DNA of 64,000 bases from Craterostigma plantagineum (lineage: Eukaryota > Streptophyta > Magnoliopsida > Lamiales > Linderniaceae): the NCBI GenBank assembly GCA_027422505.1, contig JAPQWV010000002.1, positions 27,878,501 to 27,942,500 of the forward strand, in the 5' to 3' direction. The position numbers and the translations under genes are program-made. The notes under the pieces are model-generated. The model saw only the letters and a list, made by a program, of their open reading frames with translations, did no database searches and had not been told where the DNA came from. Of this stretch, positions 1 to 64,000 are shown in pieces (positions within the stretch are counted from its first letter, which is position 1; each line of letters begins with the position of its first letter).

Positions 1-2
1 TA

Positions 3-497
3 CACTATGGTCGATATCCGGCTGTGTTAGAAGGCTACACAGATGCGAACTGGATATCTGATATGAAGGACTCTAAGAGCACAAGCTGCTATGTGTTTAC
101 ACTCGCTGGAGCTGCTGTGTCTTGGAAATCCTCGAAACAAACGGTTATAGCAAGATCCACTATGGAATCCGAGTTCTTTGCCTTGGATAAATGTGGAGAA
201 GAAGCTGAATGGTTACGCCATTTCTTGGAGGATATTCCTAAATGGGAAAAACCTGTGCCGCCTATATGCATACACTGCGATAGCCAATCGACTATTGGAC
301 GAGCACAAAGTACTATGTATAATGGTAAGTCGAGAAACATACGTCGTCGACATAATACCGTTAGGCAACTGCTCTCAACTGGAGTTATTTCGATTGATTA
401 TGTAAAATCGACGGATAACATTGCGGATCCGCTAACCAAATGGTTAAATAGAGATGCGGTTGAAAGGTTAACGAAAGGAATGGGCTTAAAGCCTTAG
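3..497 (+). CDS. Ty1/copia polyprotein, C-terminal RNase H end (partial)
   Basis: The frame is open from the window edge to a stop at 497, so this is the 3' end of a longer polyprotein. It shows the copia RNase H signature: a TDANW start, a SWKSSKQT core, ARSTMESEF, an EAEWLRHFL helix, and the final [10 protein letters not shown]...GMGLKP tail that ends many plant copia polyproteins. RNase H removes the RNA strand of the RNA:DNA hybrid during reverse transcription in the virus-like particle. No stop interrupts the visible part, so the element may be fairly young. The rest of pol lies outside the window. Confidence is high for the family; the lineage is unassigned. Confidence 0.9.
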
Positions 498-1037
498 TAT
501 AGAAGTGCTAAGAAGGAAAATCCTACCTATGTGAATGGAGATCCCAAGATCTAGGTTCAAAGGGACAACCTAATTTTAGGACTTGGTATCACTGTGGGGG
601 ATAACCCCGCTCATTCGTGTCAAGAAACAGTGATGACGGAAAAGGCTAGCATTATGATGCTTTAATGACTATCATAGAGTATTGATAGAAAATACTCGCG
701 ACGTGACAAGTCACCTATGTTAGGGAGAAGTGGGGCCGCTTCAAAGGAGAACTGAAAGGCTTAGTTCTTTAGAAACCCTCGCAGAATCAGGATGTGTCCA
801 TGGCCGTACTGGACAAAACCATGAGAACGGAACAAGAGAAAAATGGTCTCTGTGTATTGTACGTGGGTTCGTTTACACGGAAAGCGGGACAGTTCAAAGA
901 CATCGCGTTCTACTGGACTGCAGTAAACCAAGCGTGCATACAAGGAGGAAGTTCAAATGGTAAAACATACTATCCTCTATAAAGAGTATCATTAGATTAG
1001 AAGAAACATTAACACAATTCTCATCCATGTGGGGAAT
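498..1037 (+). other. copia 3' untranslated region with polypurine tract
   Basis: This is non-coding DNA between the polyprotein stop and the 3' LTR. Short ORFs here have no recognisable content. A purine-rich tract (ATGTGGGGAAT) ends at 1037, just before TGTTAG, which fits the primer site for plus-strand synthesis. Confidence 0.6.
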
Positions 1038-1558
1038 TGTTAGATAATTTATATGATAGTTGATTTATAAATTATCTTTTGTGAATGAGAATTAAATAGA
1101 GAAAAAAAATTATTTTTACTTATTGAAGTGGGCTTGAAATTAAATGTTATTGGGCTTCGGTGTTGGCCCAATAACGGCCCAACTTCTAGAAGTTGGGATT
1201 GGTGGCTTTGTAATTGAGTGGTTTTTTAACCACTCCTCAACTCAACTCACGTTATATCATCTAATTATTAAAAAACAAAATTATTATTTTTTTATTACAA
1301 AATTTTGGCTAAAAATAGGCCATTAATTCTAAGGAAAAAACACAACAAAAATAATAAGAAAAATAAGAGAAAGAAACATATAAATATCTCTCAAAATTAA
1401 TTCTGCTATCGTTCTTTTTCGTTCATAGTCGGTGTCGTTTTTGTGCTAAACGAACGCCGTGTGTTTCAAAGTATCCTGGGAAATAGACGCTCGTAAAAAA
1501 AACCTCTAGCACATACGTAAGGGAGCGAATCTATTTTAAGGAAATTGTGTGCTACACA
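1038..1558 (+). repeat. copia 3' LTR (right end approximate)
   Basis: The LTR begins TGTTAG directly after the polypurine tract and is about 520 bp long. It ends near GTGCTACACA. The left boundary is well supported. The right boundary is a guess, because the 5' LTR needed for comparison is outside the window. Confidence 0.5.
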
Positions 1559-2814
1559 ATCTTCGAATATTTTTTTTTTTTCCCAGCCAAAACAAAGCTA
1601 AGTAAGTTTTTCCATTGGAATTTGATTTAGCGTGTGAGTTCCACGCCAACTGAATTTCAAGTCAATGACCTCTTAATACGAAATACATATGCGCATCTTA
1701 ATCGGGTAAGTTAAAATCGAAAGTACCCACAAGTAAAATATTTGCTTCCTAAATTATAGAAATATGGACGCAGATTTCTGGGTCTTTTTAGGGGTAGTTA
1801 CGTTCATCGATACGATAACGTTGTACATTATGGTTAGTATTTTTTGCACCGCAATAATAATGTCTCCACCACACGGCCGAGGACGACATTTGCTACTAGA
1901 CTTAGCATGTTCTTCCTTAATAAAATAGATAGATATGGCTTTTTTTCAAGTTTGTGTAATATTTCAATATTAATTTTTATTGAATTGCTGGACATCGGTA
2001 TGGATAAGTGAAACTCAAAACGATTTATGTGTTTGTCAGCATTCACGTTGATTGAGAGAGGGAGACGTTAATTGACTATTATTCTCCACCATTAAATATA
2101 TCCAATGCTATTCATACATATCTTTCATTGATTTTATAAAGTAATTGTGATAATGTGAATATTATGAAATGAATATGAATGTATACGGAATATTCTTTGA
2201 TAGTACAAAATTAAAAGTTATTTGGTTGGAGTAAAAATACCCTGTACATTCTTGTGGTGTGTGTTGGCGTAAGCTTGTGATTAAGTGCTCCATTTATCAG
2301 TTAATAATTCCTCATGCAGGAAATCGGTGAGAGGATGTATTTTAATAATCAAAATAAATTGATGAGTGAGTGAGCAGCTAAGTAAAAAAAGTTCTGATAC
2401 GCCGTCCGCAGGCAAAAGCGTCAGTTTTCCTATGTTTTACTTTGGTTAAACCTTAAAATGGGCTGATAACTGCATTGAGTTAAACCATCGTTGTTAACAA
2501 TAATATGGTTCTACGCAAGGTGAGGGACCAAAGGAATTATACAGGGAAGTAAAATACGATGAACCAAGGAATAGGTTTTTCTCAGTTCCATTTCAATGGG
2601 TTTAGGTAGGTGAGTGTAACATCACATCGCAACTACTATTTGGTGCAAGAGCAACCAAACATAATCATTTTATTTCCTTTCTCTATCTTCCTTAAGTTCC
2701 AAGCCATGACTTAGCCAAGCAATCCCTTCAACTGATAAAATCCAACTCCAAAACACAATACCTCAACACATTCAAATTCCCCGATTGAAATCTTTCGTCC
2801 TTAACTGTCGATCG
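1559..2814. other. intergenic region and IRX9-like promoter
   Basis: AT-rich DNA between the copia LTR and the IRX9-like start. I see no gene. The last few hundred bases should contain the promoter and 5' UTR of the downstream gene, but no clear TATA box can be assigned. Confidence 0.4.
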
Positions 2815-4382
2815 ATGGGATCGAAGAAGAAAGCCCATTCGTGGAAGAGAGCGATAATCCACTTCACGCTCTGCTTCACCGTGGGCTTCTTCACTGGCTT
2901 CGCACCTACTCACAACAAACCCTCCTCCGTTTTCTCGACCCACTTCGCAACTTCGTTCGACTCGAGCGACTCTCCAAAACCCTCCGTCGAAGTACTTCAC
3001 AACCAAGAAAACGTAAGCTCGACCGACGAGCTAAGAGATGGCTCGGTGGCTCGAGCCAGACGGCTAGTGATCGTGGTCACGCCAATGGGCCGCGTCTCGA
3101 CGGATAGGGTCTTGCTTAGGCGGTTGGCCAACACTTTGAGATTGGTTGGCGAGCCGCTTTTGTGGATCGTCGTGGAGCATTTCCGTGGGCCCAACGATGG
3201 GTCCCACGAGGTTTCGGAGGTACTCAGGACGACGGGGATTATGTACAGGCACGTTGTGTATAGGGAGAACTTCACCGACCCGAGGAGAGAGTTGGACCAT
3301 CAGAGGACCGTCGCGTTGAACCACGTCGAGCACCACAAGCTCAGCGGGATTGTGCATTTCGCGGCGTTGTCCAACGTCTACGATCTGCGGTTCTTCGAAG
3401 AGATCAGATCCGTCGAGTACGTTTCTTCTGCGCTTCGCCTAAAAGCTTACACTTGAGGGATTGTTATCGTATTTTAATTTATATATTTTATTTCCAACAC
3501 ATCACTCACGTCTAAGCTGATTGCTTTGTTAGCAAGCCTAGGATGTGTGATTTTCATACCTGAGTGGTTTTGAGATTCATACTCGACATCTTTGCCCCCG
3601 AGCTCTGATACCTTGTTGAATAACCACTCCCTAAAAGCTTAGGTTTGAACGAAGCTACTTATATATTAATTTCCAAATCGTTCCCTTACGTCTAAGCTGA
3701 ATAACTTTTTTCATATTATTTTAGCCTTAAGTGTGTAATTTCTTACATGGGCAGTCGTGATGATTCGTACCCAAGACCTCTTTGGCCCTAGAGATCTGAT
3801 ATCATGTTAAATGACCACTTCATCTATAAGCTTAAGCGACTGTATTTTGAGTTCGAGAATACTTGTTTTCAATGTGGGAATTGATCAGCGGCTTACTGCT
3901 TTTGTTTAGGGGATTCGGGACATGGCCGATCGCAAAGCTAACTGCAAACAAGAAAAAGGTGACGATCGAAGGGCCGATTTGCGAGGCTTCTCAGGTGATG
4001 GGATGGCACGTGAAGAGAACGACGACGGAAAATACAACAACTTCGGACGTCGAGCAAAAGGAAACGGAGGTTATTCCCATCTCGAGCTTTGCGTTCAATA
4101 GTTCTGTTCTCTGGAGATCGATCCCGAGAGGTGGGGTCGGACGACATCTGCTCAAGACACTTCACAGGTTTTTTTTCGTTTCGCAAAATTATAACATCTT
4201 TAAATATGAAAAAGATTCGGAAATAATAATGATGAAAATGTATTGGATTTGTACACTGTGTCGTGCAGAACTCACTCAAGTATGTAAGAGAAGAGGTTCT
4301 TGAGGAAGAAACAAAGCTGAAGGGGATTCCATCTGAAGACTGCTCTAAAGTTCTGCTATGGAATCTCCGCATTTCTCAGTAG
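2815..4382 (+). CDS. IRX9: IRX9-type GT43 xylan glycosyltransferase, frameshifted
   Basis: Family 43 glycosyltransferase of the IRX9 clade, a Golgi type II membrane protein needed for elongating the xylan backbone in secondary walls. Three exons fit: 2815-3416, 3910-4167 and 4269-4382, about 325 residues against about 350 in Arabidopsis. The start MGSKKKAHSWKR and a membrane anchor (IIHFTLCFTVGFFTGF) match IRX9. RRLVIVVTP, ELDHQR, LSGIVHF, FGTWPIAKL and SSFAFNSSVLW follow in family order. Where the family has a metal-binding acidic motif this protein reads HFAALSNVYDL, in line with the non-catalytic role proposed for IRX9. The upstream in-frame ATG at 2785 is less likely. Near 4112-4124 the frame breaks: the expected WDPERWGR continues in another frame, which then joins exon 3 correctly (NSLKYVREEV) to the stop. 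Without a correction the product ends about six codons into exon 3. This is either a real lesion or an assembly error. Confidence 0.85.
3440..3828 (+). repeat. two related repeat units inside IRX9-like intron 1
   Basis: Two diverged direct copies of about 195 bp (3440-3632 and 3633-3828). Each starts near AAAAGCTTA, contains TACGTCTAAGCTGA-like and GATTCATACnC-like words, and ends with CTCTGATACCnTGTT and a pyrimidine-rich CCACT stretch. Similar wording is common in dispersed plant repeats. The intron (3417-3909) is mostly made of them. Confidence 0.5.
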
Positions 4383-4929
4383 CAGAAGCTTCGCAAAAAG
4401 AATATTATTTTCCTTACCCTATCAATATGACAGGAGCATAGTATTACAAAAGTGAGAAACAAAAAATCTGCAGATCGCTCATTCTTTTTACTATCTTGTT
4501 CATTCTTTATCGATACGCAATGTTCATCTTCTGTACAGTGTTTTCCTCATCCTAACAAATAATCCGATGAGGGCATAGAATAGAAATAGACTGTTCAACC
4601 TCGATTTTACAATTTTTATATACAAATCCATGTCCAAAGATAACTTCTAGATATCTATATCACGCAATGTGTGTATGTGTGTGTGTTGCGCTGAACCTAA
4701 AGAGAACCACCAGGAACATATAGGGAATAATCAGACTCATTAAGGTTGATAGTGCTAGGCTAAAAGGTCAATATCGAGCCCACAGTTAATATAAATACAA
4801 ATTCTCGTATCATTATTGGTGTAGCATAGCAGTTGTATTCACGAAAGCTTTTTATATATACATAGTGATTGATTATAGCTTGAGATAGGCCATAGACATA
4901 CTTGATATTGACGAGGAACGCCGCGCTTC
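4383..4929. other. short intergenic region between convergent genes
   Basis: Tail-to-tail spacer holding the 3' UTRs of the IRX9-like and AAED1-like genes. It contains a short GT run (GTGTGTATGTGTGTGTGTTG) and nothing else I can name. Confidence 0.4.
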
Positions 4930-6993
4930 TCAGTTTCCCTGCAAACAACAGGCTCTCAGAATCTCTCCTATATCAGGGTCATCCCCTGCCTCTTTGTCCT
5001 GCGTAGAGAAATCGAAGAGATTCAAACCTAAGTAAATGCGTCTTATTGTTTTATTATTACTACACGAGAAAAGAACCTTGTGGAGATATGATATGTTGTC
5101 TTTTCCAGGGCCTGCCACAATAATACCGCCTTGCTGCCTACATAAAAAAAATCGAATTTTCCACATTTAGACACTATTCTGAAAGTGATGAAGGATGAGA
5201 AAGGTCGAGAGGCACTTCTTACCAACCGCCTCTTGTTCTTGTATCCTTCTCGAAAGAAAGGGCCCAGTCTTGTCTGTATCCTTCGAGGTATGCTTGTATA
5301 ATCTTTAAGCCCGACTGCAAGATAGAGAAAGAAGGAGAAACAATAAGGTTTCCAACTAACTTAAGACTCAGTGCATAAATATATTGAAAATGAGGTCGAA
5401 GAATCGAGAATATGGTTTTACCCCGGGAGTAAAGGTGGTTGAAACACCAGAGACAAACTGCAGGGCCTTGTAAGATGAATAATTGGGGTCGGCATATATT
5501 TCTGAAACAAACAAGGAAATCATTCAAAAAGTTTATCCGAAATAGTTTATCGCGCCGAGGCGTATGTTAGATCAATTGCAATAATGTAAGAAGAATGCCG
5601 TGTCTACTTCACAGGCTTGTTATAATCTAAAGAGTAAAAAATCACGGTTCAGAATCTCCAACAAGTTCCTCTACATGCATTATCTCATATTATCAATAAA
5701 AGAAGAATGTTGTGTATACCTCACATGCTTGTTATAATCTAAGAGTGACAATCATGGTTCAGAATCTCTAACAAGTTTCTAAGAAGATGCTAATATCATA
5801 TTATCGACTAAAGAAAAAAACTCACCTCCTTTAAATTTCGTCTGCTCTTGGAATGCTTTGGCCTGCAGCAAACAGTGCCGGCCGTTACTCCGATAAGTAA
5901 CGTATTAAATGATGTAAGAATAATTCAATTCATCAAATCAAACAGTTTGGAGAGAAACCAAACTTATATCTCTCAATTTGTGCTTCTCTTTTCTTGTACC
6001 TGATCAATACTGCCCGGGCCGATTAAAACAAGTGCAACACCAGCCGAATCCATCTTGTCCTGGAAAAGAAAGTTCACTGTATTGAAACTCTATGGATAGA
6101 TGGTAAGCGATCAGTCTCTCTCTTAGTTACATTCGCTCCTATACATAATCACACATACAGGCTTCCCAAGTATTCTCCGTTAAACACTTAGATATTTTTT
6201 ATTCTCGACACTTTCAGTCAATGCTTCAAGCTTTTCAATCCAACCAAACAAACATCGCAATATACGACCACAAATACTTCACCTTTTCAGCAGCTAGGTA
6301 ATCAGCTCTTTTCCTACAAAGCACACATCTGCAAGAGAAGCAGAGGTTATCAAACGACCATGTACAAAAGCAAAGCATGTACGAACAAAAAGCTTTTGCA
6401 CTACATACCCGAAATGGCGGGCGAAAGCAACTACAGCTTTCCTATCCTTCCATAAATCAGAAATTGGAATCGAATTTCCATTTAAGCCACACACAAGCAC
6501 ACTATCCAATGTATTAGCTTTATCCTCTGTAGCAGTAGAAGCCTCTGCTCCAGCTAAGAAAAAAATCCCCCACAACAGCAACAGATTAAATTAAGTAACT
6601 CCAGAAATCAATTACAGAGAAATGATTTACAAGACGCCCATTTCATGTTCATCCGCCTCCATTAACTTTGAATGTAAAAAGCAGTAACTCAATTCATCTG
6701 AATACCAATTTTATCAGATCAATCGAAACTCTGACAAATAACTGAGGAATGTCGATTTCTTCAAACAAGGAAACAGCTGCGAGCTTACCTGAGGATCTCG
6801 AGTCTGACGCGGAAGCGACGATGGATTTCCGAGCTGAAGTTCGTAAGGTCGAAGGATATTTGACGAAGCAGTTATAAGGACTCTGCGGCGCCTTCATCGC
6901 TGATATCGGAAAACGCGGCGGGTCGTGAACGTTGAATTTCGCGGTATACCGTACGACGGCGTACGACGTTGAAGTAGAGAGAGAAACAGCCAT
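4930..6993 (-). CDS. AAED1: AAED1/PRXL2-type thioredoxin-like protein, chloroplast
   Basis: Peroxiredoxin-like (AhpC/TSA_2) protein of the plant AAED1 group, predicted to act in plastid redox chemistry. Nine exons splice in one frame of 265 codons: 6993-6789, 6553-6409, 6328-6283, 6059-6000, 5862-5826, 5501-5422, 5314-5223, 5137-5077 and 4998-4930. All boundaries are GT-AG. The first 60 or so residues are rich in Ser, Thr and Arg, as in a transit peptide. DLWKDRKAVVAFARHFG leads into the CVLC pair formed across the exon 2/3 junction, which is the probable redox centre. VSGVSTTFTPG, GLKIIQAYLEGYRQDW and QQGGIIVAGPGKDN follow, with DKEAGDDPDIGEIL near the end. The ATG at 6993 is chosen over 7005 because it starts the transit-like segment. 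No defect is seen. Confidence 0.93.
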
Positions 6994-8493
6994 GTTTGAG
7001 AGCATCCGCCAAGTTAGTTCTAGAAGAAGAATGTGGTTTTCGTGGCGGGGTGAGGAGAACCGTTGGAATGCATACTATTTATTACTTATTTATTTATTTC
7101 TCAAGCACCTTATTACTTATTTATTTCTCAAGCACCGCAAGCCAAGCTTTGAAACGAACCGAATCGAAAATTTTAATGGCTTAAGGTTTGATGATTTAAT
7201 AGATATAAAATCGAATCAAACCGGATTAAAACCGACAATAAATATATATTCTTTAAGTTAACCAATCAAATAAAATGTTAGAAATAATTAATTGAAAAAT
7301 GAGATGTCAAAATTAAATTTATAAATTAGGGGTAAAATGAAATGAAAGCAAACATATTGGAATGAGATTAAAATTAGTTATAAATGAAGTACTAAAAGTT
7401 TATTTAAAATAAACTTTATTAATTGTAGAAAGGAATTTAACCCACGACCAATGTGATGCCCATGTCATAATCATTGAGATATAACTAGTTATTTAACTAT
7501 TAATTTATATATTTTTTTAATTTATTATATTTTCAATTTTTTATTTTTTTAAATTAAAAGCTGAACCGGACTGCAATCGGACTGGATTTCGGCTGACCCG
7601 CCAGTTTCCGGCTTGAACCTGCCGGTCCGATCCGGTTTTCAAAACCATGTTGTAAGCATTACCGTACTCGGATCTAATTAAGTAAAGGGTCCTACTATTC
7701 GACCAATGTCCCACATCGAAAATATTAAAAGAGTTGCGAGAAAGGGGTTGGATTGGATGGAGCGGGAACTTATAGGCATAACTTAACTTTTTGATATTTT
7801 AATTAGCGAATTAAGATTTTTATTCAAGTGGGCTGTAATGTACCGCTGTTTTGTTTATTTTGTAATATTTTAATTTTTCGTATAATCTATATGTGTGTTA
7901 CTTTTGGTCCCGGAAAACACACTCCATCATAGTGCATGCAAGTGGGTTGTACGAAAAATCTCATTCCTGTTATACTTATATCCTAAAACAAAGACGACGG
8001 TGTTTTATTATTCGAGTGGGTTGTACTGTACCGACAAATGAAAAAGGAAAAAGCTCATTCCCGTTGTACTCATATCCTAAGATCACTTTTGGTCCCCCGA
8101 AAACACAATTCATCATTGTTAGTCCCTAAGTTATTATCTGTTAATTAGTATTCGTTCTTTCCGTAAGTTGACCGTAAAAAACTAACCGATCCCTCCCTCC
8201 CTCTCTGTGAGATGGATCTAATATTATTAAGAATTAAAAATGGGATGAGAGAGAGAGGGGAGACCATTATTGAAGACTTAGAAACCAGCTAATCGGACAA
8301 AACAAACCAAATTGTAACAAAATACTCAACAGAAAAAATGAACTTCTATTACAATAAATTGCACTTAAAACTCCATGACGATGATGGCTAGTAAATCCAC
8401 ATATGTAATATACTACGTAATTTTCACTGATGAACAGTGAAAAAACACGAGGAAACTACTTTTTGGTTGAATATCTTGTCCCCTAAATTAGTA
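6994..8493. other. intergenic region with small local repeats
   Basis: AT-rich spacer upstream of the AAED1-like gene. It holds a short tandem duplication of TTACTTATTTATTTCTCAAG (about 7083-7133). Two diverged copies of a TTTTGGTCCC..AAAACACA..TCATCAT segment occur near 7900 and 8090, linked by a duplicated AAGTGGGTTGTAC word. No gene is recognised. Confidence 0.35.
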
Positions 8494-8985
8494 CTTCCTC
8501 CGTCCCACTTATTTCTTCCAATCTTTCTATTTCGGGCGTCCCACATAATTCTTCCCATTTCCTTTTTTGGTAAAAAATTACTCCAATAATTAAACTAATT
8601 ACACCATTAATATCTTTAATACACGCAATTTAAAACTTAAAAACCTAACCAACTCCCCATATTTTCTTCTTTTTTTCCTCCCTAAAAACCTAACTTACCA
8701 AAAAAAAAACCTTCCAGCTTTTCTCTCACCACAATTCTTTCTTCCCCCAAATTCAGTAACCTAACTTTCTTTCCCAAATTCAAAAACCTAATCACGTTGG
8801 TTTCTCCCCCAATTTCAGCGAGCTTCTTCCCCAATATCGGGTCGTTTAAAAATTGGCCTTTGACATGGTCAATGTTAAAAAATAGCCTCCAAGTGTATAA
8901 TGACAGTTATACCCTTACTAAATGGGTCCCACTTTTGAAATCGATATCTGTTATCGGGGTCACAAAAGGGTGGGTGGGCGGGTCG

Positions 8986-9066
8986 TAGTCCAGTGGTTGT
9001 GTAGTCAGGCGTTCAAGTAGTAGATCATGGGTTCAAATCCCCAATAAGTAATTTTTTTATTTTTTT
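8986..9066 (+). promoter_or_regulatory. tRNA-like Pol III A box and B box with T-run
   Basis: TAGTCCAGTGG (8986-8996) fits the A-box consensus TRGYNNARNGG, and GGTTCAAATCC (9030-9040) fits the B-box GGTTCRANTCC. T-runs follow at 9052-9066. No acceptor stem can be folded, so this is not a working tRNA gene. It could be a tRNA-derived SINE head or an internal Pol III promoter. Confidence 0.5.
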
Positions 9067-9510
9067 GCAACATGGGCGGGGCCCCTGCAGTATGGGCGGA
9101 ACCCCAGCCGTGTGTGTGGGGGACCCTGCGCTTTGTGCAGGGACCCTAGCGCTGTGTGTGGGCAGCAGCGCAGGGGTCCCCGCACACAACGCATGGGTCC
9201 CCGCACACAGTGCAGGAGACCCGCGCACAGCACAGGGTCCCTGCAGCCGCACACAGCACAGGGTCCCCCTGCACACAGCGCAGGGTCCCCGCACACAGCG
9301 CACGGTCCCTACAGCCGCACACAGCACAGGGGTCCCCCTGCACACAGCGCAGGGTCCCCCGCACACAGCGCAGGGGTCCCCCTGCACACAGCGCAGGGTC
9401 CCCGCACACAGCGCAGGGGTCCCGCCCATACTGCGCACAAGATGGACGGGACCCCTGCTATATAGCACAGGTCCACTGAGCAGGGGACCCTTGCTATATG
9501 GCAGGGATCC
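9067..9510. repeat. GC-rich minisatellite, unit GGGTCCC plus GCACACAGCGCA
   Basis: About twenty head-to-tail units of roughly 20 bp, each pairing GGGTCCC(C) with GCACACAGCGCA or a close variant. The region is sharply GC-rich against AT-rich surroundings. Open frames appear in several phases on both strands only because stop codons are rare in the unit. It is the same kind of repeat as the arrays in the 14.5-kb MULE. Confidence 0.85.
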
Positions 9511-9654
9511 CCCTGCAATTTTTAAAAAGATGCCCTGTCAAATGACGTAAATACCCTTAATTCGAATTTTTTTAAAAGACATAAAAAATCGAGGGGGCTA
9601 TTTTTTTAACGTTGACTATGTCAAAGGCCATTTTTTTAAATATTCCCCCAATAT

Positions 9655-10560
9655 CTCTCGCAAACGATTTCCCAACCCCATCTCCCCTATGAAGCGTTTC
9701 AACCTGCCTCCTTTCTCCGTCGCTCAAAGTCTGATGGATGTGGCGGATATGTTGCTCGTGGTTCCAGAAACGCCGCCGGAGGCGTGGCTTGGGGTTTCAG
9801 AGACAGAGTGGTCCGGTTACGTTGAAGAAACGATGATGGATGAGACGGAGTGGCCCGATTCCGTCACAGTGGTCCCCTGCTCAATCGAAGACCGTCGACG
9901 CTCTGGCCAGATCTCTTGGCCCAAGCAATGTTTTCCCGAAGGAGGCTTGGGGTGAAGGTTTTGACAGCGGAAACGAAGCTCACGCTCATAGAGATTCTTG
10001 GGATTTATTGTCCATCGATATACCAGGAACGCCCTCCATTCTCGGTCATTATCGTTTTTAATAATGTGACTTTGCGATTTCTTGACTGTGTCGTGCTTGT
10101 CTTTAACGTTTTTGATTGTGTGATAGCTTGTCTGTTTCATTGATTGTGTGATAGTGATAGCTTGACTGCTGCTTTTTTTTTTGCTGATGCTGCTGAAGTG
10201 TAGATGAGGTCGTTTGCTACTATTTTCTGCCGTCTTTTGTCTCGTTGGTGCTGCTCCTTTTTTTTTTGCTGCAGATGAACCTTGGATGAAGATCAAATTT
10301 AGCTGCTTTCTTTTGTCTCTTTACAGTGGAAGTGTTGTAATGTAAACTGTTGTAATATCATGTACAGTGGTGTGTTTGAATGGTGTTGTTTTGTGTCTTT
10401 GATGTGTCCATTATGAACAGGTTTTTTGTTTGATGGTTTATGATGGAATGTTGCGATTGCTTTGATTAAATGGAGATGTGTATGGGTAATTTGAATTGTG
10501 TTAAAAATAAAGAGGGAAAGGAAATTTTGGGGGAATAATTACTGATTTAATTTTCTCTCC
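9655..10560 (+). other. interior of the TA-flanked element, coding-like stretch of unknown origin
   Basis: An 88-codon open frame at 9689-9955 (MKRFNLPPFSVAQS...) sits after a 5' UTR-like stretch and before T/G-rich, 3' UTR-like DNA. The Glu/Pro/Trp-rich composition (VPETPPEAWLG) does not look random, but I recognise no family. It could be the first exon of a captured host gene or a relic of the element's own gene. Confidence 0.3.
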
Positions 10561-10657
10561 TCTCCTTAACAAAGCGTGGTCCCAATACTTAAACAAGGCT
10601 TTCTTAATTTGCGTGCAGAGAAATATATGGGAACAAATATATGGGACTGAGGTAGTA

Positions 10658-11603
10658 CTTCAAAATATTCCTGAAAAAACTCCAAATTCGCAAAAAAAGA
10701 ATTGAGATGTATACGAGGAAAGCAAAACCCCAATAAGACTATGTTTATCGGACCTTCACAACCGATCATGAGAATAAAATATTAATTTCTCTCTCCTCCA
10801 TATTCACAACCTACACCTCAACAATTTTCATATTTTATCAACAACTCAGCACAGCCTATATTTATTTTTTATAATTATTTTTAGTAATATTTGAATGTTT
10901 GAAAATAGATTACATTATATGATATAAGATTTAGATACTTTGGTTATTGGAGATAGAAAAATAATATGAATTATGCTATGTTATAGAATGTAATAGAGAA
11001 ATAGATAATTTGAAATTGTGACTCAAAATGTAGCAATTAGTCTCTATTTGTGGAGAAAAAAATCATACATTTTGGTAAAAAAAATTGAAATAAAATTTTA
11101 GTAGATAACTAAATGTATCATAAAAATCAATAAAAAGCACAAAATCAATTTTGAAAACTGTGCACTACCGGTTGGTGAACCAGATTAATTCACCAACCGG
11201 GTTGTGGGAGCCGGGAGGTTGTGGAGAATATTTACTTATTTGATTTATTTTATTTAATTATATTGTACACCGATTGTCCATGTCATTGATAAATATAGTC
11301 TAAGGGGAAGAGACTCCCGCAAAAGGAAAAAAGCCCCAAGAAGGGGAAGAAAGTCCCACAAAGGAAAAATAAGCCCCAAAAAGGGAAGACATCTTCCACA
11401 AAGAAAGAAAATGGCTCCTACGAAAGGAAGCAAGACAAATATGAAAGGTGAAATAAAAGTAAAGAAAGTAAAATGTAGGTTTACCTCCCCGAAACTCCAT
11501 TAATGGAGGAAAGGGGAGAAGGGATCTTGATGGTGTTTGCTTTTCTCTTGTAGGAGAGGGGAAAATGGGAATATTCAACCTTGTGAAAATGAGTTATTAT
11601 TCT
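10658..11603. other. intergenic region with one hairpin and a purine tract
   Basis: AT-rich DNA between two mobile elements. CCGGTTGGTGAA and TTCACCAACCGG form a 12-bp stem around 11168-11200. A purine-rich stretch of repeated AAGCCCCAAAAAGGGAAG-like words runs from about 11300 to 11430. No gene is recognised. Confidence 0.35.
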
Positions 11604-11612
11604 CTTTGCAGC

Positions 11613-11665
11613 GGGTCTTTTTAAAAAATGGCCTTTGACGCGGTCAAGTTTAAAAAATAGCACTC
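11613..11665 (+). repeat. left terminal inverted repeat of the giant MULE
   Basis: This begins GGGTCTTTTTAAAAAATGG, continues TTGACGCGGTCAA, and ends AAAAAATAGCACTC. It pairs imperfectly with 26069-26121 and closely with both ends of the 808-bp element. Confidence 0.85.
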
Positions 11666-12114
11666 TTAACTTTTTTTTTTGGTCAATAGCACTCTTTTTA
11701 ATTAACACTTAATCATCTTTTCGTAATCCCTTATTATTAATTAAAAAAAAAAAGAAAAACAAAAATAAAATACAACGCCTGAAATGAATTAAAAGCTGCA
11801 CGTCCATTTTGCAGCAGAAAGCATTCATTCCACTCCACCTCACCGAATTATTCTTCTTCTTCGTCCTCGTCCTTAAGAGAAATTCCCCGACCTCATATCG
11901 CGCTTCTTCACAGTGGAAGGAAGCTGGAAAGTCCTCGGCGAACGAAAGATTCGAACCTCACGCTTCAGTGTAAGTATTTTTCCGGGTCGTATTTTGAATA
12001 TAACCATCTAAATCTGTAACTCTCAGTCCTAAACCCTTCCAATGGGTTCTCAAAGCTTCGGAAATTCCGGTTTGGAAGGCCGAACATGTTCATTGTTTTT
12101 ACTTCCAGTTGATC

Positions 12115-12475
12115 CGGGGACCCTGCTTGAAAGCAGAGCAGGCCACCCGCGCGTTCCGCGCGTTACAACGTGGGACCCCACATTAAAGCAGGAGTCCCGC
12201 ACATTAGTGCGGCGAGTAAATCACGGGACCTGCACATAAATTCACGGGACCCGCCCATAAATTCACGGGCCCCGCGCATCAGTGCATTGTCCCCGCACAT
12301 TAGGGCAGGCCCATTAGATCATGGGACCCGCGCATAAATGCAGGGTACCTGCGCGTAAACACAGGGGACCCGCGCATGCTTCATGCGGTAGAGCTTGGGT
12401 CCCGTGCACAAGAGCTTGGGTCCCGCGCACTAGAGCTTGGGTCCCGTGTACTAGAGCTTGGTCCCGCGTTATATG
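12115..12475 (+). repeat. GGGACCC array 1, upstream of the DEK_C fragment
   Basis: Irregular tandem units of about 20 bp: GGGACCC followed by GCGCATAAAT-like spacers, ending with several copies of GTAGAGCTTGGGTCCCGTG-like units. A CAGTGTAAGT donor-like site lies at 11967-11976 and an ACAAAACAG acceptor-like site just before the ATG at 12589. The array may therefore lie in a 5' UTR intron, as in both Ulp1 genes. Confidence 0.8.
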
Positions 12476-12588
12476 TTATGGTTTTGGGAAGCTCTTACGG
12501 CGTTTTGCAAGCTATATAAGGCTTGGATTTATCAAACACACAGCATATAACATTTTTAAAAAATAATCCCAGAAACAAAACAGGAAGA

Positions 12589-12971
12589 ATGGTGACGGAC
12601 GCCCAAATCGTCGCCCGCCTCCACGAAATCGTCCGTCACTCGGACCCCTGGACTACCACGGCCGCCGCCGTCCGCCGCCGTCTGGAGGCCGACCTCGGTG
12701 TCGACCTCTCCCAAGGAGGGCGTGGATCGTGGCCGAGATCGACAGATTCCTAAACGGCGACGACGATGCTCTCGAGGTCGACGACGACGATGTTATGAGC
12801 GAAGTTATCGAAGGACAAGCACCCGAGGCTGTCCGAAACGACGATGACGAGGCTGAGAGCGAAGTGATCCAAGGCCCAGGTTGGATCGAGGTTGTCCGAA
12901 ACAACGCTGTGCAGAAGGAAGGATGTCGACCAAGCTCCGGTTGGTGGAGAAGGGCGAGAAGGGTAGAATAA
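12589..12971 (+). pseudogene. captured DEK_C/SWIB-type gene fragment, frameshifted
   Basis: From the ATG at 12589 the frame reads MVTDAQIVARLHEIVRHSD, then TTTAAAVRRRLEADLGVDLS. This is the DEK C-terminal-type helical domain that begins plant SWIB/UAF30-like nuclear proteins. The expected continuation AWIVAEIDRFL is present but one frame away, so a single base seems to be missing in the G-rich stretch near 12708-12721. An acidic tail (DDDALEVDDDD) follows, with a stop at 12971. No SWIB domain is present. I infer that the element captured the 5' part of a host gene, as Pack-MULEs do. The fragment may still be transcribed, but as read it is broken. Confidence 0.7.
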
Positions 12972-13369
12972 ATTATTTAATAATTTTATCAATCAAGATA
13001 TGCTATTCCTATTATTATTGATGTACGTGACCTTGACAATATAATTAGTACTGTATTTTAAATTAACTATGTTTTATAATGTAATATTTAGTTCCGTTAA
13101 AAAATATAGATAGTGCTATGGTATTTAATTTAATTTAATTAGGTTAGTTCAACATAAAGGGGTATTACATTAAAGGGTTTTCAGGTTTAACTGCAATTAA
13201 CTGACCCGTGATGGAACAGTAAAAGTTAAAAAGCATTTCAGAACCACCACTTTAACTTTCAATTCACTTCAATCGTTTTCTCCTGCACACAAAACGCCCT
13301 GCAAATCGTTTCTCTGCAAGTCCAACTATTCTCTGCAAGTAAAACCCAGTCCTAGAGCGTAAATCGACA
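12972..13369. other. putative promoter of the left DUF1985/Ulp1-like gene
   Basis: AT-rich DNA without ORFs. The last 110 bases contain repeated CTGCAAnTC/CTGCAAGT words that also occur just upstream of the right paralogue's ATG (about 25700-25740, minus strand). This indicates a shared 5' UTR and promoter. Confidence 0.45.
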
Positions 13370-16300
13370 ATGGCAGTCAACCCGAACACCGAGAAGGTAT
13401 TTTCTCTACTCTGCGTCTTCTTCAATTTAACGCAGCAAACCCTAATTCGGTGCGGACCCGTGCTGATAAGCATAGGACCGTGCTTAGAATTCACGGGACC
13501 CGCCCATAAAATGATGGGCGGAGCACGGGTCCACTGCGTATAAGCGTGGTACCCTGGTTATAACGAGCGGATTCCCTGGTCGCAGCGCGTGGGTCTCGTG
13601 ACCTTGCGCCTGTGAAGAACAACACGGGACCCGCGCGCTACGGTCAGGGGACCCGCACGTATAATCAAGGGACCCGCGCTTATATCCAGGGGACCCTTGC
13701 CTAGTCCATCATCTTATGGGCGGGTCCCGTGAATATACGCAAGGGTCCCGTGAAAGTAGACACAGATCCCGTGAAGATACGCACAGGTCCCCTGCTCATG
13801 CGCAGGGGTCTCAGTCGCATCCGTGCTTGACTGTCAGCATATACGATGCGGTCCCCTGGCCATATGTGCATAAGGGTTTTCGATTTTCAATATTCATATA
13901 CCAAGTAATTGGCTAAACTGTGTTTTACGTATAAATTAGGTTGTGATGAAGACGCAGTTGGGCACAGAAGTTCCTGATTGTCGTCCTACAGTGACCTCGC
14001 TATACGGCGAGGCCAGCCAGCTGATAAGACAGTGCCTTAACGATGAGGAGTTGGCCGTATATTATGCCCACAGTCCGTTCGGCCGCCTTGTCATGGCCGA
14101 GCCGGACTTTAACCTCTCGATTCAGTTGCTGTGGTACCTTATCCAAAGGCAGACGGCGCTGCACACCCGCGAAGAGCTGTGGATGGTTGTTGGCAAAAAA
14201 CCACTTCGATTTTCAAAATCGGAGTATTGCCTAATCACCGGCCTCAAGTTCGCAGCCGCGATACCGGCGGTGGACCGCGTGGAAGCATTCACGAGGAGGC
14301 ATTTTGGCGCTAGTTCAACAATTCGCCTGTCGAACGTCAAGCAGGCGTTGGAGGCCATGTCTGGCGACGAGGAACGTGTGGAGGAAGAGAAGCTCAAGTT
14401 GGCGGATGTCTACTTCGCCACCGCGGTGTTGCTGCCTCGAAGGTCCAAGAAGGACACCGTCGTGTCTTCCTGGGTCCTTCACCTCGCTGAAGACCGGATT
14501 GCTTTCTCAGAGTATCCTTGGGGCAGCGAGGCTTTCAAGGAGGTCATGCGCGCTGTGAGGAAAAATCTACGGGAGAACCCACGGGAGTGGCTGATAAGTG
14601 GGTTCGTTCAGCCACTTCAGGTGATTTATTATTAAGCTTCTTTGCATACCTTGTTTTTACATATAAGTAATTGCTAATATTTATTGTGTTATTTGTATTC
14701 AGATACTAGCTTATGAGTGCATCTCGGGCATTGGAGAGGCCTATGCGTTGCGCAAAGAAGAAGATTTCACGCCACGCATGTCGAGGTGGCAGACGAAGGA
14801 TTGGGGTCGCAAGAATTGCCCGAAACAGAAGAGCATCGCAGAGGCCGCTAGCAAGTTCCATGTACTAGCAGGGTTAATAGTGCCGTCAGCGGACGAGCTG
14901 GAGGCGGCGTACTATAGGGACAGCGTCTTCGACGTTGGGCCGGCACACGACCTATACGATCGTGTGACCTTTCTACTCCTGCATGGAGTGGAGGTTAGGT
15001 GCTCCCGCGGCCACCGCCGTCGCGGTGAGGGTTCTAGCCGGCAGAATTTGGTGCCTGAGACCATCGCCCAGATCGAGGGCAGTCAGCGACGCGACACCGA
15101 TATAATTCAGCATCACGGCCAAATCCCCGAACATCCGCACGGCAACCCAGAACCTCCGCACGAGCACGCCTTTCATGCAACACCGGAGACCCCACGATCA
15201 AGTGGTCAGGGTTTCGCCTCGGGTCCACGCTTCGATGAATGGCAAAGTCGTATGGACCAAAACTTCACCAACTTGTTTGGGCGATTCGACCAACTTGGCA
15301 CGCAATTGCATCAGTTTCAAGAAGAAGAGGGTCGACGGTGGTCGACGAACGAGAGAAGGTGGGATGCGTACGAGGAACATTGGACGGAAATGCGATCATG
15401 GGCCGACAGCCTCAGGGAGTTGGGGAACTCGGTTCAGGGTTTGGCGAGCAGATTTTATCACGGGTCTCGCACTCCGCCTACCGAAGCTCGTTATAGTAAG
15501 ATATTTATTTATTCTTAATTTTTTAATTAGTTGCGCAGTTTACTCAACAGTTACTATTTACGATGTAGATGTCGATCCAAACGAGTTTGATAGTGGATCG
15601 CACGCTGAACAGCCCGAGTTTGGTGGTGGATTGCACGCTACACCGCCCGAGTTTGGTCAGTTTTTATACTTAATTTTTTAATTAGTTGCGCAGATTACTC
15701 AACAGTTACTATTTACGATGTAGATGTCGATCCAAACGAGTTTGCTAGTGGATCGCACGCTTCACAGCCCGAGTTTGGTGGTGGATTGCACGCTACACCG
15801 CCCGAGCTTGGTCAGTTTTTATACTTAAGGACGTGAAAAATAATTTATAGTTATTTTCGAATTTCTTGTATAGATTACGATGAGAGATGGAGGAACACAT
15901 CGTACATGGGACCGGATGCCTATATTCCGAGCCAGGAGGCATGGGACGGTCACAGTCCGTCTGAATGGGCGCAAAAACGTTACGATGAATATGTCGCACC
16001 GGCTCGGTCCGATGAAGAGAGACCGCCCGAGGTTGTCGACCCATCGTCGTGGAGGGGCGCTTATGGTCTCGGGGTTCACGAGGCAGTGACGGACATAGAG
16101 GCTCAAGAGGACCACGCTGATCAGTTGGAGACGCACGCCGAGGCTTCGGTTTCTGTCCAAGCGACCGACAAAGGAAAAGGCGTCGTGACAGAACAGACCC
16201 CTGAGCGGACGAAGAAGCCATCTTGGTACACCACGACGCCGTTCACCGATTTCCCCTCGACGAATACAGTCAAACCTCCAAAGCTTTCGGCGTTCGAGCG

Positions 16301-17237
16301 GCATATCCAGTTCAAGGTCGAAAACTTGTGGCCAAAAGTCGAAAGTCAGCTAAAAACGGCTTTGCAGATTACCGGCATGAAAGTACAAGGGATCCTAGGA
16401 CAACACGACCCTACATGGCTCCTGAACCTTGCGACTGAGGGTATTAAACTCGATGAGATGGTACGTATATAAATTTACCAAATACCTTTCGTCACCTTAC
16501 TTGAATGTGTTAAAAACCGGTTTGCTTTTATTGCAGCATGTCGATGAATGCCTCGCTGGGATCGAACGCATGCAGAAATTTAGCAAATCGGTTGCGAGCA
16601 AAGTCGCGTACATGCCCCATACGTTTAAGACGCTCGTCGACGAGCGAGGGGTGCTAAACCTAATCGGGAAGCCTAAAGGGAAAGGCTTCAAGAAATTGCT
16701 CCCGTTCGCGAATGGGGAGGACGAAAATTGGAAATGCAGGTCGTGGGATCTAGCGACCAAAGTTGCCATCCCCATGCGTACGTCAGGCCGATGGGTGTTG
16801 TTCGTTGTTGATGTGCGGGGAAAGGAGTATACGATTTACGACTCCGATGCGCCTCCTGGCTTCGAGCTGCGCTTTATCGCCGACGACATCAACAAACTTC
16901 GGATCGTAATCCCGGCTATTTTCAAGGAACTGAAACTGATAACACGCATGCCTAACAAGGGCAAGAGCTGGCCGGCTAGGTGGTGTCGCGAATTCAGGAA
17001 ACAAAATCAGTAAGTTTTCATGAATGATGCGTTTTATTACTTTGTCGTCGTGTTTAAAAATAAGTGTCTTTTTCGATATGATTTTCCAGGGGAGAAGATG
17101 GAGTGGCGATGTTGCGGGCGGCAATGTCGCTTATGATGAAGAAGGACGACGTCTCCCGCCTCAATCAAACTCATATGCAGGCGTTTAGAAAATACCTCGC
17201 ATCTTCTATTTTCAATAATGATTGGGACTCTTTTTAG
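13370..17237 (+). CDS. DUF1985 + Ulp1-like protein, catalytic residues lost
   Basis: Eight exons splice without a stop into 961 codons: 13370-13396, 13940-14620, 14703-15495, 15569-15655, 15724-15810, 15874-16460, 16537-17009 and 17090-17237. The nine-codon first exon (MAVNPNTEK) matches that of the right paralogue. Exon 2 has the DUF1985-type segment (FGRLVMAEPDFNLSIQLLWY, KSEYCLITGLKFA). A long charged, probably disordered linker follows. The C-terminus has the C48 fold pattern (WDLATKVAIPM, GRWVLFVVDVRGKEYTIYDS). The catalytic His of the usual HW pair is Arg (GRW), and the DCG cysteine motif reads EDG, so it should not cleave SUMO. It starts 1.7 kb from the left terminus and reads inward. 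Comparators are the VANC-like and Ulp1-like accessory proteins of Arabidopsis MULEs. A binding or anti-silencing role is inference. Confidence 0.85.
13449..13880 (+). repeat. GGGACCC array 2 in first intron of the left Ulp1-like gene
   Basis: Units such as GGGACCCGCGC and GGGTCCCGTGAA repeat between AT-rich intron ends. The 3' end is a conserved module: GAGACCCC or GGGTCTC, then ATACGATGCGGTCCCCTG, then TGCATAAGGGTTTTC (about 13805-13880). This module recurs at 18710-18795, 19465-19555 and, inverted, 24930-25010. The intron runs 13397-13939. Confidence 0.88.
15514..15823 (+). repeat. 155-bp tandem duplication containing one exon
   Basis: Copies 15514-15668 and 15669-15823 are nearly identical. 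Each starts CTTAATTTTTTAATTAGTTG and includes an 87-bp exon (PNEFDSGSHAEQPEFGGG-like). Because the exon is a multiple of three, the duplication adds 29 codons without breaking the frame. Confidence 0.9.
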
Positions 17238-18354
17238 TATACCATTTTTATTTTAATTAAAATTTGCGATGCTCACGAACTATTTCATGTGTTGTTGAAT
17301 TTCTCCCTTGAGTTTTAATTTTACTTGTTTGATTTGTGCATATCGTTTGGTGGATATGAATTTAGGGTTTAGAATTGTGAACGATTGAGTTTCTCTGTGT
17401 TTTCCAACTTTTTGTCAGTGAGACTGATGTGTGATTTGACGTAAAAATAAAAGAACTGAATTTTAAGTGATTTGAAATCTTTCTAGTTTTCTGTTTAATT
17501 TTAATTTTAGTTGTTTGATAGAAGTCATCTGCTTTACGTGTGTTTGATATCAATTTAGGGTTTAGAAATTGTGAGAGGAGATTTTGTCAGTGAGAGTGAT
17601 GTGTGAGTTGACATAAAAATAACGCGAATGGCAGTGGTTTGACATAACTTAACTTTTTTCATATTAAGTTTTCCGTGTTATCTATGAACGCTCCCTTAGC
17701 GGGTCCCCTGAATACAAGCGCTGGTCCCATGCTCATAACGCACAGGTCCCGTGACCTTTACGAGCGGGTCTTCTGCTTAAATCAAGCAACATTTCGAAGG
17801 GACCAGTCGGGCCCCGGCAATGACATGCGGACAATTTTGACGGGACCACGACTGACCCGGACATCTCAGTGTGGGGACTATGCAATCATCGCGGGTCCCC
17901 AGTTTTGAAGAGTGGGTCCGCTGTTCAAAAAATGTGGGTCCCCTATGTTCATGTGCAATTTTTGCAATGTTAATTCATGGAAGTAAGCGATTAATTGAGC
18001 GTATTTATACTTTGTTTATCGTAGACTACAATATAAAGTCATCATAAAATAGCACAGAACAAAAAAAATGGAGGTAATCAAAAGAATTACGTTCACTTTA
18101 TAAGATTGTTACAGCCTACATAAATCACAAACATGAGTATGTTTTATCGGTGTGCTCTCTTACTAGATTCACGTCAATGATCGTACGACTCGAAATACAT
18201 GTTGTAAAATATATTTTCTTTTTTCTAAACTTGGAGTTAGATATTGTTAATCGAGTGGTTATTTAAATTTATTTTTTTTACGCACTCTTAATTTTTTATT
18301 AATTTTATCTTATTAACGAATTTAATAATATATTAGATTTTCACAACATTACAA
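17238..18354. other. MULE interior with GGGACCC array 3
   Basis: AT-rich DNA after the left gene's stop. A TTTAGGGTTTAGAA-like segment is duplicated near 17362 and 17556. A GC-rich array with GGGTCCC, GGTCCCATG and GGGACCA words runs from about 17697 to 17945. No ORF is credible. Confidence 0.5.
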
Positions 18355-19556
18355 GCAAATCGGGAATAAAATGTCAAGTCATCTGTCCTGTACATACTGT
18401 ATAGTATCACTGCTCTGACATGTCACTTTTGACGAATAAATAGGGACACTGCTCTGACATGTCAGTTTTGACCTATAATTGAGCAATTATTGGTCCCACT
18501 CAATAAGCGAACATCACTAACCCTAATGTGCGGGTACCGTGTGGTAATCGGAAGGTCCCCTGCCTTTAAGGTTTGAGTCCCATGCTCGTAACGCGCCCTC
18601 CCTGCGCGCAAGACTCATGGGACCCCGCATTCCTATCACGGGACCCAAACGTTGAAGTCATGGGACCTTCACGTTATGGGAAGGGGACCCGGCGGGAACC
18701 GCAAAGATGCGCCGGGGTCTCATGCGAATCCGTGCGCGCTTCGCTGCATATGCGATGCGGACCCCTGCGCATCTGTGCATAAGGGTTTTCTATTTCCATA
18801 TTCGTACCGTAATTTTCTAAAGGGGGCTACTATTCACACCCCCTCTTGAATAAAAAATACGATTTTAATCTTATAAATAAATATAATTCATATAAAAAAT
18901 ATAATGACTATCTTATTAACGAATTTAATAAAAAAATATAATGACTATCTTATTAACGATTTTAATTCATATAAATAAATATAATTCATATAAAAAATAT
19001 AACCCATACTAACGAATTTTTTAATTTTTTATTAATGACTATCTTATTAACGAATTTAATAATATTAGATTTTCGCAGTGGACATCTTATTAACGAATTT
19101 AATAATATTAGATTTTCGCCGGGGACAAAAAAGTGGAATCGGGAATCAAATGTCAAGTCATCTGTCTCTGATGACTTGTATAATGACACCGCTCTGACAT
19201 GTCACTTCACCAATAAATGAAGCACTGCTACATGTCACCTTTCATCAATAATTGAACAATTATTGGACCAACTTACTAAGCGAACGTGACCAACCCTAAT
19301 GATTTGGGGTACCATGTGCTAATCGGCAGGTCCCCTCCCTTTAACGTTTGGGTCCGATGGGAGTAACGCGCCCCTCCCTGCGCGCAAGGAACATGGGACC
19401 AGCGCGATTTTTTCACGGGACCCAAACGTTGAAGACAGGGGACCCGGCGGGGACCACATTCATGCGCAGGGGTCTCATGCGCGTCCGTGCGGGATTCTCT
19501 GCATATGCGATGCGGTCCCCTGCGCATTTGTGCATAAGGGTTTTCTACTTCCATAT
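18355..19556 (+). repeat. two direct copies of an intron/promoter-like module (arrays 4 and 5)
   Basis: Copy 1 (18355-18800) and copy 2 (19132-19556) align along their length. In order they share AATGTCAAGTCATCTGTC, CTCTGACATGTCAC, AATTATTGG, AACCCTAATG, GGTCCCCT, CGCGCAAG, GGGACCCAAACGTTGAAG, and finally CATATGCGATGCGG...TGCATAAGGGTTTTC. That closing module also ends the first-intron arrays of both Ulp1 genes, but no coding exon follows here. Between the copies lie repeated CTTATTAACGAATTTAAT words. Confidence 0.75.
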
Positions 19557-19649
19557 TCACGCAAAAGCTCGCCTAACACAACCTTACATAACATAACACA
19601 AATGGCGACGTATAAGCCACTCTGAATACGAAAACTACATATTACAACG

Positions 19650-21974
19650 TTATCTCGTACCAAATTCACCCGTCGAAGGAAACCTATTTTTCTGGGGTCG
19701 TCCACGTTGTGAACCAACACGAGGCGGCAACATGTCCATACTACTTTCAATGCGGTCCGTTACCGGGCGTATAGTACCTTCGTATGCCAGTTTCCAGAAC
19801 TCCAAGGTATAATAATCGTGCACTAATGAATATATCGGCACTTGGGCAGAACCACAAGCTGCAACCGCATGTGGACATGGGATACGATCGATGTCAAACA
19901 TCATGCACGTGCATGTGCGCAGCCCCAAATCGACCACCTCGTTCACATGCTGCCCGTATACGTTATATGTTAGATGCCCGACTTCCGACACATGAAATTT
20001 TTGCGACTCGGTGAAATTCTCTCGTATGATCGACTCTACCTTCGGCGTAAACCTAGTCATGTTCGAGGCGATTGAAGCTTCCGCAGAGCGCCGATGCTTA
20101 CTGAACCATGATGATGTTAGTCGCTGAATCGAGCCCAACAGTCCAATAATTGGAAGCTCTCTGTCCTTACGTAGAGCTGCATTTATAGACTCCGATCCGT
20201 TGGTCGTCATTATGTTGTATCTTGATCTAGGGCAATATGCTCGCGTCCACGTTTCCTTTGGGACTTCGTTAAGATACCTCTGCACGTCCGCATATTTTCC
20301 GTCAAGCTGCCTAAAATGACGGTCGCACTCGCTCTTCGTGTAGGCAGTAGCGGCACGCCAAAAGATTGGACAAGCACCTTTCTTCTTCATTCTCGTCTTC
20401 ACGTTTTGTTGAAGGTGCCACGCACAGAAACCATGAAACGCGTTTGGGAAAATGGCCGGAACTGCATTCTTGATTCCAGGGTTCCGATCGGAAATTATTA
20501 CGAGATCGTCGCCATCCGCAACAAAACGTCTTAATCTCGACAGAAACCACGTCCATGGGTCGGTTCCCTCCGACCCGTCGGCAATACCCCATGCTAAAGG
20601 ATATTGATGGAAATCGCCGTCTTGCGCAGTGGCAATCATCATGAGTCCCTTATACTTCCCCTTCAAAAAAGTGGCATCGATAGAAACGACTTTCCTCATG
20701 AACGTAAAGCCGCTGACGCATGCTCCGTATGCCAAGAACATGTACTTGAACCGATTGTCTTCGTCCATCTCCCAATCAGTGATACTGCCCTCGTTGGCTT
20801 GCCTCACCGCATCTAAGTAAGACGGCAGTAAACCGTAGCAAGCGTCCCTGTTACCAACTAGTTCGTCGGTCGCAATTTGTTTTCCTCTCCAAGCCTTGTA
20901 GTATGAAACTTCTACTCCCCTGCTCTGCATCATCGACTGTATGGAACTGGGAGCGGGGATGTCTTTAGGAGCCCTGAAATTTTCCAACAACGTGCTCGAT
21001 ACGAGCGACGAACTTCCCTGGCGATGTCTACGGCGTCGATGAGACACGCCGCACGTGTGCGTGTTGACGTACTTTCGGATTGAGAAAAAGGGGGAGTCCT
21101 TATCCTGTGCACCTCGTATGCGCCATTCGCAGTTCTCCTTCGCACATTTCACTACGTACAGGGTTTTGTTTGACCTATCCACTTGGAGTTCGAAGCATGC
21201 AGCGACAGCGATTTTAGTGATTTCGTCCTTCAATTCTTTCTTGCTACGGAATTGTTGTCCAACATATAGGGTCGAACCATCCGTAAACGAATAGGTACCA
21301 TCGTCGGCCACATCAGTTGCGTCGTCGTGCACATCGACGTCAAAATCGTCATCATGTGCGTCATCATCATCATCATCATCATGCATTAAGGCACCTTCCT
21401 CGTTCTCATTTTCGTCGTCCCGTCCGACTTGCTCGTTCTCATTATCATATCCTTGGCCGCAGATTCCGGAGTAATCGCCTACATAGCCACTGCTTTCATT
21501 ACTTTGGTCAGGAGGGTTGTAAGATGTGCTGGGAAAACCCTCAAATGGTTGGATTTCGGCGTTTGTATCGCAATGCGCTATAAGGCCGACGTCGAAACCA
21601 GAGAAATCATTATCATGAGGTTGATGTGGCGGTGACGCAATGATGGCTAATTCAAGTTCCACGTGAAGAGGTGGTCTTGATCGTGGGCAACCACCTCCAA
21701 CGTACGCACGTACGCCGTAATCGTTCTCGATGTAGATGGGGCGCACATAATTGTAGTCTATGCAAGGCATGTAGCTTATCCGTAGTTTGGTATTGTCGTT
21801 GCGTAACGACAATGCATTCAATATCTCGTTAGTGAGATCCACTAACGTGCATGACTCCTCGTCGACCAAGATTGATTGCCAACGGCAAGTTGGATCCGGA
21901 ACCCAGTTCGACGTATTGTCCTCGCGAATTACCCACTTACCATCGACTTGAAAAACAATGCTGGTGATCGTCAT
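19650..21974 (-). CDS. MULE transposase (MURA)
   Basis: A single uninterrupted exon of 775 codons. The ATG at 21974 is the first in frame; the frame extends upstream only through a GTG. An N-terminal domain is followed by a very acidic stretch (DDDDDDAHDDDFDVDVHDD). A MuDR-type domain comes next (RSKKELKDEITKIAV), with the zinc-binding CAKENCEWRIRGA. The DDE transposase core has VVSIDATFLKG and LVIISDRNPGI supplying two Asp, and FCAWHLQQNVK. A SWIM zinc finger CxCx(n)CPHA lies near the C-terminus (TCTCMMFDIDRIPCPHA). The order and length are those of autonomous MULE transposases, which act in the nucleus and produce 9-bp target duplications, matching this element's flanks. No lesion is seen, so it may be active and may also move the 808-bp derivative. 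The third acidic residue cannot be fixed without an alignment. Confidence 0.93.
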   Translation of the reverse strand: MTITSIVFQVDGKWVIREDNTSNWVPDPTCRWQSILVDEESCTLVDLTNEILNALSLRNDNTKLRISYMPCIDYNYVRPIYIENDYGVRAYVGGGCPRSRPPLHVELELAIIASPPHQPHDNDFSGFDVGLIAHCDTNAEIQPFEGFPSTSYNPPDQSNESSGYVGDYSGICGQGYDNENEQVGRDDENENEEGALMHDDDDDDDAHDDDFDVDVHDDATDVADDGTYSFTDGSTLYVGQQFRSKKELKDEITKIAVAACFELQVDRSNKTLYVVKCAKENCEWRIRGAQDKDSPFFSIRKYVNTHTCGVSHRRRRHRQGSSSLVSSTLLENFRAPKDIPAPSSIQSMMQSRGVEVSYYKAWRGKQIATDELVGNRDACYGLLPSYLDAVRQANEGSITDWEMDEDNRFKYMFLAYGACVSGFTFMRKVVSIDATFLKGKYKGLMMIATAQDGDFHQYPLAWGIADGSEGTDPWTWFLSRLRRFVADGDDLVIISDRNPGIKNAVPAIFPNAFHGFCAWHLQQNVKTRMKKKGACPIFWRAATAYTKSECDRHFRQLDGKYADVQRYLNEVPKETWTRAYCPRSRYNIMTTNGSESINAALRKDRELPIIGLLGSIQRLTSSWFSKHRRSAEASIASNMTRFTPKVESIIRENFTESQKFHVSEVGHLTYNVYGQHVNEVVDLGLRTCTCMMFDIDRIPCPHAVAACGSAQVPIYSLVHDYYTLEFWKLAYEGTIRPVTDRIESSMDMLPPRVGSQRGRPQKNRFPSTGEFGTR

Positions 21975-22667
21975 GATTATCACCGAAAGTGATCGTACGA
22001 CTGTGGAATGTATGCTTTCTGTACCAAAAAATGGTCGTGCATTATTTTAAAGGTTTATCAAGTCATATGGTGGGTAACGTGCTAAAGGGACCATAACTTA
22101 AAATCATGGGAAATGCACGTAAAATCAGGGGACCAAAACATTCTCAGGGGACCCGTGCTTATTGCGTTGGCGCTGATGGGACGCGTCCCGTATAGGTATG
22201 TATATGAACGGGTCGCTGTCCAATTTAGGGTTTCTCTTTAGTCGTACCAATAATTGAACAATTACTGATTATTTGGTCAAAATATTTTCCTCAGTAACAA
22301 GTCAAATCACCCATCACGTTTCGTTTCATACAGAGAATCAATTATTCAACAATGGAAAAAGTTTTATCAAGTCATATGGTGGGATACGTGCTAAAGGGAC
22401 CATAACTTGAAATCATGGGACCTTCACGTAAAATCAGGGGACCCGCACGTAAAATCAGGGGACCCGCGCATATTGCTGAGTATTTGGTCAAAATAATTTC
22501 GTCAGTAACAAGTCAAATCACCCATCACGTACTTTCGTTTCATACAGAGAATCAATTCATTCAATAATATCAAAAACTTTTAGTTCCATAAACCTACAAA
22601 CTACACCAAGTCCATTAAACCTACAAAGCCACTTACAATTAACACTTCCAAACTACCCCAAACTAAT
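21975..22667. repeat. duplicated MURA upstream region with GGGACC motifs
   Basis: Two direct copies (22052-22360 and 22363-22570) begin TTTATCAAGTCATATGGTGG and contain GGGACCATAACTT, ACGTAAAATCAGGGGACC units and a shared tail CAAGTCAAATCACCCATCAC. They lie directly 5' of the minus-strand transposase, so the motif-bearing DNA is again at a gene's upstream side. Confidence 0.7.
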
Positions 22668-25600
22668 CTATAGGGTACAGCTATGCGGGTCACGCAATAT
22701 CCGTGCAGCCATAGTGGCTCGATACGCCGAAATATCAATCTGCCGTTGATATTCATCAAACTCGGGCGTGTCAACCATAATCGTCTCCACCGTCAACGCC
22801 GCATGAACCCCGCAATCCAAGCTGTCAGCCTTCTGCTGGCGATTCATTTTATTATTCAACTTCGGCTTCGTCACGATGTCGAACTTGAAACGCCAATATG
22901 CGGAAAGAAACTCCGCCTGCAAAATATAGCAAATACCGAACATGGCACTAAATAAATAAAAATGATAGACAAACGGATTTCAGCTACTTACGAACACTCT
23001 CCCGGCGAACTGCACACCATGCGCGCCCAATGAATCGTGAAGGACGAAGGTTTGCGTTGACGCGTCAAAAATAAGCACTGCCCAGTGGGCCCGTGCGCAA
23101 ACAGGAGAGATGATGTACTTGCATCGTAGCAATTCATCCTCCGTGAGACGCTCCAACCAGCTCCGACTGCTTCTCGACAATCCATTCACGAAGCTCTCCA
23201 TATCATCCACCCCGACTTTCGCCTTCCTATTCAACTTCTGCGCCTTCCTAAAGTGATCGTCTTGCACGTAACTTGGAAAGACGAAGACGCGAGGATAATT
23301 GTCATTGTCCGCATAGATTCGCCTCAAGCAATCTAGATATGCGTCAAGACAATTGGACTTGAGCATATCATGGAAGAGCAGCATGTAGAAGCCTTGGGCA
23401 TCCACGTCGCACATGTCAGACGACCAAACGGTATCACTGCATAAAAAGAAAAATTATTACGTGTTTAGGTACGATAACTGAGATTGACATCGAAAGTAAA
23501 CATTTACCTAAATCTTGCCGCTTGAAGGTACATGTCAATGAGCACGCGATCGTGCTCATGAATCAGCTCACGCCCGGAGAAGTCCCATCGCCCGAGGTAC
23601 TTCTTGCTCCACTTCTCATTTCTATCTGAGCCAGAATCCTCATCACTTAGATCAACAACATCTACAGGCGCTTTGCCTCTTCTTCGAACTCCTCGGGCAC
23701 TCGACGAAGCACCAACGTCTCCCGCCTCAACCACCTCCACAGGTGTGGGAAAATCTTCAACAGGTACGATCGCTAAATGATCGTCGTCGCCACGATCGAG
23801 GTGGACAGGGGAACACCTAACCTCCACTCCCCGCGTGAGTAGGCCCGTCACACGGTCGAATATGTCGTGTGCCGCCCCAACGTCGAAAACGCTGTCCCTA
23901 AAGTACGCCGCCTCCAACTCTTCCGCTGACGGCACTAACAACCCTCGTACAAAATCGCGGTTGACGGCATCTGCGACCGTCCTAAGAGTCGGGCATGCTT
24001 TGCGACCCCAATTCTTCGTCTCCCACCTGAGCATGCGTGGCGTGAAATCTTCTTCCTTGCGAACCGCAAACTGGTCTGCAACCCCCGGCATGCACTCGTA
24101 TGCTAGTATCTGAATACAAATAACGCAAAAAATCTTACAAACGTCCCTCAAAACATGGTATGCAAGAAGCTTAGTTATAATTCACCTGAAGTGGTTGTAC
24201 GAACCCACTGATCAGCCAGTCCCGTGGCCTCTCCCGTAGATTTACCTTAACACTTCGTATCACCTCACGGAAAGCCACGGTGCCCCAAGGGTACTGGGAG
24301 AATGCAAATCGATCATCGACGAGACTAAGGACCGTCGTACTGACGACGGTGTCCTTCTTCGACGGTCGAGGCATCAACACGGCGGTGGCGAAGTACACGT
24401 CCGCCAACTTCAGCTTCTCGAAGTCCACATTGTCCTCGTCGCCAGACAACCGCTCCAACACACGCTTGACGTGCGACATGCGGACTTTTGAGCTGTTGCC
24501 AAAATGTCTTGCGGTGAATTGTGAGCCGTCGTTTACCGGCGGTAGCTCGGCTGCGAACTTCAGCCCGGTGATTAGGCAATAATCCGACTTTGAAAATCGG
24601 AGTGGTTTTCCGCCAAAAATCATCCACAGCTCTTCCCGGTTGTGCAGCATCGTCTGGTTCTGCATGAGGTACCACACCAACTGTCCCGAGAGGTTAAAAT
24701 CAGGCTCAGCCATAACAAGGCGGCCGAACGGACTCTCGTTCCTAAAAATCTCCCACTCGTGGTGGTTCAGACACTGTCTTATCAGCTCGCTGGCATCCGC
24801 GTATAACGAGCTCATTTTTACACTCAAACGGGGAACTTCGTCCACTGTGTCGAACTGCTTCTGCATCACAACCTAATTTATGCGTAAAACACATTTTAGC
24901 TAAATTACGTGGTATGAAATAATTAAAACAGAAAACCCTTATGCATAGATGCGCAGGGGACCGCATCGCATATGCTGAGATTCAAGCACGGACGCGCATG
25001 AGACCCCTGCGCATCGGCGCGGTCCCAGCAAGGGTCCCCCGCGTATAAGCGCGGGTCCCCTGGTCATAGCGCGCGGGTCCCCTGCATAAAACGCGCGGGT
25101 CCCCCGAACTTGCGCACGCGCAGTGGCACAGGACCCGCCCGTTAAGATAAGAGGACCCGTGCGTTTAAGTAGGGGAACCGTGCGTATAAGCGCGGGTCCC
25201 CTGCGTATAAGCGCGGGTCTCCTGGGCATAGCGCGCGGGTCCCCTTCTTATAACGCGCGGGTCCCCCGCTTGCGCACGCGCAGTGGCACAGGACCCGCCC
25301 GTTAAGGTAAGAGGACCCGAGCGTTTAAGCAGGGGAACCGTGCGTATAAGAGCGGGTCCCCTGCGTATAAGCGCGGGTCCCCTGAGCATAGCGCGCGGGT
25401 CCCCTGCTTATAACGCGCGGGTCCCCCGAACTTGCGCGCGCGTGACCCATGTCCTATGCTTGCAAGCACGGGTCCTATGCTTGCAAGCACGGGTCCTATG
25501 CTTGCAAGCACGGGTCCTATGCTTGCAAGCACAGGTCCTATGCTACCAAAGCTCTGTCCTACGCTTGCAAGCACGGGTCCGCACCAAATTAGGGTTCGAT

Positions 25601-25684
25601 GGGTCGTTCCCAGATCCCCTCTCGCGTTAAATTGAAGAAGACGAAGAGTAGAACACATACCTCCACGTTCGCGTTGAATGCCAT
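22668..25684 (-). CDS. DUF1985 + Ulp1/C48 cysteine protease, triad present
   Basis: Five exons splice into 669 codons without a stop: 25684-25661 (MAFNANVE), 24872-24186, 24109-23508, 23436-22992 and 22916-22668. Exon 2 carries the same DUF1985-type domain as the left paralogue (FGRLVMAEPDFNLSGQLVWY, KSDYCLITGLKFA). Exon 3 has ILAYEC, KEEDFTPRML, LEAAYFRDSVFDVG and an acidic linker. The C48 domain shows RAHWAVLIFD (His), VLHDSLG (Asp) and SLDCGVHA (Cys), the Ulp1 catalytic set. Ulp1 proteases remove SUMO from proteins in the nucleus. Transposon-borne Ulp1-like genes are well known, but their substrates are not established. It begins 0.4 kb from the right terminus and reads inward, mirroring the left gene. 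Whether it acts on silencing factors or the transposase is speculation. Confidence 0.88.
24950..25600 (-). repeat. GGGACCC array 7 in first intron of the right Ulp1 gene
   Basis: The densest array in the element. Units GCGCGGGTCCCCTGCGTATAA repeat at about 20 bp within a higher-order repeat of 160 bp, anchored by CAGTGGCACAGGACCCGCCC at 25121 and 25281. At 25446-25585 it changes to a 21-bp unit GGGTCCTATGCTTGCAAGCAC, six to seven copies, with the palindrome TGCTTGCAAGCA. The 3' end of the intron (24930-25010) carries the conserved GCGATGCGG..CATAAGGGTTTTC module. The intron spans 24873-25660. Confidence 0.9.
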
Positions 25685-26068
25685 TGTCGAATGAGTCGAT
25701 TTGCAGAGAAGACGACGATTTGCAGTGCAGGGGCGGGAGAGCACACGCTTGTTCTTTTACTGGAAGTGAAAGTGGAGACGATTTGCAGTGCAGGGGCGGG
25801 AGACACGCTTGCTTTTTTTACTGGAAGTGAAAGTGGTGGGTGGTTGCTTTTTTTACTGGAAGTGAAAGTGGTGGGTGGTTGCTTTTTTTTACTTTTACCC
25901 CACCCTTCTATAACGGGTCTGATGTTTCATATTCGCTACAGTGTAACATGTAAACCCTTTAATTAATTTTATCGTTAAGTGTTGTTGAGGTTGTTGATTG
26001 ACATTAAATAAGGGTAAAATAGTCTTTAGAGCAGAGTTAGTAAGGGTACAAAGGTAAAGTCCGATTTT
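25685..26068 (-). promoter_or_regulatory. promoter region of the right Ulp1 gene
   Basis: Only 384 bp separate the start codon from the right terminal repeat. A segment with GGAAGTGAAAGTGG and a G/T-rich tail is present three times in tandem (about 25755-25890), part of it together with GATTTGCAGTGCAGGGGCGGG. The promoter, including terminal-repeat elements, must be very compact. Confidence 0.5.
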
Positions 26069-26121
26069 GAGTGCTATTTTTTAAAAGATGACCAGCTCAA
26101 GGGCTATTTACTTAAAAAATC
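26069..26121 (-). repeat. right terminal inverted repeat of the giant MULE
   Basis: Read on the minus strand it is GATTTTTTAAGTAAATAGCC, then CTTGAGCTGGTCAT, then TTTTAAAAAATAGCACTC. It is more diverged from the left end than the two ends of the 808-bp element are from each other. Confidence 0.8.
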
Positions 26122-26130
26122 CTTTGCAGC

Positions 26131-26465
26131 CCAACATAATGGACTGCGAATATTTACATAACATGCCAGTTCCAATTTTCTGAAAATCGAGTGACAGCTA
26201 CTAATAAACAGAATCCTTTTCTCAAAATGCATTCACTATCGTTGCATTCAAACGATTCTCTTTTGCAATGTCACCTTATCTCAAAGCCTATATCAAACCT
26301 TTCTCAAAGCCTTCCAAATCAAGAACTCTTCCCCAACAAGATCCCATCTTACATTGTTGACATATGCTGCAATAACTTCCCTTATCCACAGTTACTGTTG
26401 TGCTGTTAAAGCAGATTCAGAAACATGCGGTTAACTTACACACAAACTCCATTAGCAAGCAAATG
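26131..26465. other. spacer between giant MULE and cysteine-cluster gene
   Basis: 335 bp of AT-rich DNA that should include the 3' UTR and polyadenylation site of the minus-strand gene. No other feature is seen. Confidence 0.35.
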
Positions 26466-27194
26466 TTACTTCGAACTTGAGCTCCATATTGCATGGTTGA
26501 AATTTTCCAACTCCTGAGATTGCGTTCCATACACTACCTTGATGGTATCCACACAGCAACTGAACATCGATAACCGAACTAAAATAAGTTACCAAGAAAG
26601 GAAAAAGAAGGCCCTTATCTGTCAAGATGATAATGATAACAAACACAGCTTTATTACCTACAAGCCTCCTTGTTGAACTTCTTCTTGTCAATTCCGTACA
26701 GTTTGTCGAAAATCTCAGGCTCCACTCGACAGAAATAAGGGCGTTCTGGGCAATGTAATAATGAGAAGAAGAAGCAACAAATAAGATGAAGAAAACAACA
26801 GCATAATAACAGTGTTAATACCATCATAGATAGAACATTTTCTTGATGACTTGTCATAGTGCACGCACCACCCATCAGGGCCGACCAAGCTATTGAACAG
26901 CTGAGACGAATTACAGAAAATCGCTTGTTTAAGTTCGTAGCTGAGAGCAAAAAGGAAGGGAAAAAAATCTGGAACCTCAATATCTGAAGGGTCATCGAAG
27001 ATTTCTTCGGGCGATGGAAATGAAGGGCCTTTATCGAGCTTGCAGCACGCGCCGCAGTTGCCGACGCATTGCCACGATGGGTCTTTCTTCTTGCCGCCGA
27101 AACCCTGCTTTGCGGCCTTTCCGCCGGGAGTTTTGGGCTTCGTCGACGCGCACATGGCGGTGAAGCACCGCGCCGCCGCCGCATTGAGAAACAT
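26466..27194 (-). CDS. YkgJ/FliB-type zinc- or iron-chelating cysteine-cluster protein
   Basis: Four exons splice in one frame of 160 codons: 27194-26976, 26900-26822, 26745-26658 and 26559-26466. All introns are GT-AG. The N-terminus is Ala/Lys-rich and could be an organelle targeting sequence. The hallmark is a cysteine cluster CVGNCGACC (C-x3-C-x2-CC). After it come FDDPSDIE, GPDGWCVHYDKSSRKCSIYD and ERPYFCRVEP, and then EACSCC formed across the last junction. This arrangement is typical of plant proteins annotated as YkgJ-family or flagellin N-methylase-like. Metal binding (zinc or iron) is the usual prediction and the cellular role is unknown. Length matches plant homologues. The giant MULE is inserted about 340 bp past its stop codon. 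Confidence 0.9.
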
Positions 27195-27854
27195 TTAAAA
27201 TCGGAATGGAGAAGATGGGATTTTGAGTGAAATGAGATTTTTATTTCTTCATGGCTGTTGTTTTGTTGATGGATAGAATAGAAGTGATTTAAGATTGTGT
27301 TTGGGCTGGACTGGGCCTACCAATGTGCAAGCCTTGAACTATAGAAAAGAAGAGAATTTTTTTTTTTTGGAAAAAGAAGAGAAAAAATTTATATTTAACT
27401 TAACTATTGGGATATTTTATTTAGACACCATATTGAGATGGGTAAATTTTGCTCTACTCCATGTGCTTATTACACGTTGTTAGGGTAGGCTATATATGAC
27501 TTTCCGAGCTCTGACTCATTTTCTGGGCTTGAGCATTCAGCTAAGAACTTGGCTCGAGATTTCTATACCTTAGTGTAATAATTCCTCAATAGAATATAAA
27601 TTAGTAACAGTCTTGTGTCTATATTACGTAAGCGATGATGCTTGATTTTCTAATATATTCGAGTCCATTTATAGTTCAAATAATCTCAAATACTTATTAC
27701 ATACAAAAGTCTACTTTCCATTTCTCCAAAGATAAACTATACCTTTAAAAGGATGGCCGACTTCCATAAAGTTACAATTACCCCATCTATATAAACGAGC
27801 AACAGTCACGGTAAGAAAACAAATCAATTATATATTCTAAGAAAAAAAATAAAA
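27195..27854 (+). promoter_or_regulatory. intergenic region with TATA box of IDA-like gene 1
   Basis: AT-rich spacer between divergent genes. TATATAAAC at 27788-27796 lies 59 bp before the ATG at 27855, a fitting TATA position. Nothing else is recognised. Confidence 0.5.
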
Positions 27855-28064
27855 ATGAAGCTAAGTGTTGTGCTCTCTGCAATTCTGCTGATGGCTTCGG
27901 TGCTCTTTTTCGGAACTATAGGCGAAATCAATGCAAGGCCCATAAAAACGACGACGAAAGTGGCGAATAATTACAAGTTAATATTCGGTAAGCTCCCGAG
28001 AGGCGTACCTATTCCGCCGAGCGGGCCATCTACTCGCCCCCCACCGCCGCCCGAACGTAATTGA
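27855..28064 (+). CDS. IDA-LIKE secreted peptide precursor 1
   Basis: A 69-residue precursor with a clear N-terminal signal peptide (VVLSAILLMASVLFFG, cleavage probably near residues 24-28). It ends in the IDA family core: FGKLPRGVPIPPSGPS, then TRPPPPPERN. IDA/IDL peptides are secreted, Pro-hydroxylated ligands of HAESA-type receptor kinases that control organ abscission, lateral root emergence and immune responses. The core closely matches IDA, but the expected terminal RHN is replaced by R followed by a proline run and ERN. This could alter processing or receptor binding. The gene has no intron, as usual for this family. It is the first of three related genes on the same strand. Confidence 0.85.
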   Translation: MKLSVVLSAILLMASVLFFGTIGEINARPIKTTTKVANNYKLIFGKLPRGVPIPPSGPSTRPPPPPERN

Positions 28065-28177
28065 TATCTAGATTATTTATTAAGTTTATGATGCGTTTAA
28101 TGTAAAAAAAAAAGGCGTGATGTTTAATAATAATGAAGTACCTTTGATCTTTTCTGGCGTTGTTATTCTTTCAAATA

Positions 28178-28417
28178 CTCCCTCCGATTTTATTTACATG
28201 TCGTTTTAGCTCTTTAATTTTGTTTCTAATTAGTTGTCGTTTTACAGATTTCAATACAAATATTTATCATATTTCCAGTTTTACCCTTATAAATATTATT
28301 AAATAGAATATATTAAATAGCCTTAAGCAATTAATTAGGGGTATATTAGACATTTTATTCTATTTCTTAATATGAGTGCAAAAACCTTAGACGACACCTA
28401 AAAAAAATCGGAGGGAG
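28178..28417. mobile_element. Stowaway MITE, 240 bp
   Basis: Perfect Stowaway ends CTCCCTCCGATTTT and AAATCGGAGGGAG are flanked by TA (28176-28177 and 28418-28419). It lies 110 bp after the stop of IDA-like gene 1. Confidence 0.93.
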
Positions 28418-28419
28418 TA

Positions 28420-29263
28420 TGTTGTATTGGGCAAATTGATTGTTAGGAAATCTAGGTAAATTGTCCGGTATTTCTAGTTTCCGGCAGATTTAATTGAAAT
28501 ATTTGTCAGATTTACTTGTAATATTTGTTAATAAGCGTATTATAAAAACAATCATTTGGTTAAGAAAGGAAAAGAACTTTTTTTCTGGGCTAACAGGTTT
28601 TTGGAATGGACTAATTAATACATGCCAAGGTTTTGAAATCGGATTTGGGAATGGATAAACAGGCTGAATGGACATGTGTGACAAAAAAGAACCAAATCTA
28701 GACCAAACCTCGGAACTGAATGATACAATAGATCCTTTATTTAAAAGAATGCATTTATTGTGAGATAGTTAATGAGTAGAATTAGACAAATCAAGTAAAA
28801 AAATCGAAGTCCTTTAATCACGGTAACCTTGCACGCATAATATTTTAGAATGAAAGAAAGGGGACTGGATTATATGTACCATTTTTTTGTCCCACTTTTG
28901 CCGCACATCACAAATCTTTGACAAATGTCAATTCAAGGGAAAAGTTATATTCTTTGATTTTAAGTATTTTAAAATTTTCTAGTTAAATATTCCATCAAAT
29001 CCTAAAATCATCATTACTTCATTTGATTTATATGATATAATCAAACAAACATATCTGATTTACTTTTTTGTTTCGCTACGACCAAATTGATTTCCATATC
29101 TTATATTTTCCGATATTCATAAGTATTAGTTTGTTTTGTATGTTAGTTTTTAGACAGATGATCCGTTCCGGATAGAAAGCAGGTATTCTCATTAGACAGA
29201 TACGATGATACTGTCTTATAAGACCAACAAATTAGCCAAAGCTCTCCTTATATAAACTACAAG
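28420..29263 (+). other. intergenic region upstream of IDA-like gene 2
   Basis: AT-rich DNA without ORFs of note. TATATAAAC at 29250-29258 ends only 5 bp before the ATG at 29264. Confidence 0.4.
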
Positions 29264-29536
29264 ATGAAGCCTTCCTTGTGTGCCACAAGTCTAATTTTGA
29301 TCCTCGTCGCGTTTGTTCTTTCAGAAGCAAGGCCTTATTTAACGTTGAAAGAGAATATGGGTTTTATTACAAAGAACGATGATGGTAATAATCATCGCAT
29401 GAATTACGGTGTGGAGCTTCAATTCATGTTCGGAAAGCTACCGAGAGGTTGTATTCCTACACCTGGAAGTGATCCATCGACTTGCATTGGTAACCTTAGC
29501 AGGCCAGACTGCACAAGCCCTCCAAGATTGCATTAA
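29264..29536 (+). CDS. IDA-LIKE-derived precursor 2, cysteine-containing
   Basis: A 90-residue precursor with a signal peptide (LCATSLILILVAFVLSEA) and a variable middle. It keeps the family core start FMFGKLPRG but diverges afterwards: CIPTPGSDPSTC, then IGNLSRPDC and a basic TSPPRLH end. The C-terminal part has three cysteines, which classical IDA peptides lack. Similarity to gene 3 (SEAR/AEAR, FITK, YGV, FMFGKLP) shows recent tandem duplication; gene 1 is the conservative member. It could be a neofunctionalised disulfide-containing ligand or a decaying copy. The open frame and preserved signal peptide favour function. Confidence 0.75.
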   Translation: MKPSLCATSLILILVAFVLSEARPYLTLKENMGFITKNDDGNNHRMNYGVELQFMFGKLPRGCIPTPGSDPSTCIGNLSRPDCTSPPRLH

Positions 29537-29767
29537 GTTCATGACCGTTACTACTTCATTACATCTGAAGTAAAAAAATATGCCTAAGAGGGGTGATAGG
29601 CTTAAAGAATTTTCTCTTCTTCCAAAAAAGCTTTCGATGTAATGTCCTAGAAACGTTCTTATACAAGTGATTGCGTTTAGTCGATTATCTCCTAGTTGCC
29701 TCGGATCGGATGGGTATCAGTTCTATCTCACAGGAAAATGTTACTGAAAAGTAAATGGGAAACATGA

Positions 29768-30183
29768 TGTAACACCCGGGGCCGATGAGGGTGGGGAGTG
29801 ATCGCCGGTGCCAGAGGGGCACGAACAAGGAGCGGCTCCTAGCAAGGCTTCTAGGCAGAGGGATAAATGAATGAACCGATTCAACACCCTAATGAGAGGG
29901 ATCCTGAGACTGCCAATGTATAGGCTGTCAAGTTAAGGAATGGTATAAGAGAATTGATTGCGCTACTCATATCACCAGTGCACCTTCCGGGAGTCCATCC
30001 GTAAGAACTTTAAAGTTAAGCATGCTTGACTTGGAGTAGCACTGAGATGTGTGACCCCTGGGAAGTAGCTTAGAGTGTGTGCAGTGCAAATGACAGTGGA
30101 CGGCTAGTGGTGATACAGTTGGGCCAAACAATCAATGAAGTGCAGTGGCCCAACCCCACGGGTCCTGAGAACGAGCTGTTTCA
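29768..30183 (+). repeat. Cassandra solo LTR, degenerate
   Basis: It starts TGTAACACCCGGGGCCGATG, ends TTCA, and is flanked by 5-bp repeats CATGA (29763-29767 and 30184-30188). Inside is the 5S rRNA-like promoter part (AAAGTTAAGCATGCTTGACT, then TGTGTGACCCCTGGGAAGT). Cassandra is a TRIM retrotransposon whose LTRs carry 5S sequences. This copy lies between IDA-like genes 2 and 3. Confidence 0.88.
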
Positions 30184-30188
30184 CATGA

Positions 30189-31960
30189 TTTTTATACAGG
30201 TTATATATCCCGAACTGGAGTTTACTCCTCTCCTTGAGGTTTGCTCCTCAAGAGTTTAATCAATCACCATAATGTCACCTTAGCTAGTTACAAAGCTAAT
30301 TGATTAGGCCCAATATACAACCAAAACAAGTCGAACACCAGACACTACTAGGTTACCCCACGTCGAGTTTCGCTCCAGAAAATCTCCAATTCATGTCTGA
30401 AAACAGCTCGCTATCGAAAGGCCTCCGGAACACATTCCTTTCCTTCACGTGTGTGTAAACATCGATGTTGCTCCTTGTGTATTGCTAACGTCCGAAGACA
30501 GAATGTACAGCGTGGAGGATGGAATCACACAGGTTGCTCAGTAAATTCGCAAGTGATCGCTCCGTAGGCAGAAGAGTATCGCAAGTGAGTGCTTAAGATC
30601 TTAAATTGTTTTCTTCTGCTCAAACTATCGTCTACTACTTAGGCAAGTTCTAGACCCTCGGCAATCAAAGGCTCATACATATAGAACCACCCTTTTCAAT
30701 CAACACTTACGTTGAAAGTCAATCATAAAATTAGTAACCAAAATATGCACCCAATCCATAAAATCATCGAGTAATCAATATGTCAATAACACAAACGGTC
30801 ATTAGCTCAGAATAGCATGCTTTTACTTCACATAAAAGCACATAAGTCAAGGCATATTCTCACATTATGGATGATGTTTTCCATAACATCACTTTCCATA
30901 TGTGATATCCACTCGGCATATTATAGTATAAATCAATCGAGATCTTTCTTATTTTTCCTTAACTGCAGCAAGAGAATTATCCTAATCGAATTTTCAATAT
31001 AAGACAAGTAAGATGCTAGTAAAGATTATCAATCACGATTATCAATCACTATTTTCTTCCCAGAATAAACAGATTCCAATGGATACATCATATTCCATAT
31101 TTAAACATCATACTTTTCATATATAGCTCAGCATAATATCTCGCACGTTTTTACCTTAAATAGCAGAGTATATCCGCAATAAGATATTTCTAGCATGTGA
31201 GATATTTATAACATATGATCACATAGTTTTGCCAATTAAATACAAAATCACATGTAGATCAAATATTCGACAATTTTCAACTATCGTAGCTCATAGATCA
31301 TGCATAGTCGAATATATCATATACTTAGACATTTTATCAAATATACATCGAAAAACTTAAGTTATAGCACTAACATCATTACAATTACATAAATCATCAT
31401 AATTCTTTAATGCACATAGACTAAAAAGGTCAACTACAATCATTCTTATAGAACTCTCATTTATATATGTAACACAATAAGAGTAGTTTGTGTCCAACAT
31501 TGAGTAGTTGAATTATATTCAGTATATTTCAAATGATGCATTTAGTGAAGAAGATAAGTCTAAGTGGAAAAAGAACTTTCAAATGGTCTGATATACTTTT
31601 GGAATACAAAGTCTCTATCATATTAAGGCTTACGGAATTAGAGCAAGTGTCTTAGTGTGCCAATTTTATCCTTTACGTAATTACAGTTTAATCCTAATTT
31701 TTTTATTTAGTTTGATTATATCATAACTAGTCTTTAGGTTACTTTAAAATAGTTTATCATTTCCATCTTTAATTTTTTAATTATATCCCCACAATTATTT
31801 TTCCTTTCATATATGTAAATTTAATATTTCATCAAAGATTGTAACTTATATATAACATAAATATAAAGTAAAATTATGTTTTTGTACACTCCGTGTGCGG
31901 AAATACTAATTTATTTAAATCATTCACCACGAATAAAATATGTCAACACATTTCATTAAG
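30189..31960. other. AT-rich intergenic region
   Basis: No gene or element could be recognised in this 1.8-kb stretch. Short ORFs have no protein-like composition. Confidence 0.4.
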
Positions 31961-32290
31961 GTGTCTTTACACATAAATACCCCATCTGAAAAAAAACTTG
32001 TAATTTAGTACCCTGTCAGCATTTTTTTCATATGTAGGTACGTAACAGAATAAATTTTTTGCACATAGGTACCCGATCCTGCTGCAGGTACGTCGTATTA
32101 ACACATTTAGGTATCCTATAGAAACCGTATAGGATGCCGTATAAAGGCGTAACATGGTATGCTATGCACGCATAGCAAGGTACGGTCTTTACACATAGAT
32201 TGGTACAAACATTAAGTCGGGTACCTATCTGTAAAAATTTCTGACATAGGTACTGATTTGTAAGTTTTATTCAAGTAGGTATATGTGTAG
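31961..32290 (+). repeat. MITE-like repeat, copy A
   Basis: It starts GGTGTCTTTACACATAAATA and ends near AAGTAGGTATATGTGTAGA. It shares ACTTGTAATTTA, TTTTTTGCACATAGGTACCC and TCTGTAAAAATTTCTGACAT words with the element at 61786-62203, which lies in the opposite orientation. The ends are weakly inverted. No target duplication is certain. Confidence 0.6.
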
Positions 32291-32641
32291 ATTATACTTT
32301 CATTTAATTCAGTCAATGACTGAATTAGTCAAATCAGTCCTATTTAATTCAATCAATTAATTCATCTTAATAAATAAACTAATGAACTTAATTACAAATT
32401 TAGTCAATCATAAACCCATATTAATTAATTAGGTCAAATAAATATTTTCATCCACCACTTCTATGATTGTTATAGAATGGCTAGAATCATCACAAATTAA
32501 GTAAAAAATTTAAAGCCGTCACTCAAAGACTGTAACCTAGTAACAAGAATAATTGAAATGAAAACATCATATCATGACCAAAAAGATGACCATGATCTCT
32601 TATATATATAGAGGAACGAGTAGCATAAAGCTCTTCAACAT

Positions 32642-32944
32642 ATGAATAAAACAAGTATAAAAACGATGAAGGCTTGCCTCTGCGCCACTACTCTATCTTT
32701 AATCCTCGTTATTTTTATTTATGCAGAGGCAAGGACTTTTCCGACGTCGAAGGATCATAAAGTGTTTATTACAAAATACGATAATGTTGGTAATAAACAT
32801 AAACATCACATAATTTACGGCGTTGATAAGAAATTTATGTTCGGCAAGCTTCCGAAAAGTCCTATGCCGGGAGGTGGTCCATCGCCTTGCATCAACCCTC
32901 CTCGCATACTAAAATGCCCAACGCCTCCTACAAGATTTATATAG
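32642..32944 (+). CDS. IDA-LIKE-derived precursor 3, two C-terminal cysteines
   Basis: An open frame of 100 residues. The homologous start is probably the second Met (32669, MKACLCATTLSLILVIFI), which aligns with gene 2's start. A signal peptide is followed by the AEAR cleavage region and FITKYD, then YGVDKKFMFGKLPK. The mature part reads SPMPGGGPSPC, with a second Cys at LKCPTPP, so one disulfide is possible. GGGPSP resembles the GPSP core of related Pro-rich peptide families, but the FGKLP lead shows IDA ancestry. A TATATATATAG box at about 32599-32610 sits 30-40 bp upstream of the first ATG. No intron is present. Confidence 0.75.
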   Translation: MNKTSIKTMKACLCATTLSLILVIFIYAEARTFPTSKDHKVFITKYDNVGNKHKHHIIYGVDKKFMFGKLPKSPMPGGGPSPCINPPRILKCPTPPTRFI

Positions 32945-33858
32945 ATTGTATCTTTATTACATATTGCCAATCTCTCATTTATACACACAATAAGAGTTTG
33001 TAGTCTCCACCAATTTTTAGCAAATCATCAATATAGTTCGAAATGATGCATTTATGATATACTTGTATTTTTGCACGCGTGGGCATACGCATATATAATT
33101 TATCATACAATTTTTTTGAAAATATTTAATAAAATTATAACTTAAATTTGGTTAAACTTATATTTATAAGTATATAAAAGGAACACTTTTGATTTATCAT
33201 GAAATTAAATGTAAAATAGTTTATTGTCACTCTCACCATAAATATAATAGAATAGATATTAATGAAAAGTAACCGGCAACTGTGAAATGTGAATGAAATA
33301 ACGTTATTAAATATAGGACTATCAAATCTTACGTAGATATGCAAATGTAGTCTTCATAATGTGTACAAATATCCCCATTTTAAACAATATTAAAATCATA
33401 AAATAAATATGAAAAATTCTTTTATAACATTCATTCAGTTAGTTCACTCACGTCTCCACAGGCATCAATGAAAAATAAAACCACCCACTTTAACAGTCAT
33501 GGACGCAAATGGGGAACTGACTCTCAATATCCAATTTCAACATATCTAATCCCCAGACCTCATGCATTCAATTTCGATCCTCGAATACCCGCTCGACATA
33601 GATCAAACAACAATGCGATGAAGATTCGTCTACGATTGTTCTTCGTTGGGCCTTCATCAACTCAGGACGATGCTGATCTGAAGCCGGTTGTGCTCCTTAT
33701 GTGACGAAGAAGGTTGGATTTTATGCATCTTTTTGCAAATTCTTTTTGCGGCTTTTATGGTTTCGAAATGGGGATTTTTGTAATCTAATGAGCATTGTAC
33801 TAATTATAATCACGGGTTTTTGTCAATTCCAAATCGAGAAGTATTAGAGATGCAGAAG
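32945..33858. other. intergenic region before the ADF fragment
   Basis: AT-rich in the first half and mixed in the second. A small ORF (33468-33704) has no recognisable features. ADF exons 1 and 2 are not found here. Confidence 0.4.
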
Positions 33859-34009
33859 GGCACCCGACTTTTCGAGGATCAGAAACAAGATGATCTATGC
33901 TAGCACGAAGGAATCGTTTAAGAGGGAGTCAGATGGGGTTCAAGTGGAACTGCAGGCGACCGTTCCCTCTGAAATGGATCTCGATGTTATAAAGAGTCAT
34001 GCGAATTGA
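33859..34009 (+). pseudogene. ADF exon-3 fragment
   Basis: It encodes the last ADF exon: [30 protein letters not shown] and LDVIKSHAN before TGA. It is closely similar to exon 3 of the complete gene at 36277-36427. The preceding bases lack an AG acceptor and no exon 1 or 2 is seen upstream, so it is a truncated duplicate 2.3 kb before the intact gene. The frame is still open. Confidence 0.85.
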
Positions 34010-35405
34010 TTACGTCGAGGGATTCGGTCGTATATTATTTATTTTGCGGGAGATTTGTAATTTATCATGGGTTTGGTGCTTTTCTTGTTCTTGGATGCTA
34101 CTAAGATTGGTGTTTTTACACAAAAGGTTTTAGAGCATCTCCAACCCGCAGCATGAAAATACAGTTAATTCTGCACAATACTAAAGCTGCTACATTGCTT
34201 TTACTCCAACTCATAAACTCTATTTTCTACACTAATTTTCACTCCAATCCATTAACTCTATTTTCTACTGTAAAAATCAAATTCTATATTAAACTTTATA
34301 TTATAATTATTAAAAAGTCAATAAATTATAATAATTAATTTTAAAACTAACTAATTATAAACTTAGCATATAAACTTGTGGTGTTCGAAGATAAAATTTA
34401 CATCAAGTTCACAACATAGTATGTATGTAAAAGAAATAAATGAATTGTTTGTACTTGAATTTTGGTTCGTAACCTTTGTAAAACCGTTCAAAATTTTGAA
34501 GTGTCATTTTCCATGTTCGGTCAAATTTTTCTTTTCTTTTTAAACCAGAGACCATAAAATTTTCATTTCTTGCATAATTGGGGTAGGTGGTTAACTATAT
34601 ATTTGGTATGTCAACTTATATGTAATTTAGTCGCCTTTATTTCTAATTACTTACGTGAATTCATATCACTTATTTTTTTATTATACTTATGTTGTTACAC
34701 ATTGATTTTATTTTATATATTTGAAAATTATATATATTTGAAAATTATATTTTCATGTTATGTTACATTATATATAGTGTAGATATCAAAATAACAAAAA
34801 ATATTAAATAAATTATATCTTATGCGTGCGAAAAGGTATTGTAATTTTAAAATTATGCTTTTGCGATGGCAAAAGGAGAGAGCAGGAATTAAAGTTGAAC
34901 ACCTTTACCTTTTTATATATATTTTTTTGGATCACACAATCACATGAATAATAGAATCTGCCAACCAAAAACTATTTAAAAAAGCATCGAAAAAATGTCA
35001 TCATCAGTTAGCGTTTGGTTGACGCAGTAATAGAAAGTCGAGACTCGAGAGTCGTCAGTTGTTGTTTAGCTGTGCTGTTAAATTTTTATAGATTAAGTGA
35101 ATCAAATATATTTGGTTCTTTTCCTTTTGACTCATAAAAAGCAAAAGAAATAAATCTCAAATCTAAAATCTCTCCAGCGTATTATGTCCCACGGAGGCTT
35201 ACTTGCGTAATCTGATGCTGTTGGTTTAATCCAACGGTGCAAGTCGCGAGACTACCATAATAGCGTGCGCGTATTGCACACCCGATAACGTACCCTTCAA
35301 TAAATAGAGCATCCCATTGTGAACATTCTTCATGCTACGCTGTAATTTGATTTAGCTCTCGACCTCATTTTCTGCGGAAAATCTTCTGACAAACAAAGCG
35401 GAGAA
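34010..35405 (+). other. intergenic region and ADF promoter
   Basis: AT-rich DNA with no gene. The final 250 bp are less AT-rich and hold the ADF promoter and 5' UTR. The pair AAGTCGAGACTCGAGAGTCG near 35036 is a short inverted repeat. Confidence 0.35.
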
Positions 35406-36427
35406 ATGGTGAGCAGTTTTTTTAATTGTGCCGTCGATCTCTGTTATTTGATTCGTTAGCGATTATTTGAGGAAGATTTGTGTGCTTGCCGATCAGCTTC
35501 TCTTTTTTGAGTTGATTTTAGCGATTAATTCATCGTGTCGGGCGAGAGCTTATTAAAATCTGTTTTCTTCCATCTGAATTGAGGTTACTAGTCTGCTGAA
35601 AGAGTGATCATCGAAATGATCCCTTGGGACTGAGGATTTTTGTTTTTTTCTCTTTACCTGAAGCAAAAGATTTTTTTATTCCTTTTGCCATGAAAACTAG
35701 TGATGCGATAATGCGATGATGCATGGTCAAAGGTGGTCAACAGCTGACTACGAATTGACATTGCAGATTTTGTTTCATTTCGATTGTCCTGAATATGTTG
35801 GATTGACTCTTGTGAAAATGGAAGGGCTTTGTATTTGGAAAAATTGTGTAATGGTTCACTATTCATTACCGAAAAAACTAGCCGGGAGTACCTTTAGCTT
35901 GAGCTAACTTAGTTTTGTGATTTTACCATTTAGGCAAACGCAGCGTCGGGTATGGCTGTGCACGACGATTGCAAGCTAAGGTTCTTAGAACTGAAGGCCA
36001 AAAGGACTCATCGTTTCATCATCTTCAAGATAGAGGAAAAACAGAAGCAGGTGATTGTTGAAAAGGTCGGCGAGCCCAATCTGACATACGATGACTTCGC
36101 CGCTAGTCTTCCCAACGACGAGTGTCGCTACGCCATCTTTGATTTCGAGTTCCTCACAGCAGAAAATGTGCCTAAAAGCAGGATTTTCTTCATTGCTTGG
36201 TACTGCTGTTGGTGTTTATCATAGTACCAGAGGGGTTTTTCTTTTTTTTTTTTAACATTTTCTTGTTGGTAATTAGGTCGCCTGATACTTCAAGGATCAG
36301 AAACAAGATGATTTACGCTAGCTCGAAGGACAGGTTTAAGAGGGAGCTCGATGGAATTCAAGTCGAGCTACAAGCAACAGATCCAACCGAGATGGGCCTC
36401 GACGTCATTAAGAGCCGTGCCAGTTAA
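35406..36427 (+). CDS. ADF: actin-depolymerising factor (ADF/cofilin)
   Basis: Three exons: 35406-35408 (only the ATG), 35934-36199 and 36277-36427, making 140 codons. The one-codon first exon and the two intron positions are those of plant ADF genes, and 139 residues is the normal length. It begins [20 protein letters not shown], with the Ser-containing N-terminus whose phosphorylation inactivates ADFs. [32 protein letters not shown] and [20 protein letters not shown] follow; the last includes the actin-binding long helix. LDVIKSRAS ends the protein. ADFs sever and depolymerise actin filaments in the cytoplasm. The long first intron (524 bp) often boosts ADF expression. Subclass is not assigned. 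Confidence 0.95.
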
Positions 36428-36842
36428 GCGTGCGTTTCTATGGAGCTATTTATATATATATTGTGATGTGTGATAGCAAATATGGCGCATAGGTCGTCTA
36501 GTTACCGATACAATCCAACGCCATTTCCTTATTATAATCATATGAAATTTCACCGTGTCTATGCTATTCTATTATATATTCTTCAAACTTCGTATACTAA
36601 GTTCAATCTCATAAGCCTGGTGTGATCTGAAAGGGGGGGCTGATTTTATTTTTTTCGTTGCAGTGGAACTTAAATACGATGAATAGTGTGTTGTCTATAC
36701 AATACACAGTTTTCACCTCTTACATATAGCATAACAGTTAAGACGCACCAACACAACACACTAGAATAGGCACACCATTATTCTTATTCAGATACATCTG
36801 AACCCATCTAAAGTAACCTGCAAATTCTTAGCCGTCGATTCA
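36428..36842. other. spacer between convergent ADF and CHX20 genes
   Basis: 415 bp with the two 3' UTRs. Nothing else is recognised. Confidence 0.35.
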
Positions 36843-39800
36843 TCACAAATTGGCTGCGCATTTACCCTTCTTTGGGCTCTTGGAAATCGACTCGCCATGT
36901 TGGATAACAAGCAAAGAACTCGTTATTCCGTGGCCCGACGAAGCTAAAAAACCACCGATAGGCCCCAACTCTTGGTACTCGGCTTGTGCTGCACCTTCTG
37001 CCAACTCGGCCTCAATGTCATGCATAAATCGACCTTTTCCCACCACCATGAGATCGAATTCTCCGCTCTTCCCCATTGCTAGCAGCTCGTCGACCAAATT
37101 CCCCATCTTCTTCTCTATGTACCCCACGACGTCCCCCCACCTCCGTCTGAAATCCATCACGGCCTCTTCGTCGAGCTCCTATTCGTTCAATTATTTCATC
37201 AAGATTTCATAGATTATATATTCTTAAGCTCCTCGTGCAAAACATAAACATCAAAAAGTACTTAAATATGCCCCGCAAATATAGTTTACAAATTTTGGCC
37301 GCCATACCTCTTCGTGTTTTTCACCCGTAGAAGCGAGAGTTATCTTGTGCTCGGGAAACTGGTTCTTTGTTCGGCCGCCGGACAAGGAATACCTCATCAC
37401 GCTAATCCTCATCCTGGGATTATCCGCCATGAGACTCGCCGAGCGCAGAGCCTCGCGACTGTCGGGTCCCCCGAGAAAGACGACGCACACCCTCTTCGTC
37501 GGCACGAGGTGGTCGCCCTCGCTCGAGCCGGCCTCGGGGCTCAAACCGAACCCGCGGTCCACTAGCACGGCCACGGAGCACCGAGCCTCCCTAAGGACCC
37601 TGTCGTTGACTCCCCTCCACCCTTGGCCTAGGCTGACGTCCAACATTTCCTGATTATCCTCCCTCTTTCTCTGCCTGTGGAACGGTAAAATCACCATCTC
37701 GGCCCCCTTCGTCCTCGCCACGTGGCATATGTCCACGTGCATCGTCGCGAGCGTCGAGACCGAGGTGGCCGTCCTGACGCGGATGGCCGCCCGTTGGTGG
37801 TGGTGGTGGTGGGATCTGAAAGCAGCCGCCACGTGCTCGTCGAAGCCGCCGCCGGCGCGGAAGCGGCCCACGCACGGGAGCCCGTTCTTACGGGTCCTTC
37901 GGGCCATGACTATGGAGGACGAGCGGTCGGTTAGCTCGATCAGACGCATTACGTAGAGGTTAGTCCTCGTCGTCGCTGCGGTGTAAGAGTCGACGAGGCT
38001 CGTGATGGACGGAAGCTCGGGTTGTCCCCTGATGCATGCAACGATGCGGAGGGTTGAGGTGGAGGCCTCCTCGGCTTTTGATGGAGGTTGGTGGCTATCG
38101 TCGATCTCACCGGGGACGGGCTTGTATATTAACATCACGGTTGGGGTGGTTATGAAGGTGGTGAATAGGGCCATGATGACCAAGATGGCGAACATCTCGT
38201 CGTCAAGAACCTGTTTTACGGGTACATTATTTACTGTATCACTCGTGCCACTGGAAAACATCACTGGATCAATAACTGGTTTTGTCTTATTTTTATCTTT
38301 AATTTTGTGTTCGTTTCTGTTTCCTCGAGATATTTGTTCCCTTGGTTGAGTTCACCAGAGGGAGCATTTGAGTTCTTTAATCCCTTGTAAAACCATTGCG
38401 ACAAACTTTCATTTTGAAAAAAAAAAAGCATCATCATGAATGGATTATCTCATACCTTCTTTTCCCTTCCAATGTTGAGCACAATAAGTTCCACCAGGCC
38501 TTTGGTGTTCATCAGAACGCCAAGTGCTAGCGATTCTCTCATGGGAATCGTGCACCACACTGCCACCGCGAACGTCCCTATGATCTTCCCAGCGCAAGCC
38601 GTCGATATGACCAAGGCCAGGAGTCCCCAGGCCTCGCTTCCTCTGATATTTGAAATGTCGGTCTTCAGCCCGTTCGATGCAAAGTAGAGCGGGAGCAACA
38701 ACCCATAGACGAAATCCTCGATCCCGCCCCTTAGTTTGCCGCCGAACTCACCATTGTGCGGGATGATTAATCCGAATATGAAGGCCCCGAAGATGGCGTG
38801 TATTCCTATCATGTCAGTCAAGAACCCTGACAGCATTACTCCAGCTAGGGTTATCACCATGTAGGAAGATCCTCCGACGGCATCGTGTGAGGCACACCTG
38901 CGAGAGAAATTACGCGAGAGCAAATTTGTAAGAAATGAAGAAAAAATCTGACTACTTTTTGGTCATGTAAGTTAGGGGTGGTACTTTGAGGACATCTAAC
39001 CAAGGGGTTGCATACATAATACACTAACTTTTAAATAGAATTAATTTTAAGAGCTCAATGCGTCATCAAGACTTAATTTTATCCTCGACCTTCCAAAAAA
39101 AAAATTATGTTTCCGCCGCATTGTGTACTTAAGCGGCTCAGTACTTCAATCGGTTCAATGTTTAAAGTCAGTCCCATGAAATTGCAAAATCTTATGTTCC
39201 TGACGAAAAAAAGCAGTTAATTAACTAGTCTACGTGATTTTAACATACGAACCTCCGAACTATGATTTGCATAGCGGGTCGGACAACGAAAACCATGAAG
39301 AGCACGCAACCCAAACCCGAGGCGAGCACCCAGACGGGGGCCAGTGCGGTTCCCTCCGGTCCGCTCGCCAGGGCAACCGCCAGCGCGAAAAGAACCCACG
39401 CCACGACGTCGTTCAGAGCCGCCACGGCCATCGCCAGCTCTCCCACTCCCGTGGTGAGAAGTTTGAGCTCCGCCAGTATCCGAGCGAGCACTGGGAAGGC
39501 CGTGATCGACAGTGAAATGCCGATGAAGACGACGCCCGCCGCACGAGGTGGCATGCCTAGGCTTTTGTCAAGGATAAAAGCTAGCCCGAGCCCCAATATA
39601 AATGGCAGGGAAATGCTGGCTATGGCTATGAGCAAAGCTCTTTTCCCCGTACGTCGTAGGGAGCTCACGTCGAGCTCTAGCCCCACGAGGAATATGAAGA
39701 AGATTAGGCCCACGTTGGCCACGGACTCTAATATGGCAGTGCTCCATGCCGGGAATATCATGCCCATGTATTTCTTGTTTCGGCCCAATGCCGACGGCCC

Positions 39801-40094
39801 GAGGACGATTCCGCCCTTGCAATTTGATACACAAAATTCGGCCGGAGTCATTCTTTTTAAAGGAAATACAAAAAAGGAAGAAAAGTGCATACTATGAGTT
39901 ATATCATAACGTACTAATATCTCGGCGACGACGTTGGGCTGTCTCAATGGTTTGAGGAAGAAGGCGACGGCGCGGCTCGTGAGAATGACTAAGATTGTTT
40001 GGATGATTAACAAGGGAAAAGCATATTGGAGAGGATTTTCTCCTTGCCATATGCCGTCCGATGTTGTCTTTACCGAAGACATGTTAAACGCCAT
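36843..40094 (-). CDS. CHX20: CHX20-type cation/H+ exchanger
   Basis: Five exons splice into 808 codons: 40094-39915, 39815-39253, 38897-38456, 38210-37308 and 37178-36843. The start MAFNMSSVKTTSDGIWQGEN is characteristic of CHX20. The Na_H_Exchanger region follows: FLKPLRQPNVVAEIL|GGIVLGPSALGRN, SITAFPVLARILAELKLLTT, the core pair AALNDVVAW, and LMNTKGLVELIVLNIG. The soluble C-terminal half has the two USP-like lobes (ERSSSI-like TDRSSSIVMA, VAVLVDRGFG, VFLGGPDSREAL, DLMVVGKGRF). In Arabidopsis CHX20 acts on endomembranes of guard cells in K+ and pH homeostasis during stomatal opening. Size is slightly below the Arabidopsis protein (about 840 residues), mainly through shorter linkers. The His-run (SHHHHH) near the middle varies among species. 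No defect is seen. Confidence 0.93.
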
Positions 40095-40873
40095 TGATGA
40101 ACACAAACAAAATTTCTTGCTCGATTTTTTTTGTTAGTGATCGATCGTCTTAAATATTTGAAACTAAGCAACAAAACACATGCGTATATATAAGATCTTA
40201 GTGGTATTGGATGGTTGTGGGTGAGTGCATCTCCCTAGTGATGGTTCATGATTTTGTTTTGAATTATTATCGGTATAAAAGTATAATTTATTTAAGTGGG
40301 TCATTTTTTTCTTTTAAGAGAACAAGTGCGATTATCTTTCGTTATCTTTAGTTCTTATTCGGCCCTTGGGCTGCATTAAGTATCATTGAAATAGTGATCA
40401 AGAATCAAATTATTGGTAGAATCTCTTTTAAGTTTAAACTTGAAAGGGTGTAGACCATGTCTTAACTTTATTTTACTTTCAATATGTATTTTCATGTTTA
40501 AACTCATTTCTTTCGTATTCAGCATTAGCAGTAGAAGTCATACTAGCTATGACCTCTTGGCTGACCCGAATTATGTTAAATCACCAGCTTAAAGTTGAAG
40601 GAAATATATTACTATTGTAGTTTATTTATTTTACTTTCAACACCGATACCACGTAGCTTTTTATTTTCACGAAATAGATCATAGCATCATTTTGTCTTAG
40701 AATCGATCAATGCAAGCAAAACCATGAGAATATTTTAAATCTCCAACGACGTCGAATCTTACACGTGTCTGTTTCTATATTTTGATGCTAAGTTGAAGGT
40801 AAAAGTCTCCGCTGAAAAGACAAGCCATCAACTTATCGTGGATTTGGCCAATAACTGTATCACACGGTTTAGC

Positions 40874-40911
<38 letters not shown>

Positions 40912-41200
40912 CTTTAGGTATATATCGAGTATTTGGTTTCGAGAGTAATGTGTATTTCTGCATTGACTCTAAGATTGCAGAAAACATTATTTTTCTTAAA
41001 ACAGTTTTGTTCAATCAGAAACACTGGTTATTGCCACGGAGAAAACAAATGAAAGCTGGTGCTAAATTTTAAGAACTTTACAAGTAAGATTAAGTGTAGA
41101 GATTCAATGAAAGCCGTGCTAGAAATCACGAATTTAAATATTCAAATTAATAGTTTCGGTGATTGAACTTAACTTAAATAAGTATACCGGTTAGATATAG
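40095..41200. other. intergenic region with TA microsatellite
   Basis: Upstream region of the CHX20-like gene, AT-rich. A (TA)n microsatellite of about 34 bp occupies 40876-40909. No other feature is recognised. Confidence 0.45.
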
Positions 41201-41665
41201 GTGAAATCGGAAACAGCCAGCAGATCATCAACACAAGATGAAACCGGATCAAGACTGTATACCGGAAGTACATTGAAGATCGGACTGCATGATACCGGAC
41301 GTGCCACGCTGGACAAATTCAAACACATTCAAGGCGCAACAATTTGAAGACTTCTGACGATCATTAAATATAAGGCTGCCAGCTAGAGCCACTTGAAGTC
41401 AAGCCAAGCTGAATAAGGCATAAATCAAAGGCACAACACGGACTGTGCAAGACCGAACAGACCCATTTTGGGTAAACTAATAAATGCCCTGTCTGGTACA
41501 TGAAGAGCTATCTCACAACGGGCTTCAACTTCAACCCATCTATAAATAGAAGGAATGCAACCTGAAGAACTATTTCACCAACTTTGAATTTAAGAACGAG
41601 AGAGTTAGCTCAAGCAATCAGATCACAAGTTCTTTTAGCGAAGAAAAGAATTTAGGTGTTGTCAT

Positions 41666-44600
41666 GTGACGCCCGGGGCCGATGAGGGCGGGGAGTGATC
41701 GCCGGTGCCAGAGAGGTGCACGGACAAGGAGCGGCTCCTGGCAAGCTTCTAGGCGCAGGGGTACGTGAACGAACCGATCCGACACCCGAATGAGAGGGGA
41801 TCCTGAGACTGACAACGTATGGGCATGTCAGGCTAAGAATCATATAAGGGAATTGATAGTACTACTCATATCACCAAGGTCGACCTACCTTTTCGGGAGT
41901 CCATCTATAGAAACTCCGAAGCTAAGCGTGCTTGACTTGGGGCAATCTAGGGATGGGTGACCCCTTAGGAAGTTTCTCAGGGTGCGTGTGAGCGAGTGCA
42001 CGAAGCACGCTAAAGGGTTCAATGGTGGTACAGTGGGGCCAGACTATCAGTCGGAGTGTGGTGGGCCCAACCCCACTTGTCCCGGTAGGGACCGATGCTA
42101 TAGTGACACCCGGTATGGGACGGGTCGTTACAGGTGGTATCAGAGCACAACCTCTCGCAGTACGGTGCTGGTTCGGGGACGAACCAGGCGGAAGATGGTG
42201 GGCATATGACGCCCGGGGCCGATGAGGGCGGGGAGTGATCGCCGGTGCCAGAGAGGTGCACGGACAAGGAGCGGCTACTGGCAAGCTTCTAGGCGAAGGG
42301 GTACGTGAACGAACCGATCCGACACCCGAATGAGAGGGGACCCTGAGACTGACAATGTATGGGCATGTCAGGCTAAGAATCATATAAGGGAATTGATAGT
42401 ACTACTCATATCACCAAGGTCGACCTACCTTTTCGGGAGTCCATCTATAAAAACTCCGAAGTTAAGCGTGCTTGACTTGGGGCAATCTAGGGATGGGTGA
42501 CCCCTTGTGAAGTTTCTCAGGGTGCGTGTGAGCGAGTGCACGAAGCACGCTAAAAGGTTAAATGGTAGTACAGTGGGGCCAGACTATCAGTCGGAGTGTG
42601 GTGGGCCCAACCCCACTTGTCCCAGTAGGGACCGATGCTATACACTAGTACATAAACCTTAATAGGCGTCGCCACTATAGGCGTCGGTTTCTTGGAAAGC
42701 GATGCATATATGTCGCGCGGTGGCCATTTTGTAGTAAAATACAAGTTTTTTAGACATAGAGCGTCGGTTTTTGTTTAACAATCGACGCGGAAAGTTTTTG
42801 CTTAACTTTAGCGTCGGTTGTAAACTGCAAACCGACACAAAATGGCACAAAACAGCGTCGATTTTCAGAGACAACCGACGCTCCCTCTTATAAGCGTCTC
42901 TTACGTTGAACAACCGACGCTTGCATGTGTTTTAAGTCACCCGCTACACATCAGACTTCATTTCTTCAGCACCCCACGAAACGAAGACATCAATTGTTAG
43001 GTTTTAGGTTCGGCGATTCTCCACTTGAAGGGCGATTCAAGGGCGATTCACCACGATTGAAGGGCGATTCGGCGTCACCCCGAAGCTTTAGGTTCGATTT
43101 TGCCCCAATTCGATTGAAGGGTAATTTCTGATTATATTTTGCCCCAATTCGAAATATATTTTGTCGAATTTCAACGATTTTGTCGAATATTTCGTGTATT
43201 TCGACTTTTATATGTGGTTTTTGTTGTAGATAGGTAACATCAATTTATTTGGGTTGATTTGGGCGATTTCTGATTTCGAAATTAGGTTTGGGCAATTTCA
43301 AAATTGCTTGAGGCTTCATTAGGGTTCTTCTCGCGCGGGCAGCTGCGATTTGCGGCTTCCTCGATTTATTTGGGCATCTACGGTAACTTTTTTTGCTCCG
43401 CTATATGCTTTAATTGTGTTTAGTTGTTGCAATATATGTGTTTGTGGTTTGTATATGTGTTTAGTTGCTGCAATATATGTGCTTTTGGCTTATATAATTG
43501 GTCCTTCTTGTCGTTTACTCGTGTTATATTACGTGTGTGTTGTGAATATGATCCATTCGATGTTAATTGTATTGATTTTGGGTTTTTTTTTGCGAAATTA
43601 GAGTTATTGGGTGAAATTAGGGGCGCTCGACTTCTATTCTCGGAAAGTTTTTAGTCATTATCACTTAAAACGACGCTAACTGCTTTAAATAACAGCCGCG
43701 ACCTTCACGTTTCCGGCGATTTGCGAAATAAAAACTAAGTCGATGAGCTAGGCGATTCCGGCGAATTCGGGTTCTTTCTCATACATTTACGGCGAAGATT
43801 GTGAGTAACTGTACGGTGAAGCTGCCTTTTCGAGGTATGCTCGTTTTACTTGGGTCGAAAACTCGATTGATTAATTTCTATTTTCAATTGGTTTCAATAT
43901 TCGTCTAATTTTGTCATAATTGGTCCTTCTTGTCGTTTGTTCGTGTTATATGACGTGTGTGTGTTGTGAATATGATCAATTCGATGTTATTGGCCGAATT
44001 TTGAAAATGATTTTTTTTTCGAATTGAAGACTTGTTATTTTGTCGAACCTTCGTGCATTCGAAAATGATATTAGTGTCGGTTTCTACATAACAACCGACG
44101 CTGTTTGTTACGTAAAGGAGTCGGTTTCTCAAACAACCGACGCCAAAGAAAGACAATTTGCATCCATTAATAACCGTCGCCTATAGTCCGCATTATTAGC
44201 GTCGTTGCGTTTAGCGCCGCCTAACAACCGACGCTTATTGTCCAAAACAACCGACGCCTATTACAATTTCTGTACTAGTGATAGTGACACCCGGTATGGG
44301 ACGGGTCGTTACAGGTGGTATCAGAGCACAACCTCTCGCAGTACGGTGCTGGTTCGGGGACGAAACAGGCGAAAGCTGGTGGGCATGTGACGCCCGGGGC
44401 CGATGAGGGCGGGGAGTGATCGCCGGTGCCAGAGAGGTGCACGGACAAGGAGCGGCTCCTGGCAAGCTTCTAGGCGAAGGGGTACGTGAACGAACCGATC
44501 CGACACCCGAATGAGAGGGGATCCTGAGACTGACAATGTATGGGCATGTCAGGCTAAGAATCATATAAGGGAATTGATAGTACTACTCATATCACCAAGG

Positions 44601-44853
44601 TCGACCTACCTTTTCGGGAGTCCATCTGTAAAAACTCCGAAGTTAAGCGTGCTTGACTTGGGGCAATCTAGGGATGGGTGACCCCTTGGGAAGTTTCTCA
44701 GGGTGCGTGTGAGCGAGTGCACGAAGCACGCTAAAAGGTTAAATGGTGGTACAGTGGGGCCAGACTATTAGTCGGAGTGTGGTGGGCCCAACCCCACTTG
44801 TCCCAGTAGGGACCGATGCTATAGTGACACCCGGTATGGGACGGGTCGTTACA
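41666..44853 (+). mobile_element. Cassandra TRIM, three-LTR tandem array
   Basis: LTR1 is 41666-42132. LTR2 is 42205-44313, interrupted by the CACTA element. LTR3 is 44386-44853. Two copies of the short internal domain lie between them (42133-42204 and 44314-44385), each starting GGTGGTATCAGAGC, a Met-tRNA primer site. Each LTR starts TGTGACGCCCGG (TATGACG in LTR2), ends GTCGTTACA, and contains a 5S rRNA-like stretch (ACTCCGAAGTTAAGCGTGCT, GGATGGGTGACCCCTT). The whole array is flanked by 5-bp repeats TGTCA (41661-41665 and 44854-44858). The internal domain is non-coding, so movement depends on other elements. Confidence 0.93.
42643..44280. mobile_element. non-autonomous CACTA element, 1638 bp
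   Basis: The ends CACTAGTACA and TGTACTAGTG are inverted, with a 3-bp duplication ATA (42640-42642 and 44281-44283). Both subterminal regions contain repeated GCGTCGGTT/AACCGACGC words in both orientations, as in transposase-binding regions of En/Spm elements. No transposase ORF is present. The interior (42950-43700) has weakly coding-like, T-rich DNA of unknown origin. Confidence 0.93.
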
Positions 44854-45175
44854 TGTCATCACTGCACTAAACCGAAACGTTTAGTGAGTGATTTTCTCAA
44901 GGGACTCCAAAAAGCTCTTGAAAGAGACGAACTGTAAAAAGTCGTTTAGTGTGGTATAGGAGTTTAGTTAGCGAAATAAAGCTTGAGAGTTATATTGAGT
45001 CTGTCTAGCTGAGGAGGTTGTACGATAAGGGTTGTAAACCGAGGCTTCTAGTAGAAACCTTCCTTGCAAGGAAAAAGGGGGCTCCGAACTTCCAGAACGG
45101 CAACATCACACATACACCACGCTCACATCCGGTCTTGGTTCAAAACCGACCGGTTTCTTCTGCACCAGTCGATAC

Positions 45176-46138
45176 CAGTGACGGAACCAGGATTTTTCAT
45201 TTGGGGGGTCGAGAATATTATACTGGTACGACTAAATTGAGAAATATTCAAGCTCTTGGCACAATAATCACGACTTATTATATACAATTTTCATAACATA
45301 TAGATAATATTAGATTATAATATGTTATAGTGAGACCTACCTCTTTAGATAACTCCAAAATGCTTCGTTTCCAACACATCATATAATTATTTTTATGATA
45401 AAACATATCAATAAATTTGAGAGAAAGTTATCACAAATCTTGTGTAGACTTCTCTCGATCTTTTCAAGGTAATAATATATTGAAATTATTAGCCAATATG
45501 TCAATATTATCTTCAGACCTAAAAATCTTTTATACAAGTTGCCGTTGAATAATAATATATAATAACAAGTTATTAAAAATTCAAATACAAATTTATATAG
45601 AAACCAAGAACATAACTTTGTTTATATAATTAAATGTAAGTTTTGTTAAGCGAATGGTTTAGAAATTGAGATTTTAAAATATTTATTTATTACAAAATAA
45701 TAATTTGAATCAAATTGGGCATTTAAAATTCAATATAGAATATATAAAGTTAACAATAACAATGATAATAAACGCAACAAAAACAATAATAAATATTAGT
45801 TTATCATGTAATTCTTCAATTTTATTGGAAAATATTGCTAAACAAATAACATTTAAAACAAATATTTTATTGGACTATATTTATCCAAATTAACAACTCA
45901 ACTGCAGACAGATAATAATGGACATATTTTGCAATTTTGGTTAAGTGAATGAGTATAATTGTAATTTTCCCCCAAAACTCTGATGCTACATCGTCGTCTT
46001 CGAGCTTCAGACACAAATTAGGGTTTTCTGCTCATCTTCTTCTCCAATACCAAGCCACCATCTCTACACTACTACCCTCTAGCTCCGGCCACCAGGGGGT
46101 CGGCCGACCCCTCTGGCCCCCCTGTGGTTCCGTCGCTG
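45176..46138. mobile_element. hAT-type non-autonomous element, 963 bp
   Basis: The ends CAGTGACGGAACCA and TGGTTCCGTCGCTG are inverted, flanked by the 8-bp duplication GTCGATAC (45168-45175 and 46139-46146). The interior is AT-rich and non-coding. The right end contains GGGGGTCGGCCGACCCC, a perfect short palindrome. Confidence 0.9.
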
Positions 46139-46250
46139 GTCGATACACTAATATATCAAGCACAGGTATTTGACCTTTTGCGAGATCTAAACCGAAAATC
46201 TAACATAAGACTAACGAGTGTTTATTCACCCCCTCTAAACACGCCTAACA

Positions 46251-49200
46251 AGCCGGCTAATTTGGTATATGCTTGATTGAGTATTTGGGTAATTTGAAGA
46301 TTATTTTCGATTGCTGTAAATCCCATGTTCTATATGTTTGAACATTGTTGCATTTTGATGTTTGCATGTTTATAAGTTTGTTGTGTTTGATTTCTATCAA
46401 ATATTTGAATAGTTAAGTCATATTGGACAACTGACCTTCAACCATTTCAACCATGAAATAAAATCATTTATTTCCATCAATTATTATGCGATAGCCGTAA
46501 CAACTGTCTACATCTTACTCGAACAAATCATTTCATGCATTTGCATATATACGAAGAGTTCGTTACACAACTGATGTGTCTTTTTAAGCGACAACACATT
46601 CGTTGTGCTTATCATTAAAATTATTACCGATTATTATGCATGATGAGTGTGCCCAATATATCGTAATGAAATGATTCCATGATTTTGCTAATGGGATAAT
46701 GTTGAATGGTGATGTGTAATATTTTGAATAAGAAGATGAAGGGCTTAATTTCGGGCAGCAAAAGTATTTAGGGAATAAGGAATATTATTAAGGCAACGCT
46801 TAATTTTTCTGACGACTGTATTAAATATAATCACAGCTGGATCATATATTCCTTCGTTCTTTGGGCATACGAATATAATCCAACTTTTAGTCGAAATAAA
46901 TGCCTCAAAATTGACTCAGAACAATTCGAGCCTGTGTGACAAATATATTTTTTCAGTTGGGCAAAGAAGGTTTCGAGTTCAAAATATGTATTGTCATTTT
47001 TCGAATTTCTGTGCTTAAGAATTAGGCAATTCGAATTGCAATCGGCATACATATATAAACAACATTATTCGTTTGATATTTTGAATATGATATTACAAAA
47101 TACAAATCCTTTTTTCAAATTACTACAAAATGAAATTTTACATTTAACCATACTTCACCGCCTTCTCAACATTCATTCTTCACATAATTGTCAATGTTCA
47201 TATAATCACCGTTATGAGTAATAAGCATCCACATATTAAATAATATTTGAAAAAATATATTTTTTTCTTGGTTTTCGCATAATTACTCCATTAATTGGCT
47301 TTGTTAGAACTTAAAAGAGAATATTTATGCTTAACTAATGATAGTGGGAAGAAACATAAAAGTAATAAGAAACATGCCTAATTTAAGACTTCACCCTAAA
47401 TTCACGATGTAATTAGAGATCATTCCTATCTTCGGAATAAAACCATATAATTAAAGGAACATATAAACATGATGCCCGACAATAAAGAATAAACAAAAAT
47501 TGAAGTACAAAACAAATAACCTCATTGATCTCATACAAACACTTTTGAATTTGGTGGGCGGTGGTGGTTAAATATAAATAAAAAGAAAAATAAAATAATA
47601 AAAATAAAAGTTCAAAACAAATAACCACATACACACTCTTTTGACTTTGGTTGTGGTGCTAGTGGTGTTGCACAATATAGTCAACGTTCACGCTTTGATT
47701 TTATGGATATACTAATTTTATGTGCATGTAGTTTATTACATATATTAGAAGGCTGCCAAATACAAAGCAATTACGTAAACTCGGTTATTGTTACAAGAAG
47801 ATTGGGTGGATGATGGATTCGTAATAGTTAAAAGCACATTATAGGCATGTACTTTTGCCCACTTAAATACGTGTTATAACATATAAATTACTCATGTATT
47901 CTTAACGAAAAAAAGGGTAAAATAGTAACTAATTGAAGGCGGTAGTGGTTTTTAAATTTTATTTTATATTTTAATAAAATTGATATAGTAATTTTATGGC
48001 AGTTTATAGCAAGCTTTGAGACTTAATATATAATAGTATGTGTATGTATGTTGTAAAAAGTATCCCGTAATCTGAAACTCTCACCTATCATTAATCGCTT
48101 AGCCGTCGGGTTGGGCTGCAATTTTTAAGGCTCCCCGGATGGCGCGCCTAAACGGACTGCCCGCGCATTAATTTATATTAAATTAAATATATATTAATTT
48201 AATTAGAGGAATTAATTAATGATTCATTTGTAATTAATGATGCATTTATCGGTATATACATAATTCATGTATATTTAAATATAATAATTAATTAAATAAT
48301 TCTTAACAAATTAAAAGTTTAAATCAAATAAAATATAAAACAATTTTTAAGGCCCGCCATATGGCGGCGCCACGCCAATCAGCGGGCTTTGGCAGGCTAC
48401 GGGTCGGCCCGTCCCGCCGCCCCTTTTGACATTACTACTTGTAAGTATCCAATAAATTATATATTAAATAAAATAAATTGATAAAACGAATCTTTTATCC
48501 AACCTATACTAAGTACTAATGTTTTACACACTCAAATGCCTGTGGTGTGGTAACTATCTATTATGTAAAGGTGTGGGGTGACTATAAACTGCAACATTTG
48601 ATCATTCATTTATTTGCAATTTGGTCTATCTAGCTTTTTTACTTATTACTTTATTAGTTTTCATATTAATTTTACATTTTTTAGTTTATTATACTTACAT
48701 CCTATATATTATTTTTTTATATAGTTTAAATATTATTCATCTATAGACATTGAAAATAATAAATATCAAAATTAAGAATAACATAAATATATATTCAAAA
48801 TACACGCATAGTGTATGCGAAAAAATACTAGTAATATATAAGTACTTCATGTTGATCTTAATAAAAAAAATAGAGCGATGTAACTAATTAAAGATATTCG
48901 GTGGTTTTCTTTTAATTTTATTTAATTGAAAAAAAACTAAATAGACAAACCAATTTTATGGCAAATTCTGATTCTTAATATAATATACTAGTAATGCTTA
49001 CACACTCATATGAGTGTGCTATAATATATAAATGTAAAGATAGAATAGTAATTAACAAAAATAGTAACTAAAGAGAGTGTGCGGTTTCCTTTCAAATTTA
49101 TTGATTAATATTTTTTTAATTAAAACAGATTATTTGACAGTTTATACTAAGTCGTTAGCCTTAATAAAAAATATACAGTTGATAGAGTATACATATCATA

Positions 49201-49876
49201 GATAGAGTAATGGGTGAGACACTAACGCTATAAAGGGCATTGACTAATGGAACTAGTGAACAAAATGGGCCATCGCATTAAGTATTAAAAATAAATAAAA
49301 GAACGGCCAATAAATAAAGGAACTGGAAGCATAGTTCGCTAAAATGGGGAGGTTCGTCGTGAAACAAATCTATATAATATGTTAACGATCTTTAGTAGAA
49401 CATTGGAAACTATAATCATATATTTATGTCACGCTCTGTTCGGAGTGGAGCGAACAGTTACGACTTACGGTTTAATCTTCCTTTCGAAACCAACGACGTG
49501 TCAGAAAAGAAATGGATTGAATAGCGGAAAAGCGAATCATTTTATGTAAGCAAATTGGATTATTCTTTAGAACCTAGTGGGAGCAATCATTTTCATTTTC
49601 CCATAAAGAATACAAAACAATTATTTCGAGTTTAGAAGCAATTTTAAGCGTTTTTATTTGGCTTTTTTATTAAATAATGTGAAAAAATATAATATTTAAT
49701 GAAATAGGGTCGTTTCTGAAATATTTAACAAAATAGGGTATTTCGCGATTAATACCCAGGGGCGACGCCGCGCCCATTATCAGCGATGCTAGCTTTTGTC
49801 TTTTTTTTTTTAATTTCTCAACGTCGCCCCCATTAGGGGCGACACTCATTTTTTTCTTTTTATTTTATTTTTTTAT
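46251..49876. other. gene-free AT-rich region
   Basis: 3.6 kb without a recognisable gene. Two GC-rich patches interrupt it: 48100-48170 and 48350-48425. Both follow CAATTTTTAAGG and contain GGCGCGCC- or GGCGGCGCC-like words, possibly ends of a degenerate MITE. Another GC patch at 49755-49850 has GGGGCGACGCC and its near-inverse GGGGGCGACGTTG. Confidence 0.35.
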
Positions 49877-50176
49877 TTAACTTATTTTATATTTATTAAA
49901 TATATAATCCACTGAATCATAATCATGTTATTTCACGTGATTTTCATTATAAAAATGATTAAATACTTCTAGTTTATTGTTTGTTTCACGACGATTAAAA
50001 TGATATGCATATCATATATTTTTCGATCGAAAAATATATGATATGCATATCATTTTAATCGTCGTGAAACAAACAATAAACTAGAAGCATTTATTAATTT
50101 TTATTATGTAAATCACATGAAATAAGGATGATTTTACGATTCAATGGATTATATATTTAATAATTATAAAATAAGT
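49877..50176. mobile_element. foldback element with 122-bp perfect palindrome
   Basis: Around the centre at 50026/50027 (TTTCGATCGAAA) the two arms match perfectly for 61 bp each (49966-50087). They then match imperfectly out to about 49877 and 50176, where both arms read TAACTTATTTTAT and ATATATAATCCA. There is almost no loop. A diverged half-copy lies at about 52395-52520. Confidence 0.8.
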
Positions 50177-50284
50177 TACATAAAAATCCCTATTCATTAA
50201 ATATTTTTTTCCCATTATTTAATTTCAAAAGCCTTTTTATTTGATATAGAAATTAGAATACATAAAGGGCGACTCAAATACGAA

Positions 50285-51785
50285 TTCAACCCGTGGGAAT
50301 GTTCTAATTTTATTTTTCTTTTCGTATTCCGGATTTTTTATTTCCAATTTTATTTTATTATTTTTACGAATTCCTACGGGAAATCCGTGGGAATGTTTTT
50401 TGTTTCTATTTTTTTTGTTTAGGAATTCCCACCGGACTGTGGGAATGTTAAAATTTTATTATTTTTTGTTTTTGTATTTTGACGGAAAACCCGTCGGAAT
50501 TTTTTTAATTATAATTTTATTTTTTTTTTCGTATTCCGACGGGATCCCGTCGGATTTTTTTTTATTATTTCTAATTATCTTTTTAAGAATTCCCACGGGA
50601 AACCTGTGGGAGTGTTTTCTACTTTTAATTTGTTTTAGGAGTTCCCACGGGAAATCCGTGGGAATGTTCTAATTTTTTTTTGTTTTCGTATCCCGTCGGA
50701 ATTTATTTTATTTTCTTTTTACGGATTCCCATGGGTTTCCCGTGGGATGTCTAATTTTATTTTATTTATTTTCATATTCCGAAGGGAAACCCGTCGGAAT
50801 TTATTTTTTTATTTCTATTAATTTTATGTTTTACAAATTTCCACGGAAAATCCTTAGGAAAGTTTAATTTTATTTTTTGTTTTCGTATTCCGCGGAATCC
50901 AGTCGGAATTGTTTTTATTTCTAGTTTTAGTTTTTTTTTTACGAATTCCCACGGGAAACTCGTGGGAATTTTTTTACTTTTATTTTTTTTATTTTTTAGG
51001 AATTCCCACAGGAAATCCGTGGGAATGTTCTAATTTTATTTTTTTGTTTTCGTATTCCGACGGGAATTCTGTCGGAATTTTTTTTATTTCTAATTTTACT
51101 TTCTTTTTGTTTTCGTATTCTGACGGGAATCCCGTCGGAATTTTTTTTATTTCTAATTTTTTTACGAATTCCCACGGGAAACCCGTGGGAATGTTTTTTA
51201 CTTCTAATGTTTTTAGGAATTCCCACGGGAAATCCATGGGAATGTTCTAATTTTTTTGTTTTCGTATTCCGACCGGAATCCCGTCGGAATGTTTTTTATT
51301 TTTTTTCGAATTCCCACAGGTTTCGCGTGGGAATGTTCTAATTTTATTTTTTTTATTTCGAATTCCGACGGGATCCCGTCGGAATTTTTTTATTTCTTTT
51401 TTTGTTTACGAATTCCCATGGGACATCCGTGGGAAAGTTCTACTTTTATTTTTTGTACGAATTCCCACGGGAAATTTCTAGTTTTTTTTATTTTTTAGGA
51501 ATTCCCACGGGAAATCCGTGGTAATCTTCTTATTTCATTTATTTGTTTTTTCGTATTCCGACGGAACACCGGGAAGAATTTTTTTTACTTTTTTAATTTT
51601 TTTTACGGATTCCCACGGGTTTCCCGTGGGAATGTTCTAATTTTTTTTTTGGTTTTCGTATTCGGACGGGAATCCCGTCGGAATTTTTTTTTTATTTTTT
51701 TTACGAATTCCCACGGGAAATCCGTGGGAAAGTTCTAATTTTATTTTTTTGTTTCCGTATTCCGACGGGAGACCTCTCCGATTTC
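50285..51785 (+). repeat. array of alternating hairpins in T-rich DNA
   Basis: About twenty hairpins of two kinds follow each other. One has stem TTCCCACGGG with CCGTGGGAA; the other has TTCCGACGGG with CCCGTCGGAA. Each has a very short loop and is separated by 25-45 nt of T-rich DNA such as TTCTAATTTTATTTTTTTG. The two kinds largely alternate, giving a higher-order period near 130-150 bp. Phe-rich ORFs here come only from the T-runs. Confidence 0.85.
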
Positions 51786-52068
51786 GATGTTCCCATACAT
51801 TATTGTTTTGTTAGGACAATTATTGAATTCTCAACTCCAATAGTGAAGACGTTCTGACTTGACTCTTACATGTCTAACGTTTAGGCAATAATAGGGAACG
51901 TTTTGGACTCAAGTTTTTTTTTTTTGCAGATAGCATTGTTTTTTTACTGGTCCTAAATGATAGCTTCGAATGAAAGGTCAAAGATGTTGATTGTATCGTT
52001 AATTGCTGTGTGAACTTGGAGCGAAAAACAATTAATGTTCGATTCAGTCGTACACTGAATTTAAATGT
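51786..52068. other. spacer after the hairpin array
   Basis: About 280 bp of ordinary AT-rich DNA. Nothing is recognised. Confidence 0.3.
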
Positions 52069-52076
52069 GTGAATTA

Positions 52077-52801
52077 CAATGTTTTAAAAAGCGCATAGCG
52101 CAGTGTGTCGCGTTTTAGTGTCGGTAGCGCGTAGCGTAAATAGCGTAGCGCATTGCGTGAGTATTTCGGATAATCTAAATATAATATAATAAATATATAT
52201 AATATATAATTGTATTTATGAGACTAAATAATCTATAGTTTCTTTAGAAATTCAATGAAATAAAAATAAAGTACAATTAAAATCTAAAATTTAAATATAT
52301 ATGAATTATATATTAAAATGTTTATACAACCGAACAATAAAAGAGGACTGATATCAATTGAAAATTCATTCTTATAACTATCGAAAATTATATTGGTATC
52401 GAAAAATATATGATATGCATGTCATTATGATCGTCACGAAACAAGGAATAAATTGAATATGCTTATGTATTTTTATCATATAAATTACTCAAAATAAAGA
52501 CGTTTTAATTATTCTGAAGAATTCTAAACAAAAAAGATTAAAAATAAAATATTATTATCCCATTTGAGCTGAAATTAGGTCGGACTGTCAGAGAGCATTA
52601 AAGACTGTCAGAGCTAAACATGTCATTACAACCGTTGCTAAAAAAGAAATATAAGGGTTTGCGACGGAATATCCGTCGAAAACAGAAAAAAATTAAAAAA
52701 AAAAATAAAACGCGAAATTAAAAACGCGTCGGAGCGTTTTGACGGGAAAACACGCGATCGCGCGCGTCGTAGCGCGCGATCTAACGCGATTTAAAACACT
52801 G
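52077..52801. mobile_element. hAT-type MITE, 725 bp, GC-rich ends
   Basis: The ends CAATGTTTTAAA and TTTAAAACACTG are inverted, flanked by the 8-bp duplication GTGAATTA (52069-52076 and 52802-52809). Subterminal parts are dense in GCG words (AGCGCATAGCGCAGTG; GATCGCGCGCGTCGTAGCGC). The interior includes a half-copy of the foldback element. Confidence 0.85.
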
Positions 52802-53381
52802 GTGAATTATATTGGGTGATTAGTTATGCTGAAAGTCAATTATTGTCTTATCATAAACAATAATAAGGTACTCAGACCACTTCGAACTTCGACTGTAATA
52901 GTATGGATACCTTAAATAGTATATTTATTTAGTAAATATAATATGGGCTTATTAGTCCAGGCCCCGTTAACAAGTTTTAGTAGAAATCATGCCCTAAATA
53001 TATTTTAAATTGGGGGAATGACCCAAATAATGTTTATGTTAGTGATAAGGACCTATTCCCACTCAATATACCTTTTTACCCTTATTTTTTTCGGAAATTA
53101 CATCAAATATTTTTCGTACGGACCTAAATTACACGTGTTATGGAGCATCGTTATAAAGTGGTATGTTATAAAAGTACAACTTAGTGGTATTTAGTAAATG
53201 TGCGATATAAACCAATTAGAACACAAATCAGGAACAGATAATAGAAACCGATTTCCAATAATACAAAAACCCTAGCATTACCTTTCCACCCTTAATCGAG
53301 AAAGCCCGAACATTTTTACCAATTTCAACCCTTAATCAACGAAACCCAACCGATTTCGACACTTCATCGACGAATCTAGCG

Positions 53382-55470
53382 ATGGCTCCGAAGAAGAACG
53401 GCGTCGATCGCCGAGGAAGTGGCCGGAGAAGGAGAAGAAAGTTGCCGGGAAGAAGAAACTCGACGAAGACAGAACGACAACGAGAAGGCATTAGAACTCG
53501 ATGCCAACCCTAGTTCTTCCTGAAGAATATGACTGAGATTCTGAAAGGAGCAAGCGAAGAGCATTTACATGGGCTGGAGAGAATGCCGTTCGCGGCATTC
53601 CTGCGGCTAAACCGATGTGAAATCCGTGGCAGTAGGTTAAAACTATGTTTAAACGGCTAAATGAAGATGCCACGTCTTTCAGGTTTGGAAAAAATAATTT
53701 GATTTCATTTTCTGTAAAAGAGTTTTCGGTGTTTGTGGGTCTTAGAGTGGAAGGATAGTTTGTTGATTTGACACATAAATCTGGGAGTGAAGTAGAATTT
53801 GCGAAGAGGTGTTCTCCAAATCGAGTCTTTAGTCGATTAAGTCGGGATGATGTCATTAAGAAAATAAAAGAATTAGTGGGTCGATGTGATAAGGTCAGTT
53901 TGGAGGATTTCAGTCGGATGTATATCCTCTTTGTCTTTGTATTTTGTTTCTCACATCGAACTATTTTTCCCCGAATTTCTTTATTCTTACGTTGAGCGTC
54001 TCAACCGGATTGATAAATTTGCGTGGGGGCCGACAGTTCATTCATTTCTTGTAAGATCGATTCTCAAAGGTCAGCGTACATTGATGAGTGCGCGCTTGGC
54101 TTGTTAGTAAGTCTTCTGATCTGCTTTTTCAGTAATGCTATTCTATTTCTTTCTTATTCGTCCCTTAATGTACTTCTTTCGACTTTTCAAGTATGGGTGT
54201 ATGAGCATGCACACTCGTTAGGTAAGTGGGAGTAGGTGGACGGTATTCCTCGGTTCACTAGGTGGGTCCCATTAACTCGACCTAGTGATGTGAAATTCTT
54301 GATATCGAGAAGTTGAAGCCTAATGAAGTTGCCCACGCCCTTCTACTTCTCAAGGAAAAGGTTAACATGTCTCTTTGCCAGCAAGCCTAATGAAGGTCGA
54401 TGGAGTTGATGTTGATGTGAGACAATTTATGAGTAATTTGATAAGACAGAGGATGCATCTGAGAAGGTGACTGACGTGAAGGTGGATGATGCATCTGAGA
54501 AGGTGGCTGAGGCATCTGATGGGTTGTTGGATGATGAGAAGGTCGATGAGCAGGTCAATGAGAATGAGAATGTCGATGAGAATGTGGTTGGTGAGAATGA
54601 GAAGGAAGATATTGCTAGGGTTGATGAGAGTAGAAGGCTGGTAAGGACGATGATGTTAAAGCTGATAAGAAGTCTGATGATAAGGTTGGTGTTAAGGATG
54701 ATGACAAGGCTGAGGAGAGTGGGAAGGTTGATCCAGACGACATTATTTCCAACTTACTGAAGTCTTCTTCCGTTTCGACGGTGGTTTGGAGTACAAGCAG
54801 TTTTTAGCTTCCAAGAATAAAGAGGTGGTATTCACACCACAGACTAAGGCGCGGACGGATGTCCCTCCATAGCTCGGAATGTCGGGACAAGGGCCATCCA
54901 AAACCGAAAAGGGGACGAGGACTTCGTTACACCACCCGGAACCACGACACCGGCGAACAAGAAGCGAATAAACCAAAAAACTGCACTCAAGAAAGTACCA
55001 TCAGTTGAAGTAGTCGACAAATCTTCGATAGGCAGTGCGGACGTTCCAAACGAGGGCGAGGTTGATATTCGCTGACGATTGATAAATAGTTTGCCGGCAA
55101 AGTTTCTCTATCTTCTGCTGAAAGAGAAGTTATCGACCAATACATCGCACTAGGCAATTTCAGTAAGTTAATCTTAATTATTTTTTCGATTGTTGCAATA
55201 TGATTGGCAATTACTAATGGTTGTTGTAAATGCAGTAAGGTCATTTGGGACGAAGGGAAGGTAGAGCTGAAGGGTGTTCATTTGACCGCAATGATAAAAG
55301 GAAGTCCTACTAAGTCCGATGTAATTGACATGTGGTTCCTGTAATTGACATGTGGTTCCCATACCTATCTTCGGTACTTTATAAAGGATGTTTTGACCTA
55401 ATGCAGAGACACTCTTTTTCCGACGCATGTTGCGGTGAGTTGAATACATAATTCTTCCTTCTTAAATATG
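53382..55470 (+). pseudogene. decayed MULE-associated Ulp1-type gene, left arm
   Basis: Parts of one protein can be followed in changing frames. They are KNMTEILKGA-like and LHGLERMPFAAFLRLNRCEI near 53530-53620; HKSGSEVEFAKRCSPN, DDVIKKIKELVGRCDKVS and FSRMYILFVFVF at 53770-53950; LNRIDKFAWGPTVHSFLVRS; VWVYEHAHSLGKWE near 54190; an acidic linker with repeated DEKVDEQVNENE-like units; and the start of a C48 domain (LKGVHLTAMIKGSPTKSDVI). This order is that of plant Ulp1-family transposon proteins, of a different clade from those in the giant MULE. An in-frame TAG at 53756-53758 and several shifts show it is not functional. Confidence 0.65.
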
Positions 55471-55565
55471 CACGTATCAAGTGAGTGGTTTAGACACCTT
55501 AATTTTATTATTATTCCAGCAAAAAGAAGCGAAGGAACCAAAAAGCTGGAAAAATTATGTATATT

Positions 55566-57722
55566 GTAAGAAGGAAGAATTATGTATACAATTCACCGCA
55601 ACATGCATCGCAAAAAAAGAGTATATCTGCATTAGGTGCAAAACGTCCTTTATAAAGTGCCGATTATAGGTATTGGAACCACGTGTCAATTACATCGGAC
55701 CTAGTAGGACTTCATTTTATCACTGCGGCCAAATAAATACCTATTCAACTCTACCTCCCCTCGTCCCAAATGACCTTACTGTATTTACAACAACCATTAG
55801 TTAATTGCCGATCATATTGCAACAATCGAAAAAATAATTAAGATTAACTTACGTGTAGGGCGATGTATTGGTCGATAAGTTCTCTTTCAGCAGGAGATAG
55901 AGAAACTTTGCCGGCAAACTATTTATTAACTGTCAGCGATTATCGATCTCGCCCTCGTCTGGAACGTCTGCACTGCCTATCGAAGATGTGTCAACTACTT
56001 CAACTATTGGTACTTTCTTGAGTGCAGCGTTTTGGTTCCTTCGCTTCTTTTTCGCCGGTGTCGTGGTTCCGAGTGGTGTAACAAAGTCCTCGTCCCTTTT
56101 TCTGTTTCTGTTGGCTATTGTCCTGATATTCCGAGCTATCGAGGGATCATTCGTCTGCGCATTAGTCTGTGGTGTGCAAACCACCTCTTCATTCTTGGAA
56201 GCTAAAAGCTGCTTGTCGAATCCACCGTCGAAACAGAAAAAGACTTCAGTAAGTTGGAAATAATGTCATCTGGATCAACCTTCTCACGCTTCTCCGACTA
56301 ATCCTCAGCCTTGTCATCATCCTTAACACCAACCTTATCATATGACTTCTCATCAGCCTTAACATTATCATCCTCATCAGCCTTCTCACTCTCATTAGCC
56401 CTAGCAATATCTTCCTTCTCATTCTCATCAACCACATTCTCATCCTTCTCATTCTCATTGACCTGCTCATCGACCTTCTCATTCTCATTGACCTTGTCAT
56501 CGACCATCTCATTCTCATTGACCTGCTCATCGACCTTCTCAGATGCATCATCCACCTTCACGTCAGTCACCTTCTCAGATGCATCCTCTGTCTTATCAAA
56601 TTACTCATCAATTGTCTCTCATCAACATCAACTCCATCGACCTTCATTAGGCTTGCTGGCAAAGAGACATGTTAACCTCTTCCTTGAGAAGTAGAAGGGC
56701 GTGGGCAACTTCATTAGGCTTCAACTTCTCGATAGCATTCAAGAATTTCACATCACTAGGTCGAGTTGATGGGCCCCACCTAGTGAACCGAGGAATACCG
56801 TCAACCTACTCCCACTTACCTAACGAGTGTACATGCTCATACACCCATACTTGAAAAGTCGAAAGAAGTACATTAAGGGACGAATAAGAAAGAAATAGAA
56901 TAGCATTACTGAAAAAGCAGAGAAGAAGACTTACTAACGAGCCAAACGCGCACTCATCAATGTACGCCGACCTTTGCAGAATCGATCTTACAAGAAACGA
57001 ATGAACTACCAGCCCCCACGCAAATTTATCAATCCAGTTGAGACGCTCAACGTAAGAATAAAGAAATTCGGGGAAAAAATAGTTCGATGTGAGAAACAAA
57101 ATACAAAGACAAAGAGGATATACATCCGACTGAAATCCTCCAAACTGACCTTATCACATCGACCCACTAATTCTTTCATTTTCTTAATGACATCATCCCG
57201 ACTTAATCGACTAAAGACTTGATTTGGAGAACACCTCTTCGCAAATTCTACTTCACTCCCAGATTTATGTGTCAAATCAACAAACTACCCTTCCACTCTA
57301 AGACCCACAAACACCGAAAACTCTTTTACAGAAAATGAAACCAAATTATTTTCCCAAACGTGAAAGACGTGGCATCTTCATTTAGCCATTTAAACATAGC
57401 TTTAACCTACCACCGTGGATTTCACATCTGTTTAGCCGCAGGTATGCCGCGAATGGCATTCTCTCCACCCCATGTAAATGCTCGTCGCTTGCTCCTTTTA
57501 GAATTTCAGTCATATTCTTAGGAAGAACTTGGGTTGGCATCGAGTTCTTATGCCTTCTCGATGTCATTCAGTCGATTCGTCGAGTTTCTTCTTTCCGACA
57601 ACTTTCTTCTCCTTCTTTCGGCCACTTCCTCGGCGATCAACGCCATTTTTCTTCCCAACAACTTTCTTCTCCTTCTTCCGCCACTTCTTCGCGATCAACG
57701 ACGTTCTTCTTCTAAATTCGTC
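55566..57722 (-). pseudogene. decayed MULE-associated Ulp1-type gene, right arm
   Basis: The inverted copy of the left-arm gene. The same blocks occur: TEILKGASDEHLHGVERMPF, HKSGSEVEFAKRCSPNQVFS, IKKMKELVGRCDKVSLEDFS, WVYEHVHSLGKWE, VDEQVNENEMVDDKVNENEK-type repeats, and a basic stretch TPAKKKRRNQNAALKKVPIV. The start region lacks the ATGGCTCCG present in the left arm, and the TAG at 57285-57287 is shared with it. A Ser/Thr-rich open frame on the opposite strand (56311-56694) is only a shadow of the acidic repeats. Confidence 0.65.
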
Positions 57723-58197
57723 GATGAAGTGTCGAAATCGATCGAATTTCGTCGATTAAGGGTTGAAATCGGTAAAAAAAAGTTCGAATTTTCTCGATGA
57801 AAGGTGAAAAGGTAATGTTAGGGTTTGTATTACTGAAAAGCGATTCTTAGTCTCAATTTCAGACTTGTGTTCTAATTAGTTTATATCGCACAATTTACCG
57901 TTCACTTTGGTAATAACACTTCACTTCTAATAAATACCACTAAGTTGTACCTTGGTAACGAAAACTTAGCTATACACACCCCTTTATAACGATGCTCGAT
58001 AACACGTGTAAGTTAAGGTCCGTACGGAAAAAACTTGATGTAATTTCCAAAAAACATAAGGGTAAAAGTCTTTTCGGTGAGAATATATCCTTATCCTTAA
58101 CATAAACATTATTTGGGTCATTCTCCCGAGTTAAAATATATTTAGGGCCTGATTTCTACAGAAACTTGTTAATATGGCATGAACACTAATAAACCCA

Positions 58198-58579
58198 AAA
58201 AAAAACCACCAATATTAAAGGAGCCCATAAGCGACCTATCAAGCAGAGAGAAAATGTGCTGCCGACTATTTCAACATCAACGCAAGAATAAGATATCCAT
58301 TGGAATCGATATGTAATAACAAAATCATAACCCAAATACATTCAAACATTATTTAGACGTTCCAAGCCCCCTAATACTGCTACTCGTAAGTGCATGATAC
58401 TAATAAAAACACAGCACACATGACACATCGCTCATAAAAACTAATAAAAAGGAAGGAAAGCAACAACAAACAGCAATTTGCATCACAGCACACAAATAAG
58501 AAAAACAACACATAAGTTAGCAGCCCATAAAAACTCACATACTTCACAAACCACAGATGATAGTTCTTTCTCACCTTTC
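58198..58579. other. spacer and 3' UTR of HSP20-like gene
   Basis: About 380 bp between the inverted repeat and the stop of the minus-strand gene. No other feature is seen. Confidence 0.35.
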
Positions 58580-60099
58580 TCATGTCAGCATAAGTTCGCA
58601 GCCACTGTGGTGGGGTCGAACGCATACGCGAACCTCATGCTCTTCTTGCCCTTCACGCAATTTCGGCACCATTATCTCAAGAACTGATCCCTGCCCATCG
58701 TAGCACGCTTCTATGTTAGCATCTTCAGGGATACGAGTCGCAAGCTGTATCTCCCTAACGAATTCGCCAGGCGGGCAGTGCTCAGAAGATGGATCGGTGA
58801 GTTTGAAAGTCCTATCGTTTCTCTTGATGAACGGAGTCCCCGAAGTACTGATGCCCGACACTTTTATGATCCCATGAGAGGGCGTGTTTTTCCATGAAAC
58901 TTTCACCCTTTGTAGGTCGACGAAGGGTAGGCTGACCAAGATGAGATAGCCTTGTTCGTCTTCGTATATTGTCCTAGCAGCTGTAACTGGGCCGTAAACA
59001 TTCTTTAGGACGCCATTAAATTCTTGAAGCCAATGCGGATGCTCGTTGGGGTTGTGGGCTTCCATGGAAGGAACTCGGTCTTGCAAGAAGCAGTCTTCTT
59101 CGCTTCCATGAGACATGGAATCTTTCTTTCTCTTGTTGCTCACTGGGGATAAATCGGGCGTTTCACCGTTTGTGTGGGCAGTAGTGGGTTGAGTTGATAG
59201 GTTAAGAACTGACCCGTTAAGCATCTTCTTCGAGTGGTGAGCGTGAGAATGTGAACCATTGTTCTTCAGAGCAGGTGGAATCGCCCTTTCGAGCTCAAAC
59301 TCAGTGTTGGGTAGGTTTCGCCAAGAACTGTAATCACTTGCGTCGGGTGGGATTGTGAAGTTCAAATCCCGCCCAGTGAGTTCTATCCATCTTTTCTTAT
59401 CATCTTCGGCGAGGCCCATGAGACTGGGGGAAGTTACGACCTCAATTCCATGAACGCACTGAGGATTTGAGAGCCCACGGTAGTGCTTACGCTGCATTCT
59501 ATGAGATCGAACGAAGCCCTTATCGACGCTGAAAGGAAAGGGCCTTTCACCTTGTCGTGAATGTCCATTCATGTAGCTTCTTAGCTGCATTTTTCCCAAA
59601 GCGTTTTCTGGCCTCTCTTTGAAAACCCACATGTACATGTTCTCCATATCGTGCTGAACCATAAACGTATCGAGTTGGAGATCAGATTTCTCGAACCCAG
59701 AAACTCCATTGCTGTCGCAGACTATTCGACTCTTTGATTTCTCTTTCAGCACAGGCTTGAAGTAGAAGCTGAAGAACAACCAAGCTCCCCATATGCTATC
59801 GACCCTTTTCGCGCACTTTCTCCCGACTACCTTTGGACGTTGAATGTCTCTGCTTCGTATATTTGAGTGCCTAACCCAACTTCAAGAATATCACAGTGCT
59901 CATTGTTCCAAGGCTGAGGAGGAGGGCTTTGCTCGACGGAGAGTGGTAAGTTGATATCAGGTGGAAGTGTTAGAATAACTTGGCGATTTGTTTCGTGATC
60001 TATCTCTTCGTGGGAAGATGAGGCACTAGAATCCATGGATAATATGGTGGATGGGTGATGATTCTCCATTGAAAAAGCAGTGAGAAGGGTACCTCCCAT
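58580..60099 (-). CDS. HSP20-like chaperone superfamily protein, apparent 1-base deletion
   Basis: Two overlapping frames make one protein of about 500 residues, resembling the Arabidopsis HSP20-like protein At1g20870. The first frame (60099 to about 59838) gives MENHHPSTILSMDSSASSHE-like text, ILTLPPDINLPL and ILEVGLGTQIYEAETFNV. The second continues PKVVGRKCAKRVDSIWGAW, FFSFYFKPVLKEKSK, FPFSVDKGFVRSHRMQRKHY, a linker, and the alpha-crystallin-like domain (TIYEDEQGYLILVSLPFVD, GIIKVSGIS, LEIMVPK), ending CELMLT. At 59835-59837 one base of a C-run (minus strand) seems missing; GTCCCA instead of GTCCA would restore VPKV. No intron fits. The ATG at 60069 matches relatives better than 60099. A 5' UTR intron probably spans about 60115-60636. 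The gene may be intact in the plant. Confidence 0.83.
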
Positions 60100-61785
60100 C
60101 TCAAACGAAATCGCCCTTGTTGTTGTTAGTAAGGATATACGATGAGCTGATTAACTTAACACCGGAAACCAACTTCGACAAAAGATCGATCGTTATAAAC
60201 ACATCCATGTCATTAGTCCCAGCCACGCACATCGACCTCCATCAGATCTCTAAGCTTAATCATTTCAACGGCACTTCCCCAGAAATTTAACAGTACAACT
60301 AAAAGAACTCAAGCTAAGCCAATAAGATCTTTACCCTAAAACAAACAGCTAAATGAAATCAACCTCCATTCCCAATCGAAAAATCCTCATACCCTGACTG
60401 ACAGGCACCCCAACATATCCATCAACTCAAGACCCAGACAATCCCTAAAACAAAAGCGAACACTATGGAATAGGTAAATTAAACGCCTTTTACTTTTTCG
60501 GTCGCCTTCCTTCCCAACTATCAACCAATATAGGTGCGAAGCTTTGAAGATAATCCAACAGTGAGCTAAAAATTACCAATCTATGAATCCGAGGCCCAAG
60601 AAAAGAACCAAATCAGATGGGATCTTTGAAGAGTACCTTTTAGGATAAGCTTCAATAACCAAGAATCCAGATAAACTTGAGCACTCAGCGCTGGCCCTCA
60701 TCTTCATCTTTAATCTGTGCACAACAAAGATTGAGCTATTTCCGACCCTTTTTCACAGACGCGGTAATCGTCTCTCATGCTCCTCTAACCCTAGAACAAT
60801 TTTATCTGGAGATACATGGAATCAATTGTGTTATTATACTTCTATTTTTCTTTTCTTTTCTTTTCTTTTTTTATCTTACTTTCGAAAAATAAAGAAGGAA
60901 ATAGAAGAAGAAATATGATTCGGGGAAATGAGTTGATTTATAGAAGTTTAGTAGAGAGAGACATATACACTTTTCATATAATAATGACAATTATAATAAT
61001 AAAAATATGTAATATTTATTTGTGGGCTTGAAGAGGTAAAGCCTTCACCGAGTACATTGGGCCACATAAAGAGGTGAGCTGTCTTTGTTTCGTGTGTCCT
61101 TTTGTCAACTTCTCAGTGGTTTCCTATATATTTTTGTAGTTATATATTATGTGAATATACTAATTATTACCGAATTCAATTCAATGTATAAGAGAAAGAA
61201 AATTCCATGTTATTTTTAATCATTTCTATGTGATATGTAATAAATGCTTCCAGTTATCATAAGGGGTAGGGCTTTCCAAAAAGTTGGTCAATGACGTGTT
61301 TAAATTGAAAGACTTTGTGTCCACTTATTTAACCCACTTATGTTGGACAAGTGGAGAGTTCAAGTTTGATTTTCTATCTATCCTAAATATTTCTCTTGTT
61401 TTCGCGTAATTAACATTTCTATTGGTTCATATTCATTTCGATGTCTTTTATAATCTTATTCAGGATAAATGTTTGAAAAGGATCCCATTTTGATCGTCAT
61501 GGATGACGTAATTATTAGTCCCATTAAACAGACATCGTACGATGAAAGATGAGCCCATGGCATCTTATCCGTCGCTTTTGTATATATGTTCATCTTCTTG
61601 AGAGGTTCTTTTGTCTACCATTTATTATTAATTTTAACCAAGCATAAAATAAAAAATAAAACAAGGCGTACATATATACATCATACATGTGTGATAGATA
61701 TTCCCTACCTTTGGCATGCTTTTTGCCTTGCCTTACGTTCAATCAATCAAAACACTTAAATTGGGACATATAATTCGGTCACATC
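60100..61785. other. 5' UTR/promoter of HSP20-like gene and intergenic DNA
   Basis: To about 60700 this is the leader of the minus-strand gene, with a donor-like CCTAAAAGGTACTC (minus strand) near 60637. Beyond that the DNA is AT-rich with a TTTTC-type microsatellite at 60847-60870. No gene is recognised. Confidence 0.4.
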
Positions 61786-62203
61786 GACACATAAATACCT
61801 ACTTGAATAAAATTTTTACAGATAGTACCCATGTCAGAAAGTTTTACAGATAGGTGTCCGATTTAATGCTTACCAGTTTCTTCAGTCACGTCGTACCTTC
61901 CTGTGTGTACATGGCGTACCATAATACGTTGATATAGGATATCTAAAGGTGTTTATACGGCGTACCTTATGTGTTATAGATGACGTACCTAAATGTGCTA
62001 ATACGATGTATCATTTTCTCAACGTATGACGTACCACAATACGTTGATATAGGGTACCTAAATGTGTTGTATGGCGTACCTACGGCGGATCGGGTACCTA
62101 TATGCAAAAAAATTATTCTACTAGGTATCTATATATAAAAAATCTGACATGGTAATAAATTACAAATTTTTTTCCAAATGGATAGTTATGTATAAAGACA
62201 CCA
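61786..62203 (-). repeat. MITE-like repeat, copy B
   Basis: The same family as 31961-32290, inverted and longer. Extra internal copies of GGCGTACC..AATACGTTGATATAGG occur twice (about 61915 and 62033). Ends read CACATAAATACCTACTTGAA and TATAAAGACACC. Confidence 0.6.
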
Positions 62204-62323
62204 ATTATTCGATCACACCTCGTCGAATTATTGTACTTATCTAGTTTAGCGATGGGCTTTTTGGTTGAAAGCACCGACGGGGAGAATTAGTATTAGTCTT
62301 GTTCCAAAAACGATAGTGAGATT

Positions 62324-62912
62324 TAGGGGTGAGCAAAACTGGATATCGAATTTTTGGATATTGAAAAATTATATCCGTATCCTGTACGGTTTTAATGGGA
62401 TATCCGAAAATCGGACATCCGCTTTATTCGAATATTTAAATCGGATATCCACATCAGGTTTTCTTATATTTTTTATTATTTTCTTTTCAAAATCATTTTT
62501 TTTGTTTCTTACAAAAAAAATAAATGTTTTTTTTCATATACACATATTTATTCGCCAATATGTGAATTTGTGATTCAAAATTACATAATAAATAATAAAC
62601 ACCAAATTCATATTAGTTTTCATGTCGCTGTTTTTATTTTTTATTTCAAGCATCTAACAAACGTTTTTGCAATAATTAAATAATGTAAATTTAAATATTC
62701 TACTTTGAGGATTTTTTTTTCCTTTTTGGACGTTCTTTTTTTTTCTTTTTGGGCAATTTTTTAAATATAAAACCAGATACCATATATCCGGATTTTAGAC
62801 AAATCACTATCCGTGTTCGATTCGGTTTTTAAAATTTGGATATCTTTTTTCTGGTTTTGAAAATCGGATAGCTGATTGGAATCCGGTTTTCGGATATTTT
62901 TGCTCACCCCTA
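62324..62912. mobile_element. hAT-type MITE, 589 bp
   Basis: The ends TAGGGGTGAGCAAAA and TTTTTGCTCACCCCTA are inverted, with the 8-bp duplication GTGAGATT (62316-62323 and 62913-62920). The arms repeat GGATATCCG-like words. No coding content. Confidence 0.93.
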
Positions 62913-63232
62913 GTGAGATTCAACGTTTTAGCACCTTCGAGGGGGCTTTTCTAATTCATTTATTTATTCATTTAATGATCCACTACAATTATTTCCTAAT
63001 GCTTTCCTAGGAGCTTTCCTAGGATGTTGTTACATGGGAAGGAGATTTTGAGAGATCAAGAAACTGTTTTTTAGTAATAGCTTTCGGTGAAAGTAATAAA
63101 AAAGGGAAATGGTAGTGCTATCTTAGTGTAACTTACTGGGGGAAGTCGTTTTTCACGCTTCCAATATTGGATTAGTTTATTTATTAGTTCCTTTTTTCCA
63201 TTTATTTTTATAGTAGCATCTATTCTGTTTTA

Positions 63233-63940
63233 GGGTCCTACTATTCACACCCCCTTTACTAGTTACACCCCCCGTTTTACACCCTCAAACACTTGAAATT
63301 TGTTATCTAATGAATTCAAACAATAATTATTTTATTATAATTTATTTTTATAAAAATTAACTGTATTAATTGAATAAATAATTTAACAATATCAATTAAG
63401 TTATTTTATCGGATGACACAACAATACAATATTTAATTTAGTTACTTCTGTATCACTCCTTTATTTTAATCCTACAATTTCACATTCATTTTGTAATATT
63501 AATATCTTCAAATGTTATTATAAAATTAGTTTAATAAAAATATTTTCACATTACGTAAATATTACTTTTTAATTATACAAACTTCAATAAACACAATATT
63601 TAGCTAAGGATTAATTGATGAGACATATGGCCAAAATAAGTAATTCAAAAAATTTTATACATGCATACATATAGATACATATATATTTGATGGTAATTAA
63701 TAACCGTCACAAAAAATTTGGAAACAATATCTTTCATCGCTAGCACTCCAAATACCATCAATCTTTCATTGTTAATTACTCAAGATATCCTTTATTTAGC
63801 CTTTAATGCTAAGTAGTTAATGATTTAGAATTGGTAAGTATTTAATGGTTTAAAATTTAATTGGTAAGTATATAATAGTTTACTTCACATATTAATTAGG
63901 GGGTGCAAATAGAAAAATAGGGGTGCCAATAGAATTACCC
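63233..63940. mobile_element. MULE-type MITE, 708 bp
   Basis: The left end GGGTCCTACTATTCACACCC and the inverted right end GGGTAATTCTATTGGCACCC are similar, as are the adjoining CACCCCC stretches. Exact 9-bp direct repeats TCTGTTTTA lie at 63224-63232 and 63941-63949, the Mutator length. The interior is AT-rich and non-coding. Confidence 0.85.
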
Positions 63941-64000
63941 TCTGTTTTATTATGAGTGGTGAGTATAAACTTCCCCTTGATCTTGATCTGTCAATGACAA

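Follow-up and report, generated by a model that had tools for sequence, protein, structure and literature searches.

VANC is a transposon protein that removes DNA methylation, and its targeting is reportedly determined by the sequence, the density and the helical periodicity of a motif. In VANDAL21/Hiun of Arabidopsis thaliana, the non-coding DNA contains a short motif to which VANC21 binds; regions with this motif are tandemly repeated upstream of VANA21 and within introns of VANB21 and VANC21, and the motifs of an array share one orientation (PMC5735166). In the same paper, a figure legend gives DUF1985 as a domain of VANC, and VANCs are described to carry tandem peptide repeats (PMC5735166). 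The VANDAL group is listed with 9-bp target-site duplications (TSDs) and with terminal repeats of 46-174 bp or none (PMC6446971). In the Kaonashi (KIU) Mutator-like elements (MULEs) of Arabidopsis, the VANC genes have an Ulp1 domain, the precise role of which is given as unknown in the available excerpt of PMC13317346, and the Ulp1 gene runs opposite to mudrA, according to the accessible part of PMC2528002.

Here, we analysed a 64-kb stretch of DNA from Craterostigma plantagineum (referred to as the window), in which a Mutator-like element of 14.5 kb spans positions 11613-26121. In our view, with a probability of roughly three in four, this is a VANC-type (VANDAL/Kaonashi-like) anti-silencing MULE whose VANC gene has been duplicated as an inverted pair with predicted active-type and dead-type Ulp1 tails, and its non-coding DNA looks like the target of the VANC-type proteins. 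As in MuDR of maize, where mudrA and mudrB read inward from both ends, inward-reading genes are located at both ends, but those of MuDR are the transposase gene and mudrB, whereas here they are two VANC paralogues. Both mudrA and mudrB are named in PMC6446971. Like VANDAL21/Hiun, the element codes for VANC-homologous protein with DUF1985 and has arrays both within its VANC introns and ahead of the transposase gene; it shares the 9-bp TSD and the short or degenerate termini of the VANDAL group (PMC6446971), and its left gene contains an in-frame exon doubled in tandem, which resembles the tandem peptide repeats of VANCs. Unlike VANDAL21, it has inverted arms over its 14.5 kb, its motif is GGGWCCC instead of YAGTATTAY and lies in both orientations rather than one, and it has a pair of VANC homologues that carry Ulp1 tails, whereas the word Ulp1 does not appear in the text of PMC5735166. 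With Kaonashi, it shares a MULE-borne Ulp1 and, for the left gene, an orientation opposite to the transposase, but Kaonashi has one Ulp1 gene among three coding genes in the portions available of its descriptions (PMC13317346, PMC2528002, PMC6117577), whereas here there are two, one per direction, and one of them lacks the catalytic residues. CUMULE and the grapevine ULP-containing MULEs also carry Ulp1, some of them with terminal inverted repeats and in either orientation to the transposase; unlike here, no Ulp1 gene pair within one element is mentioned in the accessible part of the source (PMC2528002).

Boundaries and transposase of the element

In the 64 kb, CTTTGCAGC was found exactly twice when both strands were searched, directly outside the two ends of the element, and thus flanks it as a TSD of the 9 bp expected for a MULE. 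The inner ends could be aligned over 51 columns with a local score of 49, compared to a maximum of 24 in 500 shuffles; these imperfect termini fit the short or degenerate ones of VANDALs. The MURA frame is open from stop to stop and contains the domains of a MULE-type transposase (MULE, E 1.5e-16; DBD_Tnp_Mut, E 4.4e-14; SWIM, E 2.4e-7); a comparison with the PDB gave no match at E <= 0.01. Judged from its sequence, the element is one complete single insertion with a 9-bp TSD, and its autonomy is plausible. The preliminary description had proposed a single intact element with 9-bp flanks and matching termini, an unbroken MURA frame, two inward-reading paralogous genes and a captured fourth gene. 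Our results agree with the boundaries, the single element and the MURA frame. The captured gene is present, but as a broken fragment: its first 54 residues match DEK_C (E 3.5e-10), the frame shifts after about 40 codons, and the later piece, scanned separately, gave no match at E <= 0.1. The block at 11666-13150 looks left-specific, since its homology to the right end was not above that of shuffled sequences in any of the three sub-blocks compared.

Table 1 Features of the Craterostigma element and of its sister element, with positions in the window.
Feature	Position	Strand	Details
Sister element, non-autonomous	8839..9646		808 bp; related termini; 16 motif centres; TSD CCCAATATC at 8830-8838 and 9647-9655
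TSD, left copy	11604..11612		CTTTGCAGC; just two occurrences in window
Left terminal inverted repeat	11613..11665	+	about 53 bp, imperfect
GGGWCC/GGWCCC array	12120..12462		10 centres; upstream of captured gene
Captured host gene fragment	12590..12967	+	DEK_C domain at start; TATATAAGG upstream at 12513
Left arm of inverted gene pair	13151..15028	+	promoter side, exon 1, intron 1, DUF1985 part
Left VANC-type gene	13370..17237	+	8 exons, 972 aa; DUF1985 and Ulp1-like domain without catalytic His/Cys
Left gene exons	13370-13396, 13940-14620, 14703-15495, 15551-15655, 15706-15810, 15874-16460, 16537-17009, 17090-17237	+	
Left gene intron 1	13397..13939	+	11-centre array (13456-13852)
Tandem duplication	15508..15817	+	155 bp, 96% identical; doubles in-frame 105-bp exon of left gene
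Array 3' of left gene	17704..17939		8 centres
Two tandem intron-1-like blocks	18307..19558	+	18307-18803 and 19084-19558; 78% identical; 7 centres each
MURA transposase frame	19650..22046	-	798 codons without stop; DBD_Tnp_Mut, MULE, SWIM
Arrays upstream of MURA	22090..22462		3 and 4 centres
Right VANC-type gene	22668..25684	-	5 exons, 668 aa; DUF1985 and Ulp1 domain, His-Asp-Cys kept
Right gene exons	25684-25661, 24872-24186, 24109-23508, 23436-22992, 22916-22668	-	
Right arm of inverted gene pair	23787..25976	-	
Right gene intron 1	24873..25660	-	21-centre array (24960-25578)
Right terminal inverted repeat	26069..26121	-	about 53 bp, imperfect
TSD, right copy	26122..26130		CTTTGCAGC

Two VANC-type genes and their Ulp1 tails

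The exon models of both VANC-type genes were made from the sequence, without RNA. All introns, seven in the left and four in the right gene, are GT-AG, the junctions having been picked with this rule in mind, and introns 1 and 2 are located at identical places in the two genes. Joining of the exons raised the score for Ulp1 (Peptidase_C48, cut-off 20.7 bits) from 15.1 to 24.5 bits for the left gene and from 25.2 to 40.7 bits for the right gene, which independently supports the models. In these models, the two genes splice into one long frame each, as previously proposed, and like the Kaonashi (KIU) genes they are MULE-borne and contain Ulp1. DUF1985 was detected in both genes as well. The best PDB match of both N-termini was VANC21 (PDB 9lnj/9lnk), with E 1.3e-17 for residues 46-319 of the left and E 9e-16 for residues 72-339 of the right protein; the homology covers the DUF1985 region and beyond, as in a VANC, and we therefore regard the genes as VANC-type with Ulp1 tails. 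A comparison of the right protein to a protein collection, which we infer to contain few or no plants, gave no match at E <= 0.001 among 7996 candidates scored. An AlphaFold model of the DUF1985 exon, based on two sequences, reached a mean pLDDT of 42.7 and was discarded.

The designations in the preliminary description hold in part. Both genes score as Peptidase_C48 and can in this sense be called Ulp1-bearing, but the half they share is a VANC relative and the catalytic triad is present in one of the two. Likewise, the paralogues read inward from opposite ends, but clear likeness at the protein level is limited to residues ~1-345 (229 of 347 identical, 66%). The proposed selection on the coding sequence is supported in the form of constraint by a dN/dS of 0.58 between the left and right genes (95% bootstrap interval 0.42-0.76, 343 shared codons), a value which gene conversion between the arms could disturb.

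With regard to the tails, the right one retains the His-Asp-Cys triad. In the left one, Arg occupies the column of the catalytic His and the catalytic Cys is missing, by either substitution or deletion: in three alignments to SENP1, the residue opposite the catalytic Cys is Gly in two cases and Val in one, and on visual inspection it might be Asp. The best reading is that the right protein has an active-type and the left protein a dead-type Ulp1 tail, as predicted from these residues. A wrong splice site that hides the left catalytic Cys appears unlikely for the one junction examined: past residue 780, the model contains Cys at positions 833 and 916 only, and the left frame directly past this junction reads GEDGVAM.

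GGGWCCC arrays in non-coding DNA

GGGWCCC is present 37 times in the 7186 bp of non-coding DNA versus 0 times in the 7323 bp of coding DNA; in 500 first-order Markov resamplings of the non-coding part, the mean was 0.65 and the maximum 4. As for VANC targets, a short motif is thus concentrated in non-coding tandem arrays. The motif core forms eight separate clusters of at least three centres; in the left gene, the stretch from exon 2 through exon 8 contains just three isolated centres, and neither MURA nor the stretch from exon 2 through exon 5 of the right gene contains any. No gene was seen behind the intron-1-like blocks at 18307-19558. The motifs of the large element are in helical phase, with R values of 0.70 at 10.7 bp and 0.73 if the duplicated blocks are left out, each reached by none of 1000 random placements, a test that ignores the 21-bp tandem duplication from which part of the phasing originates. 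Among single blocks, the one 3' of the left gene, the second internal one and the one upstream of MURA peak at 5.5, 5.6 and 20.9 bp, respectively, and their values at 10.2-11 bp were reached by 8, 4 and 2 of 300 placements. In the array of the sister element, phasing at 10.2-11 bp was not significant (140 of 1000 random placements as good), but phasing at 20-23 bp was (3 of 1000 placements as good). The motif is A-centred on the plus strand in 6/10, 6/11, 2/8, 9/14 and 5/21 cases in arrays of the large element and in 4/16 cases in the sister element. The motifs preceding MURA all have this orientation (7/7), whereas all other arrays are mixed, unlike those of VANC21. Since the core is nearly palindromic, its orientation may carry no meaning, and a single orientation is a feature of VANC21 that is not known to define the VANC family.

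Proposed anti-silencing by VANC-type proteins and alternative explanations

The combination of VANC relatives with GGGWCCC packed in non-coding DNA at helical spacing suggests that the element probably frees itself from plant silencing. One or both VANC proteins would bind the arrays, both those in the two first introns and ahead of MURA and that of the sister element; the resulting loss of DNA methylation would allow expression of both elements and their mobilisation by MURA. In this process, the arrays would receive an active Ulp1-type protease with the right protein and a dead Ulp1 fold with the left one, the latter protein acting as binder, partner or DNA-binding-only version. Such a pair could have originated when a VANC gene, including promoter and array intron, was duplicated as an inverted copy so that the two came to lie toward opposite ends; the linkers and Ulp1 tails would then have diverged or been exchanged, with the N-terminal halves remaining alike. 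The VANC-type reading is based on the VANC21 match, DUF1985, the layout of the arrays, the motif density and phasing, the sister element, the dN/dS and the doubled exon. A genuine two-protein system, in which two VANC readers of shared phased GGGWCCC arrays, one with active and one with dead Ulp1, form an inverted pair in the arms and serve in trans the sister element, which consists of hardly more than termini and a target array, is a tentative extension that we would not bet on.

Alternatively, the left gene might be a decaying duplicate whose Ulp1 tail died by drift, with the right gene alone at work. The loss of the catalytic His and Cys is in accordance with this, and weak decay of the tail is possible since, out of 2000 neutral simulations each, the tail alone remained open in 265 at 0.1 and in 46 at 0.2 substitutions per site. 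However, the complete frame of 972 codons stayed open in none of the 2000 simulations at either level (substitutions only), the doubled exon remains in frame and dN/dS is below 1 across the shared part, which leaves decay as a rather unlikely explanation. The locus might also consist of two elements inserted head to head, as the arms are inverted copies of one another and a head-to-head pair of VANDAL21 is known from the available part of PMC12312487. But a single TSD pair encloses the whole element, and an inner terminus pattern of 15 bases, searched with at most two mismatches, detects both ends of the large and of the sister element and is absent between 11664 and 26070, so that we consider two insertions highly improbable. 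A longer terminus pattern matched only at 8854 and 11629 and carries little weight against two insertions, since it also missed both right-hand ends.

For the arrays themselves, subterminal repeats are transposase binding sites in other DNA transposons, and the GGGWCCC arrays could thus be sites for MURA, with the VANC-like proteins acting elsewhere or not at all. This would also explain why the sister element has termini and an array, while neither a VANC nor a MURA part was found in it. Yet no centre lies within 461 bp of the right end, the first centre on the left, at 12120, lies about 500 bp inside, and arrays located deep inside the element, in introns and 3' of genes, correspond to the layout of VANC targets (PMC5735166); we regard this explanation as improbable. 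No more credible are functionless minisatellites spread by replication slippage next to captured Ulp1 relatives. Tandem Repeats Finder did list several arrays with units of 20-22 bp, and spacing by even turns arises from tandem duplication alone. Against this, the core is split into separate clusters and nearly absent from MURA and from the gene stretches past intron 1, as described above, the motif recurs in a second element whose ends are related, and gaps of odd turns are likewise in phase in 10 of 13 cases (binomial P 1e-4, an optimistic value in view of shared ancestry and a tolerance of 2.1 bp set post hoc).

On the VANC-type reading, the locus offers a natural pair of an active-type and a dead-type Ulp1 on related VANC halves with shared candidate target arrays, which bears on the role of Ulp1 in transposon-borne VANC proteins. 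If confirmed, GGGWCCC would add a GC-rich sequence, very different from YAGTATTAY, to the anti-silencing targets, and local demethylation would gain another sequence-specific tool. In the sister element, the longest two open frames (181 and 170 aa) gave no Pfam family at E <= 0.1, and the element represents a natural candidate target alongside the pair. It sits 2 kb from the large element.

Boundaries and architecture of the Mutator-like element

The large element, a Mutator-like element (MULE) with a MURA transposase and inverted arms, is flanked on both sides by the 9-mer CTTTGCAGC, which has no further occurrence within the window. Its left and right termini could be aligned over 51 columns with a score of 49, compared to at most 24 in 500 shuffles. 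A 15-base pattern of the inner terminus matched both ends of the large element, both ends of a small non-autonomous sister element and a distant spot at 62750, but nothing inside the large element, so that its ends give no sign of two separate insertions.

The element carries two inward-reading VANC-type genes, each with a DUF1985 N-terminal half and a Ulp1 (Peptidase_C48) tail. All 11 introns of the two gene models are GT-AG, the splice junctions having been selected with this in mind. Joining of the exons raised the Ulp1 family score from 15.1 to 24.5 bits for the left and from 25.2 to 40.7 bits for the right gene, the Pfam matches of both joined proteins exceeding the curated cut-off, and introns 1 and 2 are at identical positions in both genes. 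This gain in score and the matching intron positions lend the predicted exon models independent support.

The two proteins are alike over about residues 1-345 (66% identity) and diverge beyond this point in linker length and Ulp1 tail; the best further BLASTP match between the tails covered 51 residues at 20% identity (E 0.094). At the DNA level, the inverted arms resemble each other, each consisting of promoter side, tiny first exon, array intron and VANC half. The left terminus and left arm are separated by a left-only block containing a captured DEK_C host gene fragment, which shows a frame shift after about 40 codons; three of three sub-blocks matched the right end no better than shuffles. 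In the left gene, a 105-bp in-frame exon and its intron are present as a tandem duplicate (96%). Two tandem intron-1-like leader copies (78% alike), in which exons were not seen, lie between the left gene and MURA and are perhaps relics of more VANC genes or additional target arrays. Right intron 1 harbors 2.5 copies of a 160-bp unit (92%), perhaps a recent array expansion.

Features of the two elements and their surroundings, with density of motif centres (GGGWCC or GGWCCC)
Feature	Coordinates	Strand	Centres per kb	Remarks
Large element	11613-26121			14,509 bp
Upstream of captured gene			10.2
Captured gene region			1.3
Left arm	about 13151-15028
Left gene		plus		8 exons, 972 codons; model without RNA
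Left intron 1			20.3
Left gene, exon 2 to exon 8			0.9
Exon-intron duplicate	15508-15817
3' of left gene			7.5
Leader copies	18307-19558
Internal block			10.4
MURA	22046-19650	minus	0	open stop to stop; DNA-binding, MULE and SWIM domains as expected
Upstream of MURA			11.3
Right arm	about 25976-23787
Right gene		minus		5 exons, 668 codons; model without RNA
Right intron 1			26.6
160-bp repeats	25032-25442
Right gene, exon 2 to exon 5			0
Right-hand 461 bp of large element				0 centres
Sister element	8839-9646			808 bp; target site duplication CCCAATATC
Putative insertion around sister	8490-10660
Glycosyltransferase family 43 piece	2710-3456			nearby host gene
CHX-type plant cation/H+ antiporter	37251-40133			nearby host gene
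Window outside both elements			0.35

Identity and constraint of the VANC-type proteins

Compared to PDB sequences, VANC21 was the top match of both N-terminal halves, with E 1.3e-17 for the left 345 residues (runner-up 0.86) and 9e-16 for the right 344 residues (runner-up 0.23). According to PMC5735166, VANC21 is transposon-encoded, demethylates VANDAL21 and binds to a motif of nine bases, and the legend of Fig. 5 gives DUF1985 as a VANC domain. Ulp1 is present in some VANC genes, termed Kaonashi (KIU) genes, according to a Genome Biology 2026 review (PMC13317346).

For both proteins, the PDB matches to SENP1 were weak, with E values of 0.059 to 0.66 (right) and 0.096 to 0.5 (left). In these comparisons, His (AHW), Asp (HDS) and Cys (DCG) of the right protein were placed by phmmer on the corresponding SENP1 residues, which form the catalytic triad. 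The left protein has Arg (GRW) in the His column, retains the Asp and has no Cys near the last motif. The catalytic triad is given as His-Asp-Cys in PMC6117582.

Between the left and right genes, dS was 0.41 and dN 0.24 over 343 shared codons, giving a dN/dS of 0.58 (bootstrap 0.42-0.76), a value open to distortion by gene conversion from one arm to the other. The shared codons are constrained, albeit not strongly. When neutral drift was simulated with substitutions as the sole kind of change, at either 0.1 or 0.2 per site (n = 2000 each), the left frame stayed open in 0/2000 runs at both rates and the right frame in 1/2000 and 0/2000 runs, respectively. Taken by itself, the left Ulp1 tail (206 codons) was still open in 265/2000 and 46/2000 runs, so its open frame is no proof of constraint.

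Density and helical phasing of the motif arrays

When all 7-mers in the non-coding DNA of the large element were counted, GGGACCC ranked first (37), A/T-only 7-mers excepted. The full motif GGGWCCC occurred 37 times in 7186 non-coding bp and 0 times in 7323 coding bp of this element, 15 times in the sister and 4 times in the remaining 48.7 kb of the window. With the looser core, 75 centres were obtained in the large element, 71 of them in clusters of three or more.

Centre-to-centre distances were phased at 10.7 bp (R 0.70), matched by 0/1000 random placements within clusters; without the 19 centres of duplicated blocks, the 52 left gave R 0.73, likewise matched by 0/1000. When blocks were taken singly at 10.2-11 bp, 0/300 random placements equalled the phasing of either intron-1 array or of the array in front of the captured gene; the figure was 2/300 upstream of MURA, 2/300 and 4/300 for the internal blocks and 8/300 for the array 3' of the left gene. 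In three of the seven blocks, the top period was 5.5, 5.6 or 20.9 bp instead. Even-turn spacing is expected from a 21-bp repeat alone, and 32 of 45 nearest-neighbour gaps were even turns. Ten of the 13 remaining gaps were odd turns of 12, 32-33, 51-55 and 74 bp (binomial P 1e-4, with arrays sharing descent and a post hoc tolerance). The motif orientation is mixed in all arrays except the one upstream of MURA, and in this the arrays differ from the VANC21 motifs as described in PMC5735166.

Proposed mode of action and the sister element

Beyond the VANC homology and the presence of arrays, the probable mechanism is drawn by analogy with VANC21: the VANC-type proteins would bind the arrays, binding would lead to loss of methylation, this loss would permit MURA expression, and MURA could then render both the large element and the sister mobile. 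Known kinds already include VANC systems, VANCs with Ulp1 and targets made of tandem repeats (PMC13317346 and PMC5735166), as well as non-autonomous clients, the PAC element being one candidate (PMC12312487). In the part of the literature covered, we found neither an element whose inverted arms hold a pair of VANC-Ulp1 paralogues, one of them with a dead Ulp1 tail, nor a GGGWCCC target; this is no claim that either is absent from print.

The termini of the sister can be aligned with those of the large element (best pair 88% over 42 bp), and 16 motif centres lie between its ends. Beyond the termini, blastn at E 1e-3 detected no likeness between the two elements, so their arrays have core and spacing in common and not longer sequence. 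The two longest open frames of the sister matched no Pfam family. Its one-turn phasing was not significant (equalled by 140/1000 random placements); a period of 20-23 bp was significant (equalled by 3/1000). The sister has the appearance to be expected of a non-autonomous client of the large element. It is apparently nested in another insertion, MITE-like by eye, with ends 'ctccgtcccacttattt ... tgggactgaggtagta', and a gene-like stretch was seen within this putative insertion.
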